Source: Dehalococcoidia bacterium
Lineage (GTDB): Bacteria; Chloroflexota; Dehalococcoidia; DSTF01; JALHUB01
Direction: 5' to 3'
DNA length: 64,000 nucleotides
NCBI GenBank assembly: GCA_030018455.1
Contig: JASEFU010000001.1
Location: forward strand, 373,545 to 437,544
The position numbers were made by a program, and so were the translations under genes. The notes beneath the pieces were generated by a model. It was given only the letters and a program-made list of their open reading frames with translations, was not told the DNA's origin and did not search any database. Each line of letters opens with the position of its first letter. Within the stretch, counting starts at the first letter, position 1. Shown piece after piece: positions 1 to 64,000 of the stretch.

Positions 1-886
1 GTATGAGCGCGTTCGAGCCGACGGCGAGCAGGATGCCGCCCGCGAAGAGGGGCTGCCAATTCAGCGACCCGAGCGGCAGGCCGGTCTGCGTGGCGACGGT
101 TATCGTCAGCGAGACAAGCCCGACCACAAAGAGGACAAGGCCGGGCACGAAGAAGGCGTAGCCGGGAGTGTGCAGAAGGAGGAAACGCACGTGCCGCCAG
201 GCGTCGCGAAAGGCGTGCAGTTTGCTCTCCGTGACGCGTGGGTAGTAGGAGATGGGCACTTCCGTCATCCGCAGGCCCCGTCGCGCGCTCTTCAGTATCA
301 TTTCCGACGCCAGCTCCATCCCCGTTGAACGGAGTTGCATGCGCTCGTAGGCCTCGCGGGTGAAGGCGCGCATGCCGCACTGGCTGTCGCCGAGCCGCGA
401 GCCGGAGAACAAGCTCAGGAGCGCCGTGAGCAGGGGCGTGCCGATGAACCGGTGGCTCCACGCCATCGACCCCGGAGAGAGGCTTTTCAGCCGGTTGCCA
501 ACTACCATGTCGTATCCTTCGCCAAGGGGCGCGATGAGGGCGTCTAAATCACTGAGGTCGTACGTGTCGTCGGCATCGGCCATGACGATAACTCGGCCTG
601 TGGACTCGGCGAACCCCCGGAGATGGGCGCTGCCGTAGCCACGCCTCGGCTCGTCGACGACGCGCGCGCCGGCCTCGATGGCGCGCTCGCGCGAGCGATC
701 GGTCGAGCCATTATCCACCACGATCACCTCGCCTCGCACACCCGCCGACTGGCACCAGCCCAGCGCCTTACGCACGCAGACCGCGACGGTTTCTTCCTCG
801 TTCAGACACGGCAGCACAACCGAGACGTCGACCTGCGCCGCGTTCGTGCCGGCAGTTGTGTCGCCCGAAGTGCGTTCTGAGACCAA
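1..886 (-). CDS. Family 2 glycosyltransferase (dolichol-phosphate-mannose synthase type), 3' end outside window
   Basis: Reading the minus strand gives a GT-A fold transferase with an N-terminal VVLPCLNEEETV motif, then VVDNGSTDRS, then MADADDTYDLSDLDAL (the metal-binding DxD region), followed by an amphipathic stretch and at least two membrane segments near the window edge. This is the layout of polyprenyl-phosphate hexosyltransferases with C-terminal membrane anchors; they transfer sugar from a nucleotide donor to a lipid carrier at the inner face of the membrane. The start used is a TTG with an AGGAAGG sequence a little upstream; other starts nearby are possible. It lies 27 bases downstream of the 929-aa membrane glycosyltransferase, which could use the lipid-linked sugar it makes. 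The C terminus runs off the window. Confidence 0.85.
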   Translation of the reverse strand, partial: MVSERTSGDTTAGTNAAQVDVSVVLPCLNEEETVAVCVRKALGWCQSAGVRGEVIVVDNGSTDRSRERAIEAGARVVDEPRRGYGSAHLRGFAESTGRVIVMADADDTYDLSDLDALIAPLGEGYDMVVGNRLKSLSPGSMAWSHRFIGTPLLTALLSLFSGSRLGDSQCGMRAFTREAYERMQLRSTGMELASEMILKSARRGLRMTEVPISYYPRVTESKLHAFRDAWRHVRFLLLHTPGYAFFVPGLVLFVVGLVSLTITVATQTGLPLGSLNWQPLFAGGILLAVGSNALI

Positions 887-913
887 CCGCGTTCTCGTCC
901 TTCCTGCGCTCCC

Positions 914-3703
914 CTAAAAGGGGCGGATATCCACGCCTGCCGCTGCAGAAGGGGTGGAGACTGCCAGCCGGCCGCCCGTCCAGGTGTCGCTGTCCGTTCT
1001 CAGCAACAACTCGACGCGATGCTCTCCAGCCGCCAGCTCTACCGCCGCATCGCAGACGGTGACGGCGTTGTGCGCTGCGGGGCCGCAGACAGCCTCTTGC
1101 CTACCGTCGATGACGACTTGGGCCTCTCCGCCTTCGAACCGAAGGGCGAGGCCATAAGAGCCGCCTACCCGTACGCGCCAGGTCGCGATGAAACGCTCCT
1201 CCACCAGCCGGATCTCGTCGCGATCGATGCTCTTCCCGGCCTGCGCTGCGCCTTGCGCCAGCATGCGCGTCTCTTCGAGCAGCGGCCCCAGCGCCGACTG
1301 AGCGAGGTCCGATGCCGGCCGCTGCGTCACGAATGCGCCCACCCCATCGATGGCGAATGTGCGCGCGTGTAGCCAGCCTTCCACAGGCGCGAGGGCAAAC
1401 AAGTCCTTTTCCTCCAGATGGCGGAAGGCCCCACTGGGATCCTGCCAGTAAAGCCAGAACTCTCCTCCGGGCGACTCCTTGTCCAGCGTTATCTCCACCC
1501 AGTGCCAGCCCACCGCCAGCGACGGCGCGTCGGCGGAAGTGAGGAGCCCGTTCGCCACGTACGGCTGTCCGCCGTCGATCGAGACACGCGTTGGGTCGTC
1601 GCCGCCGGCGCGTAGCGACCATGTCCCTTGCCCATCGAGGAACGCGAGCCCGCGCCAGGTCACGCTGAACGGCGGCTCCGGCGCCTGCACTGCGTCCCAC
1701 GACAGCCGGTGCGGCTTGTCAACGCGTTCGACGGGCGACGTTCCGTCTCCCCGGCGCGAGACGTACTCGGCAAGGAGCCCCTGCCGGCTACGTATCTCTC
1801 CGCCGGTGAGTGCGTACCCTAAGAGATAATACAGCTTCTCGGGGCCCGCCTTTACTTCGTCCGGCTCAAGCCCCGAATACGCCCAAGCAATGTCGCGCTG
1901 CACGGGCTCCACGAGGTCGGGAGCAACGACGTAGGCCAGAGTAACCGGCCCCGAGGGCTCGCCGCGCAGCGGCCAGCCCTCCAGTGGGCCCGTCAGGGCC
2001 GCGCCCTGCAGGCCATGGCATACCCATATGTGGTCGCCCCAGGCCTTTGCCTCCTGCTGGGGGGTGTCCCGCGGCAGGGCGAGGCCGAAAGCCGGACCGC
2101 GCGCGTTGAACGAATAGCCGAAGTTGTCAGGGCCGCGTTCTCTCAGATAGTCGCAAAGGGCATACCAGTAACTCTGAGGATGGGCATACGCCTGCAGCAT
2201 CTTCGGTTCGTCGACCGCATCGTTGAAAAAGGCGTCAGCGTTCCACGCCCACGAGAAGGCGGCAAGTGCGGCGAGTGCAAGGGAGAACGCCTTCGCGGTG
2301 AGACGCGGCGGCAATGCTGCGCGCACGTCGTCGACGAAGAAGGCGGCCATCACCAGCCCAACGGGGAAAAGCCCGACGAACTTCCACGGCTCCCAGTTTG
2401 ATAGCAGGAGGGCGCCACCCATGAGAGTTCCGAGAAACCAACCGGCGAAGAGCAGCCGGTAGGGCCGCAGAAGTGTCCCCAAAGTCCAGGCAAGCCCGAC
2501 GACGATCAGAAAGGCGGACATCGGATCGATGAAGGCGCGGTCGGCGGGTGTCAGCGGCGTCCGTCGCGGGAAGTCGTCGTCACCCACCGGAGCGAAGAGC
2601 TGTGCCGACCACTTGACCTGCGTCTCCCAGTTGGGCGCGAATAGTCCCGGCGTACCGCGGTTCTCTCTGTCGGCCTCCTGCCGGTGGAGGGAGGAGAGAT
2701 AGATGTCCCGTCCTAGATGTTCGCCCATCATCAAGGGAGCGGCGACGATTCCCGCTGCCACGGTGAAGGCGATCGCCGGTCGCCAGGCAGCTTTCGCCCC
2801 TGCGGCAAGCGCCGACCTCGCCTTCGCGGCCCCGCCGCTCACCGCCGCCCGGAACAGCAGCCAGAGCCCGGCGGCGGCGAGAAACCCGACGACGTAGAAG
2901 GGCACGGCTTTGAACGGCTCGTACTCGTACGAAAGCAGCCCCGCTAGAAAGCCGGCCGCTACAAAGAGAACGGCGCTGCGCCGCTGCGCCCCAGCGACCA
3001 CGCATAGCGCAAGCAGGATAGTGAACAGCGCGGCGTCGGCGGTGACGCGGTAGTGGAGCGATGGCCAGAACGCGCCTGCAAGCAGCGCCGTCGCGAAGAG
3101 GGCCACGGGCACACTCACCAGCCGGCGCAACAGGAGATAGGATGCGGGAACGGCGAGCACGCCCATTGCGATGCCAGCGAAGCGCAGCCCGAAGGTGTTC
3201 TCGCCGAAGGTGGCCAGGCTGGCGGCGACGAGGTAGCGCACAGGGTAGAAGAGAGGCCGCTCCCCCTGAAGAATGCGATATGCGACACCGCCCGTGATGT
3301 GTTCCTCGAAGGCGAGGCCATCGTCGGGCGGGAATGTGCCGAGCCTGTACACCCGCATGAACACGGCGAAGGCGGCAATGGCCGCGAGGAGCAGCAGCTC
3401 AACCCTGTGCTGCGAAAGGAAGCCGCGCGCGCGCCGCCGCCAGCCCCACTCGAAATCGGGCAGGCCCCCGGCGGCGAATACGAGCAGCCCGAGAAGCGCC
3501 ACGCCGTAGAGGACGAGGGCATCATCGAAGCGGAGCATCCGCGGATCGTGCAGCAGCAGCGAGCCCCATATGCCAAACCCGACGGCAACAGCAAGCCCCA
3601 CCAATGAGAAAATGAACCTGAGACTTGGACGCGCGAACGGAGGAAGCATTCGCACCCGCAACCGCCGCAGCCTTCGTTCCTGCTTGACCTCCGAGTCTAC
3701 CAA
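914..3703 (-). CDS. Polytopic membrane glycosyltransferase (GT39/ArnT-like) with C-terminal PA14-like domain
   Basis: This 929-aa protein begins with a cytoplasmic stretch and about a dozen hydrophobic segments over residues 25 to 500. The first extracytoplasmic loop contains DDGLAFEEHITGG, which corresponds to the acidic loop of lipid-phosphate-sugar-dependent transferases (PMT/ArnT class). The last third (from about residue 640) is soluble: GLLAEYV, a Trp-rich beta-sandwich with WSLRAGGDDPTRVSIDGG and GWHWVEITL, typical of PA14 carbohydrate-binding domains, followed by a second beta-sandwich near 850 to 920. It probably moves a sugar from a polyprenyl carrier to an acceptor outside the cell. 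It is transcribed with the GT2 gene and diverges from the 1576-aa gene. The acceptor cannot be read from the sequence. Confidence 0.8.
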   Translation of the reverse strand: MVDSEVKQERRLRRLRVRMLPPFARPSLRFIFSLVGLAVAVGFGIWGSLLLHDPRMLRFDDALVLYGVALLGLLVFAAGGLPDFEWGWRRRARGFLSQHRVELLLLAAIAAFAVFMRVYRLGTFPPDDGLAFEEHITGGVAYRILQGERPLFYPVRYLVAASLATFGENTFGLRFAGIAMGVLAVPASYLLLRRLVSVPVALFATALLAGAFWPSLHYRVTADAALFTILLALCVVAGAQRRSAVLFVAAGFLAGLLSYEYEPFKAVPFYVVGFLAAAGLWLLFRAAVSGGAAKARSALAAGAKAAWRPAIAFTVAAGIVAAPLMMGEHLGRDIYLSSLHRQEADRENRGTPGLFAPNWETQVKWSAQLFAPVGDDDFPRRTPLTPADRAFIDPMSAFLIVVGLAWTLGTLLRPYRLLFAGWFLGTLMGGALLLSNWEPWKFVGLFPVGLVMAAFFVDDVRAALPPRLTAKAFSLALAALAAFSWAWNADAFFNDAVDEPKMLQAYAHPQSYWYALCDYLRERGPDNFGYSFNARGPAFGLALPRDTPQQEAKAWGDHIWVCHGLQGAALTGPLEGWPLRGEPSGPVTLAYVVAPDLVEPVQRDIAWAYSGLEPDEVKAGPEKLYYLLGYALTGGEIRSRQGLLAEYVSRRGDGTSPVERVDKPHRLSWDAVQAPEPPFSVTWRGLAFLDGQGTWSLRAGGDDPTRVSIDGGQPYVANGLLTSADAPSLAVGWHWVEITLDKESPGGEFWLYWQDPSGAFRHLEEKDLFALAPVEGWLHARTFAIDGVGAFVTQRPASDLAQSALGPLLEETRMLAQGAAQAGKSIDRDEIRLVEERFIATWRVRVGGSYGLALRFEGGEAQVVIDGRQEAVCGPAAHNAVTVCDAAVELAAGEHRVELLLRTDSDTWTGGRLAVSTPSAAAGVDIRPF

Positions 3704-3890
3704 CCGCTTCGCACCTCATTAATTCGAACCCGTCTGTCTCAATCAGCCGGAGTTTACGGGGAAAGGAAGGCCTGCTGCAACCGTTCGGCGGGCCGCTGCC
3801 GGCGGCGCTTGCGGCCTGGAAAAAGATGATTTAGACTGCCTTAGCTTTGGTTAAACGGGGAGAGGTCCGAGGGGTGCCGTCCACGCTGAG

Positions 3891-6800
3891 ATGACGGAAG
3901 AATCTGTTTCTGTGAGGGAGGTCGAAGAGCCGTCCACGCAGCCCGGTCGCAGCGACCTCCTCGTGTCCCTGCTTGCATCCACCCGCGCGCTCACGATCAT
4001 TGCCCTCGCCGTCATCATCGCCTTCGGGGGGGCGCTCCGCTTCTACAACCTCAACTGGGATTCGCCGGCGATGGTCGATCCGGCCGCGGCCGACTCGCCG
4101 TCGCATCTCCACCCCGACGAGCGCTTCATGGCGATGGTCGAAGACAGCATCGAGGTGCCGGGCAGTCTCGGCCTCTACTTCGACACGGACAGCTCGCCTC
4201 TCAACCCTTATCAACAGGAGCGCGACTACGTCTACGGCACCCTCCCGCTCTTTCTGGTCAAGATAATCGGCAACATCACCGGGAACACGGGCTACGACGA
4301 GATCACGGAGACCGGCCGGGCCGTCACCGCCCTTTTCGACACGATGACGATCCTGCTCGTCTTCCTGATCGGGCGGCGCCTCGCGGGACGGAACGTCGGG
4401 CTGCTCGCCTCGCTGCTCTACGCCGCCGCGGTCCTGCCGATCCAGCACGCGCACTTCTTCGTCGTCGACTCCTACGTGACGTTCTTCGCCGCCGCCGCCG
4501 TCTACTTCTCGATAGGGGTGGCCCAGAACGGCCGCTGGCACAACTACGCGCTTGCCGGGCTGATGACGGGGCTGGCGATGGCCTGCAAGCTGACGGCCGT
4601 CTCGCTGGTGCCGGTCGTGGGGCTGGCGGCCGCTATACACGCCTGGCCGTCTTACAAACACCTGCTTCCTTTCCGACGGGAAAGCGACGAAGGCCGGCCT
4701 GAAGGCGAAGGGGAGTCCGCTTTGAAGCGGCCCCGCCTTCGCGGCGACGTCATCGGCCTGGCGCTGATGCTCCTGCTTGCCTTTGGCGCGTTTCGCATCG
4801 CCCAGCCGTACGCCTTCACCACGCCCTCCTGGAGCGACTTCGCGATCTGGGACCGCGATGAGCGCATCGTGAACCTTCCCAACGCCTGCACGGAGAAGAG
4901 GGTAGGCGGGGAGACAGTGAGAAGCTGCAACCTGCTCGTCACCGAGGTGGCTTCCCGCCTCAACTTCAACCCCCGCTTCGTGCAGGACCAGCTCAACCAG
5001 CGGAACTTGCTGGGCGGCGACGCCATGTTCCCGCCATCGGTGCAATGGATCGGCCGCACAAAGTGGCTCTACCCGCTGGAGCAGATGGTACTGTGGGGAA
5101 TGGGCCCGGCGCTCGGGATCACAGCCTGGGCAGGTTTCCTTTACGCCGCCTGGCGCGCCGTCTTCCGCTGCGAGGCGCTCGCGCTGGTGCTGCTCGCCTG
5201 GGTGGCGGGCTACTTCGTCTTCATGGGCGGGCAGTTCTCTCTGTACATGCGGTACTTCCTGCCCATCTACCCCGTCCTTGCCGTGTTCGCGAGCATGCTC
5301 CTCATTCATCTCTGGCGGAGCGTCCGCAGCCCGCCGTTTCTCGCCGGAGTGCGCGCTCTCGCGCCGCGGTCCGTTCCAGCCGCCCGCTGGCTCGGCGTCG
5401 GGGCGGTCGTCGTCGTATCGGCAGCTACCGTTCTTTGGGCGCTCTCCTACGCGTCAATCTACTCGCGCCCGCACACGCGCCTGGAGGCCTCGAAGTGGAT
5501 CTTCGAGAACGTCCCCGAGGGCAGCGTCGTTACCAACGAGAGCTGGGACGACGCCCTCCCCATGAGCCTCCCTTCAGGGAACGCCCGCGCCTATCAGCAG
5601 ATATCGATGAACGGCTACGGTGTGGACTCAGAGCGCGGCAAAATGGCGGAGCTCATCGACTTCCTAGACCAGGCCGACTACATCGTTCTCTCCAGCGCCC
5701 GCCTGTCCGGCACCATCCCGCGCGCGCCGGCGATCTATCCGGTCACGAGCCGCTACTACGACCTCCTGCTCGACGAGAAGCTGGGCTTCCGCCTCGCCGC
5801 GAAATTCACGTCGTACCCCGGATTGCTCGGGGTCGCTATCCCGGACGACGCGGCCGAGGAGTCGTTCAGTGTCTACGACCACCCGAAAGTCCTTATCTTC
5901 GAGAAGACGGAGCAGTACTCGACTGAGAGCGCCGTCATGTTGCTCAACCCGGCGGAAGGGGCCAACGCCGTCAGCATGACGCCGGCGGAAGCGGGCGGCA
6001 ACGCCCTCCTCATGACGCCGGACGAGGCGGCAAAGCAGCAGGAAGGCGGCACGTGGACCTCCATATTCGACCCGGAAAGCTTCAGCAACCGCTTTCCTGC
6101 CGTTACCTGGCTCCTCGCCATCGAGATCGTCTCGCTGGCTCTGGCGCCGCTGGCTCTGCTCGTGTTCCGTTCCCTGCCCGACCGCGGCTATCTGCTGACG
6201 AAGCCGCTGGGGCTGCTCGCGGTCTCCTGGCTGGTGTGGCTGGGCGCCAGCCTCAAGCTTTTCGACTTCACGCGCGGCAGCATCGCCGTCGTCTTCCTGC
6301 TTATCGTGGCCGTCGGCGCCGCGACCGCGCGTCTCCAGAAGGGGGCGTGGAGGGATTATGTCAAGCGTCACTGGCGCGCCATCCTTCTCAGCGAGGCCCT
6401 CTTCCTGGGCGCGTTCCTGGCCTTCTACTGGATACGCACGCTCAACCCCGACCTCTGGCACTCCTCTCGCGGCGGCGAGAAGCCGATGGAGCTGGCGTAC
6501 CTCAACGCCGTGACCCGCAGCACGACCATGCCCCCTTACGACCCCTGGCTGGCCGGCGGCTATCTTAACTATTACTACTTCGGCCAGTTCATGACCGCAA
6601 CGCTCATAAAGTTCAGCGGCATCCTCCCCGAGATCGCCTTCAACCTTGCCGTGCCGACGTTTTTCGCCATGACGGTGGGCGCCGCCTACTCGGTCTGCCT
6701 CAACCTCGCCGAGGCGGTGCGACGCCGCGTCCGCCTGCCGCGCGGGCCGTTCGGCGGAGCGAAGGGGCCGGTGATGGCAGGGCTGGCGGCCGTCGTCCTG

Positions 6801-8621
6801 GTGGCGGTTGTCGGGAACCTGCAGGCCCTCTATCAGACGGTCGAGCGCTTTTCCGCCGTCAGCGATTGGCGTCTGGGCAGCGGCATCCCCCTCATCAGCG
6901 GGATGGTGGGGCTCATCGGCGGAGTGTGGAACGTCATCATCGGCAACGCCGGCCGACTGCCCGGGTTCGATTTCTGGGCGCCCAGCCGCATCATGCCCGG
7001 CCAGGCCAGCATCACCGAGTTTCCGTTCTGGACCTTCCTCTTCGCCGATTTGCACGCCCACCTGATGGCCATCCCCTTCGATATCACCATCCTCGGCGTC
7101 GCTCTCGCCCTCGTCCTGCGACCGAAGGCAAGCATGAAGAAAAGCGACGGCGGTGGCCGCGCGACCGGCTGGGCGGGCATCGCCGTCCTCGCGCTGCTCG
7201 TAGGCGCCCTGCGGCCGATCAACTCGTGGGACTACCCGCCGTTTCTCCTTCTCGCCGTCGCCGCCGTCTTCATCAGCGAGCGGGCCGCGGAAGGAAGGGC
7301 GAACTGGCGCATGGTGGGCGTTGCGACGGGGAAGGCGGCCGTCCTCGTCGTGCTGTCCGTTCTCTTCTTCTTCCCCTTCTGGCGCGACTACCACCTCTTC
7401 TACAAGGGCTTCCACGCCTCGACGGAGACGACGCAGCTCGACTGGTACCTCGACCACTTCGGCCTCTTCCTGTTCGCCACGGGGTCGCTGCTGGCGTTCT
7501 TCACCTGGCGGGCGTTCCGCCGCCGGCCGGAGCGGACGGCGCCGCTCTATGTCCTGACGTTCGCCGCGGTGGGGCTCGTTGTGTCGCTTGGAGTGGCGTT
7601 TAGCGGAGAGAGCCACCGCCTGCCGATAACCGTGACCGGCCTCTCCGTGTCTTCGTTCCTGGGCGACCTCGCGTCCAACGATCTGCCCGTCGTCCTCCTT
7701 TCGATGGCGGTGATCGCGCTCCTGCTGCTGCTCGCCTGGCGCGAGCTGCGGTCGTGGCGCGCCGATTCGCCGGTGCGGCTGTTCCTGTTCGCGATGGTGG
7801 GGATGGCGCTCGCCTTAAGCGCGGCCGTCGACGTTCTCACCCTCGACGGCGATATCGACCGCATGAACACCGTCTTCAAGTTCTACGTGCACGTGTGGCT
7901 GCTGTTCGCCGTCGTTTCCGCGTTCGGGTTGTGGTACCTGTTGGCGGTAACGGCGCGCCGACGGCCGCCAAAGAAGAGCGGAGCGACGGGGCAGCTCGCG
8001 GGCTGGGCGAAGGGCGGCTGGACCGCCGTGCTGGCGGTGCTGCTTGGCGCGTCGCTCATCTACCCGTTCTCGGGGACGCGGGCGCGGGTTAGCGCCGGCG
8101 AGCGCTTCGACGAGTACACAGGCCGGGGCGTCAACGGGATGGAGTATATGAAGCATGCCGTCTATCGCGACGAGTTCGGGCCCGTGGAGCTGAAGTACGA
8201 TTACGATGCCATCCAGTGGATGCGGCAGAACGTGGAAGGGACGCCGGTCATCGTCGAGGCGCAGACGCCGAACTACCGCTGGGGCTCCCGCTTCTCCATC
8301 TACACCGGCCTGCCGACGGTGATCGGCTGGGGCTGGCACCAGCAGCAGCAACGGGGAAAATACGCCGACATGGTCATTGAGCGCGAGGAGCAGGTGAAGC
8401 AGTTCTACTCCACGCCCTCGGTCGACGAGGCGATCATCTTCTTGCAGCGGTACAACGTATCGTACGTGATAGTGGGGCAGATCGAGCGGGGGTACTACGG
8501 GCCGGAGGGAATGTCGAAGTTCGAGGAGATGGACGGCCAGGAGCTGCGCCTCGTGTTCAAGAACGAGGGCACGCGCATCTACGAGGTCGCCGCCCTTCCC
8601 CCAATCCTCCCCTCTTCATAG
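3891..8621 (+). CDS. Giant fusion: membrane glycosyltransferase plus YYY-family (DUF2298) membrane protein
   Basis: This 1576-aa protein has two membrane halves. Residues about 30 to 600 resemble the lipid-dependent mannosyltransferase family, with SHLHPDERFMAMVEDS in the first outer loop (around residue 75) and later hydrophobic helices. A hydrophilic linker at about 650 to 720 holds two similar stretches, LLNPAEGANAVSMTPAEAGG and a partial copy. Residues about 735 to 1576 match the hydrophobic Chlor_Arch_YYY family, known from Chloroflexota and Archaea, with its hallmark YYYFG at 894 to 898 and a late soluble segment holding the RWGSRFSIYTGLPTVIGWGW region. The function of the YYY family is unknown; association with envelope glycosylation is inferred from the fusion and from the two divergent transferase genes. 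The ATG has only a weak ribosome site. The 187-base divergent spacer upstream shows no clear promoter. Confidence 0.8.
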   Translation: MTEESVSVREVEEPSTQPGRSDLLVSLLASTRALTIIALAVIIAFGGALRFYNLNWDSPAMVDPAAADSPSHLHPDERFMAMVEDSIEVPGSLGLYFDTDSSPLNPYQQERDYVYGTLPLFLVKIIGNITGNTGYDEITETGRAVTALFDTMTILLVFLIGRRLAGRNVGLLASLLYAAAVLPIQHAHFFVVDSYVTFFAAAAVYFSIGVAQNGRWHNYALAGLMTGLAMACKLTAVSLVPVVGLAAAIHAWPSYKHLLPFRRESDEGRPEGEGESALKRPRLRGDVIGLALMLLLAFGAFRIAQPYAFTTPSWSDFAIWDRDERIVNLPNACTEKRVGGETVRSCNLLVTEVASRLNFNPRFVQDQLNQRNLLGGDAMFPPSVQWIGRTKWLYPLEQMVLWGMGPALGITAWAGFLYAAWRAVFRCEALALVLLAWVAGYFVFMGGQFSLYMRYFLPIYPVLAVFASMLLIHLWRSVRSPPFLAGVRALAPRSVPAARWLGVGAVVVVSAATVLWALSYASIYSRPHTRLEASKWIFENVPEGSVVTNESWDDALPMSLPSGNARAYQQISMNGYGVDSERGKMAELIDFLDQADYIVLSSARLSGTIPRAPAIYPVTSRYYDLLLDEKLGFRLAAKFTSYPGLLGVAIPDDAAEESFSVYDHPKVLIFEKTEQYSTESAVMLLNPAEGANAVSMTPAEAGGNALLMTPDEAAKQQEGGTWTSIFDPESFSNRFPAVTWLLAIEIVSLALAPLALLVFRSLPDRGYLLTKPLGLLAVSWLVWLGASLKLFDFTRGSIAVVFLLIVAVGAATARLQKGAWRDYVKRHWRAILLSEALFLGAFLAFYWIRTLNPDLWHSSRGGEKPMELAYLNAVTRSTTMPPYDPWLAGGYLNYYYFGQFMTATLIKFSGILPEIAFNLAVPTFFAMTVGAAYSVCLNLAEAVRRRVRLPRGPFGGAKGPVMAGLAAVVLVAVVGNLQALYQTVERFSAVSDWRLGSGIPLISGMVGLIGGVWNVIIGNAGRLPGFDFWAPSRIMPGQASITEFPFWTFLFADLHAHLMAIPFDITILGVALALVLRPKASMKKSDGGGRATGWAGIAVLALLVGALRPINSWDYPPFLLLAVAAVFISERAAEGRANWRMVGVATGKAAVLVVLSVLFFFPFWRDYHLFYKGFHASTETTQLDWYLDHFGLFLFATGSLLAFFTWRAFRRRPERTAPLYVLTFAAVGLVVSLGVAFSGESHRLPITVTGLSVSSFLGDLASNDLPVVLLSMAVIALLLLLAWRELRSWRADSPVRLFLFAMVGMALALSAAVDVLTLDGDIDRMNTVFKFYVHVWLLFAVVSAFGLWYLLAVTARRRPPKKSGATGQLAGWAKGGWTAVLAVLLGASLIYPFSGTRARVSAGERFDEYTGRGVNGMEYMKHAVYRDEFGPVELKYDYDAIQWMRQNVEGTPVIVEAQTPNYRWGSRFSIYTGLPTVIGWGWHQQQQRGKYADMVIEREEQVKQFYSTPSVDEAIIFLQRYNVSYVIVGQIERGYYGPEGMSKFEEMDGQELRLVFKNEGTRIYEVAALPPILPSS

Positions 8622-8667
8622 CAAGAGTATCCGCTCTGAGGAGACGCTTTTTTCGGTTCGTCCCTCC

Positions 8668-8697
8668 TTGACCCCCTTGGCGCGCGGCGCCTACAAT
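8668..8697 (+). promoter_or_regulatory. Sigma70-type promoter for ffh
   Basis: TTGACC at 8668-8673 and TACAAT at 8692-8697 are separated by 18 bases. The expected transcription start falls about 8 bases before the ffh ATG at 8712, and no Shine-Dalgarno site is present, so the ffh message is probably leaderless or nearly so. Confidence 0.6.
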
Positions 8698-8711
8698 TGA
8701 TCTGAAGCCTC

Positions 8712-10034
8712 ATGCTCGAAGTTCTCACCGATAAGCTCCAGTCCGTCTTTCGACGCCTCAGCAGCCGCGGCATTGTCACCGAAAAAGACCTCGATGAGGC
8801 CCTGCGCGAGGTCCGCCTCGCCCTCCTCGAGGCCGACGTCAACTTCCGCGTCGTGCGCGAGTTCATCGCCGGCGTGCGGGAGCAGGCGCTCGGCGCCGAG
8901 GTGCTGGAAAGCCTTACCGGGCCGCAGCAGGTCGTCTCCGTCGTCCACAAGCAGCTCGTCGAGGTGCTGGGCAAGAGTCACGCCGCAATCCAGCCCGCGA
9001 AACAGCCGCCGACCGTCATCATGCTCGTCGGGCTGAAGGGCTCCGGCAAGACGACGACGGCGGCCAAGCTGGCGCTCAACCTGAGGAAGCAGGGCTACAA
9101 GCCGCTCATGGTCTCCGCCGACCCGCACCGGGTGGCGGCGGGCGAGCAGTTGCAGTCGCTGGGGCGGCAGCTCAGCATCCCGGTCTTCGGCGACGGCGCA
9201 TCGCCCTCGAAGCTGGCGAAGGGCGCCTTCGACGAGGCGCGACGCACGGGCGCCAACCTGCTCATCGTCGACACGCCGGGCTACATGCAGGTCGCGGGCG
9301 AGATGCTGGCCGAGGTGCGGGAGCTGCACCGCGAGTTCGCGCCCTCCGAGGTGCTGCTCATCGTCGACGCCATGACGGGGCAGGAGGCGGTGAACGTTGC
9401 CCAAGAGTTCCACGACGCGCTGGGCATAACGGGGTTCATCATCACCAAGATGGACGGTGACGCGCGCGGCGGCGCCGCCCTCTCGATACGCGCCGTGACC
9501 GGCGTCCCCGTGAAGTTCATCGGCACGGGGGAGAAGGTCGACGCGCTGGAGGCGTTCCACCCCGATCGCTTCGCCTCGCGCATCCTCGGCATGGGCGACG
9601 TCCTCAGCCTCATCGAAAAGGCGCAGGAGACGGTCGACCGGCAGCAGGCGAAGTCGATGGAGCGCAAGCTGAAAGCGGGCACCCTCGACCTGAACGATTT
9701 TCTCGCCCAGATCCAGCAGGTGAAGAAGATGGGGCCGCTAACGCAGGTGCTCGAGATGCTGCCGGGCTTCTCGGGGATCAAGAAGCAACTGGGAAACGTG
9801 CAGCTCGACGATTCGGCGTGGAAGCGAGCAGAAGCGATAGTCTATTCGATGACGCCGCTGGAGCGCCACAACCCGGAGATAATCGACGGCAGCCGGCGAC
9901 GGCGCATCGCGCAGGGCAGCGGCACGAGCGTGCAGGATATCAACCAGTTGCTGAAGCAGTGGCGCGAGGCCAAGCGCCTGATGGAGGCCATAGCCTCCGG
10001 CCGGGGGCCGAAACAGTTTGGCCAACTGCGCTGA
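8712..10034 (+). CDS. ffh: Signal recognition particle protein Ffh
   Basis: This 440-aa GTPase binds signal sequences of nascent membrane proteins and SRP RNA and docks with FtsY. It has the N-domain helices (1-95), the G domain with P-loop GLKGSGKTTT at 107-116, TKMDGD at 246-251 and ALSIRAVTG, and a C-terminal M domain with RRIAQGSGTSVQDINQLLKQ near 395-415. Length is normal for the family. Some residues that are nearly invariant elsewhere differ: the P-loop has Lys109 where Gln is usual, the DTYRPAA motif reads DPHRVAA (137-143), and DTAGR reads DTPGY (187-191). It heads the ribosomal gene group and is followed 46 bases later by rpsP. Confidence 0.95.
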   Translation: MLEVLTDKLQSVFRRLSSRGIVTEKDLDEALREVRLALLEADVNFRVVREFIAGVREQALGAEVLESLTGPQQVVSVVHKQLVEVLGKSHAAIQPAKQPPTVIMLVGLKGSGKTTTAAKLALNLRKQGYKPLMVSADPHRVAAGEQLQSLGRQLSIPVFGDGASPSKLAKGAFDEARRTGANLLIVDTPGYMQVAGEMLAEVRELHREFAPSEVLLIVDAMTGQEAVNVAQEFHDALGITGFIITKMDGDARGGAALSIRAVTGVPVKFIGTGEKVDALEAFHPDRFASRILGMGDVLSLIEKAQETVDRQQAKSMERKLKAGTLDLNDFLAQIQQVKKMGPLTQVLEMLPGFSGIKKQLGNVQLDDSAWKRAEAIVYSMTPLERHNPEIIDGSRRRRIAQGSGTSVQDINQLLKQWREAKRLMEAIASGRGPKQFGQLR

Positions 10035-10080
10035 CTCTGCTATTATTCCCCTTGTCCGACAACTGCCTGGAGGTGATTGA

Positions 10081-10362
10081 TTGCTGAGAATCCGCTTGCG
10101 GCGCGTGGGCAAGAAGAAGCAGCCCGCCTATCGAATCGTCGTCGCTGACTCGCGGTCGCCGCGGGATGGCGCGTTCATCGAAATAATCGGCCTGTACGAC
10201 CCGCTGACCGACCCGGCCACCGTCAACATCGATGAAGAGAAGGCGCGGAAGTGGCTGGGCCAGGGAGCGCAGCCCTCGGAGACGGCGGCCAAGCTGCTGG
10301 CCCGGCAGGGCATCATAGAGAGGAGCGAGAAGAGCGCGCCTCCGTCGCCGGCGACGGAATGA
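10081..10362 (+). CDS. rpsP: Small ribosomal subunit protein bS16
   Basis: The 93-aa protein begins [20 protein letters not shown] and continues with [19 protein letters not shown], both signature stretches of bS16, a 16S rRNA-binding protein of the 30S body. Length fits the family. The start is TTG, chosen because GGAGGTGA lies five bases upstream and the first residues match the family start. It follows ffh and precedes khpA and rimM, the usual order of this translation operon. Confidence 0.95.
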
Positions 10363-10384
10363 CCTTTCATCCTCAGTTCTGCAA

Positions 10385-10618
10385 ATGAAAGAGTTGATCG
10401 AGTATATCGCCAGGGCCATCGTCGACAACCCGGACGAGGTGGTGGTAAGGGAGGAGGAGGAAGGGGACCGCATCGTGTTCTACCTGCAGGTGGCGGAGTC
10501 GGACATGGGGAAGGTGATCGGGAAGCAGGGGCGGATCGCGAACGCGATGCGCACGCTTCTCAAGGTGGCGGCAGCGAAGGGCGGCGTGCGCCGCGCGTCG
10601 CTGGAAATCGGCGAATAA
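10385..10618 (+). CDS. khpA: KH-domain RNA-binding protein KhpA
   Basis: A 77-aa protein made of one KH domain. The conserved loop reads GKVIGKQGRIANAMRTLL at about 42-59, with the GxxG RNA-contact motif. KhpA-type proteins bind small and messenger RNAs, often together with KhpB/Jag, and typically sit between rpsP and rimM, as here. The ATG lies 22 bases after the rpsP stop, which suggests co-transcription and perhaps coupling. Confidence 0.9.
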   Translation: MKELIEYIARAIVDNPDEVVVREEEEGDRIVFYLQVAESDMGKVIGKQGRIANAMRTLLKVAAAKGGVRRASLEIGE

Positions 10619-10688
10619 CCCTCGAACCAAGGACAGACCGCGGCGCCGGCGTTTGGGCGGCCGGCGCGCTTCTTGTTTGATCCTCACG

Positions 10689-11243
10689 ATGGCGAAAACC
10701 ACTAACCGAACGTTACCTCCCACCGAAGGACCGTTCATCGCCGTCGGCCGCGCGCTCGCGCCGGCGGGCCTGGCGGGCGACATCAGAATCGAGCCGCTCA
10801 CGGACGTGGTCGGTCTCTTCTCCAAGGGGCGGAGTCTCTGGCTGAGAGGCGAGCGGTTCGAGGTGGAGCGGGCGCAGCGGCGGAAGGGACAGGTTCTCGT
10901 CAAGCTATCGGGCGTCGACTCGCGCGAGGCGGCGGAGGCGTTGAGGGGAGAAGCCGTTGAGGTGCCGAAAAGCCTCCTCGAACCGCTGCCGGAAGGCAGG
11001 TACTACCGGTTCCAGATCGTCGGTATGCAGGTGTATGACGCGGGACGCGGCCACCTGGGCGAGATTCGTCAAGTGCTTACGACGGGCGCAAACGATGTCT
11101 ACGTGGTGGAGGGAGAAAGGGGAGAGGTGCTGCTGCCAGCGATCGACGACGTGGTCAAGGAAGTGGACGTTGCGGGCGGCAGGATGACCGTCGACCTGAT
11201 GGAGGGGATGCTGCCGGAGGAGCGCGAGGGGCGCGTTCCTTGA
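10689..11243 (+). CDS. rimM: Ribosome maturation factor RimM
   Basis: The 184-aa protein has the N-terminal RimM barrel (FIAVGRALAPAGLAGDIRI, then VKLSGVDSREAAEALRGEAV) and a PRC-barrel-type C-terminal half (RYYRFQIVGMQVYD, then VYVVEGERGEVLLPAIDDVV). RimM binds ribosomal protein uS19 and helps 30S head maturation. The ATG at 10689 was preferred over an in-frame TTG 36 bases upstream because it gives the usual N terminus; neither has a strong ribosome site. The trmD and rplS genes that normally follow are missing: a promoter overlapping the rimM stop and a tRNA gene come next. Confidence 0.93.
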   Translation: MAKTTNRTLPPTEGPFIAVGRALAPAGLAGDIRIEPLTDVVGLFSKGRSLWLRGERFEVERAQRRKGQVLVKLSGVDSREAAEALRGEAVEVPKSLLEPLPEGRYYRFQIVGMQVYDAGRGHLGEIRQVLTTGANDVYVVEGERGEVLLPAIDDVVKEVDVAGGRMTVDLMEGMLPEEREGRVP

Positions 11244-11268
11244 CACCCTGTTCGGCCGAATCTACAAT
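11240..11268 (+). promoter_or_regulatory. Consensus promoter for tRNA-Ala, overlapping the rimM stop codon
   Basis: TTGACA at 11240-11245 and TACAAT at 11263-11268 are separated by exactly 17 bases. Transcription would start about 20 bases before the mature tRNA. The -35 box overlaps the TGA of rimM. Confidence 0.7.
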
Positions 11269-11294
11269 CGAATCGATGCCCCAGAGGCTCAGGT

Positions 11295-11369
11295 GGGGAT
11301 ATAGCTCAATGGGAGAGCGCGGCGTTCGCATCGCCGAGGTTGGGGGTTCGAGTCCCCCTATCTCCACCA
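11295..11369 (+). tRNA. tRNA-Ala (anticodon CGC) with encoded CCA
   Basis: A full cloverleaf can be drawn. The acceptor strands GGGGATA and TATCTCC pair with one G-T wobble, the D arm is GCTC/GAGC, the anticodon stem is CGGCG/CGCCG around loop TTCGCAT, and the T arm is GGGGG/CCCCC around TTCGAGT. Anticodon CGC reads GCG (Ala). The discriminator is A and CCA is encoded at 11367-11369. It has its own consensus promoter just upstream. Confidence 0.95.
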
Positions 11370-11445
11370 ATGCCACCAGCGCAGGACTCCTCACCCTTCT
11401 CACCCGCGGCTATCGGCGTTTCTCTGCGCCCGGACAGGCAGACCC

Positions 11446-12099
11446 GTGAGCACCGATGCGATTGTCGCCCGTCGCCCCATGCTGCGCGGGGTGCTGCATC
11501 TCGGCGCGTTCTTCGCGGCCATCGCGGGCATCGTCGTCATGCTGCTGCTGGCGCACGATGCTCGCGGCTATGTGGGGGCTTCGATCTTCGGCGGCAGCCT
11601 GATCCTGGTCTACGGGACGAGCGCGTTCTATCATCGCGTCCCGTGGGGCCGCCGGATGAAGAACGTGATGGGGCGGCTCGACCACTCGATGATATTCGCG
11701 CTGATAGCGGGGACGTACACGCCGTTCTGCCTGCTGGCGCTGGGAGACGCCTGGGGGATAAGCTTGCTGTCCGTGGCGGCAGGGATAGCGGGCGCGGGCG
11801 CGATCGTCCGGCTGGCGTGGCTCAACACTCCGCGCTGGCTGGCGACGTTCCTCTACCTGAGCGTCGGCTGGGTGGCGCTGGTGGCGGCAACGCAGATACT
11901 CCAGCACCTCGACGCCGCGCCTTTGGGGCTGCTGCTGCTGGGCGGCGTGGCGTACAGCGTCGGCGGGCTGATGTACGCATTTCGCCGGCCGGACCCCTGG
12001 CCGAGGGTGTTCGGGTACCATGAGGTGTTCCACTCGTTTACGGTCGCGGGCAGCTTTTTTCACTACCTGGCGATCGCGGTCTTCCTCCTGCCGGCATAG
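11446..12099 (+). CDS. Hemolysin III / PAQR-family seven-helix membrane protein
   Basis: The 217-aa protein has about seven membrane helices and the family motifs SAFYHRVPWG near 60, RLDHSMIFALIAGTYTPF near 78-95, and a late VFHSFTVAGSFFHYLAI. The conserved Ser, His and Asp residues match the metal site of the PAQR (adiponectin receptor, hemolysin III) superfamily, whose bacterial members are thought to be zinc-dependent membrane hydrolases; the substrate is not known. The start is GTG, 77 bases after the tRNA-Ala CCA. It stands alone between two tRNA genes. Confidence 0.88.
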   Translation: MSTDAIVARRPMLRGVLHLGAFFAAIAGIVVMLLLAHDARGYVGASIFGGSLILVYGTSAFYHRVPWGRRMKNVMGRLDHSMIFALIAGTYTPFCLLALGDAWGISLLSVAAGIAGAGAIVRLAWLNTPRWLATFLYLSVGWVALVAATQILQHLDAAPLGLLLLGGVAYSVGGLMYAFRRPDPWPRVFGYHEVFHSFTVAGSFFHYLAIAVFLLPA

Positions 12100-12249
12100 C
12101 GGGAAGGGCTTTTGCGACCGCTGCGGGAGCTTTGTGACGTCGAGTTAAAGGGGGCATACGCGCAGCGCTAGCACCCCTTCCTTTCAACTGGCGGGACGGC
12201 CTGCGAGTGCGATATCATAGGATACGGTCGCTGGACTCGCGTGTCACGT

Positions 12250-12325
12250 GCCCCCGTAGCTCAGAGGAAAGAGCAGCGGTTTCCTAAACCGCGTGTCGCA
12301 GGTTCGAGTCCTGCCGGGGGTACCA
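12250..12325 (+). tRNA. tRNA-Arg (anticodon CCT) with encoded CCA
   Basis: Acceptor strands GCCCCCG and CGGGGGT pair with a terminal G-T wobble. The anticodon stem GCGGT/ACCGC encloses loop TTCCTAA, giving anticodon CCT for codon AGG. A T arm with loop TTCGAGT follows, the discriminator is A, and CCA is encoded at 12323-12325. A TATCAT at 12213-12218 could be a -10 box, but no well-spaced -35 is seen. Confidence 0.93.
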
Positions 12326-12432
12326 ACCCCCTTGTTCCTGCGGGCTGCTGCCTCCGATGCTCATCAGCCCAGGGAATCGCGCAAGCCGGCGCCGGCAGCG
12401 CCTCCGCCGCGCCCCGGCGCTCCCGCTCGACG

Positions 12433-12831
12433 CTAAAGCCCCGCCTTTTGCAGGTGTTTTTCCACCGTGGCGAGCAGGTCCTGAGGGCTCACCGGCTTGT
12501 CTATGTAGTCTTCAGCGTCCAGTTCAAACCCGCGGCTCCGAGGAATGCCCGTCCCCGATCCCTTCGCCGCGTAGCTCGTAAGCATAAGCAGCGGAATCTT
12601 GGCAAGCTCCGGGTCCTTCTTGAGATGTTCTGCGGCTGAGAACCCGTCCTCGACCGGCATGATTATGTCCAGAAGGATTAGGTCTGGTTTCTCTTCTCTC
12701 GCTTTGCGCAAACCCTCGTCGCCGTTGACCGCGACGATCACCTCGTAAGGCTTGCTTTCCAGAACGGTCCTCGTCGATGCAACGAAATCGGCATCATCGT
12801 CGACGATCAGGATCCTGGCTTTTCTTTCCAC
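12433..12831 (-). CDS. Stand-alone response-regulator receiver protein (CheY-like)
   Basis: A 132-aa single receiver domain. The acidic pocket is DDDAD at the N terminus, the phospho-acceptor Asp lies in PDLILLDIIMPVEDG near residue 54, the conserved Thr in LMLTSYAAKG, and the Lys in YIDKPVSPQDLL. There is no DNA-binding output domain, so it should act by protein contact. The start is GTG with AAGGAGG eight bases upstream. It is the last gene of the leftward unit that holds metF, metV and a histidine kinase, 40 bases after a second receiver gene. Confidence 0.9.
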   Translation of the reverse strand: MERKARILIVDDDADFVASTRTVLESKPYEVIVAVNGDEGLRKAREEKPDLILLDIIMPVEDGFSAAEHLKKDPELAKIPLLMLTSYAAKGSGTGIPRSRGFELDAEDYIDKPVSPQDLLATVEKHLQKAGL

Positions 12832-12871
12832 TACAGGCGCCTCCTTAGCTCAACAGCCTAGACCGACAATG

Positions 12872-13273
12872 TCACGACTTCTTCCTTTTATTGATGAGCG
12901 TGCTCACCCTCTTGAGCAAAACGTCGGGGGACATCGGCTTCTCGACGTAGTCGTCGACGTCAAGCGCGAGCCCTGTCTCCAACTCGTAGCGCCGACGGCT
13001 TGCCTCCTCCCTTACCGAGGTCAGTATTAGAATCGGAATGTCTTTGTACTTCGACCACCTCGGGTCCTGAAGCTCCTTGCAGACGGCAAACCCGTCCATC
13101 TTGGGCATCATCAGGTCAAGGATCATGAGGTCGGGCTGCTCGGCCCTAAGACTGGCCAGGCCCTCTATTCCATCACGGGCAGTTATCACCTCGTACCCCT
13201 GGGACTCTAGGATCAAGGCGACGGCCTCGAGAATATCCGGGTCGTCATCAACGACCAGTATCTTGTGCGCCAT
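12872..13273 (-). CDS. Stand-alone response-regulator receiver protein
   Basis: A 133-aa receiver domain with DDDPDILEAV, phospho-acceptor Asp in PDLMILDLMMPKMDG near 54, the switch Thr in LILTSVREEA, and Lys in YVEKPMSPDVLL. It is clearly similar to the receiver protein that follows, so the pair probably arose by duplication. No output domain is present. GGGAGGAATT precedes the ATG. The kinase encoded two genes upstream is the obvious phosphodonor candidate. Confidence 0.9.
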   Translation of the reverse strand: MAHKILVVDDDPDILEAVALILESQGYEVITARDGIEGLASLRAEQPDLMILDLMMPKMDGFAVCKELQDPRWSKYKDIPILILTSVREEASRRRYELETGLALDVDDYVEKPMSPDVLLKRVSTLINKRKKS

Positions 13274-13331
13274 AATTCCTCCCTCGGCACATTATACTTC
13301 AGCCCTGGTACGTCTTGCCGTACTGTGAATA

Positions 13332-14249
13332 TTACAGTACAGGTCGGGGCATCAATCCAGCCTTTTCTACCAGCTCCGGGACGATCTCTTCCCAGCCCAC
13401 AGCCATGATGTGTATGCCATGCACGCCGGGTATTTCTTTCAGTTGCTCTATGATTTCGAGGACTATCTTTAGCCCTTCATCTTTGGCGCTCTCCGCCTTC
13501 TCCAGCCTGCTGATTATCTCATCGGGCACGGTCACGCCGGAAACGTAGTCCCTCATGTAACGGGCCATACCCAGAGACCGGATGGGTATGACGCCGGCCA
13601 GAATGTGCACCTGCTTATCGAGGCCCCGGTCGCAGACCATCTCCATGAATCTGGCGAACCTAGGCACGTCGTAGACCGCCTGGGTCTGGATGAAATCGGC
13701 GCCGGCCTTGACCTTTTTTGCCAGCCTTCTCACGCGAAACTCGAACGGGTCGGCGAAGGGATTTGCCGCAGCGCCGATAAACAGGGGGACTTCGCCCGTG
13801 ATGTCCTCACCGCAGAGGAACTTCTTTTCATCCCGCATGTCTTTCAGCATCTGAATCAACTGGATAGAGTCGATATCGAAGACGCCCTTGGCGGTGGGAT
13901 GGTTGCCGAACTTCTGATGGTCGCCGGAGAGGCAGAGAAAGTTGCCGATACCGACGGCTACTGCGCCCAACACGTCGCTCTGAAGCGCTATCCGGTTGCG
14001 GTCTCTGACGACCATCTGCATCACCGGTTCCACGCCGACCTGCCTGAGGAGGACGCACCCCGCCATGCTGGACATGCGAACAATGGCCGTCTGGTTATCG
14101 GTCACGTTGACGGCATCGCAGCAGTTGCGAAGCGCTTCCCCCTTTCTCCGCACGACGGCAGCGCTCGTGCCCTTGGGAGGGCCGGCTTCCGCGGTGACCG
14201 CAAACTTGCCGCTTTCGAGTATCTTTTCCAGGTTTGTTCCTGCTTTCAT
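13332..14249 (-). CDS. metF: Methylene-tetrahydrofolate reductase, MetF-type catalytic subunit
   Basis: This 305-aa protein is a TIM-barrel methylene-THF reductase, with FAVTAEAGPPKGT at the N terminus (the conserved catalytic-Glu region), NVTDNQTAIVRMSS, and a SGDHQKFGNHP stretch. It should reduce 5,10-methylene-THF to 5-methyl-THF using FAD. Its ATG overlaps the histidine kinase stop (ATGA). The same unit encodes MetV and three NADH-dehydrogenase-like subunits, so the electron donor is probably NADH through that module rather than free NAD(P)H on MetF. This pairing is known in the Wood-Ljungdahl pathway of acetogens; whether the pathway runs in the reducing or oxidizing direction here cannot be told. 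Confidence 0.88.
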   Translation of the reverse strand: MKAGTNLEKILESGKFAVTAEAGPPKGTSAAVVRRKGEALRNCCDAVNVTDNQTAIVRMSSMAGCVLLRQVGVEPVMQMVVRDRNRIALQSDVLGAVAVGIGNFLCLSGDHQKFGNHPTAKGVFDIDSIQLIQMLKDMRDEKKFLCGEDITGEVPLFIGAAANPFADPFEFRVRRLAKKVKAGADFIQTQAVYDVPRFARFMEMVCDRGLDKQVHILAGVIPIRSLGMARYMRDYVSGVTVPDEIISRLEKAESAKDEGLKIVLEIIEQLKEIPGVHGIHIMAVGWEEIVPELVEKAGLMPRPVL

Positions 14250-15745
14250 CGGCGTCGTCTCCCTTTGGCATCGGTCAGCTTGGGCAGCGTGAAACTAAAT
14301 TTGCTACCCCCGCTGGCCCCGGGACAGGGACTTTCCGCCCATATCTTGCCCCCGTGAGCCTCAACAATCCTCCGGCAAATGGACAACCCAAGCCCTGTCC
14401 CCCTGGTTTCCACGTTGCTTGCCCGAAAGAAGTCTTCGAAGACATGCGACATATCCGCGGGAGGAATGCCGATCCCCGTATCCACAACCTCGACCAGCAA
14501 ATCCCTCTGGCGTTCCCTTGCGCATACGGTTACCGCGCCCTCCTGGGTGTAATTGATGGCGTTGTTTATCAGATTGGTAAACACCTGCTGCAATCGAGAG
14601 GAAGAGCCTTTGACCGCGGGAAGTTCATCGGGAACGTCGACAATCAGGTCTATGCCCTTTGCCTCAGCCAGGTTGCGCTGACCTTCGATGGACCCGTCGA
14701 TTATCTCCCGCAGGCAGACGTTTTCCATTTCTTGAACAATCTGGCCGGTTTCAATACGCGGGATGTCCAGCAGATCGCTGATGAGGGTCAGAAGTTCGTT
14801 GATCCGGAGTGTGCTCCGCTCCAGCATGTTCCTCTGCTTTTCGGAGATTTCTCCCGCAAACCCTCCCAGCATTACCCATAGAAAACCCTGGATGGCGGTA
14901 AGCGGGGCTTTCAGGTCGTGGGCCGCAATCCCGATGAAGTGCAGGAACCGGGCCTTTTCTTCCTGGAGTTTGGCTATCGAGGTGGAGGCGCGTTCCAGCT
15001 CTCCATTCTTCTCCTGGAGTAGCGTGTCACGCAACGCCACGACTTGCCTCTGTCTCTTCCTCAGTTCGCCGGCAATAGCCGTCGTCAAATAGGCCGTGCC
15101 GTAGAGAAGGATGCCCAGAGCCGTGAGCACGGCCAGATTGTAGCTCGCGTCCTCGTATTGCGCGGGCTCGGCAAACCCCTCGAGATTGACGTGAGGTATT
15201 GCGCCTGCATACTCCAGGCCAAACAGAAACGACACCATGATGATCGCCATCGTGGACAGCAGATAGACGACCTGATAGCTGAGCCCGATGCTCGCCAGGA
15301 CGACATGAAAGACGAAGAAGAAGACGAATGGGTTCTCGACGCCCCCCGTGAAGTGGAGCAGAACGATGAGGGCAAACATATCAAGCACGATGTGGATATA
15401 TACGTACTGCCGGACGCGCGGTATAACCCGGTCGGCGCGCACTTTCCTCAGCGCTCGGACCTGCTGCATCAACACGAGGTTGTACAGGGCCATGAAGACG
15501 CAGACGACATAGACCGGCACGGTGGGGAAACCAATGTCAAATCCATACCTGGCTATGAGAGTGACGGCGATGACCCCGAGGATGGCAACCCACCTCATGT
15601 TGTTGAACACGCCGAGGCGCATCACCAGCGTCTCTTCTTCCGGCGTCCGCTCGATCTCCAGCCCGGGCGGAATCTTGCCGTTCACAACGCGGGGTCTCCG
15701 GCTGGGCTGCTCAATGGTCTGCCGTGCCTTCTCTGGCCTTCTCAT
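14246..15745 (-). CDS. Membrane histidine kinase embedded in the metF/metV operon
   Basis: The protein is about 499 aa from the ATG chosen; a TTG 36 bases upstream is also in frame. Residues about 40 to 215 hold six hydrophobic helices, a probable membrane sensor (MASE-like), without a large outer loop. A coiled stretch follows, then a HisKA domain with IAAHDLKAPLTAIQGFL (phospho-His), and a HATPase_c domain with NLINNAINYTQEG, DTGIGIPP and GTGLGLSICRRIVEAHGG. The stop overlaps the metF start. With two receiver proteins two genes downstream it forms a complete signalling module inside a methyl-branch operon. The signal is unknown; the multi-helix sensor suggests a membrane or redox cue. Confidence 0.88.
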   Translation of the reverse strand: MRRPEKARQTIEQPSRRPRVVNGKIPPGLEIERTPEEETLVMRLGVFNNMRWVAILGVIAVTLIARYGFDIGFPTVPVYVVCVFMALYNLVLMQQVRALRKVRADRVIPRVRQYVYIHIVLDMFALIVLLHFTGGVENPFVFFFVFHVVLASIGLSYQVVYLLSTMAIIMVSFLFGLEYAGAIPHVNLEGFAEPAQYEDASYNLAVLTALGILLYGTAYLTTAIAGELRKRQRQVVALRDTLLQEKNGELERASTSIAKLQEEKARFLHFIGIAAHDLKAPLTAIQGFLWVMLGGFAGEISEKQRNMLERSTLRINELLTLISDLLDIPRIETGQIVQEMENVCLREIIDGSIEGQRNLAEAKGIDLIVDVPDELPAVKGSSSRLQQVFTNLINNAINYTQEGAVTVCARERQRDLLVEVVDTGIGIPPADMSHVFEDFFRASNVETRGTGLGLSICRRIVEAHGGKIWAESPCPGASGGSKFSFTLPKLTDAKGRRRR

Positions 15746-15911
15746 GAGACGGAACACCGAAGGGAGTGATGGGCGGATCAAGGGACCGGACCAGCGCGTA
15801 GCGGCCTTGGGGCACGCCCGCCCTTAGAGAGCCCGTACCAGTCAAACCGCACTCTTTCGTTCATGGCGCAAAGCCTGCTGACCTTTCCGCCGTCCTCTTG
15901 CGAAAGCGAAC

Positions 15912-16613
15912 TCAGGTGGTCTGCACTTCGGCCTTCTCGGCCCTTGGAACGACCCCGCATTCGGCATCGACATCAGCCGCCCGCGGCCCGCCGGAACTGC
16001 TGACGTCCCAGTCTTTCACCGGTTCGATCTCGTCCAACTCGTCGAGAAGCCCCATCTCCGCCAGCCGGTCGTAGATCATCTGCCAGGCGCAGGGAACGTT
16101 CTCCGATATTTCGCACTTGCCGCCGGACGACCCACCGCAAGGCCCGTTGAACAGGCTCTTGGCGCACCTGACGAGGGGACAGATGGCCGCGGTCCGCCCC
16201 AGTACACACTTTCCGCATTGCGCACAGACTTCGACAAAGTGACCGGGCCTGTCCTCGATTCCGAGAAACAGGGTATCGAGCGCCGGATAGATCGGCTTTG
16301 TTTGGTGCAGGCTGATCGTTTGCACTCCAAACGAACAGGACATCACCAGGATGCAGTCGGCGGCGGCGATGTCTTCCGATTCCTCCCGCATCGCATCTGC
16401 AACGAGTTCGTCGCAGGCGGTGGGCACGACCATCCAGCCGGTGACCTTCTTGCCGCTGGTCTCGATTTCGGCTTTCATGGCCATGACTTCGGCTTTGCCA
16501 CCCGTGCGACACATGGTGGCGCAGGTGCCGCAGCCGATTATGTAGACACTCTGCCATCTCTCGATGTAACCCATGACTTCGGCCAGAGGCTTTTGTGCCG
16601 TAATTGTCTTCAT
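15912..16613 (-). CDS. metV: MetV-type methylene-THF reductase partner with zinc/iron-sulfur cysteine motifs
   Basis: A 233-aa protein of the family also annotated as MTHFR C-terminal. The N-terminal half has YIIGCGTCATMCRTGGKAEV; the C-terminal part has CAQCGKCVLGRTAAICPLVRC and then NGPCGG and KCEI, cysteine groups expected to bind Fe-S clusters or zinc. In acetogens MetV forms a tight complex with MetF and hands it electrons. The gene sits between the NuoF-like gene (12 bases away) and the kinase. The tail after about 205 is low in conservation. About 165 bases between it and the kinase hold no gene. Confidence 0.85.
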   Translation of the reverse strand: MKTITAQKPLAEVMGYIERWQSVYIIGCGTCATMCRTGGKAEVMAMKAEIETSGKKVTGWMVVPTACDELVADAMREESEDIAAADCILVMSCSFGVQTISLHQTKPIYPALDTLFLGIEDRPGHFVEVCAQCGKCVLGRTAAICPLVRCAKSLFNGPCGGSSGGKCEISENVPCAWQMIYDRLAEMGLLDELDEIEPVKDWDVSSSGGPRAADVDAECGVVPRAEKAEVQTT

Positions 16614-16625
16614 GCTGATTCCGCC

Positions 16626-17822
16626 TCAGTTGTCTACAGCCCGCTTCTCATAGTCTTCTCTGAAGTGCTTCAGGGTATCCAGTACGGGGAACGGCGCCGC
16701 CTGTCCCAAGCCGCACAGAGAAGTGAGCATCATCGTTTCAGACAGCCCCTCCAGGGCCCTGATGTCTTTTTTCGACCCCTTGCCCCTACAGAACCTCTCC
16801 AGGGTCTCGACCATGACCTCAGTCCCCTGCCGGCATGGGGTGCACTTACCGCAGGACTCGTCCGCCAGGAACTCTATGGTCTTGTGGACGATGTCTATTA
16901 CATCCCGGCTTTCATCGAACACCGTGACGGCGCCTGCGCCGAGGACGGTTTCAAAGGCGAGGGGAGTATCTATGAGGTTATAAGGCAGGATTCTTCCCGT
17001 GGCCCCGCCGATCTGCATCATCTTAACGTTGGAGGCCGAGGCCAGCTCCTCGACGAGTTCCCGCAGAGGGGTCCCCAGCACGAGTTCATACACGCCGGGC
17101 CGCGCCACATCGCCGCTCACAGAGAAGACCTTGGTGCCTTTGCTCCGCTCCGTCCCGATGCCGGAGAACCAGGCGCCCCCGTTAAGGATGATCTGGGGAA
17201 TGTTCATCAATGTCTCCACATTGTTTATGATCGTGGGCTTTCGCCACAGCCCGGCCACGGTCGGGAACGGCGGCCGGTAGCGGGGTTCGCCTCGCCGTCC
17301 TTCGATCGACTCCATTAGGGCCGACTCTTCCCCGCATACGTAGGCGCCCGCGCCCTCTCGAATGGCGATGTCAAAGCCATCGAGAAGTCCCGTCTGCGTG
17401 GCCTGATCGACGGCGTTTTCCAGCAGGCCGAGCAGGGAGTGGTACTCGTGACGAAGGTAGATATAGCCCTGTCCGGCGCCGATAGCGTGGCCTGCAATCG
17501 CAAGGCCTTCGATGAGAGTGAACGGGTCGTTCTCGAGAATGTACCTGTCCTTGAACGTGCCGACTTCTCCCTCGTCGGCGTTGCAGATGACGTACTTCTC
17601 TTCGCCGGGGGATTTCCTTGCCCCTTCCCATTTTGTGCCGCAAGGAAAGCCGGCGCCCCCTCTTCCGCGCAGTCCCGACGCCTTTACCTCTTCGATTACC
17701 TGCTCAGGCGTCATCTGCCGCGCTTTCTGCAGGGCTTTAAACCCGTCCCTTTCAAGGGAGGAGTCGATGCGCGTCGGGTCAATGGACCCGCAGTTTCTCA
17801 AGACGATCTTGGTCTGCGGCAC
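16626..17822 (-). CDS. NuoF/HoxF-like NADH-binding flavoprotein subunit
   Basis: A 398-aa protein with the FMN site LRGRGGAGFPCGTKW near 50-65, the NADH site CNADEGEVGTFKDR near 80-93, AYVCGEESALMESIEGRRGEPR, an SLBB-like segment, and the C-terminal [4Fe-4S] ligands SCGKCTPCRQG with a later SLCGLG. It lacks the N-terminal thioredoxin domain and C-terminal ferredoxin of fused HndC forms, so it is NuoF-like in layout. It should oxidize or reduce NAD(H). The start is GTG with GAGGAG six bases upstream. No other complex I genes are nearby, so the partner is most likely MetV/MetF. Confidence 0.9.
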   Translation of the reverse strand: MPQTKIVLRNCGSIDPTRIDSSLERDGFKALQKARQMTPEQVIEEVKASGLRGRGGAGFPCGTKWEGARKSPGEEKYVICNADEGEVGTFKDRYILENDPFTLIEGLAIAGHAIGAGQGYIYLRHEYHSLLGLLENAVDQATQTGLLDGFDIAIREGAGAYVCGEESALMESIEGRRGEPRYRPPFPTVAGLWRKPTIINNVETLMNIPQIILNGGAWFSGIGTERSKGTKVFSVSGDVARPGVYELVLGTPLRELVEELASASNVKMMQIGGATGRILPYNLIDTPLAFETVLGAGAVTVFDESRDVIDIVHKTIEFLADESCGKCTPCRQGTEVMVETLERFCRGKGSKKDIRALEGLSETMMLTSLCGLGQAAPFPVLDTLKHFREDYEKRAVDN

Positions 17823-17849
17823 GAGAGACTCCTCATTAATGGCTGAGCT

Positions 17850-18287
17850 TCATTCGTAGCTCTGCAAGACCTGCACTATTCTGGACGGGGTCAGGTCGCC
17901 GTGGGCATCGCTGTTCACAAGCATCGCCGGAGCTCTATCACAGAGGCCGATGCAATTGGTCAGCTCGAAGGAGAACCTGCCATCGGCGCTGGTCTCGCCC
18001 GGCCTGATCCCGATTTCCCTCTCCACCGTCTCGATGATCACGCGATTCTCTTTGAGATAACAGGGCACGCTCCGGCAGATCCTGATTACGTTTCTGCCCG
18101 GCGGCCTCATGTTGAGGAACGAGTAGAAACTGGCGACTCCGTAGACTGCATTAACGGGGAGACGCAGGGAACGGGCGATCTCTACCATCAAGGCCGGGGA
18201 CAGGTAGCCAGACTCGCGCTGCGCCTGCTGCAACGCTAGAAGCAGGTTGTTCGACGTGTCGCTGTGGAGGGTGACTTTCTTAGCCAT
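17850..18287 (-). CDS. NuoE/HoxE-like [2Fe-2S] thioredoxin-fold subunit
   Basis: The 145-aa protein has an N-terminal helical part (LLALQQAQRESGYLSPALMV) and a thioredoxin-like half with the [2Fe-2S] ligands in ICRSVPCYLKEN and later NCIGLCDRAPAML. One Cys spacing (CRSVPC) is the usual C-x4-C form. It pairs with NuoF-like proteins in NADH-linked hydrogenases, formate dehydrogenases and complex I. Its ATG follows the TGA of the HoxU-like gene directly, so translation should be coupled. Confidence 0.9.
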   Translation of the reverse strand: MAKKVTLHSDTSNNLLLALQQAQRESGYLSPALMVEIARSLRLPVNAVYGVASFYSFLNMRPPGRNVIRICRSVPCYLKENRVIIETVEREIGIRPGETSADGRFSFELTNCIGLCDRAPAMLVNSDAHGDLTPSRIVQVLQSYE

Positions 18288-18968
18288 TCATCCCGTCACA
18301 AACAGGGCCGGGCCTTTCTTCTTCTCGCGAACTTGAACCGGCTTGCTGAGGGCGCCCGTGGGACACAGCGAAATACAGACATCGCAATCGCGACAGGCCT
18401 CTTCGCTGCCCACGGACTCATCGAGCCCGTAGACAACCTTGCTGTCGAACCCCCGGTAGGCAACGCTGAACAGTTCTTGACCTTTGAGGTCGCGGCAGGC
18501 AGCGACACATCGACGACACATAATGCACTTCGACATATCGCGTACGATGTGCGGGTTCTCGTCCTCGACAGGATAGTAGTGCTTCCTTGTCCTGAACCGC
18601 GGCAGCCCGATGTCGAGATCTGCGGCGATCTTTCTCAGCTCACAGAGATTCGCCTTGTCGCAAACGAGACAGTTGTCGGGATGGCTGGCCAGCATGAGCT
18701 CGACGAGGGCGCGGCGCGCCTCGATGACTTTGGGGCTGTGCGTGTGTATTACCATGCCTTCCGCAACAGGGGTATGGCAGGAGCCGATTAGCGTCCTGAA
18801 CCCCTCGACCTCGACCACGCAGAGCCGGCAGGACCCAAACGGAGGCAGACCTTCCAGATAACAGAGCGTGGGGATATGGACTCCACTCTCGCGCGCGGCC
18901 TCAAGAATGGTGCTCCCTTCGCGGACGCCGACCGGAACGCCGTTCATTGTTATGCTTACGTCAGACAT
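18288..18968 (-). CDS. HoxU/NuoG-N-terminal-like iron-sulfur electron-transfer subunit
   Basis: The 226-aa protein holds a plant-type [2Fe-2S] domain (CYLEGLPPFGSCRLC and GSCHTP), a His-Cys [4Fe-4S] motif (HPDNCLVCDKANLC near 95-108), and two bacterial ferredoxin-type clusters (CIMCRRCVAAC and CRDCDVCISLCPTG). It stops before the molybdopterin-like domain of true NuoG. Such subunits wire a NuoEF pair to a catalytic partner. It is the first gene of the leftward unit. The start codon lies only seven bases after a -10 box, so the message is likely leaderless. Confidence 0.9.
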   Translation of the reverse strand: MSDVSITMNGVPVGVREGSTILEAARESGVHIPTLCYLEGLPPFGSCRLCVVEVEGFRTLIGSCHTPVAEGMVIHTHSPKVIEARRALVELMLASHPDNCLVCDKANLCELRKIAADLDIGLPRFRTRKHYYPVEDENPHIVRDMSKCIMCRRCVAACRDLKGQELFSVAYRGFDSKVVYGLDESVGSEEACRDCDVCISLCPTGALSKPVQVREKKKGPALFVTG

Positions 18969-18975
18969 GTGATAA

Positions 18976-19018
18976 GTATTACCTTATTGCTGCAGGATCG
19001 TCAATTCCGGAAGTTGAC
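18976..19018 (-). promoter_or_regulatory. Promoter of the NADH-linked MTHFR operon with overlapping palindrome
   Basis: On the minus strand, -35 TTGACG (18999-19004) and -10 TAATAC (18976-18981) are 17 bases apart. The -35 box lies within an imperfect palindrome, GTCAATTCCGGAAGTTGAC (19000-19018), whose other arm gives TTGACG on the plus strand facing the PEP-enzyme gene. The palindrome could be an operator that controls both directions. Confidence 0.5.
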
Positions 19019-19105
19019 GGCCTATGCGCCGAGCAGGGTAACGATGCATCCAGGCCCAGGGAAAAGAACAGCTTACGATGGCTGGGGGCAAGAGAAGGAG
19101 CGGAG

Positions 19106-20839
19106 ATGATCCCGAGAGTCTCGCCCGAGGCAGGAGAAGGAAGGCGATCTGAGTTCGACACGCCCACCGACAAGGATACGGTCTGGACCTCCGCCAACGT
19201 CCAGGAGGTGCTTCCCGATCAGTTATCGCCGATGTCGTGGTCGCTCATCGGCGATGTCCTCAACGAGGCGCGCCTCAGCTTCATGCGACGGGCGGGAATC
19301 AGGACCAGCAATCGAGACCCCTTCATCGGTCTCTTCTACGGGCGCCCCTTCTTGAACGTCTCCATGTTGCGAGAGGCTGCCGAGCAGATCAGCGGCAGCG
19401 CTCGAGAAGTGGATGAACAATTCCTAGGGATCACCGGCGAGACCGACGCACTTGCAAGGCCCAGACCCTTGCGGGAACGTCTTCGCCTCGCGGCGATCCT
19501 CCCCCGCGTTCTCTGGGTGTATTTGACGTTGCCCCGCGAGGTTCGCCGATTCCAGGAGTATGTGGAGACAATGGAGGCCGAGGAGGAAGTCAGACCGCTG
19601 GAACAGTCTGGACTTGATGAGCTCGTCACGTTGATGATTAACCGTCGTGGAGAGTCGAAAGCGAAGGCAGGAGTCCATATCGCTGTGTCCGCGGCCGCGG
19701 GTTCTGCCTTCGCCCGGTTGGGCCACCTTACCAGACGCTGGCTCGGTGACGAGACCGGCGCGTTGCGGGACTGTCTGTTGGGCGGCTGGGCGAGCGTGGA
19801 GAGCGCCCGCCCCGCGTATGATCTGTGGAACCTTTCGCGAATCGTCCTAGCGTCACCGCGGCTGACCGAGGCGTTCGCGCCGAAAGAGGGAAGGGAAATC
19901 GAACGCCGGCTGCGCACGCTCGAAGGGGTGAACGCAGAAGAGTTCGGGCGCCGCCTGAAAACGTTCCTCAAACGGCACGGACACCGCAGCGTCATGGAAG
20001 GAGACATGTCTGCGGCAACCTGGTCGGAGGACATCCCTTCTCTCCTTGTTATTATCCGCAACTACCTCGGCGCGACGGCATCCAGTGATCCTCGCCAAAT
20101 TGAACAACGGCAGCGGCAAGAGAGACGGCTGGCCACCCACCGCGCCCTCAACCGCCTGAATTGGTGGCAGCGTCCTCTTTTCCGGTTTTCGTTGCGGCAG
20201 GCCCAGAAGTACGTCAGCCTGCGCGAGCATTCCAAGTCGCTCCTGATCAGGGCAAACGACCGTGCGCGCCGGGTGATGCGGGCGCTGGCGGAGAGACTCG
20301 TCCAGAAAGGACTGCTGGACGACGAGAGGGACGTTTTCTACCTGACGTGGGAGGAGGCGATCTCCCTGGCGGAGGGCAGGCTCACGCCGGAAGGGGCGGC
20401 GGAGGCGGTACGGCGCAGAAGAGCGGAAGAGGCCAAGAATCGAGACGTGCGTCTCCCGGGAACCTTCACCGGGTATCCGACACCCCTGGCCAGCGAGGCG
20501 ACCGCTGAATCTCAGGGCAACGTCCTTCGCGGTCTGCCGGTGGCGCCCGGGCGGGTCACGGGTCCGGCGAGACTTGTACTCGACCCTCGGATCGATGCCG
20601 CGATCCGGCCCGGCGAAATCCTGGTTGCGCCCGTAACCGATGCGGCGTGGACCCCCCTGTTCGTGATGGCTGCGGGCATTGTTGTGGACATCGGCGGTAC
20701 CCTTTCCCACGGCTCGATAGTGGCGCGGGAGTTCGGCAGGCCCGCCGTCGTCAACACCAGGATCGGCACGAAGGTGATCGAGACAGGGCAGATAATCACG
20801 GTAGACGGATCGCAGGGGCTCGTCATACTGGAGGGCTGA
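19106..20839 (+). CDS. PEP-utilizing-enzyme homologue lacking the ATP-grasp domain
   Basis: This 577-aa protein ends in a swivelling phosphohistidine domain: GLPVAPGRVTGPARLVLDP, EILVAPVTDAAWTPLF, then GGTLSHGSIVAREFGRPAVV with the catalytic His near residue 535. The preceding 450 residues are helical and resemble the linker region of PEP synthase-like and rifampicin phosphotransferase proteins (SLREHSKSLLIRANDRARR, DVFYLTWEEA). No N-terminal ATP-grasp domain is encoded here or next to it, so on its own it could not carry out the usual ATP-dependent reaction. The ATG at 19106 with GGAGCGGAG upstream is preferred; an open frame extends 159 bases further upstream into the promoter. It diverges from the metF operon. 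Confidence 0.75.
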   Translation: MIPRVSPEAGEGRRSEFDTPTDKDTVWTSANVQEVLPDQLSPMSWSLIGDVLNEARLSFMRRAGIRTSNRDPFIGLFYGRPFLNVSMLREAAEQISGSAREVDEQFLGITGETDALARPRPLRERLRLAAILPRVLWVYLTLPREVRRFQEYVETMEAEEEVRPLEQSGLDELVTLMINRRGESKAKAGVHIAVSAAAGSAFARLGHLTRRWLGDETGALRDCLLGGWASVESARPAYDLWNLSRIVLASPRLTEAFAPKEGREIERRLRTLEGVNAEEFGRRLKTFLKRHGHRSVMEGDMSAATWSEDIPSLLVIIRNYLGATASSDPRQIEQRQRQERRLATHRALNRLNWWQRPLFRFSLRQAQKYVSLREHSKSLLIRANDRARRVMRALAERLVQKGLLDDERDVFYLTWEEAISLAEGRLTPEGAAEAVRRRRAEEAKNRDVRLPGTFTGYPTPLASEATAESQGNVLRGLPVAPGRVTGPARLVLDPRIDAAIRPGEILVAPVTDAAWTPLFVMAAGIVVDIGGTLSHGSIVAREFGRPAVVNTRIGTKVIETGQIITVDGSQGLVILEG

Positions 20840-20909
20840 CGCCGTCCTCCCCCATTCGCTCACGCTGCTGACGCTTGCGGCCGGCCCGGACAGCCCCCGG
20901 GGGCGCTTA

Positions 20910-21404
20910 CTAGTAGATGATCGCGGTGTCGCGCTCGGTGGCGACCAGCTTCCCCTGCTGGTTGTAAAGGTTGGTCTCCGTGGTCAGGAAGAGCATCAGG
21001 CCGAGGCTGCCTTTTCGCTCCTGGAGGCCGACGACTTTGGTCACGCTTTTCAAGACGTCGCCCGCGCAGATGTCTTCGCCGTAGTACTCAAATTCCGTGC
21101 CGCCGTTGAGAATGTTGCGTATCTCCAGGCCCGGCAAAGCGGGAGTCCGCCTGATGGAGCTGCCGACAATCTCCGAAGGGTTTTGAGGGGTGTGGATGGC
21201 ATGCCCGAGGAAGCCGGGCGGGCAGATGATGCTGCGGTGCCCCTTGCTCCTGGCATACTCCTCGTCGTAGAAGACGAGGTCGGTGTGGCCCACGGCGCGG
21301 GCGAACATGCGGACAGCCGTCCTGTCGACTTCGATGGTCAGAGGCTCCCCTTCCTTCCCGACGGCCGCGCGCAACTCGTCGGTGATGAACGACTCTTCAC
21401 TCAC
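20910..21404 (-). CDS. MaoC/FAS1-type hydratase-dehydratase domain protein
   Basis: A 164-aa single hot-dog-fold protein. The N-terminal FAS1-like dehydratase pattern is seen in VDRTAVRMFARAVGHTDLVF, then ICPPGFLGHAI, then LNGGTEFEYYGEDICAGDVL. Such proteins hydrate enoyl-CoA esters, often as one half of a pair. The GTG start used has GGAGG eight bases upstream; an earlier GTG would overlap that site. It follows the acyl-CoA dehydrogenase gene by 38 bases, so dehydrogenation followed by hydration of one acyl-CoA is plausible. The 70-base spacer to the convergent PEP-enzyme gene holds a GC palindrome at 20893-20904. Confidence 0.8.
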   Translation of the reverse strand: MSEESFITDELRAAVGKEGEPLTIEVDRTAVRMFARAVGHTDLVFYDEEYARSKGHRSIICPPGFLGHAIHTPQNPSEIVGSSIRRTPALPGLEIRNILNGGTEFEYYGEDICAGDVLKSVTKVVGLQERKGSLGLMLFLTTETNLYNQQGKLVATERDTAIIY

Positions 21405-21442
21405 GACACGCACCTCCTTGCGGGCAACCGCCGGCTACTCCG

Positions 21443-22627
21443 CTATCCCCGCGGCAGGCCTAGCCCGCGCACGGCGATGATGTTCTTCTGTATCTCCGAG
21501 GCGCCGCCGCCGACCAGCATGGCGATGGCGTACAGGTACGACTTCTGAAAGCGGCCCATGAAGAGCGCTCCCTTCGAGTCCTTTTCGAGCTGCCCGTACA
21601 GCCCCAGTATCTCGATGCCCGCGTTCGATACCCTGACGTCGAGCTCGGTGTTGTAGAGTTTGCACACGGCGGCTTCGATGCTGCCCGGCTCGCGCTTCGC
21701 GTGCAGCGACACGACGCGGTAGGTGAGATACTTGCCGACTTCGATCTCGATCGCCAGCTCCGCCAGCTTGTGGCGGACCTGAGGGTTGTCGAGCAGCCTC
21801 CTGCCATCGACCTTCGTTTCCTTGCAGTACCCGATGAGGTCGTCCAGGTTGCGCCTGGCCATAGAGATTGCCGCCGCCACGAGGCTGGAGCGTTCGAGGT
21901 CCAGGGTCATCGCGGCGATGTACCAGCCCTGGTTCTCCGGCCCGAGAAGGGCGCTGCTGGGAACGCGCACGTCCTCGAAGAACACCTGATTGAAGCTGTG
22001 CACGTTCGCCATATTGACGATCGGCTGCACGGTGATCCCTTTTTCCTTCATGTCCACGAGGAAGAAGCTGATCCCTTTGTGCTTGGCCGCCGCCGGGTCG
22101 GTGCGGGCGAGAAGGATGCACCAGTCGGAGCGATGGGCGTTGCTGGTCCAGATCTTGCTCCCGTTGATGATGTAGTCGTCGCCGTCACGCACGGCGCGGG
22201 TGGTGAGGGAAGCGAGGTCGGAGCCCGCCTCCGGCTCGGAGAAGCCCTGGCACCACACGACTTCGCCGGCGCTAATTGGAGGCAGATGCTGCCGCTTCTG
22301 CTCCTCGGTGCCGAAGAAGAGGATCGCGGGGCCGATGTAGCCCACGGCCTGCACAATCGAGCCGATGGGGGCCCGGTGGTAGCCCATCTCCTCGTTGTAG
22401 ACGAGTTGCATGGCGGGGGAGGCTTCCATGCCGCCGTATTCCTTTGGCCAGGCCGGCGCCACCCATCCCTTCGCGGCCAGCCTCTTGACGAACGCCCGGC
22501 CGGTCTTCCAGGCCTCTTCGTCCTCTTCGAGAAAGACGCCCTCCCAATCGGGCGGCACGTTTTCCTGCAACCAGGACCGCAGCTCCCTGCGGAACGCCTC
22601 GTCTTCGGGACCGAAGCGAAAGTCCAT
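21443..22627 (-). CDS. Acyl-CoA dehydrogenase
   Basis: The 394-aa protein has the family layout of helical N domain, beta middle domain and helical C domain. Visible motifs are WCQGFSEPEAGSDLASL and YIINGSKIWTSNAH in the middle domain (FAD and substrate binding), and near the C terminus GLYGQLEKDSKG and GGGASEIQKNIIAVRGLGLPRG, the usual FAD-binding end. It should oxidize an acyl-CoA to the 2-enoyl-CoA and pass electrons to an ETF, but no ETF gene is present in the window. It is transcribed with the hydratase gene. Chain length and substrate cannot be read from the sequence. Confidence 0.92.
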   Translation of the reverse strand: MDFRFGPEDEAFRRELRSWLQENVPPDWEGVFLEEDEEAWKTGRAFVKRLAAKGWVAPAWPKEYGGMEASPAMQLVYNEEMGYHRAPIGSIVQAVGYIGPAILFFGTEEQKRQHLPPISAGEVVWCQGFSEPEAGSDLASLTTRAVRDGDDYIINGSKIWTSNAHRSDWCILLARTDPAAAKHKGISFFLVDMKEKGITVQPIVNMANVHSFNQVFFEDVRVPSSALLGPENQGWYIAAMTLDLERSSLVAAAISMARRNLDDLIGYCKETKVDGRRLLDNPQVRHKLAELAIEIEVGKYLTYRVVSLHAKREPGSIEAAVCKLYNTELDVRVSNAGIEILGLYGQLEKDSKGALFMGRFQKSYLYAIAMLVGGGASEIQKNIIAVRGLGLPRG

Positions 22628-22811
22628 GCGACCGCCCCCATGTCTTCGCAGCGGCCCGGCCTCCGGCTAGGCGACGATCATCGTCCGACGCCCGGCCCGC
22701 CGCCGCTCGCGACAAAGGCGATTGTACTCCGCCCGCGGACAACATTCCACCTCGGGCTGAACGTCGAATTGCTGAAGGGCGACCCGGCAGGACGGCAGTT
22801 GAACCAGCTAC

Positions 22812-22839
22812 TTGACGCAGCGCGATCGGGATGTATTAT
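22812..22839 (+). promoter_or_regulatory. Promoter of the branched-chain-type binding-protein gene
   Basis: TTGACG (22812-22817) and TATTAT (22834-22839) are separated by 16 bases. The 327-base gap between the acyl-CoA dehydrogenase start and this gene holds no other feature I can support. Confidence 0.5.
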
Positions 22840-22954
22840 TGGCACTTTAAAGGCCCATACGGCCCACCCATCGCCACGGCCGACGCTCAGGCCAACAAAC
22901 GGCCGCAAGAGGCAGGACCGGCACGCTGCCGGTTGTACCACAAGGAGGACTACG

Positions 22955-24304
22955 ATGCGAGCAGTCTTGGGCCGATGGCCCTCGCTCCTGGCAGCCGCCA
23001 TAACAATAGCCCTGCTGCTGGCGGCGGGCTGCGGAGAAGGCGAAGACGAAGACGCCGTCACGCCCGGCGCGACGCCTGAAGCCACCGCCGAACGGACTCC
23101 ATCCGCCGAGGTGCCCGGCGTAAGCGACACTGAAATCAAGATCGGGACGCTGCTCCCCCTCAGCCAGACCGCCGCCGCCGCCTGGGGCGTGCCCATCTCC
23201 AAGGGCATGCAGGCGTACTACGACTACATAAACGATCAGGGCGGGATCTACGGCCGGAAGATCAACCTCATCGTCGCGGACAATCAGTACAGCGGCCCTG
23301 TTGCCGGCGAGGCCGTTCGGAAGCTGGTGGAACAGGAGAAGGTCTTCGCCATCCAGGGGAGCCTCGGCACCGCCGCCCACAGCTCCGTCTGGCGGTACCT
23401 GGAGGAAAACGGCGTGCCGGACATGTTTATCCTCACAGGCAACACCAAATGGACCGAGCCTGCTGCGCGAAACCGCTTCGGCCTCCTCGTTGACTACATC
23501 ACCGAGGGGCGGCTGCTCGGCAAGTATGTCGCCGAGAACTTCAAGGGCAAGAAGCTGGGCATCCTCGCCCAGAACGACGACTTCGGGAAAGAGGGCGAGA
23601 AAGGCCTGAAGATGGGCGTGGAGGAAAACGACGGCGACATGGAGTTCGTCGTCGAGTACTACGATGAAACGCAGAACGACGTCACCAACCAGATCCAGCG
23701 TCTGAAGGCGGCAAACGTCGACGTCATGGCCTTCTACACCATGCCCGTCCAGGCCGCGAGCGGTTTCAAGGTCGCCCGCGAGACCCTGAGCTGGGACGTC
23801 CCCGTCGTCATCAGCGGCGTGGACGCGGTCGAGGTCGTCGCCACCCTCTCCGGGTACGATAACATCGAAGGCGCGGTGTCGGTGGTGTTCGGACACCAGG
23901 CGTTCGAGACCGACAACCCGGGCATCGCCAAGCACCACGAGATCATGGCCAAGTATGCGCCGGGAGTCGCGGTGGACAACCTGACCCTCCTCGGCGAGTT
24001 CATCGGCGAATACATGGTGCACATTCTCAAGCAGACGGGCCCGGACCTGACGCGCGAGTCCTTCCTTGACGCCGCGGAATCGATGTGCAAATTCCAGTGT
24101 TCCGCCTGCATGGTGCCCTCGAGCATGAGCCCCACGGACCACCGGCCGATCGAGGTGGAGGTGTACCTGCGGGCCACTGTGGACCGCTCGACCGACCCGC
24201 CGACGTTCAGGTGGGAGCCCTTCGGCGAGCCGTTCGGCTTTGAGTCAACGGAAGACTGCGTAACACCGACGCCACCTCCCGGCTACGAGGAGCAACCGGA
24301 GTAA
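22955..24304 (+). CDS. Branched-chain-amino-acid-type ABC substrate-binding lipoprotein
   Basis: The 449-aa protein starts with a lipoprotein signal (ITIALLLAAGC, Cys about residue 26), a Pro/Thr/Glu-rich linker, then a LivJ-type periplasmic-binding fold: EIKIGTLLPLSQT, YYDYINDQGGIYGRKINLIV, and EFVVEYYDETQNDVTNQIQRLK. This family binds amino acids, amides, short acids or aromatic compounds. AAGGAGGAC lies just before the ATG. No livHMGF permease or ATPase genes are in the window, so it either uses a distant transporter or acts as a sensor. It is surrounded by acyl-CoA genes, which suggests a carboxylate ligand. Confidence 0.88.
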   Translation: MRAVLGRWPSLLAAAITIALLLAAGCGEGEDEDAVTPGATPEATAERTPSAEVPGVSDTEIKIGTLLPLSQTAAAAWGVPISKGMQAYYDYINDQGGIYGRKINLIVADNQYSGPVAGEAVRKLVEQEKVFAIQGSLGTAAHSSVWRYLEENGVPDMFILTGNTKWTEPAARNRFGLLVDYITEGRLLGKYVAENFKGKKLGILAQNDDFGKEGEKGLKMGVEENDGDMEFVVEYYDETQNDVTNQIQRLKAANVDVMAFYTMPVQAASGFKVARETLSWDVPVVISGVDAVEVVATLSGYDNIEGAVSVVFGHQAFETDNPGIAKHHEIMAKYAPGVAVDNLTLLGEFIGEYMVHILKQTGPDLTRESFLDAAESMCKFQCSACMVPSSMSPTDHRPIEVEVYLRATVDRSTDPPTFRWEPFGEPFGFESTEDCVTPTPPPGYEEQPE

Positions 24305-24349
24305 AGGATGCGCGCGGCGGTCTGGCCGCGTTCTGGGGACGGCGGCGCA

Positions 24350-24365
24350 TGAGCGGCTCCGCTCA
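24350..24365. terminator. Short hairpin between convergent genes
   Basis: TGAGCG and CGCTCA flank a GCTC loop between the binding-protein stop and the CoA-ligase stop. The stem could end transcription from either side, but no T-run follows. Confidence 0.3.
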
Positions 24366-24407
24366 GAACGGCATGGGGAAACGCTGCTGCAGGGGAGACG
24401 CGGCCTC

Positions 24408-26000
24408 CTAGTACTTAACAGCCTTGCCGTACTTCTCGCGCAGCACCGTCTTCAGCACCTTCATCGTCGGGTTTCGCGGCAGGGCGTCGGTGAAATCGAC
24501 CGACTTCGGCTTCTTGTAGCTTGCGAGGTGCTGCTTGCAGAACTCGATGACCTCTTCTTCGGTCAGAGTCTCGCCCGGCTTGGGCACCACCACGGCCTTC
24601 ACCGCCTCGCCCCACTGCTCGTCGTAGACGCCGATGACGGCCGCCTCCAGGATCTTGGGGTGCCGGTAGAGCACCTCTTCCACCTCGGCGGGATAGACGT
24701 TCTCCCCGCCGCTGATGATCATGTCCGTCTTGCGGTCGACGATGTAGATGTAACCTTCCTCATCGCGTCGCACCATGTCTCCGGAATGGAACCACCCGTT
24801 CCTCATGGCCCGGGCTGTTCCCTCCGGGTCCTTGTAGTACTCCTTCATGATGTTGGGTCCCTGGTAGACGGCCTCCCCGATCTCGCCGACGGGGACGTCT
24901 CGGTCTTCGTCGTCGACCACGCGGATCTCAATGAGCGGGAGGCCCCTACCGACAGAAGCGACCTTCCGCTCGCTCTCGGAGGGCCCGATTATGGAGACGA
25001 GGGCGCCGGTCTCGGTCTGCCCGAAGCAATCGTAGACCAGAAGGCCGGGAAATCGCTCCGTCATCGCTCTGCGCGTCTGGGTAGGAAGGACGGCGGCGCC
25101 GGAAACCCATATCTTGAGCGAACTGAAATCGTACTTCTCTATGTCGGGCAGCAGCAGGAGAAAGCTGGCCATGGCAGGAATGAGGAGGATGGATATGATC
25201 TTCTCTCGCTCAATGATCTCCATGATCTCGTTCGGGTCGAACGTCTGGGTGGGCAGGACGACCGTCGCGCCGACGAGGAGATGCGCCTGGCAGTAGCCGA
25301 AGGAAGCGAGATGGTATAGCGGCGGAGGCGAGCAGACCCGGAAGTCCCACAGATTGCCCACTCCGGGCTCAGAGGTCACCTGCAAAGAGGCCAGGAGCCA
25401 CATGATAACCTGGCCCTTATGGGTTATCACCGCGCCCTTAGGCCTGCCCGTGGTCCCTGCCGTGTACATGATGAATGCGGCGTCGTCCTCATCGACAAGG
25501 ACGAGCGGCTCCTCTTCCGGATAGTCGCGGATCAGGGTCTCGTAGTGGAGCATCCCTTCCACCGGCTCCCTCGAAACGGATATGTATTGCCGGACCAGCG
25601 GCAGGTCCTTCGTAATCCCCTTCACAGTGTCCGCGAACTGTTCACTGATCACGACGGCCACGGCATCGGCATTGTTGACGATGTAGGTGATCTCTTCCGG
25701 ATGGAGCCTGAAATTGACGGGCACCGCTACCGCCCCAATCTTGGCGAGGGCAAAGTAACACTCAAGGTACTGATTGCAGTTCGTCATGAGAAGCGCGACC
25801 TTCTCGCCCTTGCCGACACCCATCTCCAGGAAGGCGTGAGCCAGGCGGTTTATCCGGCCGTTGAACTCCCGGTAGGTGAGGCGAGTGTCGCCGAATATGA
25901 GGGCTTCCTTATCGGGGAACTTGCGGGCGTTTCGAGCTATCAGTTCTCCCAGGAGCAGCCTGCGCGCGAGTTCCTCCTGGACCGTCTGCCCAAACGTCAT
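24408..26000 (-). CDS. Acyl-CoA synthetase (AMP-forming)
   Basis: The 530-aa ligase belongs to the ANL superfamily. The P-loop is IMYTAGTTGRPKGAVITHKG, the hinge and motif region is GWFHSGDMVRRDEEGYIYIVDRKTDMIISGGENVYPAEVE, and the C-terminal catalytic Lys region reads NPTMKVLKTVLREKYG, where most relatives have GK instead of MK. It activates a carboxylate to its CoA thioester via an acyl-adenylate. The open frame extends about 100 codons upstream, but the ATG at 26000 has GGAAGGAG eight bases before it and matches the family start. It is oriented toward the binding-protein gene. Confidence 0.9.
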   Translation of the reverse strand: MTFGQTVQEELARRLLLGELIARNARKFPDKEALIFGDTRLTYREFNGRINRLAHAFLEMGVGKGEKVALLMTNCNQYLECYFALAKIGAVAVPVNFRLHPEEITYIVNNADAVAVVISEQFADTVKGITKDLPLVRQYISVSREPVEGMLHYETLIRDYPEEEPLVLVDEDDAAFIMYTAGTTGRPKGAVITHKGQVIMWLLASLQVTSEPGVGNLWDFRVCSPPPLYHLASFGYCQAHLLVGATVVLPTQTFDPNEIMEIIEREKIISILLIPAMASFLLLLPDIEKYDFSSLKIWVSGAAVLPTQTRRAMTERFPGLLVYDCFGQTETGALVSIIGPSESERKVASVGRGLPLIEIRVVDDEDRDVPVGEIGEAVYQGPNIMKEYYKDPEGTARAMRNGWFHSGDMVRRDEEGYIYIVDRKTDMIISGGENVYPAEVEEVLYRHPKILEAAVIGVYDEQWGEAVKAVVVPKPGETLTEEEVIEFCKQHLASYKKPKSVDFTDALPRNPTMKVLKTVLREKYGKAVKY

Positions 26001-26216
26001 TGGCGGCGCTCCTTCCAGCTTCAATACTTCGCGACACGGGGCCGCGCTTCCGTTCGAGCGTCCGGCGGGTCGCGCTTCGACGGCGGCGCGCCGACAGCAT
26101 TTTATCCGATCTTTTCGGGGATCGTAAGGTACCCCTTGAATCTCGCCAGTCGGTGTCGCTTCCGGCCAGGGTTGACCGCTAATGCCAACAAATGGCAACT
26201 TAGGGCAACGGATCCA

Positions 26217-26699
26217 ATGCGCCCTGAGAAAACGATCCTGTTTGTATGCACGGGGAACACCTGCCGCAGCCCGATGGCGGAAGCGCTGTTCAACAAGGCG
26301 GCTTCCGCCGCTCAATCGAATCTACGCGCGGAGTCCGCCGGTCTCCACGCCGGCAATGGCGTCCCGGCAACCGATAACGCCTGCGCGGTAATGCGGACAC
26401 TGGGCATAGACATCTCCTCTCATCGCAGCCGCCGGCTCACGAGGGAGCTCATGGACAGGGCCGACCTCGTCCTCGCCATGTCGACGGTCCAGCGGGGGCG
26501 CGTCGTGGCGTCATTCCCCGACGCGAAGGGCAAGGTCAGGGTGCTCGGCGAGTACGCCGGCACAGGCGTCGACGTAGACGACCCCTTCGGCCGGACCCTC
26601 GAAGCGTACCACCGATGCGCGGAGCAGCTCTCGCAACTGGTAGCGGCCGTCCACAACCGCCTGGCCCATTGCGATGAGACGGGGGAAACGCAGGAGTAG
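26217..26699 (+). CDS. Low-molecular-weight phosphatase, probably protein-arginine phosphatase (YwlE-like)
   Basis: The 160-aa protein has the phosphatase loop FVCTGNTCRSPMAEALF, with nucleophile Cys11 and Arg17, and a C-terminal DPFG holding the general-acid Asp. The Thr directly after the nucleophile is the feature known to favour phospho-arginine over phospho-tyrosine in YwlE. A partner arginine kinase (McsB) is not in the window. The longer open frame upstream is antisense to the CoA ligase and is not taken as coding. Confidence 0.85.
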   Translation: MRPEKTILFVCTGNTCRSPMAEALFNKAASAAQSNLRAESAGLHAGNGVPATDNACAVMRTLGIDISSHRSRRLTRELMDRADLVLAMSTVQRGRVVASFPDAKGKVRVLGEYAGTGVDVDDPFGRTLEAYHRCAEQLSQLVAAVHNRLAHCDETGETQE

Positions 26700-26768
26700 C
26701 TCCTCTCGCCGCCCTTATCACCTTCCGCTTTGGGGGACCTTTCGCTCCACACCGGACGGCCGCATCGC

Positions 26769-26797
26769 TTGACGATGTTGATGGGAATCGCTACACT
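26769..26797 (+). promoter_or_regulatory. Promoter of the thiolase-fold/DUF35/CoA-ligase operon
   Basis: TTGACG (26769-26774) and TACACT (26792-26797) are separated by exactly 17 bases, about 60 bases before the first gene. Confidence 0.6.
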
Positions 26798-26862
26798 CGT
26801 GCCACGTTCGATAGGGTGACACCCGCTGCATCCGCCGGCCCCTAACGCGCGGAGGGAGACGC

Positions 26863-28011
26863 GTGAGCGGCAGAGTATGTATCGTCGGTATCGGTCAAAC
26901 GCATCACCGCGGCCCGGGCGGCGACCTCGCGTACCATGAGTTCGGCTTCCACGCAGCGAAGGCCGCCATGGAGGACGCAGGCCTGACGCGAGGCGACATC
27001 GATACCGTGCTCGCCTCCGGCTGGGACGTCCTCGACGGCCGCACCATCTCCGACATGCATCTCGTCCCCGCTGCCGGCGGCTATTTGAAAGACTCCGCCA
27101 AGGTCGCGGACGACGGCATTCTAGCCTTCGCCTACGCCTACATGCGGATCGCGAGCGGCGCCTTCGACACGGCGCTGGTGATGGGCCATGGGCACGCCGA
27201 GGCGCCCACGGAGCTCGTGAGCAACGTGGCGATGGACCCCTTCTTCTATCGCCCGCTCGGCATGAGCGCGACGCCCGCTCTCGCCCTTCAAGCCTCCTCC
27301 TACGCCTCCCGCTACGGGGTCGGCGAGAATCAGGCGGCGGCCGTCGTCGAGAAGAACCGGCGGCAGGGCGCGAACAACTCCTGCGCACATCTCCAGAAGC
27401 CGGTCACCCGGGAGGAGGTGCTTTCCTCAGAGATGGTCGCCTGGCCTCTGCATGCGCTCGACTGCGCGCCGAAATCGGTGGGCGCGGTCGCCCTCGTCCT
27501 GTGTTCTGAAGACAGGGCAAAGCGGATCAGCGCCCGCTGGGCCACCGTCGAGGGCATCGGCTGGGCCACGAGCTCGTACCACATCGGCGCCGTTGACCTC
27601 TGGCGGCTCGACGCTCTGGCCCAGGCCGCGGAGGCGGCGTACGCGATGGCCGGCATCGACGATCCCCTCGGGCAACTGGACGTGGCCGAGATACACGACG
27701 TGACCTCCTATCACGAGCTCATGACCTACGAGGCGTTGGGATGGGCCCCGGAAGGCGGCGCGGCGGCGCTTCTCGAGCAAGGGGCGACGTCAATGGGGGG
27801 CCGTTTGCCCGTTAACCCGTCCGGGGGCGCGTTGAGCACTAACATCGGAGCGGGGACCGGCCTCGTGCGGGTAGCGGAAGCGGCGCTTCAGGTGTTGGGG
27901 CGCGCCGATGGCCGCCAGGTCGAGGCGCGGACGGCCCTCGCTCACGGCGTGAGCGCCCTGACGGGGTCGGTCGCGCAAACGCACGGCGTAGTAGTCCTGA
28001 GGGGGAGGTGA
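26863..28011 (+). CDS. Thiolase-fold protein lacking the catalytic cysteine (first of pair)
   Basis: The 382-aa protein aligns with SCP2-type thiolases over its length (VCIVGIGQTHH, then LDVAEIHDVTSYHELMTYEALG, then LPVNPSGGALSTNIGAG). The loop that normally carries the nucleophilic Cys instead reads ILAFAYAYMRIASGAFD, without Cys. The GHPxG motif of the second catalytic Cys/His region is replaced by STNIGAG, although the His in AEIHD is kept. It therefore cannot be a normal thiolase. Known Cys-less thiolase-fold proteins include non-catalytic partners and the retro-aldolase Ltp2. Start is GTG with GGAGGGAG upstream; the stop is three bases from the next gene. Confidence 0.85.
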   Translation: MSGRVCIVGIGQTHHRGPGGDLAYHEFGFHAAKAAMEDAGLTRGDIDTVLASGWDVLDGRTISDMHLVPAAGGYLKDSAKVADDGILAFAYAYMRIASGAFDTALVMGHGHAEAPTELVSNVAMDPFFYRPLGMSATPALALQASSYASRYGVGENQAAAVVEKNRRQGANNSCAHLQKPVTREEVLSSEMVAWPLHALDCAPKSVGAVALVLCSEDRAKRISARWATVEGIGWATSSYHIGAVDLWRLDALAQAAEAAYAMAGIDDPLGQLDVAEIHDVTSYHELMTYEALGWAPEGGAAALLEQGATSMGGRLPVNPSGGALSTNIGAGTGLVRVAEAALQVLGRADGRQVEARTALAHGVSALTGSVAQTHGVVVLRGR

Positions 28012-28014
28012 GCG

Positions 28015-29187
28015 ATGCCGCGGCGCGTCGCCATTGCCGGCGTCGGTCTGACCCGCTGTTCGAGCTGGCGGAAAGACGTAGCGTACCCTGAGCTCGTGTA
28101 TGAGGCGACGAGTGCTGCCCTTCAGGACGCGAACGTTACCCCCGACGACGTGAATGCCGTCGTGTACGGCTCCATGGACCCCTTCGATGGCCTGAACGCG
28201 CCGGAGAAATGGAACGTGGACGCCTGCGCGGCCGCGGGCATGCTCGGGAAGCCGTATCTCAAGATAAGCACGGGCGGGACGACCGGCGGCTCGACGGCTC
28301 TCGCAGCCTACTATCACGTCGCTTCCGGCCTGTACGACGTCGTGCTGGCGGTCGCCTCGCAAAGGGTGGGCGAGACGCTGGAGGCGCAGCTCGTCCTCAA
28401 CACCGCTGTCGACCCCGTTTACGAGCGCGGCTTCGGGATGGGCGCCATCACTGTCGCTGCCATCCAGGCGTGCAGCCACATGCACTACTACGGCACGACC
28501 GAAGAGGACCTGGCTCTGATATCGGTCAGGAACCACGAGAACGCCATGAACAATCCTTACGCGCACCTGCGCGTCAAGTTCAGTGTGCAGGATGCCCTCA
28601 GCTCGCCGATGCTGTCCTGGCCGCTGCGGCTTTCCGATTGCTGCCCGTCCTCCGACGGGGCGTGCGCCATCGTCTTCGCCTCGGAGGAGAAGGCCCGCAG
28701 GCTGGCCCCACAGCCGGCGTGGATCACAGGCGCGGGCCAGATCACCGACAACTACTTCGCCGGCGACCGCCCCTGGTACGAGGACTGGGACAGCCTGGCG
28801 ATGCTGGCCCGGCGCGTCTATCGCATGGCCAAGGTGGACGACCCTCTACGGGAATTCGACGTGGCCGAGCTGTACAACGCCTTCACCATCCAGGAGATCC
28901 TCGAATATGAGGCGCTCGGCTTCTGCGAGCCGGGTAAGGGCGCGGAGATGGTGCGAAAGGGCGTGACGGCCATGGACGGGCAGCTCCCGGTATGCCCTTC
29001 CGGCGGCGTTCTGAGCACCAACGCCATCGGCGCGTCAGGGCTCGTTCGCGTGGCGGAGGCGGCGCTTCAAGTGATGGGCAAGGCCGACAAACGGCAGGTG
29101 CCCAACGTGAAGAAGGCACTGGCCCACGCGTGGGGCGCGACAATCGGGTTTCACACGCTGATGATTCTGGACCGCGAGGCCCCGTAG
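28015..29187 (+). CDS. Thiolase-fold protein lacking the catalytic cysteine (second of pair)
   Basis: The 390-aa protein is related to its upstream neighbour. The nucleophile loop reads ISTGGTTGGSTALAAYYHVA, with Thr/Gly where Cys is expected. The AEvHD-type His is replaced by Tyr (AELYNAFTIQEILEYEALGF), and GHPxG is replaced by CPSGGVLSTNAIGASG. Tyr residues are the catalytic groups in the steroid retro-aldolase Ltp2, so aldol chemistry is a reasonable inference. GGGAGGTGA precedes the ATG and overlaps the previous stop. It is followed by a DUF35 gene, the partner type needed by both archaeal thiolases and Ltp2. Confidence 0.85.
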   Translation: MPRRVAIAGVGLTRCSSWRKDVAYPELVYEATSAALQDANVTPDDVNAVVYGSMDPFDGLNAPEKWNVDACAAAGMLGKPYLKISTGGTTGGSTALAAYYHVASGLYDVVLAVASQRVGETLEAQLVLNTAVDPVYERGFGMGAITVAAIQACSHMHYYGTTEEDLALISVRNHENAMNNPYAHLRVKFSVQDALSSPMLSWPLRLSDCCPSSDGACAIVFASEEKARRLAPQPAWITGAGQITDNYFAGDRPWYEDWDSLAMLARRVYRMAKVDDPLREFDVAELYNAFTIQEILEYEALGFCEPGKGAEMVRKGVTAMDGQLPVCPSGGVLSTNAIGASGLVRVAEAALQVMGKADKRQVPNVKKALAHAWGATIGFHTLMILDREAP

Positions 29188-29206
29188 GCCTTCGGAGGAT
29201 GCTGCC

Positions 29207-29677
29207 ATGACCTCTCAGCAAGAAGAACCTCTGACAATCGACGGCCGGTGGGACATCCCTTACCGTCACACCGCCGGCCAGGCTGCCTCTCGCTTCTTCC
29301 GCGAACTGAAGGAGAACAAGCGCATCGTGGGAGGGCGGTGCCCGAGCTGCCGGCGCGTCCTCGTGCCGCCGAGAAGCTTCTGCGAACGGTGCTTCGTGCC
29401 CGTCGAAGAGTGGGTCGAGGTGGGCGACAAGGGCACCCTGGAGACCTTCACCATCGTCTACGCCCAGTTCACCAGCCTTCCTCCTCCACCCTATTGCGTC
29501 GGCGTAATAAAGCTCGACGGCGCGGACACCGGCCTTATCCACTACGTCGGCGGCGTTGACTTGCAGGACCTGGAGGCAGCCAAGAAGGCGCTGAGCGTCG
29601 GGATGCGCCTGCAGGCTGTCTGGCGCGACCAGCGCGAAGGGAAGATAACCGACATCGAGTATTTCACGCCGGCCTAG
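29207..29677 (+). CDS. DUF35 OB-fold protein with zinc ribbon (acyl-CoA-binding partner)
   Basis: The 156-aa protein has an N-terminal helix region (ASRFFRELKENKRIVGG), a rubredoxin-like zinc ribbon (CPSCRRVLVPPRSFCERC) and an OB-fold (GDKGTLETFTIVYAQF, ending ADTGLIHYVGG). In the archaeal acetoacetyl-CoA thiolase/HMG-CoA synthase complex and in the Ltp2-ChsH2 aldolase complex this domain holds CoA or the acyl chain between enzymes. It lies 19 bases after the second thiolase-fold gene and should form a complex with one or both. The ATG has GGAGGATG upstream. Confidence 0.9.
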   Translation: MTSQQEEPLTIDGRWDIPYRHTAGQAASRFFRELKENKRIVGGRCPSCRRVLVPPRSFCERCFVPVEEWVEVGDKGTLETFTIVYAQFTSLPPPPYCVGVIKLDGADTGLIHYVGGVDLQDLEAAKKALSVGMRLQAVWRDQREGKITDIEYFTPA

Positions 29678-29712
29678 CGTTGCCCGGTCTGTGAGGAAGT
29701 GAGGTCCCGGCC

Positions 29713-31242
29713 ATGGCGCTGAAAACCCCTGAGAATCTTCGCGACCTGCTCGAGCTGAACCTTGCGGAGCGGCCCGACCAGACCTTTATCTACTGGCGGG
29801 ATGAGGAGGTCTCGTACCGCGCGCTCGACGAACGGGCGAACCGCGTGGCGAACGGGCTGCGCGCGCTGGGCGTGGGCAAGGGAGACGTCGTATCGGTCTA
29901 TCTGCCCAACTGTCCGGAGTTCCTCTACACGTGGTTCGGCATCAACAAGCTGGGCGCCGTATTCGGGCCCGTCAACGCCATGTTTAAGGGCGACGAGGTG
30001 CGCCACGTCCTCAGCGATTCCGGCGCAGTGGTCGCGGTCACCAGCCGGGCGCTGATCGATACAATCAATGCTATCCGTGACCAATGCCCCGCTCTTCGGC
30101 AGGTGGTCTGCCTCGAGGGCGAAGCGCCGGGAGCGATGGCCTTCGGGGAATTGATGGACCAGCCTTCCACCCTCGATCCGGTCCCCCTGGCCCGCGATGA
30201 CCTGGCCGCGATCGTCTACACTTCCGGCACGACCGGCCGGCCCAAAGGAGCGATGCTCTCCCATTTCAACTACGTCTGGGACACCATGGCGGCGGTCGAG
30301 GTGATGCCCCTGCAGCCGGGCAACGAGCGTCTGGGGCTCATACTGCCCCTTTTCCACGTCAACGCCCAGCTCACCACCCTTTCGCAGGTCTACGTGGGGG
30401 GCGCTGTCGCCATGTGGGAGCGCTTCAGCCCCAGCGATTTCTGGGAAACGGTACAGCGTTTTCGCCCCACCACGTTCTCGGCCGTGCCCACGATGCTGGG
30501 AATCCTGCTGGCCGTCCCGAGACCGGAAGGGCTGGACACGAGCTCGCTGCGCTACGTCGTCTGCGGTGCCGCTCCCCTGCCGCTCGACGTCTTCGAGCGG
30601 TTTGAGGAGACGTTCAATCTGCGCATAATGGAGGGCTACGGCCTCACCGAGGCGACCTGCGTCTCGTCCATCAACCCGTACTGGGGCATCCGCAAGGTGG
30701 GGTCGATCGGCCTGCCGCTGCGGGGCCAGCCGATGAAGATCGTGGACGACAACATGAACGAGCTGCCGACGGGAGAGCGAGGCGAGATTGTGGTCAAGGG
30801 GCCGAACGTCATGCAGGGGTACTACAACAACCCCGAAGCCACCGCCGAGACAATCGTCGACGGCTGGGTGCGCACCGGCGATGTCGGCTATATGGACGAG
30901 GACGGCTACTTCTTCATCGTCGACCGCAAGAAGGAGATGATCATCCGCGGCGGCGAGAACATCTACCCGCGCGAGATCGAGGAGGTGCTGTTCACCCATC
31001 CCAAGATCGCGGAGGCGGCAGTGATCGGCCGCGCCGACCCGATCTGGGGCGAAGAGGTGATGGCTGTCGTCGTGACCCGGCCGGGGGAAACGCTGACGGC
31101 CGAGGAGGTGCAAGAGTTCTGCAAGGCGCGCCTGGCCAGCTACAAGACGCCGCGCGAGGTGATCTTCCGCGACAGCCTCCCCAAGACTCTTACCGGCAAG
31201 GTGATCAAGAAGGCGCTGAAGGAAGAGCTGGCGCCCGGATAG
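29713..31242 (+). CDS. Acyl-CoA synthetase (AMP-forming), second copy
   Basis: A 509-aa ANL ligase with P-loop IVYTSGTTGRPKGAMLSH near 170-187, GYGLTEATCVSS, GWVRTGDVGYMDEDGYFFIVDRKKEMIIRGGENIYPREIE, and C-terminal catalytic Lys in LPKTLTGKVIKKALKEEL. It supplies CoA thioesters, most likely to the thiolase-fold/DUF35 proteins encoded just upstream (35-base spacer). It is only moderately similar to the ligase at 24408-26000, so the two probably act on different acids. The acid itself is not evident from the sequence. Confidence 0.92.
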   Translation: MALKTPENLRDLLELNLAERPDQTFIYWRDEEVSYRALDERANRVANGLRALGVGKGDVVSVYLPNCPEFLYTWFGINKLGAVFGPVNAMFKGDEVRHVLSDSGAVVAVTSRALIDTINAIRDQCPALRQVVCLEGEAPGAMAFGELMDQPSTLDPVPLARDDLAAIVYTSGTTGRPKGAMLSHFNYVWDTMAAVEVMPLQPGNERLGLILPLFHVNAQLTTLSQVYVGGAVAMWERFSPSDFWETVQRFRPTTFSAVPTMLGILLAVPRPEGLDTSSLRYVVCGAAPLPLDVFERFEETFNLRIMEGYGLTEATCVSSINPYWGIRKVGSIGLPLRGQPMKIVDDNMNELPTGERGEIVVKGPNVMQGYYNNPEATAETIVDGWVRTGDVGYMDEDGYFFIVDRKKEMIIRGGENIYPREIEEVLFTHPKIAEAAVIGRADPIWGEEVMAVVVTRPGETLTAEEVQEFCKARLASYKTPREVIFRDSLPKTLTGKVIKKALKEELAPG

Positions 31243-31405
31243 CGCCCTCGCCCCTCGCCGACGCCCGGATGGCCGGCCGGGGAAGCCCTTCGTCCATTCC
31301 GCAGTCCTCGTGCGACCTCATCTGCTGCGGCCTCGGCTCGCTTTAGCGTCGGGGCCGACCCGAAAGCCCTGCCTCTTACAGCCAGAAACGCGTCGCTGGA
31401 AGAGC

Positions 31406-31435
31406 TTGTACGTGTCCGGAAGGCGGGTTTATAGT
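31406..31435 (+). promoter_or_regulatory. Promoter of the 4-hydroxybutyryl-CoA-dehydratase-type gene
   Basis: TTGTAC (31406-31411) and TATAGT (31430-31435) are 18 bases apart. The leader would be about 120 bases, rich in GC hairpins, with no riboswitch class that I recognise. Confidence 0.45.
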
Positions 31436-31560
31436 GAATCCGTGCCGCGTCCACTCTGGAACGACGGCAGGGCCCGGGGGAGTCCCGACCCGCGCGGCAA
31501 AGCCGGGTGCAGGGCTTGCGGCGACAACACTGAGGGATGCACATCAAGAAGGGAGGAGAC

Positions 31561-33090
31561 ATGAGGACCAAAGAAGAGTACATCCGCGGACTGGCCAAGA
31601 TGCGGCGCAACATCTACTTCAACGGCGAACTCATCGACCGCACCGACGAGCTGCAGATGGACTGCCTCAACACTATCGGCACTACGTTCGACGAAGCGGC
31701 CAGGCCGGAGAACCAGGAACTGTGCACCGCCATCTCTCACCTCACCGGAGAGCGGATCAACCGTTTCACCCACATTCATCAGAACACGGATGACCTGCAC
31801 AGGAAGCAGGACATGACCCGCATGCTCTGCCAGAAGATCGGCGGTTGCATTCAGCGCTGCATGGGGATCGACGCCACGAACGCCATCTACAACGTATCCT
31901 ACGAAGCCGACAAGTCCAACGACGGCACCACCAACTACCACGAGAACTTCAAGAAGTGGCTTATCCGCTTCCAGACGGAGGACCTGGTCGGCTGCTGCGC
32001 CCAGACCGACGTCAAGGGCGACCGCATGCTGCGGCCCGCCGATCAGCCCGACCCCGACGCCTACGTCCACATCAAAGAACGCCTCCCGGACGGCATCGTC
32101 GTCAGCGGCTGCAAGCTCCACATCTCCGAAGCCTCCGTGGCCGATGAGATACTGGTCGTGCCCACGAGGGCCCTGCGCCCCGAGGACAAGGACTATGCGG
32201 TCGCCTTCGCCGTCCCCGGCGACTGGGAAGGCGTGAAGCAGGTGGTCACAATCCACAACCTCCGGCCGAGGGAGATCTACAAGCGCGGCTTCGTGCCCGG
32301 TTCGACCGACTCCTACGTGATCTTCGATAACTGCTTCGTCCCCTGGGAGCGGGTCTTTCTCGCCGGCGAATGGCAGCACGGAGGGGTGCTTGCTCTCCTG
32401 TTCGCCCTGTTCCACCGCCACTCCTACTCCGGCTGCAAGCCTGCCATCGGCGACCTGATCCTGGGCGCGGCCGCCCTCGCTGCTGAAGTGAACAACATTC
32501 AGAAGGCGCCGCACGTGCGGGAGAAGCTGGCGGAGATCATCATGACCACCGAGCTGGGGTACGCCGCCGGCTACACTGCCTCCGACCTTGGCAAGCCGGA
32601 GGTCTACATGCCCGGCGTCGGCTTCGTGCCCTACGGCCCCGGCTCCTATATCCCCAACTCGATTTACTGCAATGTGGGCCGCTGCTTGACCGGCGAGGCG
32701 GTCTTCCGCGAAGCCGAGATCCTCTGCGATATCTCCGGCGGCGTGACGGCGACCTTCCCCTACGAGCGCGACTTCGCGAACCCGGAGACCGGCGATCTGC
32801 TCCGCAAGTACACAAAGCGGAGCCCCACAATGGACGTCGAAGACCAGGCGCAGTTCTGGCGCTACCTGGGCGACATCCTCTGCTCCGCCGCGGGCGGGAT
32901 CCACAACATCGGCTCCTACCACGGCGGCGGGTCGCCTGTAATGGAGCAGATTGCAATCACCACGCAGTACAACATGGAGGCGCGGAAGAAGCTGCTGCGC
33001 TACATCGCCGGGATGAGCGGCGGAGACCGCGAGGCGCTGGTAGACGCCACAACGCGGTATCAGCCCAAGGAAAAGACGCCGGTCAAGTAG
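31561..33090 (+). CDS. 4-hydroxybutyryl-CoA dehydratase / vinylacetyl-CoA isomerase type protein
   Basis: The 509-aa flavoprotein belongs to the 4-hydroxyphenylacetate-3-hydroxylase superfamily. It carries all four ligands of the [4Fe-4S] cluster of the Clostridium aminobutyricum enzyme at matching spacing: Cys96 and Cys100 in GGCIQRCMG, and His285 and Cys292 in FHRHSYSGCK. This separates it from the cluster-free oxygenases and supports a radical dehydration of 4-hydroxybutyryl-CoA or a close analogue to crotonyl-CoA. AAGGGAGGAGAC precedes the ATG. The upstream CoA ligase could form the thioester. No 4-hydroxybutyrate dehydrogenase is nearby, so substrate identity remains open. Confidence 0.88.
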   Translation: MRTKEEYIRGLAKMRRNIYFNGELIDRTDELQMDCLNTIGTTFDEAARPENQELCTAISHLTGERINRFTHIHQNTDDLHRKQDMTRMLCQKIGGCIQRCMGIDATNAIYNVSYEADKSNDGTTNYHENFKKWLIRFQTEDLVGCCAQTDVKGDRMLRPADQPDPDAYVHIKERLPDGIVVSGCKLHISEASVADEILVVPTRALRPEDKDYAVAFAVPGDWEGVKQVVTIHNLRPREIYKRGFVPGSTDSYVIFDNCFVPWERVFLAGEWQHGGVLALLFALFHRHSYSGCKPAIGDLILGAAALAAEVNNIQKAPHVREKLAEIIMTTELGYAAGYTASDLGKPEVYMPGVGFVPYGPGSYIPNSIYCNVGRCLTGEAVFREAEILCDISGGVTATFPYERDFANPETGDLLRKYTKRSPTMDVEDQAQFWRYLGDILCSAAGGIHNIGSYHGGGSPVMEQIAITTQYNMEARKKLLRYIAGMSGGDREALVDATTRYQPKEKTPVK

Positions 33091-33132
33091 CGCTGCTTGC
33101 CCTTAGAGCGACGCGAGTTCGCGTTTCTGATT

Positions 33133-33169
33133 GAGGAGGCTCCGTAAAGGGGGTCTCCTCTCTTATCTT
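33133..33169 (+). terminator. Rho-independent-like terminator after the dehydratase gene
   Basis: GAGGAG (33133-33138) and CTCCTC (33155-33160) form a stem extended by inner GC pairs, followed by the T-rich TCTTATCTT. It lies between convergent genes. Confidence 0.5.
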
Positions 33170-33209
33170 GCGGAAGAATGCGCTGGCCGGGCACCCGCGG
33201 TGCAGCGGG

Positions 33210-34274
33210 TCAGCGCGTCCTGCGCAGGGGGGTCTCAGTGGGTGGAACAGGGCGGCGCCGCCTTGCATACCACGCGGCGGCCGCCAGCGCGGCCGCGCCG
33301 CCCGAAGCCGCCGCCGCAATCCCCGCTACGGCGGGAGCCGGCATGCCCCCGCCGTCTCCCTCAGGTGGAGCTTCGGGCCGGGGGTTGTCCACCGTCCCCC
33401 CGATGCGCGAAGGACCGGTCGGAAGACCGCGGTAGAAGAAGTCGGCCATCCAGGCGACGATCTCCTCTTTGTGGTCTGTAAACAGGCCGTGTCCCACGCC
33501 TTCCACCGGACGGAACTCCGCGGTCACCCCGACTTGCTCCGCTCTCTCAACGATCGCGAGCGCGGCGCTGTAGGGAACGAACGGCTTCGCATCGAGAGTG
33601 CCGTGAACGATGAGCGCCGGCGGCTCGCCTGTCTCGATCAGCGAGACATCGATCCAGCCTCCGACGGCGGCGCAACGCGACGTCCCCGAAGGATGGCCGG
33701 GGTTGCCGCTCTCGCCCGCGTCGCCGGCGTTGTAGTTGACAAGGAGGGCGACAGTACCGCCCGACGAGTAGCCGGCGATGACGATACGCTCCGGATCGAC
33801 GCGCCGGGCGACGGCATTGGCGCGAAGCCACCTCACTGCCGCCTGGGCATCGTGCTGCGCGTCGACGACGGCTTGCGGCTCGGGCGGGTCATACGTCGGG
33901 ATCTCGGGACGGATGCGGTGATTGATCGAGACGACGACGTAGCCCCGCTTGGCGAAACGGGTCGACATCTCCACGTCCAGTGCGCCCGCCTTGTCGCCGC
34001 TGTTGAAGTTCCCGCCGTGGACCCACACTAAGGCCGCACGAAGCGGTTCGATGTCTCCCGCCGGCTCGTAGAGATCGAGGTATAGGGTCTGCGCCACGCC
34101 GTGGTGATCCAGCGCCTGCCCATAAGGGATGTCGCGGGTGACCGTCAGGGACTGAAAGACCTCGTCCAGATAGCGCCGGCCGTCGGCGGCCGCCGGGTCG
34201 AGCGATGGGAACGCCACCGCAGCGAAGAGGGCGGCGACGGCTATCGCGAGGAAGACCAGAGGCTGCTTTCTCAT
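33210..34274 (-). CDS. Secreted, membrane-anchored alpha/beta hydrolase (carboxylesterase-like)
   Basis: The protein is about 354 aa from the chosen ATG, which begins a signal peptide (MRKQPLVFLAIAVAALFAAV). The hydrolase domain has the oxyanion motif VWVHGGNFNSGD, nucleophile Ser in GYSSGG, and catalytic His in EGVGHGLF. After the domain comes a Pro-rich linker (about 295-315), one hydrophobic helix and a basic tail (WYARRRRPVP), the layout of a protein fixed to the outer face of the membrane by its C terminus. It probably cleaves esters outside the cell. An in-frame ATG 48 bases upstream would place extra residues before the signal peptide and is less likely. The 3' end faces the dehydratase gene. 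Confidence 0.82.
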   Translation of the reverse strand: MRKQPLVFLAIAVAALFAAVAFPSLDPAAADGRRYLDEVFQSLTVTRDIPYGQALDHHGVAQTLYLDLYEPAGDIEPLRAALVWVHGGNFNSGDKAGALDVEMSTRFAKRGYVVVSINHRIRPEIPTYDPPEPQAVVDAQHDAQAAVRWLRANAVARRVDPERIVIAGYSSGGTVALLVNYNAGDAGESGNPGHPSGTSRCAAVGGWIDVSLIETGEPPALIVHGTLDAKPFVPYSAALAIVERAEQVGVTAEFRPVEGVGHGLFTDHKEEIVAWMADFFYRGLPTGPSRIGGTVDNPRPEAPPEGDGGGMPAPAVAGIAAAASGGAAALAAAAWYARRRRPVPPTETPLRRTR

Positions 34275-34433
34275 CTCTCTGCCTTGATCAGCGTACGGCG
34301 GCGGGACGCGGAACAGCCTCATGCTATCCGGGATTAATCAGTTGGGAAACGGGCGAGGAGCCCGTCGGCCCGGTACCGCGATCTTAGCACCGCCCATGTA
34401 CCCGTCAACCGAAACTGCCTGCTCCCCGTGAGG

Positions 34434-35162
34434 TCAGAACAGCGTCCGCGTCTCGAAGCGGTTGAGACGGCGGATGGTGAGGGCCACGACGATCGCCGTG
34501 ACGAGCGCCATCAGCACGAGCGCGCCGACCCCATCCAGATTGGCCTCGAATGCGCGGACATTCGTCAGCAGATCGGCCACGCCGAGAGTGTACTGGCGGA
34601 CACTGAGTATTCGCGTGCCCTCGAAAAGCTCGGTTACCAGCCCTTCCCAGATGAAGACGTATATCAGCCCGACGACCAGCGCCCGCGCCGTCAACAGGCT
34701 GAGGAGCAGGAAGACGGCGGAGTAGGCCAGCGCCCCGAGACCGAGGGCGATGACGAAGGCCGGAAGAACGCCGTACCCCGAGCCCTGAAGGGCGATGCCC
34801 GCGGAAGCCGCCGCCGAGAGGGAGACGAGGGCGGCTGCGGGGAGCCACGATGCGGCCAGCTTGGCGGTGATCACGTGCGCGCGCGACAGCGGCTTCGAGA
34901 GCAGGTAAACGATGGTGCCGTCCTCGATCTCCATCCCCAACGATGTCGTGGCCAGGACGAGCGTAACCAGCGGCAGCACCGTGGTAACGATGAGGCCGTT
35001 CAGGAGCGTGTTCGCCGTCCAGTCGACGGGATCGGTTTCGGAGTCTCCCGCTCTGAAGACGAGCGCGACCAGAAGCGGGAGCAGGGCCAGCGCGACCAGC
35101 GCCAGGGTGCGCCGCTTGCCCAGCAGTTGTCGCAGCGAAAGTATCAGTATCTCTCTGTTCAT
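34434..35162 (-). CDS. ABC-2 family permease, last gene of a four-gene exporter operon
   Basis: The 242-aa protein has six hydrophobic segments with the N-terminal MNREILILSLRQLLGKRRTLAL and the conserved GTIVYLLSKPLSRAHVITAKL loop typical of ABC-2 permeases (Nos/GldA type). Its ATG overlaps the stop of the upstream ATPase gene (ATGA), so translation is coupled. The open frame upstream is not used. The four-gene order is ATPase, permease, ATPase, permease. The exported substrate is unknown. The 272-base spacer toward the hydrolase gene holds no feature I can support. Confidence 0.85.
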   Translation of the reverse strand: MNREILILSLRQLLGKRRTLALVALALLPLLVALVFRAGDSETDPVDWTANTLLNGLIVTTVLPLVTLVLATTSLGMEIEDGTIVYLLSKPLSRAHVITAKLAASWLPAAALVSLSAAASAGIALQGSGYGVLPAFVIALGLGALAYSAVFLLLSLLTARALVVGLIYVFIWEGLVTELFEGTRILSVRQYTLGVADLLTNVRAFEANLDGVGALVLMALVTAIVVALTIRRLNRFETRTLF

Positions 35163-36115
35163 CGGTTCACCAGGTACGAGAATACGCTTTCGAGCGATTG
35201 ATCGGCCGGTACCAGCTCGTAGAGCGTTACGCCGCTTTCCCTGGCGACGACCGGAATACGTAGCGTAAACGCGCCGAAATCGGAGACGCGGACGCTCAGG
35301 CCGCCATCGACCAGTTCGATCCCCCGCACCCACTGCATCTCAACGAGCGCCGCGGCGAGTCTGCGGTTATCGCTCGAACGGATCACAAACGTATGCGGAC
35401 GGTCGGTCATCAGGCGTCTGATGCGGTGAAAGTCGCCCGATGCGGCAAGACGCCCCGACACGATGACAAGCACGTTGTCCGCCAGACGCTCGACCTCCTC
35501 CAGGATGTGCGACGAGAAGACAATCGTGCAGCCCGTCGCGGCGAGGCCTCGCAAGATGCTCATCATGCGCAGCCGCTGGGCGGGGTCGACGCCGTTAAAC
35601 GGCTCGTCGAGCAGCAAGAGCGAAGGCTCGTGAACGAGGGCGCTGGCGAGCTTGATGCGCTGCTTCATCCCCTTTGAGTAGCCGCCCGTCGCGCGGTGCT
35701 GGGCGTCTTCCATCTCCACCGTCCGAACCGCCCGGGCCGTCGCCGCCGCCGGGTCAGGCAGCCTGTGGAGCCGGGCGTTGAGGAGAACGAACTCGTACCC
35801 GGTCAGGAACGGGTAGATCGCCTCGCGCTCCGGCACCAGCCCCGTGTAGCGGAAAAGCTGCTCGTTCCGCCACGGAGAGCGGCCGCGGACCGAGGCGGAG
35901 CCGCTCGAGGGCTTGAGAAAGCCGGCGATCATCTGGAGGATGGTGGACTTGCCGGCGCCGTTCGGGCCGAGAAGGCCGACGATGCCGGGGCCGATGGAGA
36001 AGGAGACATCGCTGACAGCGACGATGTTCCCGAACCAGCGCGAAGCGTTGTCGAGCCTGATTACAGGTTCGTCAGCCCGAGTAGCGGCCGGCGGCGTCTC
36101 GCGTTGTTCTATCAC
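35159..36115 (-). CDS. ABC transporter ATP-binding protein (ABC-2 exporter, second set)
   Basis: A 318-aa ATPase with Walker A LLGPNGAGKSTILQMIAGF, signature YSKGMKQRIKLASAL, Walker B LLLLDEPFNGVD and H-loop FSSHILEEVERL. A C-terminal domain of about 90 residues follows, as in DrrA/NatA-like ATPases. The GTG start overlaps the permease stop (GTGA), which fixes the start; a longer frame upstream is antisense-like and ignored. It should energize the permease at 34434-35162. Confidence 0.88.
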   Translation of the reverse strand: MIEQRETPPAATRADEPVIRLDNASRWFGNIVAVSDVSFSIGPGIVGLLGPNGAGKSTILQMIAGFLKPSSGSASVRGRSPWRNEQLFRYTGLVPEREAIYPFLTGYEFVLLNARLHRLPDPAAATARAVRTVEMEDAQHRATGGYSKGMKQRIKLASALVHEPSLLLLDEPFNGVDPAQRLRMMSILRGLAATGCTIVFSSHILEEVERLADNVLVIVSGRLAASGDFHRIRRLMTDRPHTFVIRSSDNRRLAAALVEMQWVRGIELVDGGLSVRVSDFGAFTLRIPVVARESGVTLYELVPADQSLESVFSYLVNR

Positions 36116-37023
36116 AAGCTCATCCGTCGATAGCGAAGATGCGTCATGAACAGGGCGACCCCGACCGTCAGGACCGCGGCCAACGCGTAGACAAACAGAG
36201 GCACATCGGCGAGCGCGATCTCGCTCCCAAGGCCGTCCACGGGGGGCCCTTCCGGTGTCACGCCGAAGACCCAGAAGGTGAACGCCCGAACGACATGAAA
36301 GCCGCTGAAGAGGAGCGAGTACCTGAACACACCGCCGCTGTCGGCATTGATGAGGATCGACGCCAGGATCCAGCTCACGGCGAAATAGGCGACGATCCCT
36401 CCCGATGAAAGCGGCCACCGGTCCGTCTGCGAGCCGATTGCCAGAGCGATGCCCGACCAGAGCACGGCGATCATCGCGCCGCCAGCCAGTATGGGGCCGA
36501 TGTCCTGCCAGTTCTCCCGAAGGTAGTCCGACGGATCGCTCTCCGCCATGGCATTCCCTAAGAAGACCAGCGCTTCCGGCACGAGCGCCATGACGAGCAG
36601 CCCCGTCGATAGCGCCGCGAACTTGGCGAGGATGTAGTCGTCGCGCAGCAAAGGCCTCGAAAAGTAGAGGGCGAGGGTGTGGTTGCGCTGGTCCCGTCCC
36701 ACCAGCTCCGGCGCGACGACGGCAACAAACAGGGCCAGCGGCCACTGCACGAACTCGTAGTAATCGTCGACGGATATGAGGTCGAAATCGATCACTTCCA
36801 CCGTCGCTACCACGCCGAGCTGGATGACCGCCGGAAGCAGCGCGATGACCGCCAGGGCGAAGGGCAGTATCTTGCTGGAAGTGTGCCGGCCAAAGCCGAA
36901 GATGCCGCGGAAACTGGCGATGTAGAGGGAGAAGACGGCGTAAAGACGGCCGAGCCGCATGCCCTCGTACCCCCGGTACCCCAGATCGTAGACGCTGCCT
37001 TCGGCTTCAACTGAACGCGACAT
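36112..37023 (-). CDS. ABC-2 family permease (first set)
   Basis: The 303-aa membrane protein has about six hydrophobic segments after a short cytoplasmic N terminus (YDLGYRGYEGMRLGRLYAVF, a pattern common in ABC-2 permeases next to NatA-like ATPases). The loop DQRNHTLALYFSRPLLRDDYILAKF matches the same loop in the second permease. It overlaps the upstream ATPase gene by 17 bases and the downstream one by four bases, so all four genes form one transcript. Confidence 0.85.
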   Translation of the reverse strand: MSRSVEAEGSVYDLGYRGYEGMRLGRLYAVFSLYIASFRGIFGFGRHTSSKILPFALAVIALLPAVIQLGVVATVEVIDFDLISVDDYYEFVQWPLALFVAVVAPELVGRDQRNHTLALYFSRPLLRDDYILAKFAALSTGLLVMALVPEALVFLGNAMAESDPSDYLRENWQDIGPILAGGAMIAVLWSGIALAIGSQTDRWPLSSGGIVAYFAVSWILASILINADSGGVFRYSLLFSGFHVVRAFTFWVFGVTPEGPPVDGLGSEIALADVPLFVYALAAVLTVGVALFMTHLRYRRMSL

Positions 37024-37933
37024 CGTCCACGTCCGCCTCTGGAGTGCGAAAGAGGTCTTCCAGGCTCTGCCGGCCCTGCTCCAGGCGAACCAGCCCCAGC
37101 CCGAGCTCGGCGATCCTGTCGCGGATCAAGTCGTACGTCTTTTCACTGTCGAGACCCACGAGGATGCGCCCGTCCTTCTGTTGAAGGGTGAGGCCGTCTC
37201 CGCGCAGCCGCTCAACGAGGGTCGACGGGTCGCCTTCGACCTCGACAACGAGGACCTGCTTGCGTTCCGTGAATGACGCGAGGGGCGCCGAACGCACGAG
37301 GCGCCCGGCATCGATCACGACGAGGTAGTTGCATACACGTTCGATCTCCGCCAGGAGGTGGGATGCCATGATGACGGCCATTCCGAACTCCTCGCCGGTC
37401 CGGCGCACGAGGTCGAGCATATCGTCGCGGGCCTCGGGGTCGAGTCCGTTCGTGGGTTCGTCCAGCAGCAGCAGGCGCGGATCGTGGACGAGGGCCTGGG
37501 CCAGCTTCACCCGCTGCTTCATCCCCATTGAGTAGCCGCCCATCTCGCGATAGCGTTCCTCGAACAGGCCGACGTGCCGAAGGGTATCGGCGGTGCGCTC
37601 CCGCGCGGCGGAGCGCGGCAGCCCGCTCATGCGCGCCATGTGGGCGACGAACTCGGTCGCGGAGACGTCTGTGGGCAGGCAATCGTGCTCCGGCATGTAG
37701 CCGACGTGGCGGCGGAGGTCGATTTCCTGGCGTGTTACGTCGAACCCCAGGAGGCGGGCCGAACCGCGGGTAGGCTTGATGAGACCGAGGAGGATCTTGA
37801 TGAGCGTGCTCTTGCCGGCGCCGTTCGCGCCTACGAGTCCGATGATGCCCGGCTGCAACTCCAGGTCGAGCGAGTCGAGCGCGGTGACGCCCGAGTAGAG
37901 CTTGGTCAGCCGCTGCGTCGCCAGGATAGTCAT
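37007..37933 (-). CDS. ABC transporter ATP-binding protein (ABC-2 exporter, first set)
   Basis: The 308-aa ATPase has Walker A LVGANGAGKSTLIKILLGL, a Q-loop near GYMPEHDCLP, signature YSMGMKQRVKLAQAL, Walker B LLLLDEPTNGLD and H-loop MASHLLAEIERV. The C-terminal 90 residues form a regulatory domain as in its paralogue. It heads the exporter operon, 100 bases after the phoU stop codon, and no promoter is obvious in that gap. Confidence 0.9.
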   Translation of the reverse strand: MTILATQRLTKLYSGVTALDSLDLELQPGIIGLVGANGAGKSTLIKILLGLIKPTRGSARLLGFDVTRQEIDLRRHVGYMPEHDCLPTDVSATEFVAHMARMSGLPRSAARERTADTLRHVGLFEERYREMGGYSMGMKQRVKLAQALVHDPRLLLLDEPTNGLDPEARDDMLDLVRRTGEEFGMAVIMASHLLAEIERVCNYLVVIDAGRLVRSAPLASFTERKQVLVVEVEGDPSTLVERLRGDGLTLQQKDGRILVGLDSEKTYDLIRDRIAELGLGLVRLEQGRQSLEDLFRTPEADVDDVAFS

Positions 37934-38033
37934 GAGGGTATCCTAGCGCAAAGTGAGGCGGCGCGCATGGTCTACGCGTGAACCAGCGAGGGGTCGGAAA
38001 GAACGGGGCCGGCGCCTGTGCTCCGCAGTACGG

Positions 38034-38699
38034 CTAGTACTTGGAGACGTTGAGCTCCTCCATCTTCCCCGTCACCATGTAAACGGCGCGCTCGCAGATG
38101 TTCGTGACGCGGTCGCCGATCCGCTCCAGGTTGTGCGCCACCCAGATGATGCGCGTTGCCTGCTCAATCGTGCGCGGGTCGCCGAGCATGTACGTCAGGA
38201 GCTCGCGGTAGACCTGGTCGTAGAGGGCGTCGACCTCGTCGTCCTCGTTCATGACCGCTCTCGCCTGGTCGGCGTCCCGTTTCTTGAACGCTTCCATGCT
38301 CTCCCGCAGCATGCGAGAGGCCGCGTCCGCCATCCTGGGGATGTCCACGTAGGGCTTCAGCGGGGGCTCGTCGGCCAGCATGACGGCGATCTTGGCGATT
38401 CCCTCAGCGTGGTCGCCCATGCGTTCGAGGTCGACGATCATGTGCAAGACAGCGATGATGGTGCGAAGGTCGCCGGCCAGCGGCTGCTGAGTGGCGATGA
38501 GCTCCAGGCACCGTTCCTCGATATCGTAGCGTTTAAGGTTGATCTTGAGGTCGTCGGCGATGACCTGCCGGGCAAGCCCGACGTCGCGGCCCTTCAGCGC
38601 CTGGACGGAACGTTGAATGGCCTTCTCGACCATATCAGCCATGACGAGCATCTCGCCCTGGACTTCAGCAAGGTGGCGTTCGAATAACGTGCGAGGCAT
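38034..38699 (-). CDS. phoU: Phosphate-signalling protein PhoU
   Basis: The 221-aa all-helical protein has two PhoU repeats (FERHLAEVQGEMLVMADMVE, and the second with RMADAASRMLRESMEAF) and the conserved metal-binding acidic motif in DLERMGDHAEGIAKI and NLERIGDRVTNICERA. PhoU joins the Pst transporter to the PhoR kinase and keeps the response off when phosphate is ample. It is the last gene of the pst unit, 12 bases after pstB. Confidence 0.95.
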   Translation of the reverse strand: MPRTLFERHLAEVQGEMLVMADMVEKAIQRSVQALKGRDVGLARQVIADDLKINLKRYDIEERCLELIATQQPLAGDLRTIIAVLHMIVDLERMGDHAEGIAKIAVMLADEPPLKPYVDIPRMADAASRMLRESMEAFKKRDADQARAVMNEDDEVDALYDQVYRELLTYMLGDPRTIEQATRIIWVAHNLERIGDRVTNICERAVYMVTGKMEELNVSKY

Positions 38700-38711
38700 C
38701 GTTTGTCCTGT

Positions 38712-39569
38712 CTAGCCGAAGCGGCCGGTGATATAACCCTCCGTGCGCTTGTCGCGCGGGTTGGTGAACACCTGTCGCGTCCGTCCGAACTCCACCATCT
38801 CGCCTGCCCTGTCGGCCGCCATCATCATCACCGCCGTGAAGTCGGCGACGCGCGCCGCCTGCTGCATATTGTGGGTAACGATCACGATTGCGTAGCTCTT
38901 GCTCAGATCGCGCATCAGGTCTTCGATCCGGAGGGTCGCCACGGGGTCGAGAGCGCTGCAGGGCTCGTCCATCAGGATCACTTCGGGCTCGATGGCAAGC
39001 GCGCGGGCGATGCAAAGGCGCTGCTGCTGGCCGCCCGACAGGGTAAGGGCGTTGCGCTTCAGAATGTCTTTCACCTCGTCCCAGAGCGCCGCTTGCCGCA
39101 GGGCGCGTTCCACGATGTCGTCCAGCCGGCCGGTGTAGCCGTTGATCCGCGCGCCGAACGCCACGTTCTCGTATATCGACTTCGGGAACGGGTTGGGCTT
39201 CTGGAAGACCATCCCGATGCGCCGGCGAACGTCGACAGGGTCGACCCCTCTGGCATAGATGTCCTCACCCTCGAACAGGACGAGGCCGCCGGCGCGAAAG
39301 CCGGGCACGAGGTCGTTCATGCGGTTTAGGCAGCGAATGAGCGTGCTCTTGCCGCAGCCCGACGGGCCGATGACGGCGGTGACACGCTGCCCGGGGATGG
39401 AGAAAGTGATGTCGCGCAGCGCCTGAAACTCGCCGTACCAGACGTTGAGCCCACGGATGTCGATTATCGGTTCGCCAAGAGACGGCTCTTCGACGTCGGA
39501 TCGAAGCTCGGAGAACTGTGCGGCGTAGCGCCCGACCTGGACCGCGGGTCCCTGTTCCTGGACCATCAT
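38712..39569 (-). CDS. pstB: Phosphate ABC transporter ATP-binding protein PstB
   Basis: The 285-aa ATPase has Walker [22 protein letters not shown], the PstB stretch [21 protein letters not shown], signature [16 protein letters not shown], Walker [14 protein letters not shown] and H-loop [11 protein letters not shown]. The first 35 residues are a poorly conserved extension, so a later start is possible. It lies four bases after pstA. It powers high-affinity phosphate uptake with PstC and PstA. Confidence 0.95.
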
Positions 39570-39573
39570 TTGC

Positions 39574-40455
39574 CTACCCTCTTGTTCTCGACTGGAACCG
39601 GTTGCGCAGCACGATAGCGACGGCGTTCATGCTGAGCAACACGACCAGCAATACTATGATAGCAGCCGCCGCGTTGGTTGCGAACGCGGTCTGCGGACGC
39701 GACGCCCAGTTGAAGATCTGGATCGGCAGGACGGTGAAATGGTCAGCGGGGCTGCTCGGCACGAAGGGGACGAACGCCAGCGCGCCGATCATGATCAGGG
39801 GCGCCGCCTCGCCGATGGCGCGCGAAAGGGCAAGGATGATGCCGGTCAGCACGCCCGGCATCGCGACGGGGAGCACCTGGCGGGACACCACCTGCCATCG
39901 AGACGCCCCGACCGCGTACGCGGCCTCGCGTATCGAGCCCGGCACGGCGCGCAAGGCCTCCTGCGAGGCGATTATCACGATGGGGAGCACGAGAAGCGCC
40001 ATCGTGAGGGAGCCGGCGAGGACGCTGCGGCCCAGCGCCATCGCCCGCACGAAGATCGCCAGCCCCAGGATGCCGTAGACAATCGACGGCACGCCGGCCA
40101 GGTTGGCGATGTTCGTCTGAATGACGCGGTTCAGCCAGTTGCGCGAGGCATATTCCTCCAGGTAGATCGCGGCGCCGATGCCGACGGGCACGGCGAAGGC
40201 GGCGGTAAGCCCCATCATCCACAGCGTCCCGAAGAGCGCCGCCTTAATGCCCGCCTGATCGGGGTTGCGGGAGGGAAAGCTGTTGATGAAGTCCCAGCTC
40301 AGGCGCGAGATGCCGCTCCGCGTAACGTCGGTCAGCAACACAGCGAGCACGGCGATAGCGAAGCCCGTCGCCGCGACGCAAAGCAGGAAGAAGCCGGCGG
40401 CAGTCGCTTTGCGCGCGAACAGACGGCGGCGGAACGTTGTCTCTTCCACGCTCAT
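39574..40455 (-). CDS. pstA: Phosphate ABC transporter permease PstA
   Basis: The 293-aa protein has six membrane helices, the permease loop [20 protein letters not shown], and [13 protein letters not shown] near the C terminus, as in PstA. The ATG at 40455 overlaps the pstC stop (ATGA), which fixes the start; a longer frame upstream is a shadow of pstC. Confidence 0.95.
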
Positions 40456-41399
40456 TCGTAGACCTCCCGAAAGCGCTGGAGCAAGTACTGACTGACGATG
40501 TTCATCGTCAACGTCATCACGAATAGGGCCATCGCGACGGCGAAAATGGTGCGGAACTCGAGGCTGCCCTGCGGCGTATCTCCCAGGCTCACCTGCACAA
40601 TATAGGCCGTCATCGTTTGCACGCTCTCGAGCGGGTTCCATGTCAGGTTGGGGGTCGCCCCCGCCGCCAGGGCGACGATCATAGTCTCGCCGACGGCGCG
40701 TGAGACGGCGAGGATGAACGAGGCGACGATGCCGGAGAGCGCCGCCGGCACCACGACCCTCATCGACACCTCGAACCGGCTGCTGCCCAGGGCGTAAGCG
40801 CCCTCCCGCAGGCTGCGGGGCACGGCGCTCATCGCGTCCTCGCTCAGGGAGGACACGAGAGGGATGATCATTATTCCTACCACGGCGGCCGCGCTCGCCG
40901 CGTTGAAGATTTGCGTGCCTGGGAAGAGCCGCTGCACGACCTCCTGTGAGACGAAGGTCAGGGCGAAGAAGCCGAAGACGACCGTGGGAATGCCCGCGAG
41001 CACCTCGAGGACGGGTTTGACTATGCTGCGGAGCCACGAAGGCGCGTACTCGCTAAGGAATACGGCCGTGAGCAGGCCCACCGGCAAGGCGATCAGCGCT
41101 CCGCCCGCCGCTATCAGCAGGGTGCCGGAAAGCAGGGGCAGAATGCCGAAGTGCTGGGGTTTGAACTGCGGCGTCCACTGCGTATCGGTCACGAACTCGA
41201 CGAACGACACCTCGCGGAAGAAGCCGACGGTTTCCTCGAGAAGCGTAATGATTATGGCCGCGGTGGCGCCTACGGAGAGCAGGGCGCAGAGGAAGAGGAC
41301 GCCGCCTATCGCGGCCTCGCGCAGCCGTCGCCAGCGTCCGTGGAGGAGGTTGCCACGCCTCGCCGGGCTCGCGCCCAGGATGTCCGGTCCAGTGGTCAT
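40452..41399 (-). CDS. pstC: Phosphate ABC transporter permease PstC
   Basis: The 315-aa protein has six membrane helices with the loop [20 protein letters not shown] and the later [13 protein letters not shown], standard PstC features. A hairpin lies in the 80-base spacer to pstS upstream, and the downstream end is coupled to pstA. Confidence 0.95.
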
Positions 41400-41424
41400 C
41401 CTTACCGTCTTTCCTCAGGAATGC

Positions 41425-41455
41425 GGCCCGGCCCCTCGACTGTGAGAGCCGGGCC
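41425..41455 (-). ncRNA. Intercistronic stem-loop between pstS and pstC
   Basis: GGCCCGGC (41425-41432) and GCCGGGCC (41448-41455) form a perfect eight-pair stem with a 15-base loop in the pstS-pstC spacer. There is no T-run after it in the direction of transcription, so it may block 3' decay or partly end transcription and raise PstS over the membrane subunits. Confidence 0.55.
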
Positions 41456-41479
41456 TTCCCGTCAAAACCGCTGGTCCCC

Positions 41480-42409
41480 CTACGGTATCTTCGCCAGCCC
41501 TTCCTCGTACACCTCGTCGGGCGCTTCCACGTATCCGACTTCCTGTACGAGCGCTCTACCCTCAGTGAGGTAGAAGCGCATGAAGTCGGCGACCTCCGGG
41601 CGCTCGAGGGCGTCGGCGCGCACGTAGACGAAGAGCGGACGCGACAGCGGAGAGTACTCGCCGCTTAGGATGCTCTCGCGCGAGGGAGCGACGCATCCGT
41701 CGCCGTCGTCGACCGCTACCAGCTTCAGCCTGTCGGCGTTCTGCTCGTAATAGGCGAATCCGAAGTAGCCGAGCGCGTTCTCGTCGCCGGCGATGCCCTG
41801 CACGAGCACGTTGTCGTCCTCGCTGGCCTGATAGTCGGCGCGGCTGGCGTCCTCTTCGCCGACGATGACCTCGGTGAAGTAGTCGAACGTGCCGGAATCG
41901 GTGCCGGGGCCGTAGAGCCTGATCGGCCGGTCGGGCCATTCGGGGCGTACGTCGTTCCAGCTATCGACCGTGCTGCCGGGCTCCCAGATGCGCTTCAGCT
42001 CGTCGACGGTCAGGCACTCCACGAAGTCGTTCGCGGGGTTGACCATCACCGAGAGCCCGTCGAAGGCGACCTGGAACTCGACCGGTTCGACGCCGTTGCC
42101 GGCGCAGGCCTGTCTCTCCTGGTCACGGATGGGACGCGAGGCGTCGTTGAAATCCGTCTCGCCGTTGCAGAACTTCTGGAACCCGCCGCCGGTGCCGGAG
42201 ATACCGACAGTCACGTCGACGTCATCGCGCGTGTTCCCGAACTCCTCCGCCACGGCCTCAGTGATGGGGAAGACGGTGCTCGATCCGTCACCGCTGACCG
42301 TCGTTCCGGCGCCTCCGCAGCCGGACAATAAGAGAGCCGCCACCACGGCGGCAACGACGGGAACAGCCGGCAGCCAGAGCCCGTGTCCTTTTCGTCCCTG
42401 TCCTGACAT
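41480..42409 (-). CDS. pstS: Phosphate-binding lipoprotein PstS
   Basis: The 309-aa protein begins with a lipoprotein signal ([10 protein letters not shown], Cys about residue 31), then the phosphate-binding fold: [43 protein letters not shown], and [16 protein letters not shown]. The Ser/Thr/Asp ligands of bound phosphate lie in these motifs. It is the first gene of the pst cluster proper, 112 bases after phoR, with its own regulatory region. Confidence 0.95.
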
Positions 42410-42462
42410 GTAGTCTCCTTTTCCTCTCTTTTCTTTTCTTCACAAGAAGGATAGCCGTCTTC

Positions 42463-42501
42463 CTTAAACGTTTAGTTAACGGCGATAAACAGGAGGTAAA
42501 A
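42463..42501 (-). promoter_or_regulatory. Pho-box-like array upstream of pstS
   Basis: On the minus strand four T-rich hexamers, TTTTAC, TTTATC, TTAACT and TTTAAG, start 12, 10 and 11 bases apart, so they lie on one face of the helix. This resembles the direct-repeat TTAACA boxes bound by PhoP in Bacillus. No consensus -35 is present, as is usual for activator-dependent Pho promoters. Confidence 0.45.
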
Positions 42502-42520
42502 GCTGAGGGACAATATGAGG

Positions 42521-44281
42521 CTAGCTATCGGCGACCGGGATGGAAAAGCGGAAGGTCGAGCCCTGCCCCTCCGTGCTGTCGACGCTGACCGTGCCGCCGA
42601 AGGACTCGATGATGTGCTTGACTATCGCCAGGCCGAGGCCCGTTCCGCGGTCAACCTGGCTGCTGCCCGCCTTGTAGAAGCGCTCGAAGATGCGCGGCAG
42701 CTTTTCGCGCGCGATGCCGATCCCCGTGTCCGTCACTTCGACCTCCACCGCAGCGTCTGCGAGCCGCGCCGATACCCGCACCGACCCGCCTTCGGGGGTG
42801 AACTTGACGGCATTATCGAGAAGGTTGACGGTCGCCTGTTCGAGGCGCTCAGCGTCGCCCACGATGGTCGGCAGGCCGGGGGCGATATCAAGATCGAGGC
42901 GGAGACCCTTCCTTTCGGCCTGCGGACGCATCCGCTCTACCGCCCGACTCAGCACAGGGCCAATGTCCACCGGCTCTTTCGTGAAAGGCGCCTGCCCTGA
43001 TTCGAGCCGCGACAGCTCAAGCAGTTCCGTCACCATCCGCGCGAGGTGGTCGACCTCGGCGTCGGCGCGGACGAGGAACTCCTGCGCCGCCGCTTTATCG
43101 TCGAGCGCGCCGGACTGTAGCGTTTCAATGACCGCCTTGATGGAAGCCAAGGGCGTCCTGAGCTCGTGCGAGACGTTGGCGATGAAGTCGCGGCGCGTTT
43201 CTTCGAGGCGTTTGCTCTCCGTTATGTCACGCAGGACCAGCAGCGAGACCCAGCGGCCGCCGTCCGCTATCGGCTCGACCGTCAGCAGCAACGAACGGCC
43301 GCCCGATTGCTCGACCACGGCTGTCTCGCGGCTCTTCCCCTCGCGGCTCGCCTGGACGGCCCTCAGGGCCCCGTCGTCGGGGAGCGCCCACGCCAGGGAG
43401 TGGCCCAGCAGATCCTCTTGCCTCCCCAGCAGGCGCTCGGCGGCGCGGTTCACCAGGGTCACGCTTCCTTCGGCGTCAAGCGCCACCACGCCATCGGAGC
43501 TGCTATCGAGCACAGCCCTGAGGCGGCTGCGCTCTTCGGAAAGACTGCTCATCATCTCGTCGAGGTCCTCCGCCATCTGGTTGAAGGCGTCGGCAACCTC
43601 GCCCGCCTCTCCCGAAGGCCGCGGGCTCACGCGACCCTTCAGGTCGCCGGAGCCGAAGTTCCGGGCGGCGACGGCTAGACGCTGCAGGGGCCGCACGATG
43701 GCGCTGCCGACGATCAGGCTGAGGAGAGCAGCGAGCGCGCCGGTTACGATGACCGCGGTCACGATGGAACGGGTGATGTCGGAAAGGGTGGAGTCGATGG
43801 CGGCGAGCGGCTGCGCGACGCGCACGACGACGGGCGGCCCGCCGCCGGCAAAGACCGTCCTCGCAACGTAGCTGAAATCGACTCCGAGCGTGCTGCTGTG
43901 CCGCTGGGCTGCCCCCTCGCCCGTCGCGAGCGCCTGCCGCACCTCCGGCCGGTCGCCGTGGTTCTCCATCGTGGCCGGGTCGGTCTCTGAGTCGCCGAGG
44001 ACGGCGCCGTCGGCGGCGATGACGGTGATCCGCGAATCGACGCCGGCGCCGAGCCTCTTGACCAGGGCGTCGATAGCGGGCTGCGGGGCCCCGTCTTCGA
44101 GAAGAGGGCGCACGGCATTCGCCACAACGCTCGCCTGAGAGCCGAGGTAGGCTTCGGCGTTGGCCCGCATGTCGGAATCGACCTGGCGGACGACGTAAAC
44201 GCCCAGCGCCGCGAAGGCGGCGACGATGAGCAGGACGAAGGCCGCTATGCGGAGCCGGACGCTGCCGAGCATCTCAACCAT
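42521..44281 (-). CDS. phoR: Phosphate-regulon sensor kinase PhoR
   Basis: A 586-aa kinase with membrane helix 1 at about 8-30, an outer sensor loop to about 160, helix 2 at 165-190, HAMP (RPLQRLAVAARNFGSGDLKG), a PAS domain (VLDSSSDGVVALDAEGSV), HisKA with FIANVSHELRTPLASIKAV (phospho-His) and HATPase_c with NLLDNAVKFTPEGG, DTGIGIAREKLP and GTGLGLAIVKHI. It overlaps phoB by eight bases. The large outer loop is like Gram-positive PhoR rather than the E. coli form. Confidence 0.92.
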   Translation of the reverse strand: MVEMLGSVRLRIAAFVLLIVAAFAALGVYVVRQVDSDMRANAEAYLGSQASVVANAVRPLLEDGAPQPAIDALVKRLGAGVDSRITVIAADGAVLGDSETDPATMENHGDRPEVRQALATGEGAAQRHSSTLGVDFSYVARTVFAGGGPPVVVRVAQPLAAIDSTLSDITRSIVTAVIVTGALAALLSLIVGSAIVRPLQRLAVAARNFGSGDLKGRVSPRPSGEAGEVADAFNQMAEDLDEMMSSLSEERSRLRAVLDSSSDGVVALDAEGSVTLVNRAAERLLGRQEDLLGHSLAWALPDDGALRAVQASREGKSRETAVVEQSGGRSLLLTVEPIADGGRWVSLLVLRDITESKRLEETRRDFIANVSHELRTPLASIKAVIETLQSGALDDKAAAQEFLVRADAEVDHLARMVTELLELSRLESGQAPFTKEPVDIGPVLSRAVERMRPQAERKGLRLDLDIAPGLPTIVGDAERLEQATVNLLDNAVKFTPEGGSVRVSARLADAAVEVEVTDTGIGIAREKLPRIFERFYKAGSSQVDRGTGLGLAIVKHIIESFGGTVSVDSTEGQGSTFRFSIPVADS

Positions 44282-44954
44282 CGAACCGGTAGCCGGTGCC
44301 GCGGACGGTCACAAGGCGGACCGGCTTGGCCGGGACGGGCTCTATCTTCTGTCGCAGCCAGTTCACGTGGACATCCACCGTTCTCGTGCCGCCTGCGAAG
44401 TCGTACCCCCAGATCTGGTCGAGGAGTTGTTCGCGGGTGAACGCGCGGCCGCGGTTCCGCAGGAAGAACGTGAGCAAGTCCAGCTCCTTGGGCTTCAGCG
44501 AAAGGGCATTCCCGGCGCGTGACGCTTCGCGCCGCCGCAGGTCGACCGTCAGGTCGCCGGAAGAGAGGACGTCGCCGGACTCCGGCGGCGCTGCCTCCGA
44601 ACGACGCAGAAGAGCGCGCACCCGCGCCAGGAGCTCCCGCATGCTGAACGGCTTGGTGACGTAGTCGTCGGCGCCGATCTCCAGCCCGACGACCTTGTCG
44701 ACCTCTTCCGTCTTGGCGGTGAGCATGAGGATGGGGACCCTGCTGTCGCGCCGCAACCGACGGCATACCTCGAAGCCGTCCATTGCGGGAAGCATGACAT
44801 CGAGCACAATAAGATCGGGGCGACTGTCGCGGGCGAGTGCGAGAGCGGACTCGCCGTCAGCGGCGGTAATGGCGCGATAGCCTTCGCGCTCCAGGTTGTA
44901 CTTGACGGTGGCAGCGAGCGTCGGTTCGTCGTCGACGACCAGGATTGTCTTCAC
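44274..44954 (-). CDS. phoB: Phosphate-regulon response regulator PhoB/PhoP
   Basis: The 226-aa regulator has a receiver domain (DDEPTLAATV; phospho-Asp in PDLIVLDVMLPAMDG; Lys in YVTKPFSMRELL) and a winged-helix DNA-binding domain (LSLKPKELDLLTFFLRNRGR, then YDFAGGTRTVDVHVNWLRQKI). The start is GTG. It should bind the boxes upstream of pstS and activate the cluster when phosphate is scarce. A promoter with a perfect -10 lies just upstream. Confidence 0.93.
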   Translation of the reverse strand: MKTILVVDDEPTLAATVKYNLEREGYRAITAADGESALALARDSRPDLIVLDVMLPAMDGFEVCRRLRRDSRVPILMLTAKTEEVDKVVGLEIGADDYVTKPFSMRELLARVRALLRRSEAAPPESGDVLSSGDLTVDLRRREASRAGNALSLKPKELDLLTFFLRNRGRAFTREQLLDQIWGYDFAGGTRTVDVHVNWLRQKIEPVPAKPVRLVTVRGTGYRFDG

Positions 44955-44977
44955 CGGTCACCACCCGATTTCCATTC

Positions 44978-45004
44978 ATTATATTCGTTTCGAGAGGCTG
45001 TCAC
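44978..45004 (-). promoter_or_regulatory. Promoter of phoB-phoR
   Basis: On the minus strand GTGACA (44999-45004) and a perfect TATAAT (44978-44983) are 15 bases apart, about 25 bases before the phoB GTG. Confidence 0.5.
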
Positions 45005-45077
45005 CATCGAGTGCGCTCGTCCAGATACATTCCGTACACCATAATGCCACGTGGGGAGAGGAAGATATGGAGTGCCT

Positions 45078-45326
45078 ATGCAGGTGTACGGAGCTGTTTT
45101 ACCGGGCGCTGCCGCGGTCGCCAGGTATCTTCCCGCTGCCGCGGCTCATGTTCGAGCGGAACCTCGACTTTCGGCGAAAGCGCGCCAGCGTCTGAGAATC
45201 ATTCGGTGGTACGAGGATCATGGCCGCAACGCCAGGTTTACCTGCCGCCACTTCGGCATCTCGCCACCAGCGAGGGAGTCAACAGGAGGGCCTGATCAGG
45301 CGCGTACGCGCAATATGGCCTCATGA
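45078..45326 (+). pseudogene. Truncated IS481-type transposase (N-terminal remnant)
   Basis: Translation gives MQVYGAVLPGAAAVARYLPA followed by RLSAKARQRLRIIRWYEDHG and NARFTCRHFGIS, the helix-turn-helix start of IS481-like integrases. In full proteins this is followed by a Trp-containing linker and the DDE catalytic core, but here the similarity ends after FGIS and the frame closes 20 residues later. No catalytic domain or inverted repeats are visible in the next 170 bases (45327-45498), which hold nothing else I can identify. Confidence 0.65.
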
Positions 45327-45498
45327 TCAGACGATAACCGAACGAGATTAAGTACACAGACTCCTGGCTGGCGGCTCACGGTATCCGGAGTCGCACAGCC
45401 CGCCAGTTGCGCCTCCCCCGGCAGATGGCGGCGAGGTTAGAGCCGAGGAAATGCTGGCACCGAACACCACGGACGATTAGTGTCGCCTCCTGTCTCCC

Positions 45499-47658
45499 TT
45501 AGCGGCAGTCGCACTCCGCCGCTGGCTCCACCAGGTTCGAGTTCAGCGCCACGAGCACGGCGTCGAGCGAGCTCATCACTCCGTCCTTGTTTACGTCGAA
45601 GGCGGGACTGACGACCATCTCGGGGTCGGGGATAGGGTTCCCGTCGTTGGGGTCATCGTCCTGAACGCCGTGGACGCGTTGGAGGACGCGGACGTAGTCG
45701 AGGGGGCTGGCGACGCTGTCGCCGTTTACGTCGGCCACCTCCTTGTCGTCGTCACAGATGTCGTCATCCGTGTTGCGGTCAATCGGCGACGTGCCCCATC
45801 CCATGACCTCCATCGCGTCGCTGATGCCGTCGCCGTCGCTGTCTTTGACGTAGTCGCTGGAGCCGAAGAGGGCCTCGATATCGGCGGCAAGACAGTCCCT
45901 ATCGTTGTCGACGATGCCGACGCACGACGGCTTGCTGCCCGGATCAAGCGGGTTCGTGCCAGCAATGACCTCGGCGCCGTCCAGGGCGCGGTCGCCGTCC
46001 GTGTCGGCGACGACGGGGCTTGTGCCGGCCGTCGCCTCGTCGATGTCGCTCAGCCAGTCGTTGTCATCGTCGTCGTCGCAGGCGTCGCCGAGCGCGTCGC
46101 CGTTGGGGACGGTGACGTCGTCGCCAGCGATGACGGGCCCGTTGGCGATGGGCAGGGCGTCCGTGTTGAGCTGATCGGGGTTGGCGACGAACGGGCAGTT
46201 GTCGGAATCGTCGGGCACACCGTCCTCGTCGGCGTCGGGCGGGTAGAGCTCGATCGGCTCGCCGGGCGTCAGGTCTTTGCCCGCGAAAGCGGGGTAGCCA
46301 GTCGCGTAGCGGTAAGCGCGGAAGACCCAGTTGGAGCCGGGCGGGTCGCCCTGATAAACGGGGCCCTGGTCGTTCACAGGGTTAACGTAGCGCCAGACGG
46401 TTTCGCCGGCGGAAGTGACCTCGAAGATGATGCCGGGGAAGCCCGAGCAGATGAACGTGTTGCCGTTTGGAAGGCGGTGCGCGCCGGATATGATGGCGGA
46501 AAAGAAATCGCTGGGATTTGGCGCGGCGTACACCCACGAAGGGTCTTGCGGCCCGTAGGCCTGGCCGGGTGTCAGGGCGTAGTTCCCGGAGCCGTCCACA
46601 GGAGGCACCAGCTCCTCGACGGACGAATACCACGTGCCCGGACGCCCGAGGCCGTTGTTGAACACGAGGATGTTCCCCGCTCCCGATAGTCCGGGCCTGA
46701 TCCACTGCGCGTCATGCTGGACCCAGAACTTCTGATCGTCGGCGTCTCCGGCGTCGTAGGACTGCGGGTTGCCCCAGCGGTAGAGGAGGTCGCCGCCCTT
46801 GCCGCTGTTGCCGCCCGAGTGTCCGGCGGCTTCCGCGGTCGTTGTGCTGTGATCGATCACCCAGATCTCGCTGAAGTGGCGGACGCTGAGCATGATTTGG
46901 TCGAGTTGCGGGTTGTAATCGACGGCGTTCATGTGCAGCCAGTCGGCGTACCCGGTGTAGCAGGTGAATGAGCACGAGAAGTTGAGGTCGATCAGCTCGG
47001 GATGGTCGGCGACGACGCCGTAATTCTCCTTCGCGGGGTCGTAGTCCTGCACCAGGTGGTCCCACACGTGCCATTCCCAGACGACGTTGCCGCCGGAGGG
47101 CAGCACGGGCTCGACTTCGATGATCATCTCGGAGTAGATTTTGCCGTCGATGAGGAGATCGAGGTCTCTACCCGCGGCGATCGCTTCCGCCTCCGTCTTG
47201 TACTCCCAGGCGATGAGAAGCACGTTGCCGTTCGGCAATACGGTGAAGTCGTGGTGCATGAGGTGCTCGTCGCTCGGGTATGTGTACTCCCAGAGCAGGG
47301 TGCCGTCCCAGTCGTACTCCTGGATCTTGACGCCGTCGGCGCCGTTGAGGGGCAGACCGGGGTCGATGCTTTCCGTTGGCCGGGCGAGGCGCATGAGATG
47401 GCCGTTCTCCAGCAGACGGGCGGTGCCCCCGGGAAGCCAGTCGTGCTGCCAGGAATGGACAAGCCGGCCCTCGTTGTCGATGAGATACGTTGTGTCGTAG
47501 GACATGGGGGCGAACAGGGTGTAGCCGGCGAAAGAGCCCTCTGCGTTCAGGAAGAGGCCGACGGTCTGCTCCTGCCCCTGGAGGGTCGCCGGGCCTAGCC
47601 CGGCCCCGAGTACCAGCGCTGCCAGGACCAGAAGCTGCGCTATTCTTGGAGCGCGCAC
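45499..47658 (-). CDS. Secreted arylsulfotransferase-like protein with calcium-repeat and dockerin-like tail
   Basis: The protein is about 719 aa from a GTG with GGGAGG five bases upstream. A signal peptide (QLLVLAALVLGAGLGPATLQG) is followed by a propeller-like ASST-family domain to about residue 480, with repeated YLIDNEGRLVHSW, GTLLWEYTYPSDEHLMHHDF, DWLHMNAVDYNP, WVQHDAQWI and SGAHRLPNGNTFICSG; conserved His residues in these repeats suggest a catalytic site. The tail holds thrombospondin-3-like calcium repeats (DADEDGVPDDSDNCPF, DTDGDRALDGAE) and two dockerin-type DVNGDS and DVNKDGVMSSLDAV segments. It probably works outside the cell, but whether it transfers sulfate is not shown. Confidence 0.78.
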   Translation of the reverse strand: MRAPRIAQLLVLAALVLGAGLGPATLQGQEQTVGLFLNAEGSFAGYTLFAPMSYDTTYLIDNEGRLVHSWQHDWLPGGTARLLENGHLMRLARPTESIDPGLPLNGADGVKIQEYDWDGTLLWEYTYPSDEHLMHHDFTVLPNGNVLLIAWEYKTEAEAIAAGRDLDLLIDGKIYSEMIIEVEPVLPSGGNVVWEWHVWDHLVQDYDPAKENYGVVADHPELIDLNFSCSFTCYTGYADWLHMNAVDYNPQLDQIMLSVRHFSEIWVIDHSTTTAEAAGHSGGNSGKGGDLLYRWGNPQSYDAGDADDQKFWVQHDAQWIRPGLSGAGNILVFNNGLGRPGTWYSSVEELVPPVDGSGNYALTPGQAYGPQDPSWVYAAPNPSDFFSAIISGAHRLPNGNTFICSGFPGIIFEVTSAGETVWRYVNPVNDQGPVYQGDPPGSNWVFRAYRYATGYPAFAGKDLTPGEPIELYPPDADEDGVPDDSDNCPFVANPDQLNTDALPIANGPVIAGDDVTVPNGDALGDACDDDDDNDWLSDIDEATAGTSPVVADTDGDRALDGAEVIAGTNPLDPGSKPSCVGIVDNDRDCLAADIEALFGSSDYVKDSDGDGISDAMEVMGWGTSPIDRNTDDDICDDDKEVADVNGDSVASPLDYVRVLQRVHGVQDDDPNDGNPIPDPEMVVSPAFDVNKDGVMSSLDAVLVALNSNLVEPAAECDCR

Positions 47659-47711
47659 AAACACCTCCCGGACGCAGTACGCCATCGACCAAGGGCGGGG
47701 GGATGGCGCTC

Positions 47712-47739
47712 ATTATATCAACAACGGGGATGCTGTCAA
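47712..47739 (-). promoter_or_regulatory. Fully consensus promoter of the arylsulfotransferase-like gene
   Basis: On the minus strand TTGACA (47734-47739) and TATAAT (47712-47717) are both perfect and 16 bases apart, about 50 bases before the GTG start. Confidence 0.7.
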
Positions 47740-47962
47740 TTCCTTACAGCGCGCGAAGCAGGTATCGCCGCACCGCGGTGCGCTGGAAGGCGAGCGCGTG
47801 GCCAGCCGGGAGACGAAGGATGTTGGAGGCGCGTATCCAAGTGGTACTGCTCGGTGGCGCTGTTCAATACGCTGAAGCTGGCCAAGCTCATCGGCGCCCG
47901 TAGAGACAGGCCATCTGCTGGCAACCGCGGTGCCCCTCAGCGAGGGGCCCCGCGGCTTTACA

Positions 47963-48433
47963 TCACCACCACATTAGCCATGTGCTGATCCAGCTCCAGT
48001 CATTGGGTTGAAAGGAGCCACCGGGGGAAGCGAGCACCGCGACCAGAGGACCGTAACCGGATGCATAGTCCGGCGGGTCCCACAGTTGACTCGTACCAAA
48101 CCATAGCTGATTGGCCGGAGCCTGGGCGAATACGGGCTCGCAACCCCTGGGCGGAACCGACTGACACTCAGCGGAACCCGGCGCGTAATAATGGTTGTTG
48201 AACGCCATCCACATGGCGCTGCCCAGAAAGTTCCAGCCGTTCACGACCTTCGCGTCGGGGCCGGTCTTGTAGATGGTCCAGTACTCCGCGTACGGATAGC
48301 CGCCCACGTTCTCCTGAAAGCGCACCGAGGCGCCGCGCTTGCAGTTGTTCGTCCCCTGACGGTTGTCCCCGCTAGTCGCAGTCCATGGGCAAGGGGAATC
48401 CCTCAATGACGCCGCAGTTCCAGGCAGCAGCAA
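47963..48433 (-). CDS. Hypothetical secreted-type protein, possibly frameshifted at its 5' end
   Basis: I do not recognise this 156-aa product. From about residue 35 it reads like a real aromatic-rich extracellular domain (GGYPYAEYWTIYKTGPDAKV, NGWNFLGSAMWMAFNNHYY, WFGTSQLWDPPDYASGYGPL). The first 30 residues look unlike it. In another frame, overlapping at 48372-48433, an open stretch encodes a good membrane helix (VAGTLFLIGLVAWPFLIVAA) ending in GFPLPMDCD, so one frameshift would give a membrane-anchored protein. The 220 bases on its 3' side (47740-47962) hold no gene I can support. Confidence 0.4.
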   Translation of the reverse strand: MLLPGTAASLRDSPCPWTATSGDNRQGTNNCKRGASVRFQENVGGYPYAEYWTIYKTGPDAKVVNGWNFLGSAMWMAFNNHYYAPGSAECQSVPPRGCEPVFAQAPANQLWFGTSQLWDPPDYASGYGPLVAVLASPGGSFQPNDWSWISTWLMWW

Positions 48434-48463
48434 CGATAAGGAAAGGCCAAGCTACCAGGCCAA

Positions 48464-48913
48464 TCAGGAAGAGTGTGCCTGCCACGGTGCCGCGCGGGGA
48501 ACCACCCAGGCGGCGGGGCTTGTGGTGATAGAAATGGGCCGCACACACGTTGGAGGTGTGCCGCGGGGCGTGCAATCACCGTACACCACTGTGATCATGT
48601 CTGAAGTTGGCAGCGACACCCCCTTTGGGTGTTCATAGTACAGGCGGCTGACATGGGTTACGGGAAGGCCCTCGAACTCCTCCCCCAGCCAATACACGGG
48701 ATAGCCGTCGAACGCCTAGACATCCGCAATGCCCATGTTGCCCGTCATGTCGCCAGCCGACGCTGCGGGTGCGACGTCGCTCATGCCTCTATCGGCAAGC
48801 GCGGCAGTTCCACTCAAGACACCCCAGCAGAGCACGAAACCTATGACAGGCGCCATGAACCAGACGACAAGCCACACGGTGCCAACTCGCCGCAACTGTT
48901 TCCCCAGCCTCAT
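48464..48913 (-). pseudogene. Secreted-protein gene broken by an in-frame TAG
   Basis: A good promoter and AAGGAGG site precede an ATG at 48913 that opens a 65-codon frame with a signal peptide (VWFMAPVIGFVLCWGVLSGTAALA). It stops at a TAG (48716-48718). The same frame then continues with FDGYPVYWLGEEFEGLPVTH and MITVVYGDCTPRGTPPTCVR, a pattern I associate with exported proteins of Chloroflexota. The C-terminal part is also lost after that. Either the gene is recently inactivated or only the 65-aa product is made; a sequencing error cannot be excluded. Confidence 0.5.
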
Positions 48914-48968
48914 CCGGCACCTCCTTCTGCGCAACTACTGCTGCCACCAGCGTCCGAGAAGGAGCCAT

Positions 48969-48996
48969 ATTCTACCGTTCGCGAGCAGTTTGTCAA
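48969..48996 (-). promoter_or_regulatory. Promoter of the broken secreted-protein gene
   Basis: On the minus strand TTGACA (48991-48996) and TAGAAT (48969-48974) are 16 bases apart. The -35 is part of an inverted repeat, GTCAAG (48992-48997) with CTTGAC (49006-49011), shared with the region upstream of the phage-like genes. Confidence 0.55.
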
Positions 48997-49102
48997 GCTT
49001 CTTGTCTTGACAGAAGATACATGTGCCACTTTTCGGTTGACGGTGTTAGAACACATCTTCTAAGCTCTGGCCATTCTCCAACTGATAGCACAGGTGACGC
49101 GA

Positions 49103-49501
49103 ATGGTTGACGTACGGATCGATACGAGGGGCGTGCCCAAGGCTCCCGTCTACGAGGAGGCGCAGACGGTTCACCACCGTCAGTCCCTCGCCGCGCCCGA
49201 TGCCGCAGACCCCGAGTCCGCGGCCGTCGGCGTCAATTGCGCCGGCTACCGCCGCGTCCGCTTCGACATCGACACCACGGGCAGCAGCGGCCTCACCGCC
49301 CTCAAGGTGCAGATACTCAACTGGAACGCGGCCGCCGGGAAGTACTTCCGCGGCGCCGAACGGGAATTTAGCGAGGCGGAGCTTGCCGCCAACCCCGTGC
49401 CCGCCCTCGAAGCGGAGGTGCGCGGCGCCACCGTCTTCCTCAAGGTCGTGTCGGCGACGGCGACCGCGCTGTCGCTGAACGTGTACGCCACGCCGAGCTA
49501 G
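49103..49501 (+). CDS. Phage-like cassette gene 1, unknown (beta-rich)
   Basis: This 132-aa protein is not one I can name. It starts MVDVRIDTRGVPKAPVYEEA and continues with a beta-rich domain (GYRRVRFDIDTTGSSGLTAL, VQILNWNAAAGKYFRG, GATVFLKVVSATATALSLNV) like small phage virion or decoration proteins. AGGTGA lies five bases before the ATG. It opens a row of eight same-strand genes with short spacers, and is six bases from the next one. Confidence 0.65.
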   Translation: MVDVRIDTRGVPKAPVYEEAQTVHHRQSLAAPDAADPESAAVGVNCAGYRRVRFDIDTTGSSGLTALKVQILNWNAAAGKYFRGAEREFSEAELAANPVPALEAEVRGATVFLKVVSATATALSLNVYATPS

Positions 49502-49507
49502 GAGCGC

Positions 49508-49978
49508 ATGATGGGGCGGCTGCGTCTTTTCGGTGAGCTTATCGAAGCGGGCGGCGCTATCGAGGGCGTCGTCGGCGAAGGCGGCGGTGGCCACCAGATC
49601 GCGCGCGTCGTCCGCACGAGCGGCGACTACCAGACGAGCAGCACGTCGTTCGTCGATATCGACACCGATAACCTCGCTATCAACCTCACCACCGGCGATA
49701 GCTGGGTCATGCTTGTCCTCGCGGGCTCCCTCTACGTGAGCAGCATCCAGTACGCGTGCATCGACTTCACGATTGACGGCGAACGCGTGGGAGGCGCGAA
49801 GGGCGTGCAGCAAGCGCAGGCGGCGTACATGCAGTCGGCGCACTTCGTCTGGCTGGCGCAGGTAGCGGCGGGGGGCCACGTCTTCCGGCCGCAGTGGCGG
49901 GTGACCGGCGGCTACGCCAACCTGCGCGCCAGCGACGCCGAGACGCCGCTCCTTTTCGCCGTGATAGAGATGCAGTAG
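49508..49978 (+). CDS. Phage-like cassette gene 2, probable tail/fibre-type protein
   Basis: The 156-aa protein has a short N-terminal Gly-rich part and then a beta-sandwich-like domain (DYQTSSTSFVDIDTDNLAIN, GDSWVMLVLAGSLYVSS, CIDFTIDGERVGG, and HVFRPQWRVTGGYANLRAS). This pattern is frequent in phage tail-fibre and appendage proteins found after the baseplate genes. Two ATGs occur in a row; the second has a better distance to GGAG. Identity is inferred from style and context. Confidence 0.6.
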   Translation: MMGRLRLFGELIEAGGAIEGVVGEGGGGHQIARVVRTSGDYQTSSTSFVDIDTDNLAINLTTGDSWVMLVLAGSLYVSSIQYACIDFTIDGERVGGAKGVQQAQAAYMQSAHFVWLAQVAAGGHVFRPQWRVTGGYANLRASDAETPLLFAVIEMQ

Positions 49979-49986
49979 GAGACGAG

Positions 49987-50373
49987 ATGGAGATCAGGGT
50001 CGAAAAGCCGCTGCGTTTGGACCAGCTCACCGACGAGGTGCAGAAGGCCCTCCCGGGCGAGGACGTCGACTCCCGCATTCACGGTCTCAGCGCCCGTTTT
50101 CTCGACGACGGCGGGCGGTTGCTCCTCATCCACACGGCGGGCGCGGATCTCGACGCCGGAGAGGAAGCGACGGCACGGCAGGTCGTCGACGCGCACGTGC
50201 CCGACTCGAAGTGGGGGCTGAGTGCCGATCAGAAGGCGCTCGCGGCCATCCTCGAGCGGCCCGCAGGCACTCTTTCGACGGCGGAGGTCGAAGCCGCGCT
50301 GCGGCTCGCGGCAAGAACGTTGCGGCTGACGGAAGTCCCGCTGTCGCCCCCGGCCTATGACCAGCCCGTCTAG
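49987..50373 (+). CDS. Phage-like cassette gene 3, unknown
   Basis: The 128-aa protein starts MEIRVEKPLRLDQLTDEVQK and is acidic, with an N-terminal alpha/beta part (GLSARFLDDGGRLLLIHTAG) and a helical C-terminal part (STAEVEAALRLAARTLRLTE). No family is recognised. The ATG follows the previous stop by eight bases, and a longer frame upstream is not used. Co-transcription with the flanking virion-like genes is the only clue to a role. Confidence 0.6.
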   Translation: MEIRVEKPLRLDQLTDEVQKALPGEDVDSRIHGLSARFLDDGGRLLLIHTAGADLDAGEEATARQVVDAHVPDSKWGLSADQKALAAILERPAGTLSTAEVEAALRLAARTLRLTEVPLSPPAYDQPV

Positions 50374-50388
50374 CAGGAGCGAAGAACA

Positions 50389-51024
50389 GTGAACCTGACC
50401 GAAATGAGAACTATGGTCCGCCGCGACCTCCACGACGAAGACCCCGCCGACTACCGCTGGTCGGACGATGAGCTCGACCGGCACATCGCGCGGGCGCTGC
50501 GGGAGTTGAGCCTGGCGATACCCCTGGAAGCGATGGCCACGCTGACGGCCGCGCCCGACAGCCGCGACGTCTCGCTGGCGTCGCTGGCGGACCGCGTCTG
50601 CGTAGAGGCGGTCGAGTACCCCGTGGGGGAGTATCCGCCAGCGTACGTCGGCTTCTCGCTGTGGGGCGACACCCTCACCCTGCTCGTCGATTCGCCGCCG
50701 CTCGCCGCGCACGACGTCAACGTCTTCTATGGAAAGCTGCATACGCTTGACGAGAGCGGCTCGACCCTGCCGCCGAAGCTTGAGGAGATCGTCGCGACGG
50801 GTGCGGTCGCCTACGCTGCCCTGGAGTGGGCGAGCTTCGCCGTGAACAGGATCAACGTGGGCGGCAGCGACGTGTGGCGCAGCTATCACCTCCTGGGCCA
50901 GGAACGGCTCTCGGCGTTCGCCGCCGCCCTTGCCCGGCACGGACGCCGCAGCGGCGTGCGCAGCCGCCGGCTCTACAGCGCTGCCCGCGCGCTCGAGTCC
51001 CAAACCGATTTCGCCGGTTCCTGA
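50389..51024 (+). CDS. Phage-like cassette gene 4, head-tail adaptor-like protein
   Basis: The 211-aa protein begins LTEMRTMVRRDLHDEDPADY and RWSDDELDRHIARALRELSL, the opening seen in phage head-tail connector/adaptor proteins (small helical proteins on the portal). A beta-rich middle (FSLWGDTLTLLVDSPPL) and helical end (WRSYHLLGQERLSAFAAALA) follow. The start is GTG with AGGAG upstream. If it is an adaptor, the portal it should dock to is missing nearby. Confidence 0.65.
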   Translation: MNLTEMRTMVRRDLHDEDPADYRWSDDELDRHIARALRELSLAIPLEAMATLTAAPDSRDVSLASLADRVCVEAVEYPVGEYPPAYVGFSLWGDTLTLLVDSPPLAAHDVNVFYGKLHTLDESGSTLPPKLEEIVATGAVAYAALEWASFAVNRINVGGSDVWRSYHLLGQERLSAFAAALARHGRRSGVRSRRLYSAARALESQTDFAGS

Positions 51025-51036
51025 GTCCGTTAATCG

Positions 51037-53007
51037 ATGCGTTATCTCAGCCCTTCCCTGCTCGCCGCGCAGCAAAGCGCAAGCGCCGTCCCCCACGTGC
51101 GGGTGGAGGTGCGGGAGCGTATCGCGAATACGGCGCGTCCGGCGTGGGAGCGCCTCTACGCGGGCGACGAGCCGGACCACCATCACGCCGCCGCCATGCC
51201 CGGCGACGGCTCGCTCGTGCGGGCGCGGGTCGACCCTTCGACGGGCGCCCTGTACCTTCAACGGACGGTTGCCCCGGGCCCCGGCTCCGACTTCGAGGTG
51301 TGGTCGTATCAGGCCACGGTCTCCGCCTCCGCCGGCATCTCGGCGACGGCCGCAGGCGCGAACGTCCTCGTCTTCTACGTCGATACGGACGGCACGACCG
51401 TGAAGTGCATAGAGAGCACCGATTACGGCGCCTCGTTCGGCGGGCCGGCGACGGTCGTCGCGGCGGGGAGCGCCGTGGGCTGGATGGCGTCGGGCCTCAA
51501 GAGCGACGGCGCCGCCCTGCTTGTCTACTCCGTCGGCGCCGTGGTCTACGCCGTGAAGCGAAGCGGCGGATCCTGGGGGACGCCCACCGCCTGGAGTAAC
51601 AGCGTCGCTTCCGTAACGGGCCTCGCCTGCTGCCGCGTCGTCGACTTCGACGTCGTCGTCGCCGGCGCCGATGCCGCGGGCTCAGCGAAAGTGTGGACAG
51701 CGATGTACGGCGACGGCTTCAACCGGCCTCCCGATACTTGGTCTGCCCTCAGAGAGATCGCCCGCGCCGATAGCGGCTCCTCCGTGGAGTTTCGCTGCCC
51801 TTCCCTCGACCGCGCCGACTGCTACCGCGTGTCTTTCATCGAGAAGTACAGCGGCAGCCAGGCCTACTCGCGTCCGTTGTGGTCGAACCTCCCTCCCCTG
51901 GGTGACCTCGTCGCCCACACATGGCGCGAACCCGTCCCTTTCGACCTGAGCAGCGAGTACGGCGTCGCCATTACTCACGCGGGCGACTACGCCTGGCTTT
52001 CGACGCCCTCCGGCGTCTGGCGGGCCCCGCTCGTCACGCCGCCGCTCGACCTGACGGACGACGTGCTCGACGTGCAGATGGAGTGCGGCCCGTTCGACGG
52101 CCGGCTGAGGGTCGTCCTCAGGAACGACGATAGCCGCTACTCCGACCTGTCGCCCACCATAATCAAGAGGGGATCGCAGGTCGACATCAGTCCCGGCTTC
52201 GTGACAAGCGCCGGCGCGGAGGTCTCCGAGGGACTTCGCTTCTGGATCGAGGGATGGGAGCACGCGAGCGCGCGCGGCGGAGCCACCTTAACGCTGTTCG
52301 CCCGCGACGGCTGGTCACTGATCGAGGGCTGGCGGGCGCGGCGTGAGTACGCCTGGGCCGCGGGAGACGCCAGCGTCTATCAGATACTCAGCTTCGTTTT
52401 AGCGCGGGCCGGCCTCCAGTACGGTTGCCGCACCAGCAGCGATACCCTGGGTTCGTTGCGGCCCGCCTTCGCCATCCACCCGGGAGAGGACGGACGGACA
52501 GCGGTGCGGCGGCTGCTGGCGATGGTGCGCGACGTAGTCTTGATGTCGGGCGAGAACGCCGTCGGCATCGACCCGCTGGCGGACGACGACGCAGTCTACT
52601 CCTACGGCGGCGGGCACCCGGTGATCAGCGGCCGCTACGCCGTCCGCACGCCCGGCCACAACCGCGTGCAGGTGTTCGGGCGCGGCGTCATGATCGATTC
52701 CCTCGACTGGGCTGGCGTCGCCGACATCTACGACCGGTTGGCGCAGGTGCATGACGTCAACCTGACGACGGTGGACGAGGCGCAGGAGCGCGCCATTGCC
52801 GTGAGGCGCGAGGCGGAAATGGCGTCACTGGCAGGCGAGGTCGTTGTGCCCGTGAACTGCGCCCAGGAGCTGTACGACGTCGTGACGGTAACCGCCGCCG
52901 CCGCCGGCCTCGCCGCCGCTCGACGGCGCGTGATGGGCGTGGCGCTCCGTTATTCGAGGAGTGGACACGCCGTCTATGAGATGCGCCTGGCTCTGGGCGC
53001 GCCGTAG
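51037..53007 (+). CDS. Phage-like cassette gene 5, large tail/baseplate-like protein with propeller-type repeats
   Basis: The 656-aa protein is the largest of the cassette. Residues about 70 to 330 contain repeated beta-strand blocks (GSLVRARVDPSTGALYLQRT, GANVLVFYVDTDGTTVKCIE, DGAALLVYSVGAVVYAVKRS) like BNR or beta-propeller blades. Residues about 350 to 656 resemble a tail hub or fibre-attachment protein (RLRVVLRNDDSRYSDLSPTI, LTLFARDGWSLIEGWRARRE, then VNCAQELYDVVTVTAAAAGL). Such propellers often bind sugars. The ATG has no strong ribosome site, 12 bases after gene 4. No tape measure, tube or sheath gene accompanies it. Confidence 0.65.
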   Translation: MRYLSPSLLAAQQSASAVPHVRVEVRERIANTARPAWERLYAGDEPDHHHAAAMPGDGSLVRARVDPSTGALYLQRTVAPGPGSDFEVWSYQATVSASAGISATAAGANVLVFYVDTDGTTVKCIESTDYGASFGGPATVVAAGSAVGWMASGLKSDGAALLVYSVGAVVYAVKRSGGSWGTPTAWSNSVASVTGLACCRVVDFDVVVAGADAAGSAKVWTAMYGDGFNRPPDTWSALREIARADSGSSVEFRCPSLDRADCYRVSFIEKYSGSQAYSRPLWSNLPPLGDLVAHTWREPVPFDLSSEYGVAITHAGDYAWLSTPSGVWRAPLVTPPLDLTDDVLDVQMECGPFDGRLRVVLRNDDSRYSDLSPTIIKRGSQVDISPGFVTSAGAEVSEGLRFWIEGWEHASARGGATLTLFARDGWSLIEGWRARREYAWAAGDASVYQILSFVLARAGLQYGCRTSSDTLGSLRPAFAIHPGEDGRTAVRRLLAMVRDVVLMSGENAVGIDPLADDDAVYSYGGGHPVISGRYAVRTPGHNRVQVFGRGVMIDSLDWAGVADIYDRLAQVHDVNLTTVDEAQERAIAVRREAEMASLAGEVVVPVNCAQELYDVVTVTAAAAGLAAARRRVMGVALRYSRSGHAVYEMRLALGAP

Positions 53008-53017
53008 GAGGAGTGCG

Positions 53018-53230
53018 ATGCGCGTACGCAGGGCAGAGATAAAAGCTTTCGATTCCGGCGCCCACACGGCGACGGTGCAAATGGCGGGCAGCCTCTCCGT
53101 GTGGCTGTCGAGCGTCCCCGTGGCCCGAAACATCGACGCCGCGGAGGTCATCGTTGGGCGGAAGTGCGCCCTCATCTTCTTTGATGACACCAACCCCGAC
53201 GACGCCGTTATCGTCGCGGTCTACACCTAG
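53018..53230 (+). CDS. Phage-like cassette gene 6, small beta-barrel-like protein
   Basis: The 70-aa protein (MRVRRAEIKAFDSGAHTATV, then SLSVWLSSVPVARNI, then GRKCALIFFDDTNPDDAVIV) looks like a single OB/beta-barrel fold similar to the N-terminal part of phage baseplate spike proteins. GGAGGAG precedes the ATG directly after gene 5. The short length without any spike domain is unusual. Confidence 0.6.
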   Translation: MRVRRAEIKAFDSGAHTATVQMAGSLSVWLSSVPVARNIDAAEVIVGRKCALIFFDDTNPDDAVIVAVYT

Positions 53231-53248
53231 CGTTGAGGAGACCAGACC

Positions 53249-53575
53249 ATGGCCGAGCCGATATTCGCCGTTCTCGCCCTTGCCTTCCTGGCGGAAAGCC
53301 TCACCGAGTACCTGTTCGCGGGGCCGCTCTCGGCGCTGCGCATGCCGGCGGCGGTCACGCGATACGTGGCGGTGGCGGTCGGCGTGTTGCTTGCGTGGGC
53401 GTATGACCTCGATATCGTGCGCGACCTGCTGGGGCTGAGTCCGCGGCCGCCGCTGCTGGGCGTCGCGCTCAGCGGGGTGATACTGGGGCGGGGCGCGAGC
53501 TACGTGCACGACTTCTACTCCAGCTACCTGCGGCCCGCGGAGCCGGATCGGGAGGAGGCGAAGGATGCGCGCTGA
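53249..53575 (+). CDS. Phage-like cassette gene 7, holin-like membrane protein
   Basis: The 108-aa protein has about three hydrophobic segments (IFAVLALAFLAESLTEYLF, VTRYVAVAVGVLLAWAYDL, LLGVALSGVILGRGASYVHD) and a charged C-terminal tail (RPAEPDREEAKDAR), the layout of small phage holins. No endolysin is next to it. Its stop overlaps the following small gene. It could open a pore for release or be used for secretion. Confidence 0.65.
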   Translation: MAEPIFAVLALAFLAESLTEYLFAGPLSALRMPAAVTRYVAVAVGVLLAWAYDLDIVRDLLGLSPRPPLLGVALSGVILGRGASYVHDFYSSYLRPAEPDREEAKDAR

Positions 53576-53735
53576 CAGGGTCCGTCGGGCGCGGCGCGCG
53601 CCGTCGCGGGCGAGGCCGCCGTCGGACAAAGCGCCGCCGCCGCTGCAGGACGACGACGTGGTGGAGGACGAGCGTCTGCGGGGTGTTGTGGTGCGCGCCG
53701 GCGCCGAGATTGCCGCCGCCCTCTGGGAGGACTGA
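53565..53735 (+). CDS. Phage-like cassette gene 8, 56-aa basic/acidic protein
   Basis: A short frame starts at an ATG preceded by GGAGGAGGCGAAGG and overlaps the holin-like stop by 11 bases. The product has a basic N-terminal half (MRADRVRRARRAPSRARPPS) and an acidic second half (LQDDDVVEDERLRGVVVRAG), ending AALWED. The ribosome site and the overlap support translation; function is unknown. Confidence 0.45.
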   Translation: MRADRVRRARRAPSRARPPSDKAPPPLQDDDVVEDERLRGVVVRAGAEIAAALWED

Positions 53736-53825
53736 GTCCGCCCGTCGTTCTTGGCTCATCATTGCCCGTAATCCCCTCGCGCTATACGCTACGGGAAATT
53801 CTGCGCCATGGCAGGGGGGATGGGG

Positions 53826-54611
53826 ATGAGACCGCATCACGAAAAGGCGATACAGAAGCTGGTAGAGCACTTCTCTAACGATGAGACGTGCCTCGCTATC
53901 ATCGTCGGCGGCTCCGTCGCCAAGGGGCTGGCCCAGGAGGGTTCGGATGTCGACGTCATGCTCGTTGTCACCGACGAGGTGTTCCGCGAGAAGTGGGAGC
54001 AGAACAAGCTCGTATACTTCTCCCAGGAGTTCTGCGACCACCCCGGCTGCTACATCGACGGCAAGATCGTCAACCTCGACTACCTGCGCGCGGTCGCCGA
54101 GCGCGGGAACGAGGTGACAAGGGCGGCGTTCGACGGCGCGTTCATCGCCCACTCAAAGATCGACGGCCTCGACGAGATAATGAGCCGGATACCCATCTAC
54201 CAGATGGACCAGCGGCAGGAGAAGATACAGGCCTTCTACGCCCAGTTCGAAATCGCCCACTGGCTGGTCGGCGAGGCGGAAAAGAGGGACGACAGGTACC
54301 TGCTTGACCGCGCCGTGTCCGACCTCATCCTCTACGGGGGCAGGCTCATCCTCGCCCACAACTGCGTGCTGTACCCCTACCACAAGCTGTTCATGGTCGC
54401 GCTCTGGAACGCCCCCGAGAAGCCCGACAACCTGATGGCGCTGGTCGACGCGCTCCTCAAAGAGCACACGGCCGAGAACGCGAGGGCGTTCTACGAGGCG
54501 GTCAAGAACTTCCGCTTCTGGAACGAGGCGTGGGAGCTGCCCGCCCTCCGCTTTATGAAGGACACGGAGCTGGCATGGCTTGAGAACCGCGCCTACATCG
54601 GCGACATCTAG
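53826..54611 (+). CDS. Nucleotidyltransferase-domain protein (Pol-beta/MNT-like)
   Basis: The product is 261 aa from the third possible ATG, which has AGGGGGG at a good distance; ATGs 6 and 18 bases upstream are also in frame. The catalytic motif is IIVGGSVAKGLAQEGSDVDV (GGS followed by DxD), and a helical C-terminal half follows (YLLDRAVSDLILYGGRLILA). Related proteins transfer AMP or another nucleotide to small molecules, toxins or proteins; length and the large helical domain suggest an aminoglycoside-nucleotidyltransferase-like fold. A role cannot be assigned. Confidence 0.8.
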   Translation: MRPHHEKAIQKLVEHFSNDETCLAIIVGGSVAKGLAQEGSDVDVMLVVTDEVFREKWEQNKLVYFSQEFCDHPGCYIDGKIVNLDYLRAVAERGNEVTRAAFDGAFIAHSKIDGLDEIMSRIPIYQMDQRQEKIQAFYAQFEIAHWLVGEAEKRDDRYLLDRAVSDLILYGGRLILAHNCVLYPYHKLFMVALWNAPEKPDNLMALVDALLKEHTAENARAFYEAVKNFRFWNEAWELPALRFMKDTELAWLENRAYIGDI

Positions 54612-54706
54612 CGCTGCTGGCTTGTCCTCTTCCGCGTTGACACCCGCTGTTGCCTGACGTACGCTTGCCCTCGATAGACGGCAGTCTCATCGCAAGGAGC
54701 GTGCGT

Positions 54707-54997
54707 ATGGCGACGGAACGGCAGTACCCCAAGGTCGGATTCAAGATCATGGCCACGGTCAAGGGCGTCAAGGGCACGTGCTCCGCCGGACACAAGCCCG
54801 GCGACGAGTTCGAGATAAGCGCCCACAACACCGGCGGCCTTTGCGGCTTCTTCTACCACGATATCTTTCCTTATCTCGTCATGCTCCAGTTCGGCGGACA
54901 ATTCCCGCCCGAATGGGGCGGCGGCGATACCCTCACCCTCCAGTGCATGGACCGCTACAACGAGGTCAGCCTCGAGCTGCGGCGCGTCCGCGAATAG
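54707..54997 (+). CDS. TIGR04076-family small protein
   Basis: The 96-aa protein has the hallmark [17 protein letters not shown] near 22-38, [21 protein letters not shown] near 44-64, and a late [16 protein letters not shown]. The family has conserved Cys, His and Asp residues that could bind a metal; its function is not known. AAGGAG lies six bases before the ATG. It is 13 bases before ruvB and probably shares its transcript. Confidence 0.85.
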
Positions 54998-55010
54998 GCA
55001 AGGAGGCAGA

Positions 55011-56048
55011 TTGCAGGAACGGATCCTCTCCGGCAGGCCGCGCGAGGAAGACGTCGCGCTGGAGACGTCGCTGCGGCCGCGGCGCCTCGACGAGTACATA
55101 GGACAGGACAGGGTCAAGGAGAACCTGCGCATCGCCATGGCCGCCGCCCAGATGCGGCGCGAACCGCTCGACCATGTCCTCCTCTACGGCCCGCCCGGGC
55201 TGGGCAAGACAACCCTCTCCTACATCATCGCCGCCGAGATGGGTGTGAGCGTCCGCGTCACCTCCGGGCCCGCGATCGAGCGGCCCGGCGACCTGGCGGC
55301 GATACTCACGAACCTCCACCGCGAGGACGTCCTCTTCATCGACGAGATACACCGTCTCGCCCGCGCTGTCGAGGAGATCCTGTACCCGGCGATGGAGGAC
55401 TTCGCGCTCGACCTCGTGCTCGGCAAGGGGCCGGGCGCGCGCAGCGTCCGCCTCTCGCTGCCGCCGTTCACGCTCGTCGGCTCGACGACGCGCTACGCGA
55501 TGCTTAGCCCGCCCCTGCGCGACCGCTTTGGCGCCGTCTACCGCCTCGATTTCTACGATGTGGCGGCGGTCTCCGACATCATCCGCCGCAGCGCCCGCAT
55601 CCTCGACGTCGAGATCGAGGAGGGCGGCGTGCGTGAGATCGCGCAGCGGGCCCGTGGGACGCCGCGCGTGGCCAACCGGCTGCTCAAGCGGGTGCGCGAC
55701 TACGCGCAGGTGATGGCGGACGGGGTGATCACGGAGAGCGTCGCCGTCGACGCCCTGGCGCGGCTCGAGATCGACTTCCTTGGCCTGGACGAGGTCGACC
55801 ACAAAGTGCTGCGGACGATAATCGAGAAGTTCGACGGCGGGCCCGTGGGGCTCGACACGATAGCCGCCTCCATTTCGGAAGAGGCGGACACGATAATGGA
55901 CGTCTACGAGCCGTACCTCATGCAGGTGGGCTTCCTTCAGCGGACGCCGCGTGGCCGCGTGGCGACCCGCCTCGCCTACGAGCACCTGGGCCTGCCGCCG
56001 AAGGGCCCGGCGCCCTCTCCCCAGGCCGCCCTCTGGGACTCGCCGTAG
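55011..56048 (+). CDS. ruvB: Holliday-junction branch-migration ATPase RuvB
   Basis: The 345-aa AAA+ ATPase has [19 protein letters not shown], Walker [22 protein letters not shown], Walker [25 protein letters not shown], sensor [17 protein letters not shown], and the C-terminal winged helix ([38 protein letters not shown]). RuvB hexamers drive branch migration with RuvA, and RuvC then resolves the junction; neither partner is in the window. The TTG start has AAGGAGGC upstream and fits the family start. Confidence 0.96.
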
Positions 56049-56181
56049 CTTGTCGGCGGCGGGTCTCGCTATTCCCTTAAGTGACAACCCCAATGTCCGG
56101 TCCTCCTGATCGCGTCGAAAAGCCTGTGTGAGAATACGCGTCGGTAAGGATATCGCCGCCGCAGGTTGCGGAGGGCAGTAG

Positions 56182-56754
56182 TTGGTTGACCTGAACAACC
56201 TCGGGTTCTCTCTGGTCGAGATCGTGACGCAGACGTATGTCGTGCAGGGGCGCTGTGGCGGCCTCACCGAGTACCAACGCCTCGTCGATCTGTTGAACAA
56301 TGCCGACTACACCCACCTCCAGATATTCGCGCCGAAGATAAGGCCGTTCTCCGAGAGCACACATATGGAGGTCAGGGGCAACCACCTCTTCCTCGACAAA
56401 ATGCGCATCTTCTTCGCCGTCACCCTCGAATCCGCGGAAGAGGCGTCGCGGAGGGAGACGCTACACAGGCTGGACCGGGTGGAAAAGGACAGGCACGAGG
56501 TTCTTGTTTTCGCCTCGCCGTTCCGCATCGAAGGCTATGCCTATGTGGTAAAGGGGGCTGACCCGACGATAGCGCTGCCAAAGCTGTTTCACAGCTTCGT
56601 GGCGATAACAGGCGCGAAGGCCGTCCATCAGGACAACCCCGAGCTCGTGTGGGAGAGGGAGTTCGTGGTGGTGAACGGCCGCTGCATTGAGATGGTGTGC
56701 TCACTCGCCGCGAAGGAGCAACCGCGGACAGAACTGCCGAAGAGAGCCGCGTAG
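56182..56754 (+). CDS. Unknown protein with two tandem copies of a small beta-rich domain
   Basis: The 190-aa protein starts at TTG with GGAGG upstream. Two stretches look alike: QTYVVQGRCGGLTEYQRLVD (then LLNNADYTHLQIFAPKI) at about 17-55, and SPFRIEGYAYVVKGADPTIA (then LPKLFHSFVAITGAKAV) at about 113-150. Each pattern is a strand, a turn, a helix and a closing strand. It resembles a small uncharacterised bacterial domain family (possibly DUF6812), but this is from memory. The function is unknown. A small gene on the opposite strand follows. Confidence 0.65.
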   Translation: MVDLNNLGFSLVEIVTQTYVVQGRCGGLTEYQRLVDLLNNADYTHLQIFAPKIRPFSESTHMEVRGNHLFLDKMRIFFAVTLESAEEASRRETLHRLDRVEKDRHEVLVFASPFRIEGYAYVVKGADPTIALPKLFHSFVAITGAKAVHQDNPELVWEREFVVVNGRCIEMVCSLAAKEQPRTELPKRAA

Positions 56755-56858
56755 AGACCGGCGGTGCGATAGTCCCCCGGGATTCCTCCAGGAAGCACGG
56801 GGCCACACGGCGTTCTTCGGACGCCCGGAGTGGGATCCGGTCCGAAGGCGGACAAAAG

Positions 56859-57065
56859 CTAGAGCCGCATTACCAGGAGCTCGCGCTCCAGCTCGCCGCC
56901 GGAGAGGCGCAGCGTGACCGCTATCACCCGCACCTTCATTGCCTTTTCGCTGCCGTCGATGAAAAGCTCGTCCTGTCGCTCTATCCGATAATCGCTTTCG
57001 AAGGTTGCAAGGAGCTTGCCCTTGCGGCTGGTAAAGGGGTCTGCCTCGTATATTTCCGTCCTCAA
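56859..57065 (-). CDS. Small unknown protein (68 aa), TTG start
   Basis: The frame begins at TTG preceded at close range by GGGAGGG. The product (RTEIYEADPFTSRKGKLLAT, YRIERQDELFIDGSEKAMKV, RVIAVTLRLSGGELERELLV) alternates polar and hydrophobic residues like a small beta-barrel. No family is recognised. It lies upstream of and co-directional with the ABC exporter genes only in the sense of sharing the minus strand; it is transcribed away from them, toward the repeat-protein gene. Confidence 0.6.
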   Translation of the reverse strand: MRTEIYEADPFTSRKGKLLATFESDYRIERQDELFIDGSEKAMKVRVIAVTLRLSGGELERELLVMRL

Positions 57066-57141
57066 CTTCCCTCCCTGAGCAATTAGCTGAATGATTGCGG
57101 TCTCTATTCTCTTATCGGTCAGCCGGCGGCCGGCAAGCGCG

Positions 57142-59070
57142 TTACGACGGCGCGAGTTGCCCGCTGTCGGGCTGCGCCGGGCGCTCCCCGTCGCCGCGCT
57201 CCGGAGCGCTCTCGTACGTCATGCGGTAGAGGTTGGCGTACAGCCCATTGTTTGCGAGCAGCTCCTCGTGCCGCCCCATTTCGGCGATCCGCCCGTCTTG
57301 GAGCACGACGACGCGGTCGGCGCCGCGCACGGTCGATAGCCGGTGGGCGATGACGAACGCCGTCCTGCCCTTGAGCAGCTTCTTAAGGGCGCGCTGGATG
57401 ATCATCTCCGTGCGGCTGTCGACGTTCGCCGTCGCCTCGTCGAGCACGAGTATGCGGGGCCGCGCCAGCACCGCCCGCGCGAAGCTTATGAGCTGCCTCT
57501 GCCCCGCTGATAGGTTCTGGCCGCGTTCGTAGAGCTCGGTATCGTACCCCCTGTCCAGCCGCCGTATGAATTCGTGCGCGCCCACCACTTTCGCCGCCTC
57601 CTCCACCTCCTCGTCCGTGGCCTCCAGCCGGCCGTAACGGATGTTGTCGCGCACAGTGCCAGAGAAGAGAAACGGCTCCTGGAGCACAAGGCCGAGCCGC
57701 CTGGTGAGCGACTGACGCTTGATTTCGCGGATGTCGTGGCCGTCAATGAGGATGCGGCCGCTCGTGACGTCGTAGAAGCGGCAGAGCAGCGAGGTCAGGG
57801 TTGTCTTGCCGGCGCCTGTCGGCCCGACAAGCGCCAGGGTCTCGCCCGGTTTCACGTGCAGGTCGATGTCCCGCAGCACCTCAACGCCGGGCACGTAGGC
57901 AAAGGTCACATTCTCAAAGCGCACCTCGCCCTGTATATCGTCCGGGTCGGCGGCACCCTCGGCGTCGACGATGTCGGGCTGGGTGTCCAGCACCTCGAAG
58001 ATGCGCTGTCCGCCGGCCATGGCGCGCTGCAGCTGCGTGTACTGGAGGACGAGGTCGCGCACGGGGTCGAAGAAGCGCTGGATATAGAGGGTGAATGACA
58101 ATATGAAGCCGACGCCGACCACAGGGTCGAGGCTGCCGCCAAGGATACGGCGTCCGCCCACCACGATGACCGTTGCCGTGGCCGCCGCCGCCAGTATCTC
58201 GACCAACGGCATCACTACTGCCTGGAGACGTCCCGCCTGGATGTTCACGCTGAGATTGGCGAGGTTCACGCTGTCAAAGCGGCGGAGGTTCTCGCCTTCG
58301 CGCGACAGCGCCTGCACGACCCGCACGCCGGACACGTTCTCCTGGAGGTCGGCGTTCACCACCGCTATCGCCTGGCGCACCTCAAAGAAGGCGCGCCGCG
58401 CCCGCGCCTGCCAGACGACCATCGCCACGACGAGCACGGGCACGACCAGTATTGTCAGGAGCGCGAGCTGCACGTCCTGGATGAAGAGGAAGAAAACGAT
58501 GAGCGCTAGCCCGACGATGTCGGCGAGGATGGTGAGGATGCCTGTCGTCAGCAGGTCCTGGAGGACGACCACGTCGCTCGTGAGGCGCGACATTATCCGG
58601 CCGACCTCGTTATCGTCGTAGAAGCGAAGCGACAGCTTTTGCAGGTGGTCGAACATCTGGGTGCGCAGCGTGTAGAGAACGCGGTGGCCGATGTAGCCGG
58701 TGTTCGCGAGCTGGAGGTACTGGGCGCCCCATCCGAGCAGGGCCAGGGCGACGAAGGCGATGCCCAGCATGTTGAGTCCCATGATGTTGCCCCTGGCGAT
58801 GAAGCGGCTGAAGGCGATGCCGATGAGCAGCGGCTGGACGTAGGACGCCGCGGCGAAGAGGAGCATCCCCAACAGGGCCAGCGCCGCCTGCTTCTTGTAG
58901 GGCGCGAGGTAGCGGGCCAGCCGCGCGACGACCGCGTGATCGTAGACCTTGCCGAGCTCGTCCTCGTCCCAACCATCGATGCTGCGGCGCAGGCGCATCG
59001 AGGCGGGGCCGCCCCGTCCGATGACGGGGGCGCTCCAGCCGCCTGCCATACCGCCGCCCCAGAAGCCCAT
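57142..59070 (-). CDS. ABC exporter half with intact ATPase site (heterodimer partner)
   Basis: The 642-aa protein has a Gly-rich N-terminal extension ([20 protein letters not shown]), six membrane helices over about 65-370, and a nucleotide-binding domain with Walker [16 protein letters not shown] near 419, signature [15 protein letters not shown], Walker [13 protein letters not shown] near 542 with the catalytic Glu, and H-loop IAHRLSTV near 574. The signature is LSAGQ rather than LSGGQ. The ATG has GGAGGG five bases upstream; the open frame beyond it is not used. Together with the next gene it forms an asymmetric drug- or lipid-type exporter. A 194-base spacer without a gene separates them. 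Confidence 0.9.
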
Positions 59071-59264
59071 GTCAGCCCTCCGTTGGTGCCCCGTCGCGGA
59101 GAGGCGCTGGCCCGCTTCCGAGGGCCAGGACCGGACGCTGCGGGTGACGCCCCTGCCCTGCCGGCAGGCGGGTCCGCACCCCCGCCAAAGCGAGCGTTCC
59201 CTCCCCGGACTCCCACCGGCGGCGCAGATCAAGCCCGTCAAGCGTCATTTGCACACGCGCGCTC

Positions 59265-61097
59265 CTATGTCGTCTTTTCCTCGAAAGCCGGATGCAGTTC
59301 TTCTTCCCGTCGCGTGCGCGCCAGCGCCTCCTCCTGGTCGCGCAGCTCGAGGTCGTATATCTGGCGGTAGAAGCCGTCGCGGCGCAGCAGCTCGTGATGG
59401 CGCCCCCGCTCGACGATGCGGCCCTCCCGCAGCACCAGTATCTGGTGGGCGTTCTTCACCGTCCGCAGCCTCTGCGCGATCACGAAAGTCGTCCGTCCGC
59501 GCATCAGCTCTGCCAGCGCCTGCTGGATGAGGTACTCCGTCTCCGTGTCGACGCTGGACGTGGAGTCGTCGAGGATGAGGATGCGCGGGTCCATAAGCAG
59601 CGTCCGCGCGATAGCGATGCGCTGCTTCTCCCCGCCCGAAAGGGTGACGCCGCGCTCGCCCACCCACGTATCGTAGCCCTCCGGCAGGCGCGCGATGACG
59701 TCGTGGATGCGGGCCGTCCGCGACGCCGCCTCGATCTCCTCTTGGCTCGCGCTTACGGCGCCGTAGGCTATGTTCTCGCGGATCGTCGCCGAAAACAGGA
59801 AGACGTCCTGCTGCACGATGCCCACGTTGCGCCGCAGCGACGCGAGCGTCAGGTCGCGGATGTCGTGCCCGTCGATGGTGATGCGGCCGGACGTCACGTC
59901 GTAGAAGCGGGGAATGAGGCTGACCACCGTCGTCTTGCCGCTGCCGGTGGGGCCCAGCAGGGCGACGACCTCGTTCGGCCGCGCCTCGAATGAGACGTCG
60001 TGGAGGAGGGGGCTGACGGCGTCGTAGCCGAAGGAAACGCCCTCGAAGCGCACGAGTCCCTCCACGTCCTTCAGCTCAACGGCGCCAGGCTTCTCTTTCA
60101 CCGCCGACTCGGCGTCGAGGATCTCGTAGATGCGTTCCGCCGCTGAGGCCGCGCGCGCGAACAGCATCACGATCCAGCCCAGGGCGCGGATGGGCACCTG
60201 CAATATCGTCAGGTAGAGCATGAACGACGTCAGCTCGCCGATTTCCATGCGCCCCTGCGTGATCTGCCAGCCGCCGAACCAGATGGTGGCGACCATCGCC
60301 AGCATCCAGAGTCCGGTCATCATCGGGGCGTTAAAAGCCGATATCTGCGTCGTCAGGTATGAGTGGCCGAAGAGGTCTTCCGCTTCCCGCGCGAACTTCC
60401 GGCTTTCGTACTCCTCGCGCGAGAACGCCCTGACCACCCGCACGCCGGAAAAGTTCTCCTGCATGACAGCGCCCAGGCGCCCCAGGCCGTCCTGTACCTT
60501 CATCCAGATCGGCGAGAGCTGCGCCGTCATTACGCGCGAGCGCCAGATGACGACCGGCAGCAGCGCCCAGGCCACGAGCGTGAGGGACCAGTCGGAGATC
60601 AGCATGATGCTGAACACCATGAGCAAGACAACGAGCAGGTAGATCATCCGCAGGACGCCGAAGCTGATGTATAGGCGCATCGCTTCGACATCTTGCGTGG
60701 CGCGCGACATGAGCTGGCCCGTCTGCGCCTGGTCGTGGTAGGCGTGGCTCAGGCGTTCCAGCCGCTCGAAAATGGCGTTGCGCAGGTCGTAGGCCACCCA
60801 CTGGGAGACCCACTCCGCGAGGTACGTCTGGCCGTACGCGAAGGCGCCGCGCAGGAGGGCCGCCGCGATGATGGCGGAGGCGGCTATCACGAGGGTGCGC
60901 GTGTTGCCGAGGGCGACGTGCGTCTCGTTGCCGTTGAGGTTCTTGATCTGCACGTCGAGCCCGGTGTCGATGGCCCAGCGGATAAGCTGCGGCGTGGCAA
61001 GGACGAAGGCGCCCGCGCCGAGCACGCAGAGCCAGGCGAGCGCGACTCGCATCTTGTACGGGCGGAGGAACGAGAGAATGCGAACCAGCGGCGGCAC
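59265..61097 (-). CDS. ABC exporter half with degenerate ATPase site (heterodimer partner)
   Basis: The 610-aa protein has six membrane helices over about 15-310 and a nucleotide-binding domain with Walker A LGPTGSGKTTVVSLIPRF near 384, a canonical signature LSGGEKQRIAIART, Walker B ILILDDSTSSVD near 507 where the catalytic Glu is Asp, and H-loop IAQRLRTV near 540 where His is Gln. These changes mark the non-hydrolysing site of heterodimeric exporters such as TM287/288 and BmrCD. The GTG start has GGAG six bases upstream. It is the first of the two genes. Confidence 0.9.
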   Translation of the reverse strand: MPPLVRILSFLRPYKMRVALAWLCVLGAGAFVLATPQLIRWAIDTGLDVQIKNLNGNETHVALGNTRTLVIAASAIIAAALLRGAFAYGQTYLAEWVSQWVAYDLRNAIFERLERLSHAYHDQAQTGQLMSRATQDVEAMRLYISFGVLRMIYLLVVLLMVFSIMLISDWSLTLVAWALLPVVIWRSRVMTAQLSPIWMKVQDGLGRLGAVMQENFSGVRVVRAFSREEYESRKFAREAEDLFGHSYLTTQISAFNAPMMTGLWMLAMVATIWFGGWQITQGRMEIGELTSFMLYLTILQVPIRALGWIVMLFARAASAAERIYEILDAESAVKEKPGAVELKDVEGLVRFEGVSFGYDAVSPLLHDVSFEARPNEVVALLGPTGSGKTTVVSLIPRFYDVTSGRITIDGHDIRDLTLASLRRNVGIVQQDVFLFSATIRENIAYGAVSASQEEIEAASRTARIHDVIARLPEGYDTWVGERGVTLSGGEKQRIAIARTLLMDPRILILDDSTSSVDTETEYLIQQALAELMRGRTTFVIAQRLRTVKNAHQILVLREGRIVERGRHHELLRRDGFYRQIYDLELRDQEEALARTRREEELHPAFEEKTT

Positions 61098-61212
61098 GTC
61101 GGTCTCCGGGTACTCCCAACCTGATTCTATCTCAAATCAGGCGTCGACGCTAAGGTAGGCGGCGTTCGCCTGCCGCTCTTCGTCCCCGGGCCTGTGATAG
61201 AATGAGTTTGGA

Positions 61213-61896
61213 ATGGCACGGACAGAGCAGATCGAGCAGGCCGGCGCGCCCGGCGAGACCTCCCGCTTCGTCGTCCGACCCATGACCGCCGCCGACATCC
61301 CGCAGGCGATGGATATCGAGCGCGAGTCGTTCCCCACCATGTGGCCGCAGACGGCTTATGCCCGCGAGTTGAAGAACCGCCTGGCGCGCTACTTCGTGCT
61401 CTGCGAGGAGGGGAACCGGGGCGTGACCGCTGAAGAATCAGCACGACCGAGCCCCTGGCGCCGCGCGATGGGCCGTTTCCTGCGAAAGGAGCAGGAACCG
61501 GAGCCAACGCCGGAGCTGATAATCGGCGTCATTGGGCTGTGGATGATGGTGGACGAGCTGCACATCGTCACCATCGCCGTGCGCGAGGCGTTCCGGCGGC
61601 AGGGCGCGGGCGAGGCGCTGCTCATCGCCGCCATCGATTTCGCGCTCGCGAACAAGATGGACGCCGTGACGCTCGAATACCGCCGCTCGAACGAACCGGC
61701 GCGCGCCCTCTACGACAAGTACGGCTTTCTCAACGTCGGCGTGCGCACGCGGTACTACTCCGATAACAACGAGGACGCCATCGTGATGACGACGCCGCCC
61801 CTGCTATCGCGGGGGCAGCACCAGTTATTCCTGCGTCTCAAGGAGGAGCACCGCCGGCGCTGGGGTGGCCGCTACCTTCTCCCCGATTCCCTGTGA
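61213..61896 (+). CDS. RimI-like GNAT acetyltransferase with an insertion
   Basis: The 227-aa protein has the GNAT fold: FVVRPMTAADIPQAMDIERE and SFPTMWPQTAYARELKN at the start, DELHIVTIAVREAFRRQGAG (acetyl-CoA P-loop region) near 115-135, and TLEYRRSNEPARALYDKYGF, the RimI C-terminal motif. Classic RimI acetylates the N terminus of ribosomal protein bS18 and is about 150 aa; here about 30 extra residues (VTAEESARPSPWRRAMGRFL region) interrupt the sheet after strand 3, and the C terminus is extended by about 35. A TAGAAT lies ten bases before the ATG, so the message may be leaderless. Confidence 0.85.
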   Translation: MARTEQIEQAGAPGETSRFVVRPMTAADIPQAMDIERESFPTMWPQTAYARELKNRLARYFVLCEEGNRGVTAEESARPSPWRRAMGRFLRKEQEPEPTPELIIGVIGLWMMVDELHIVTIAVREAFRRQGAGEALLIAAIDFALANKMDAVTLEYRRSNEPARALYDKYGFLNVGVRTRYYSDNNEDAIVMTTPPLLSRGQHQLFLRLKEEHRRRWGGRYLLPDSL

Positions 61897-62102
61897 AGGC
61901 GCCCCGCGCGGAAGCTTCCCGGTCCCGGCCCTTCTGCGGAACGGCGGGCAAGATGCCTGCCCAATGGGAAGTCACATCCATTGCAGAGGTGGGACTGAAT
62001 CCCGGCCGGGCGGGCACCCCTGCGAGGAGCGGCCTGCGTCCGAGTTTGCCTGTCCGTTGACCATGCGTCGACGGAACGGCGGCTGCAGATTCCGCCCTGC
62101 CG

Positions 62103-62777
62103 TTAGCGGCGGGCCTCCCCGTTCAAGCCGCGGCGCACCCACTCGTCGCGGTCACGGATGTCGCGGTCGAACAGCAGCCGGTTGACGATCACCTCGCGAC
62201 GGTCCGGCCCCTGCGGCAGCCTGCGGTCGTTGGCGAGCGCTCGCTTCAGGAAGATCATCGCCGCCAGGGCCAGGCAGCCCGCCGCCACCGGTCCCGCCCC
62301 CTCGAAGACCAGCGCCGAGACGGGCGACGCCGCGATGCCCAGTCCCACCGCCAGCGGGACGCCGCGCAGCGCCACGCCGATCAGCGAGATGACGACAAAT
62401 ACCACGAGCGTCGCCGGCGTCAGGACCAGCAGGAAACCTATCGAAGCGCCGATGCCGCGTCCGCCCCTGAAGCCGAGGAAGACCGGCCAGGCGGCTCCGC
62501 CCACAGCCGCCAGCCCCGCCAGCACCTGCACCCCGAGCGGCTGATCGAAGAGCTTCGCCAGCGCGACGGCGGCCATCCCCTGTCCTATCTGCAAAAGCCC
62601 CACCGGCACCACCGCCCAGCGCGCCACGGACTGGTAGACGTTCGACGCCCCCGCGGTCGCGCTGCCCACCTGCCGTATATCGATCCCGCGCAATAGCTTT
62701 CCCGTCAGGTAGGCGATGGGAATCGATCCCAGCAGATAGGATGCGAGAACGATTGCCGGCGACAGAGCGGCGTCCAT
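62103..62777 (-). CDS. PlsY-like membrane protein with altered active-site motifs
   Basis: The 224-aa protein has five to six hydrophobic helices and begins like PlsY (LASYLLGSIPIAYLTGKLLR). PlsY transfers an acyl group from acyl-phosphate to glycerol-3-phosphate. The motif SGNxGAxN reads SATAGASN, the GHxxPxFLGFKGGKG motif reads GAAWPVFLGFRGGRG with the His lost, and the third motif with its conserved NIxR is not visible in the basic C-terminal tail (DRREVIVNRLLFDRDIRDRD). The fold assignment is firm, but acyltransferase activity is doubtful. The stop of the cytidylate-kinase-like gene lies 18 bases upstream. Confidence 0.78.
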   Translation of the reverse strand: MDAALSPAIVLASYLLGSIPIAYLTGKLLRGIDIRQVGSATAGASNVYQSVARWAVVPVGLLQIGQGMAAVALAKLFDQPLGVQVLAGLAAVGGAAWPVFLGFRGGRGIGASIGFLLVLTPATLVVFVVISLIGVALRGVPLAVGLGIAASPVSALVFEGAGPVAAGCLALAAMIFLKRALANDRRLPQGPDRREVIVNRLLFDRDIRDRDEWVRRGLNGEARR

Positions 62778-62795
62778 CGCGTCACGACCTCAGCG

Positions 62796-63506
62796 TTACT
62801 TTGGGGAGCGATGCCGGTACAGCGCCGCCAGCAGCGCGATCGCCTCGTCGAAGGAAAGGCGGCCGGTATTCAGTACGATGTCGTAGAGGTGCGGGTCGTC
62901 TGGGTCGACCTTGAAGTACTTGTGGTGGTACTCAATCCGGCCCTTGTCGCCCTCGTGCACGCGGTGCTTTGCGTCCTCCTCGTTCAGCATGTCGCGCTGC
63001 ATGATGCGGCGAACGCGCCATTCGAGCGGAGCCGTGACGAGGACGTGGAGGCAGCCGGCGCAGTCCTGGAGGATTGCCTGGCTCCCCCTGCCGACGATCA
63101 GCACCTTGCCCCGCGCGGCGACACCGCTGATGATGGAAGTGATAGCGTCCTTGTAGCGAGAATCGGTCAGCTCGTGGGCGGCCCGCTCAGGCAGAGCAGC
63201 CGCTTCGCCGTAACTTGTCGCCATCAGCACCTCGAGGCCGCCCGTGCCCATCAGGGGGTCGGCCGCGCCCGCCACCGCCGATCTCTCGAGGAACTTCTCG
63301 AACAGGGAGCCCAGCCGTTCCATGATGGTGGGCGGCGGCGCCGTCTCGTCGCGATGCTCCACGGCCGCGACTGTCACCCCGAGCGTTCGCGCCGCCTCCG
63401 CCAGTATCTCGCGGTCCACGTAGTCGAGCCCCAGCTCCTCCGCGGTGCGCCGCGCAATCTCCAGCGCGCCGCTGCCCGTGCTGCCGCTGATCGTAATAAC
63501 CGACAT
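62796..63506 (-). CDS. Cytidylate-kinase-like family protein
   Basis: The 236-aa protein opens VITISGSTGSGALEIARRTAEEL, a P-loop region without the usual GKS/T in the GSGALE stretch, and continues with LDYVDREILAEAARTLGV, VLIVGRGSQAILQD, and LVTAPLEWRVRRIMQRDMLNEEDAKHRV, the pattern of the cytidylate kinase-like 2 family. These proteins resemble CMP kinases but the substrate is unknown. It starts the two-gene unit with the PlsY-like gene. True Cmk is a different subfamily. Confidence 0.82.
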   Translation of the reverse strand: MSVITISGSTGSGALEIARRTAEELGLDYVDREILAEAARTLGVTVAAVEHRDETAPPPTIMERLGSLFEKFLERSAVAGAADPLMGTGGLEVLMATSYGEAAALPERAAHELTDSRYKDAITSIISGVAARGKVLIVGRGSQAILQDCAGCLHVLVTAPLEWRVRRIMQRDMLNEEDAKHRVHEGDKGRIEYHHKYFKVDPDDPHLYDIVLNTGRLSFDEAIALLAALYRHRSPK

Positions 63507-63652
63507 CTCGCCTCCCGATACCGGAAGTCTCCTACGCTATTCTATGCCGCCCGCAGACAAATTGCCATAGTGATACGCCACGCGGGTGCCCGCGAAGCCG
63601 GTTTTCGCCTATGATTGGCCCGATGGGCAAGAGCAGCAGCCAGGAGGAAGAC

Positions 63653-64000
63653 ATGTCGACGGTGCTCTACGAGAAGCGCAACCGCGTCGCCTATATTACG
63701 ATCAACCGGCCCGAGGTGATGAACTGCGTCGATCCCGACACCGCGGCGCGGCTCATCGAGGCGTGGGAGGACTTCCGCGACGACGACGAGACGTACGTTG
63801 CGGTGATCACCGGCGCCGGCGACAAGGCGTTCTGCGCCGGCTTCGACCTCAAGCAGGTGGGGCGCGCCCGCCTGCCGCGTTCGCCCCACGACATCCGCCG
63901 CTTTATCTACAGCCACCCCGGCTTTATGGGCTACACCCGCCGCGCCGACATCTTCAAGCCGATAATCGCCGCCGTGAACGGCTACTGCTTCGCGGGCGGG
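63653..64000 (+). CDS. Enoyl-CoA hydratase/isomerase family protein, 3' end outside window
   Basis: The visible 116 residues have the crotonase start (VLYEKRNRVAYITINRPEVM), the first oxyanion loop (GDKAFCAGFDLKQVG), and the second (KPIIAAVNGYCFAGG) at the window edge. The family hydrates or isomerizes enoyl-CoA esters in the cytoplasm. AGGAGGAAGAC precedes the ATG. An in-frame ATG 30 bases upstream is possible but lacks a site. Catalytic Glu residues lie beyond the end. Confidence 0.88.
   Translation, partial: MSTVLYEKRNRVAYITINRPEVMNCVDPDTAARLIEAWEDFRDDDETYVAVITGAGDKAFCAGFDLKQVGRARLPRSPHDIRRFIYSHPGFMGYTRRADIFKPIIAAVNGYCFAGG

Follow-up and report, generated by a model that had tools for sequence, protein, structure and literature searches.

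A tandem pair of cysteine-less thiolase-fold proteins with a DUF35 partner, a candidate retro-aldolase related to Ltp3-Ltp4 in a Dehalococcoidia bacterium

Three consecutive genes in a stretch of 64,000 nucleotides (hereafter the window) from a Dehalococcoidia bacterium most likely encode an enzyme that cuts C-C bonds, built from two thiolase-shaped proteins devoid of thiolase chemistry. In our judgement these two proteins, designated A and B, and the DUF35 protein encoded after them quite probably make up a single heteromeric retro-aldolase of the Ltp3-Ltp4 kind, which would cleave a 3-hydroxyacyl-CoA with B as the catalytic subunit. Reaction, complex, working subunit and substrate are what we infer; the analysis itself shows how the genes are arranged, which residues they encode at the active site, that the cassette is conserved and that the pair is kin to Ltp3/Ltp4.

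Table 1. Genes of the cassette and of its surroundings in the window
Feature	Coordinates	Strand	Size and basis
Subunit A, thiolase-fold, Ltp4-side	26863..28011	+	382 aa, GTG start; ORF call, profile, alignment, tree
Subunit B, thiolase-fold, Ltp3-side	28015..29187	+	390 aa, ATG start; ORF call, profile, alignment, tree
DUF35 protein, zf-ChsH2 zinc ribbon and OB_ChsH2_C	29207..29677	+	156 aa; PF12172 and PF01796
AMP-forming acyl-CoA ligase	29713..31242	+	509 aa; PRK06187 above cut-off
HpaB-fold protein, nearest to 4-hydroxybutyryl-CoA dehydratase/vinylacetyl-CoA isomerase	31537..33090	+	Profile and solved-protein match
Acyl-CoA dehydrogenase, possible enoyl-CoA supplier	21443..22627	-	394 aa; tied to the cassette by distance only
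FAS1_DH-type hot-dog protein, possible hydratase	20910..21413	-	167 aa; tied to the cassette by distance only
Second AMP-forming CoA ligase	24408..26315	-	ORF start probably too far upstream; tied to the cassette by distance only

The three genes of the cassette lie in close tandem, 3 bp separating A from B and 19 bp separating B from DUF35 (Table 1). The DUF35 zinc-ribbon/OB protein that the earlier note had placed after the thiolase-fold pair is indeed present: its zinc ribbon is intact, with four Cys (CxxC...CxxC), and both of its domains score above the gathering thresholds. A CoA ligase gene starts 35 bp further on and, judging from this spacing, is probably co-transcribed with the cassette. 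The acyl-CoA dehydrogenase, hydratase and CoA ligases announced by the same note were all found nearby, the hot-dog gene adjoining that of the dehydrogenase. The HpaB-fold gene, separated from the downstream ligase gene by 294 bp, was not seen beside the cassettes of relatives; its product possibly belongs to the same pathway. Its identification as an HpaB hydroxylase was discarded, the closest solved protein being 4-hydroxybutyryl-CoA dehydratase (319 bits versus 112).

Both A and B fit thiolase-superfamily NCBIfam models (E values of 3e-70 and 2e-105, respectively) and match solved thiolases (4e-32 and 1e-48). AlphaFold models made from three-row alignments reached pLDDT values of 36 and 42, too low to be of use. 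Active-site columns were read from an alignment of 23 B-type, 22 A, 7 Ltp2/Sal-type and 10 thiolase rows. At the position of the nucleophilic Cys, both proteins have a Gly, and at that of the GHP His both have an Asn (Asn336 in B, TN instead of GHP in A), so that the absence of both residues, claimed from the start, is borne out. The third residue, the HDxF His, is replaced by Tyr287 in B alone, the second protein, as had been proposed; A still has its His, in an HDVT motif. The SCP2-type thiolase set of one Cys and two active-site His is thus reduced to a single His in A. A nucleophile displaced but present had also to be considered: the alignment to thiolases rules this out for both proteins, no such Cys being found in the corresponding stretches, KISTGGTTGGST in B and KVADDGILA in A. 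In the B protein of locus L049 a Cys lies one column away, and the nucleophile column itself is Gly.

The B signature is not a chance occurrence, as it recurs in 23/23 B-type rows. All of them have Gly in the Cys column and Tyr in the HDxF column, as do the 7 Ltp2/Sal-type rows, while the 10 thiolases have Cys and His; Asn occupies the GHP His column in all 23. The Cys is also missing from the 22 A rows, among which the HDxF column is mixed (H7 Y5 S5 D3 F1 C1). PMC12329534 describes the HDxF-site Tyr as essential for CtSal, where it is Tyr302, and as the base of TcLtp2, where it is Tyr294. A comparison of the catalytic residues with those of Ltp2 is therefore half favourable: B has the base Tyr and is devoid of the second residue of Ltp2/Sal, the equivalent of Ltp2 Tyr344 being Asn336, and that of Sal Cys304 being Ala289 (Ala or Pro across B-type proteins). 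This leaves B without a proton donor of the Ltp2 or Sal kind, which speaks against a retro-aldolase, and the chemistry cannot be transferred wholesale from Ltp2.

Phylogeny places the pair elsewhere. In the tree, Ltp3 falls within the B clade (100/98) and Ltp4 within the A clade (99/99), the Ltp4 row being a very long branch (2.01) of unsure placement. The data do not strictly call for a position of Ltp3 within B (p-AU 0.057), and grouping B with Ltp2/Sal is rejected (p-AU 0.0003); in these tests the L056-L058 pairs were excluded from the A and B groups, as the tree places them in neither. Membership in Ltp2/Sal was discarded on this clade test and on the absence of the second catalytic residue. 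The top Amycolatopsis match is an Ltp3-type protein whose gene adjoins those of an Ltp4-type protein, a double-DUF35 protein, EchA19 and FadD. This Amycolatopsis pair exceeds the cut-offs of the Ltp3-type model PRK08313 and of the Ltp4-type model PRK07937 (734 and 587), whereas B scores 353 on the former (cut-off 514) and A 131.8 on the latter (cut-off 419); A and B are thus relatives of Ltp3-Ltp4 rather than members of the same subfamily. The best NCBIfam model of A, PRK06066, gives 237 bits, far under its cut-off of 516, and B scores 161 on the BbsB model (cut-off 750). The arrangement had initially been likened to Ltp2 with its DUF35 partner: a retro-aldolase with DUF35, perhaps a heteromer, is still the best-supported reading, and the nearest known system is Ltp3-Ltp4, a steroid-degrading enzyme of soil actinobacteria.

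We propose that the 3-hydroxyacyl-CoA would bind in the old thiolase site of B, where Tyr287 would take the proton of the 3-hydroxyl. Retro-aldol cleavage would then break the C2-C3 bond and yield a ketone or aldehyde plus a shorter acyl-CoA; as the Cys is gone, no covalent acyl-enzyme would form in B. Subunit A, co-inherited and with a degenerate site, is probably an inactive, substrate-shaping partner that widens or shapes the pocket, and the DUF35 protein a probable scaffold and acyl-CoA-binding subunit that would hold the complex and the CoA. Alternatively, the pair may carry out other Cys-free acyl-CoA chemistry in the same fold, such as decarboxylation or C-acyl transfer, as reported for the trypanosome SLP or the PhlABC complex. 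We consider this unlikely. DUF35 does occur in the acyl-transferring PhlABC, in the BbsAB thiolases and in the archaeal HMG-CoA complex, and TbSLP is reported to decarboxylate malonyl-CoA very slowly (PMC12329534, PMC2954200). However, CtSal shares the Gly and the Tyr with B and shows no decarboxylation of malonyl-CoA (PMC12329534). Moreover, acyl transfer normally depends on the Cys missing from all B and A rows, and the kinship of the pair in the tree is with Ltp3/Ltp4.

The cassette is conserved in relatives. The 150 matches listed comprise at least 57 tandem A-B pairs in at least 34 genomes, with up to three pairs per genome and a near-constant A-B order and spacing among these matches. 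For 17 of the 85 rows of at least 200 bits no partner was among the matches listed, and at least one of these rows (G124:C114:2604) does have one. Distances among A and among B proteins correlate (22 pairs, Mantel r 0.89, p 0.0001), and DUF35 is present in 21/21 complete cassettes, the window included. One relative has the order ECH, acyl-CoA dehydrogenase, CoA ligase, MaoC, DUF35, A, B, DUF35. Scans of viral contigs found no relatives of the cassette, one scan of genome contigs gave a single distant locus, and a literature search for SAR202, Chloroflexota or Chloroflexi with thiolases found no paper. The 16S gene, compared with the plasmid collection, matched Thermomicrobium roseum best (80.8%), which suggests no more than Chloroflexota.

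Of the two explanations first offered for the tandem, a heteromer or a two-substrate enzyme, the former is favoured, with one working site, by co-inheritance together with the variable A site; the latter has found no support. It is quite improbable that A and B each form a homodimeric enzyme of their own, with different substrates and one DUF35 in common. Such a view could draw on the 12/22 A rows in which the HDxF position is still occupied by His or Tyr, and on the two DUF35 genes of 14/21 complete cassettes, possibly one per thiolase. It fits poorly with the single DUF35 gene of the window and six other cassettes, with the constant layout and mirrored trees, and with the degenerate A site.

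Neighbouring genes were counted over 101 of 115 selected flanking ORFs (14 short ones were dropped, and region L044 yielded none). Pfam matches included 11 acyl-CoA dehydrogenases, 7 ECH, 6 CoA ligases and 4 MaoC. A synthetic (aldol) role, in which an acyl-CoA would be condensed with a ketone or an aldehyde, is very unlikely; these catabolic neighbours speak against it, even though aldol reactions are reversible. In favour of the retro-aldolase, no 3-hydroxyacyl-CoA dehydrogenase family was among the 25 Pfam families listed, which cover all those matched by at least two of the 101 neighbours; three short-chain dehydrogenases could serve as such, which counts against the retro-aldolase. A non-catalytic acyl-CoA-binding or scaffold complex has very little probability: the classical thiolase residues are lost from B, and from A save one His, and an acyl-CoA-binding or carrier role was the first one put forward for DUF35 (PMC2954200), but Tyr287 and Asn336 of B are strictly conserved despite deep divergence, which suggests catalysis.

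Returning to the retro-aldolase, its substrate is probably not a steroid, since KshA_C, the marker used for steroid catabolism, was found in 0/8 genomes and the hosts seem not to be steroid degraders. It would be a CoA ester, perhaps made by the adjoining ligase and perhaps a branched 3-hydroxyacyl-CoA. Some orthologous loci have genes for acetoacetate-CoA ligase and 3-oxoacid CoA-transferase next to the cassette, which hints at acetoacetate release, and only 1/12 genomes of the closest orthologous loci has an HMG-CoA lyase above cut-off. A speculative and rather doubtful extension is that the cassette represents a non-steroid family of two-subunit 3-hydroxyacyl-CoA lyases, an unrecognised thiolase-fold counterpart of HMG-CoA lyase with several paralogues per genome, whose product in these closest loci would be acetoacetate, or a comparable keto acid, taken up by the two adjoining enzymes. 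Characterised thiolase-fold aldolases come from steroid degradation; the recurrence of two-subunit relatives in a bacterial class without KshA in sampled members suggests that retro-aldol cleavage may be a wider bypass of the last two steps of beta-oxidation, one that would suit acids that cannot be oxidised to the 3-ketone. With its strict Tyr/Asn/Gly signature, B offers a simple test by which many proteins labelled 'thiolase domain-containing' or 'lipid-transfer' could be re-annotated. The A-B pair can likewise serve as a model of Ltp3-Ltp4, an enzyme that is itself little characterised.

Among known systems, Ltp3-Ltp4 (Rv3523/Rv3522/Rv3521-type locus; Amycolatopsis L075) likewise combines a tandem Cys-less thiolase-fold pair with DUF35, and Ltp3 is 38% identical to B, with the Tyr in common and SNPIGA/TNAIGA as shared motif. 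It is named a heteromeric aldol-lyase in the review PMC6678751; support for its activity is genetic. It differs by its double-DUF35 protein, where the window has a separate single-unit gene, by its gene order (DUF35-Ltp4-Ltp3 instead of A-B-DUF35), by its neighbours and by the length of Ltp4 (350 aa against 382 for A); no KshA is found in the present genome, and both window subunits lie below the NCBIfam cut-offs. Ltp2-ChsH2(DUF35) and Sal-Shy(DUF35) share with B the fold, the Gly for Cys, the Tyr at HDxF and the DUF35 partner, but have one thiolase-fold subunit, a separate clade and the second residue (Tyr344 or Cys304) that B is without. PRK06066, the top model for A, describes an archaeal-type 'thiolase domain-containing protein' without assigned function. 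Finally, the benzoylsuccinyl-CoA thiolase BbsAB and the archaeal thiolase/HMG-CoA synthase/DUF35 complex have in common with the cassette an SCP2-type thiolase fold and a DUF35 scaffold, but they are true thiolases, 6esq retaining the Cys and both His, unlike A and B.

The residue columns of A and B, the upstream and downstream members of the tandem thiolase-fold pair, were read from a comparison with solved thiolases and from a 64-row alignment, in which B-type rows were picked as the downstream partner of a cassette (an A-B pair with its DUF35 genes) or as an Ltp3-type protein, Tyr being no selection criterion. At the nucleophile column, all 10 thiolases have Cys, all 22 A-type proteins lack it, and Gly is invariant in Ltp2/Sal-type steroid retro-aldolases (7/7) and B-type proteins (23/23). 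The HDxF His column held His in the 10 thiolases, Tyr in the same 7 and 23 proteins (Tyr287 in B), and varied among the 22 A-type proteins (7 His, 5 Tyr, 5 Ser, 3 Asp, 1 Phe, 1 Cys). The claims of the earlier note that neither protein has a nucleophilic Cys, and that Tyr replaces the thiolase His in the second, were both borne out.

The likeness to Ltp2, also proposed there, held in part. B has the Gly and the HDxF-column Tyr, which according to an excerpt of PMC12329534 is essential in CtSal (Tyr302) and the base in TcLtp2 (Tyr294). However, TcLtp2 Tyr344 aligns to the GHP His column (His in 10/10 thiolases versus Asn in 23/23 B-type proteins, B included), and the CtSal Cys304 column is Ala or Pro in B-type proteins, so that B has half of the known aldolase machinery. 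Moreover, the A and B clades were separate from Ltp2/Sal and from thiolases in the tree, and a grouping of B with Ltp2/Sal was rejected (p-AU 0.0003). Most likely, as judged from sequence, B would be a retro-aldolase acting by way of Tyr287, A a partner with a degenerate site, and the DUF35 protein, found after the pair as first reported, a scaffold.

Features of the window around the cassette
Feature	Position	Strand	Remarks
Possible NADH-linked MTHFR complex	13332-18968	-	Consecutive genes for methylenetetrahydrofolate reductase, an MTHFR C-terminal-type protein and NuoE-, NuoF- and NuoG-like proteins, together with histidine kinase and response regulator genes
630-aa protein	18947-20839	+	C-terminal PEP-utiliser phosphohistidine domain; top NCBIfam prodigiosin ligase RedH, 218 bits, far under cut-off
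Acyl-CoA dehydrogenase and hydratase-type protein	20910-22627	-	Near cassette
867-aa ORF	21701-24304	+	Opposite-strand overlap with acyl-CoA dehydrogenase; periplasmic binding protein in last 400 residues only, so real start far downstream
A	26863-28011	+	382 aa; Thiolase_C_1 above Pfam gathering score
B	28015-29187	+	390 aa; Thiolase_N and Thiolase_C_1 above Pfam gathering scores
DUF35 protein	29207-29677	+	156 aa; zf-ChsH2 and OB_ChsH2_C above Pfam gathering scores
Acyl-CoA ligase	29713-31242	+	Starts 35 bp past DUF35 gene
4-Hydroxybutyryl-CoA dehydratase-like protein	31537-33090	+	HpaB by Pfam; near cassette
Arylsulfotransferase family protein	45499-47685	-	728 aa

Relatives of A (E 1e-40 or better) were present in 52 of 197 searched genomes, and 114 of the 150 listed had a same-strand partner at most 400 bp away. 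Among these 150 matches listed, at least 57 pairs occurred in at least 34 genomes, with up to at least 3 pairs in one genome, the more A-like member lying upstream in 53 of the 57. Twenty regions examined yielded 20 complete cassettes and one broken by a contig end (L043). DUF35 was present in 21/21 complete cassettes, the window's included (two genes in 14, one in 7), and both CxxC knuckles were kept in the window's DUF35 protein and in 35/35 listed DUF35 ORFs of the 20 regions. Over 22 pairs, the distances of A and those of B were correlated (Mantel r 0.89, p 0.0001), which partly reflects shared species history. Of the 393 genomes of the class, 31 have a relative of B (E 1e-90 or better), and all 17 listed from the window's family or order lack one at that level; the window's copy is therefore sporadic and may be acquired.

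The window's genome comprises 2.38 Mb in 26 contigs (97.7% complete); among sequences of the plasmid collection, its 16S gene comes nearest to that of Thermomicrobium roseum (80.8%), which makes Chloroflexota likely. Elsewhere in this genome, a lone Sal-like thiolase-fold protein (L059, 1447-2679, + strand; YDCY motif, Cys replaced by Gly) with a DUF35 gene next downstream is a putative second aldolase, of the Ltp2/Sal kind. Region L106 (8465-17387) carries two adjoining A-B-DUF35 cassettes on opposite strands and, past both, a PRK08257-type thiolase-like protein and an enoyl-CoA hydratase. At L041 (7409-9628, - strand), a long-branched thiolase-like protein (GGATG, HDAF) and an adjacent 333-aa DUF35-containing protein adjoin the orthologous cassette.

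The 101 flanking proteins of the examined regions included acyl-CoA dehydrogenase (11), ECH (7), AMP-binding (6), CoA_trans (5), MaoC (4) and short-chain dehydrogenase (3) members. One related region, ordered ECH, acyl-CoA dehydrogenase, CoA ligase, MaoC, DUF35, A, B, DUF35, holds the set required for 3-hydroxyacyl-CoA formation and cleavage. Acyl-CoA dehydrogenase lies immediately upstream of the cassette at L040 and L107. As noted earlier, an acyl-CoA dehydrogenase and a hydratase-type protein are indeed encoded near the window's pair, but BLAST with neighbours other than this dehydrogenase showed no counterparts adjoining orthologous cassettes. Both 3-oxoacid CoA-transferase subunits were near the cassette at 4 of 7 orthologous loci (L041, L043, L106, L107), three of which, all from one genus, also had acetoacetate-CoA ligase. 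HMG-CoA lyase scored above cut-off in only 1 of 12 genomes, which was not the window's. KshA_C was found in 0 of 8 genomes, which speaks against a steroid substrate via the 9,10-seco route. Among solved proteins, the 4-hydroxybutyryl-CoA dehydratase/vinylacetyl-CoA isomerase 1u8v matched the dehydratase-like protein best, with 319 bits against 112 for the top hydroxylase. The [4Fe-4S] ligands are conserved in it: both Cys of SCFQRC and, in HRQSYGGC, the His and the Cys.

The Amycolatopsis dendrobii protein that matches B best, at 38% identity, belongs to PRK08313 (734 bits, cut-off 514), with a PRK07937 protein encoded upstream (587 bits, cut-off 419). This pair is preceded by a protein of 339 aa in whose sequence we read two DUF35-like units, and the locus adjoins EchA19 (432 bits, cut-off 400) and FadD-type ligases. 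The same gene order appears for Rv3521-ltp4-ltp3 of M. tuberculosis in the portion of PMC6429209 consulted; from order, family and neighbours, we infer that the PRK07937 and PRK08313 genes are Ltp4 and Ltp3. In the tree, this Ltp3 fell within the B clade (100/98) and Ltp4 within the A clade (99/99); a B clade excluding Ltp3 was not firmly rejected (p-AU 0.057). Passages of PMC6678751 describe Ltp3-Ltp4 as a heteromeric aldol-lyase acting on C24-branched sterol side chains, and both proteins are termed aldol lyases in extracts of PMC8708139 and PMC4761994. The window's A-B pair is kin to Ltp3-Ltp4, with the same proposed mode of working, but it scores under that subfamily's cut-offs and stands in a different metabolic setting, and is thus a variant of the Ltp3-Ltp4 kind.

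Follow-up and report, generated by a model that had tools for sequence, protein, structure and literature searches.

Few gene transfer agents (GTAs) are known, to our knowledge, outside the Alphaproteobacteria, and searches of open-licence papers, preprints left out, found none for the Chloroflexota. The latter phylum comprises the Dehalococcoidia, a class to which organohalide respirers belong, as do many uncultured lineages from subsurface and marine habitats. The GTA of Rhodobacter capsulatus (RcGTA) and other GTAs are built from phage-derived head-tail genes and a packaging enzyme, which are inherited vertically and distributed over several loci (PMC11841831), all of which recur in the gene set reported here. 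The window analyzed is a stretch of 64,000 nucleotides from a Dehalococcoidia genome, in which an earlier note, made from the sequence alone, had described a cassette of tail and holin genes. We estimate at roughly 0.6 the probability that this cassette belongs to a domesticated Dehalococcoidia mini-phage, short-tailed and passed on vertically, of which it would form the tail-tip half and which most likely works as a GTA. This candidate GTA is probably independent of the Rhodobacter type. Compared by description, the Dehalococcoidia set differs from RcGTA by its SPP1-type portal, its phrog_212 capsid, and the lectin-like propeller of its hub. RcGTA has a tail tube and a tape measure, neither of which was recognized in the Dehalococcoidia set.

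The tail-tip cassette

Eight open reading frames are borne by the plus strand of the window between positions 49103 and 53735, with the tight spacing previously described. The first, g1 (49103..49501, 132 aa), is jelly-roll-like. The second, g2 (49508..49978, 156 aa), is kept in G001, a genome of the same family as that of the window, and occupies a slot taken in relatives by variable fibre-type proteins. No role was assigned to g3 (49987..50373, 128 aa), which displays 43% identity to its counterpart in G001. The portal-tail adaptor, g4 (50389..51024), matched PF24175 SU10_adaptor in Pfam (E 1.6e-9) and phrog_399 in PHROGs (E 4.6e-5), in agreement with the adaptor-like protein proposed in the earlier note. 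It is followed by g5 (51037..53007, 656 aa), a tail hub of the gp27/gp44/VgrG type with an inserted propeller, and by g6 (53018..53230), a 70-aa tail-tip protein. The sequence style of g6 suggests an OB fold, as in a spike base of the gpV/gp5 N-terminal type; its relatives are conserved immediately 3' of the hub gene, and in the L300 phage this 70-aa sequence forms one protein with a fibre-like region. The product of g7 (53249..53575) belongs to phrog_20258, a family of unknown function (E 7e-11), and contains three hydrophobic stretches as read from the sequence, as expected for the holin-like membrane protein already pointed out; relatives of g7 are also present in two other loci (L034 and L180). 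The last frame, g8 (53565..53735), encodes 56 aa and is a doubtful gene. Searches of Pfam and PHROGs returned nothing significant for g1, g2, g3, g5, and g8. Downstream from the cassette (53808-56048), the window contains a nucleotidyltransferase-like gene, a gene for a small conserved protein (54707-54997), and ruvB; the latter two are likewise found downstream from the cassette in G001 and in L235.

Selection on the cassette was assessed by comparison with G001. The dN/dS ratios reported here are NG86 values because YN00 failed by saturation for most pairs. The ratios ranged from 0.10 to 0.37 for g1 to g7, including 0.16 for g1, 0.21 for g2, 0.28 for g4, 0.22 for g7, and, with a dN of 0.53 and a saturated dS, 0.10 for g3. 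Only g8 gave a high value (0.76, at 50% identity), and the ratio near 1 across the block that would have spoken against a host function was not observed. By these comparisons, g1 to g7 are well-supported genes and g8 is doubtful. Codon use was host-like, as had been noted (codon-frequency correlation of 0.93; GC3 of 0.87 versus 0.83 ± 0.06 for the host).

The AF2 model of g5 (pLDDT 93.8, pTM 0.89) has the fold of a baseplate hub with a propeller, as anticipated for the 656-aa protein. Residues from ~17, and then ~340-656, aligned with the gp27/gp44/VgrG hubs (Foldseek, E ~1e-14; VIA-align), with Z scores of 24-26 and an rmsd of ~3 over ~300 residues. In contrast to these hub proteins, g5 carries a six-bladed lectin/sialidase-like propeller inserted near its N terminus (residues 42-334), which matched fucose lectins with Z scores of 25-26, or 23-26 if sialidases are included. 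The predicted fold suggests that the propeller may bind sugar. For g1 (pLDDT 88), the closest folds were XepA (Z 10.3) and YomS (Z 9.7), followed by the neck of phage Milano (Z 8.2) and the jelly-roll cement protein of BPP-1 (Z 7.5). On this model, g1 is likely a head decoration or cement protein, or a neck protein; its relatives are located directly 3' of the capsid gene in several genomes. When the PDB was searched by sequence with the hub, the adaptor, the capsid, and g6, no relatives came up apart from weak matches to sialidases.

Head and packaging genes on a second contig

The earlier note had reported the absence of capsid and packaging genes, which is wrong at the level of the genome. 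Searching the window's own genome with profiles built from the relatives' genes revealed, on contig C5, genes for the terminase large subunit (TerL; C5:164263-165648, 479 aa), the portal (C5:166093-167376, an open ORF, 438 aa), and the major capsid protein (C5:170440-171321, 295 aa). In order, this stretch (L141) encodes a membrane protein of 104 aa, a protein of 52 aa, TerS-like (122 aa) and XhlA-like (73 aa; weak Pfam match, E 0.016) proteins, TerL, an HTH protein (131 aa), and the portal; past a 447-aa gene on the opposite strand, it continues with a coiled coil resembling a scaffold (171 aa) and with the capsid. The coiled coil is presumably a scaffold, based on a weak match to phrog_233 (E 0.042), its coiled-coil style, and its place before the capsid. 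In relatives, the portal matched SPP1_portal (E 5e-21), the terminase phrog_7579 (E 3e-9), and the capsid both Phage_capsid (E 3e-8) and the phrog_212 major head protein (E 7e-78), which is of the HK97 type. The Walker A, Walker B, and nuclease acidic residues of TerL were invariant in a three-sequence alignment, and the copy in the window's own genome keeps them. The TerS-like proteins had no Pfam HTH match, but the copy in the L312 phage has a similar make-up, and a distinct protein with an HTH is encoded between TerL and the portal. A small terminase lacking a recognized DNA-binding domain has been noted for known GTAs (PMC11841831). The host genome harbors phage-derived structural and packaging genes, as do the genomes encoding known GTAs.

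The statement that no capsid lies near the cassette also failed, since the window contains, on the plus strand (47758..47901) and 1.2 kb upstream of g1, a decayed remnant of the 3' part of a major capsid gene, which is not itself a gene. It matched positions 247-294 of the capsid profile (E 1.7e-5), and the DNA at 47792-47900 is 79% identical to the intact capsid gene of C5 and 83% identical to that of G001. Contig C5 terminates ~215 bases past its capsid gene within a dockerin-like 3' gene end (G000:C5:171421-171543), which shares 90% identity across 123 bases with positions 45503-45625 of the window. The genome carries about six long versions of this dockerin-like end (45499-45700 in the window), with 74-90% identity. 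Because C5 ends in the repeat and the capsid remnant stays in the window, the halves either parted by recombination at the repeat or were separated by an assembly broken or misjoined there. Whichever applies, the genome holds both halves. An integrase together with a complete head-tail set, as in an intact temperate prophage, was not found in one locus in the window or on C5, which stops just past the capsid.

In relatives, the two halves are contiguous over ~12-14 kb. In several of them (L235, L250, L169, and L182), g1 comes right after the capsid gene, and the genes for the adaptor, the hub, and the OB protein come next. Comparison of these loci indicates that this order is likely ancestral. 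The idea of a conserved block under purifying selection and devoid of head genes was thus right with respect to selection and wrong with respect to the head genes, which adjoin the cassette in relatives.

Distribution, descent, and selection among relatives

Four core genes, encoding the hub, capsid, TerL, and portal, were searched for in 148 genomes of relatives. TerL was detected in 94 of these genomes, the portal in 83, the hub in 78, and the capsid in 72; at least one core gene was present in 101 genomes and all four in 54, usually as one copy per genome. The core genes co-occurred strongly (Fisher P 1e-11 to 7e-23, values that ignore relatedness). Nearly all named matches were from Dehalococcoidia or Chloroflexi, with one record labelled Deltaproteobacteria. 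Many genomes of the class are devoid of the set, and four (G030, G065, G091, and G105) contain fragments only, indicating that loss also happens. In several families, the cassette is located upstream of ruvB. Relatives of the hub were also found in other classes of the Chloroflexota. There (L356-L375), hub-adaptor-OB-TerL sets, several of them with TerS, are accompanied by another kind of portal and by a head protein fused to a protease, and some of these sets carry an endolysin and a holin. The association of hub-adaptor-terminase sets with a different head suggests that domestication of the hub module may have happened repeatedly.

Patristic distances in trees covering 17-28 genomes were compared with those of rpoB by Mantel tests with 2000 permutations. 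The correlation was 0.76 for TerL, 0.69 for the portal, and 0.62 for the hub (0/2000 permutations in each case), and was weak for the capsid (0.34; 0.016), which evolves at about half the rate of rpoB. The hub tree recovered four family pairs (f1, f17, f36, and f37) and one trio (f4); f51 and f22 were not recovered. For near pairs, dN/dS was 0.05-0.16 for the capsid, 0.10-0.28 for TerL, 0.06-0.27 for the portal, and 0.16-0.37 for the hub, with dS often near saturation. Purifying selection, proposed as a check in the earlier note, thus acts on all core genes (0.05-0.37). Vertical inheritance under purifying selection, as for known GTAs, is indicated by these results, with a weak agreement between the capsid and rpoB. 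Trees resembling that of rpoB, purifying selection, and host-like codon use together support the previous suggestion of a domesticated particle that is not a fresh prophage.

The genes are distributed over several loci, as for known GTAs, in G083, G135, G075, and G140. In the complete chromosome of G083, the portal-hub cluster is at 304-310 kb and TerL at 189 and 351 kb; the latter are two separate TerL genes (G083:C1:189260 and 351263), both distant from the cluster. In the complete chromosome of G135, the portal-hub cluster is at 168-178 kb and TerL at 1,260 kb. In that of G075, the capsid and TerL are at 1,400-1,405 kb, the portal at 1,289 kb, and the hub at 1,213 kb. The set of the window's own genome is on two contigs, a separation that may stem from the assembly.

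Phage relatives and a candidate gene transfer agent

Integrases were sought in 2,056 called genes from 120 sources with two phage integrases as queries, and replication genes were judged by eye. The integrases of the window's own genome lie far from both halves. Among the scanned genome loci of the class, integrase homologues were adjacent to a cluster in two cases only. The first, L197_23, was rejected as a phage integrase since it is XerC. The second, L192_14, is a phage-type integrase located 1.9 kb past the hub on the opposite strand, and is a real exception. A large replication-like protein is encoded together with this integrase directly past the hub (L192:13893-18509). In the scanned genome loci of the class, L192 excepted, no genes for self-mobilization were recognized with the cluster, as is the case for GTAs.

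Two elements, L311 (15.4 kb, 127-bp terminal repeat, integrase PF00589 with E 4e-19, amidase-like match with E 3e-4) and L362 (14.9 kb, from a genome bin, 55-bp terminal repeat, integrase phrog_1 with E 4e-45), look like complete phages. They share the TerL, portal, scaffold, capsid, adaptor, and hub families of the Dehalococcoidia set, and no tail tube or tape measure was recognized in them. They differ from the set by their integrase, their terminal repeats, their gene order, and, in L311, the amidase-like protein. Integrases are also found together with the same structural genes in L299, L300, and L312. The existence of these five integrase-bearing phages indicates that the set belongs to a real family of small phages, and most clusters in genomes of the class look like an integrase-free, domesticated branch of this family. 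In the hub tree, L299-L306 and L310 are on long branches beside L147, and L311 is among divergent Chloroflexota copies. IMG/VR provided 68 matching contigs; most of the 19 that were annotated show the same cluster, the exceptions being L299, L300, L311, and L312, and IMG/VR matches alone therefore do not prove mobility. Two viral contigs of 41-45 kb (L313 and L314) contain distant relatives of the hub and adaptor (25-29% identity) close together. A tblastn search of 50,697 phage records with g5 gave no match. Phages with a phrog_212 capsid (Pseudomonas phages Ab18 and PaMx11, and others) have a major head protein that is ~44% identical, but differ by genomes of 46-62 kb and by the lack of a g5 relative among these records.

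Given the phages of ~15 kb with these structural genes and the integrase of L192, a part of the clusters could be young prophages. The main rival reading is a slowly decaying prophage family, in which ordinary temperate Chloroflexota phages of ~15 kb enter the Dehalococcoidia occasionally and then decay, the window containing half of an old defective copy. This reading, which we consider unlikely but still a serious contender, accounts for the integrase-bearing phages, the integrase beside the hub in L192, the patchy presence and fragmentary copies, and the capsid remnant in the window. It is at odds with purifying selection on every core gene, agreement with rpoB at the order and family level, the usual single copy per genome, the position upstream of ruvB in several families, the lack of an adjacent integrase in nearly all scanned genome loci of the class, and the presence in complete chromosomes of genes that are scattered yet intact.

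Domestication could also have given rise to something other than a GTA: particles that lack DNA or deliver proteins, a weapon of the bacteriocin type, or a device on the cell surface made of the hub, adaptor, and fibres. The hub fold of g5 is common to the spikes of eCIS, T6SS, and R-type pyocins, and the tail-tip genes of the window are apart from the head genes in the assembly. However, the sheath (PF04984) was absent from the whole genome in a search that matched three controls, as the earlier note had supposed from the window, and a tailocin or eCIS was rejected on that basis. The tape measure PF10145, the one tape-measure family covered, was likewise absent genome-wide, with seven controls matched. 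The T4 gp19-like tube PF06841 had no match in the genome, an uninformative result because no control matched either. No tail tube or tape measure was recognized in the clusters. In addition, TerL and the capsid are at least as strongly conserved as the hub and co-occur with it, making a role of this kind improbable. The capsid-less appendage or secretion device of the earlier note, with unrelated genes on C5, would fit the location of the halves on different contigs but is rejected as very improbable in view of the head genes on C5, the capsid remnant upstream of g1, and the adjacency of capsid and g1 in relatives (the four loci cited above and others).

Considering again the candidate GTA, a small head of the HK97 type would be assembled from the scaffold and capsid on the portal, and TerL would pack DNA into it, not necessarily that of its own genes. 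The adaptor would join the portal to a trimer of the hub, and the OB-type protein would close the tip in the absence of a tube. The propeller and variable fibres could bind glycans on the surface of recipient cells, and the small membrane proteins could help lysis or release. Counting against this reading, no endolysin was recognized in the clusters of the window's own genome, the capsid tree agrees weakly with that of rpoB, and the set is missing or fragmentary in many genomes of the class. Packaging and transfer of DNA by the set are predicted from its gene content. The set cannot spread as a unit, because an adjacent integrase is usually absent and the genes are scattered, and the particles may instead carry the host's own DNA between cells. 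This cargo is the least certain step of the proposal; it is suggested by the scattering of the genes, the usual lack of an adjacent integrase, and long-term conservation. These features are also listed for known GTAs (PMC11841831). A more specific version, in which a Chloroflexota GTA unrelated to the Rhodobacter type, tube-less, and with a lectin-propeller hub docked directly on the portal adaptor has persisted from an early stage of the class, is put forward tentatively, as less probable than not. If the proposal is true, a class-wide DNA-transfer particle would bear on gene movement among the Dehalococcoidia.
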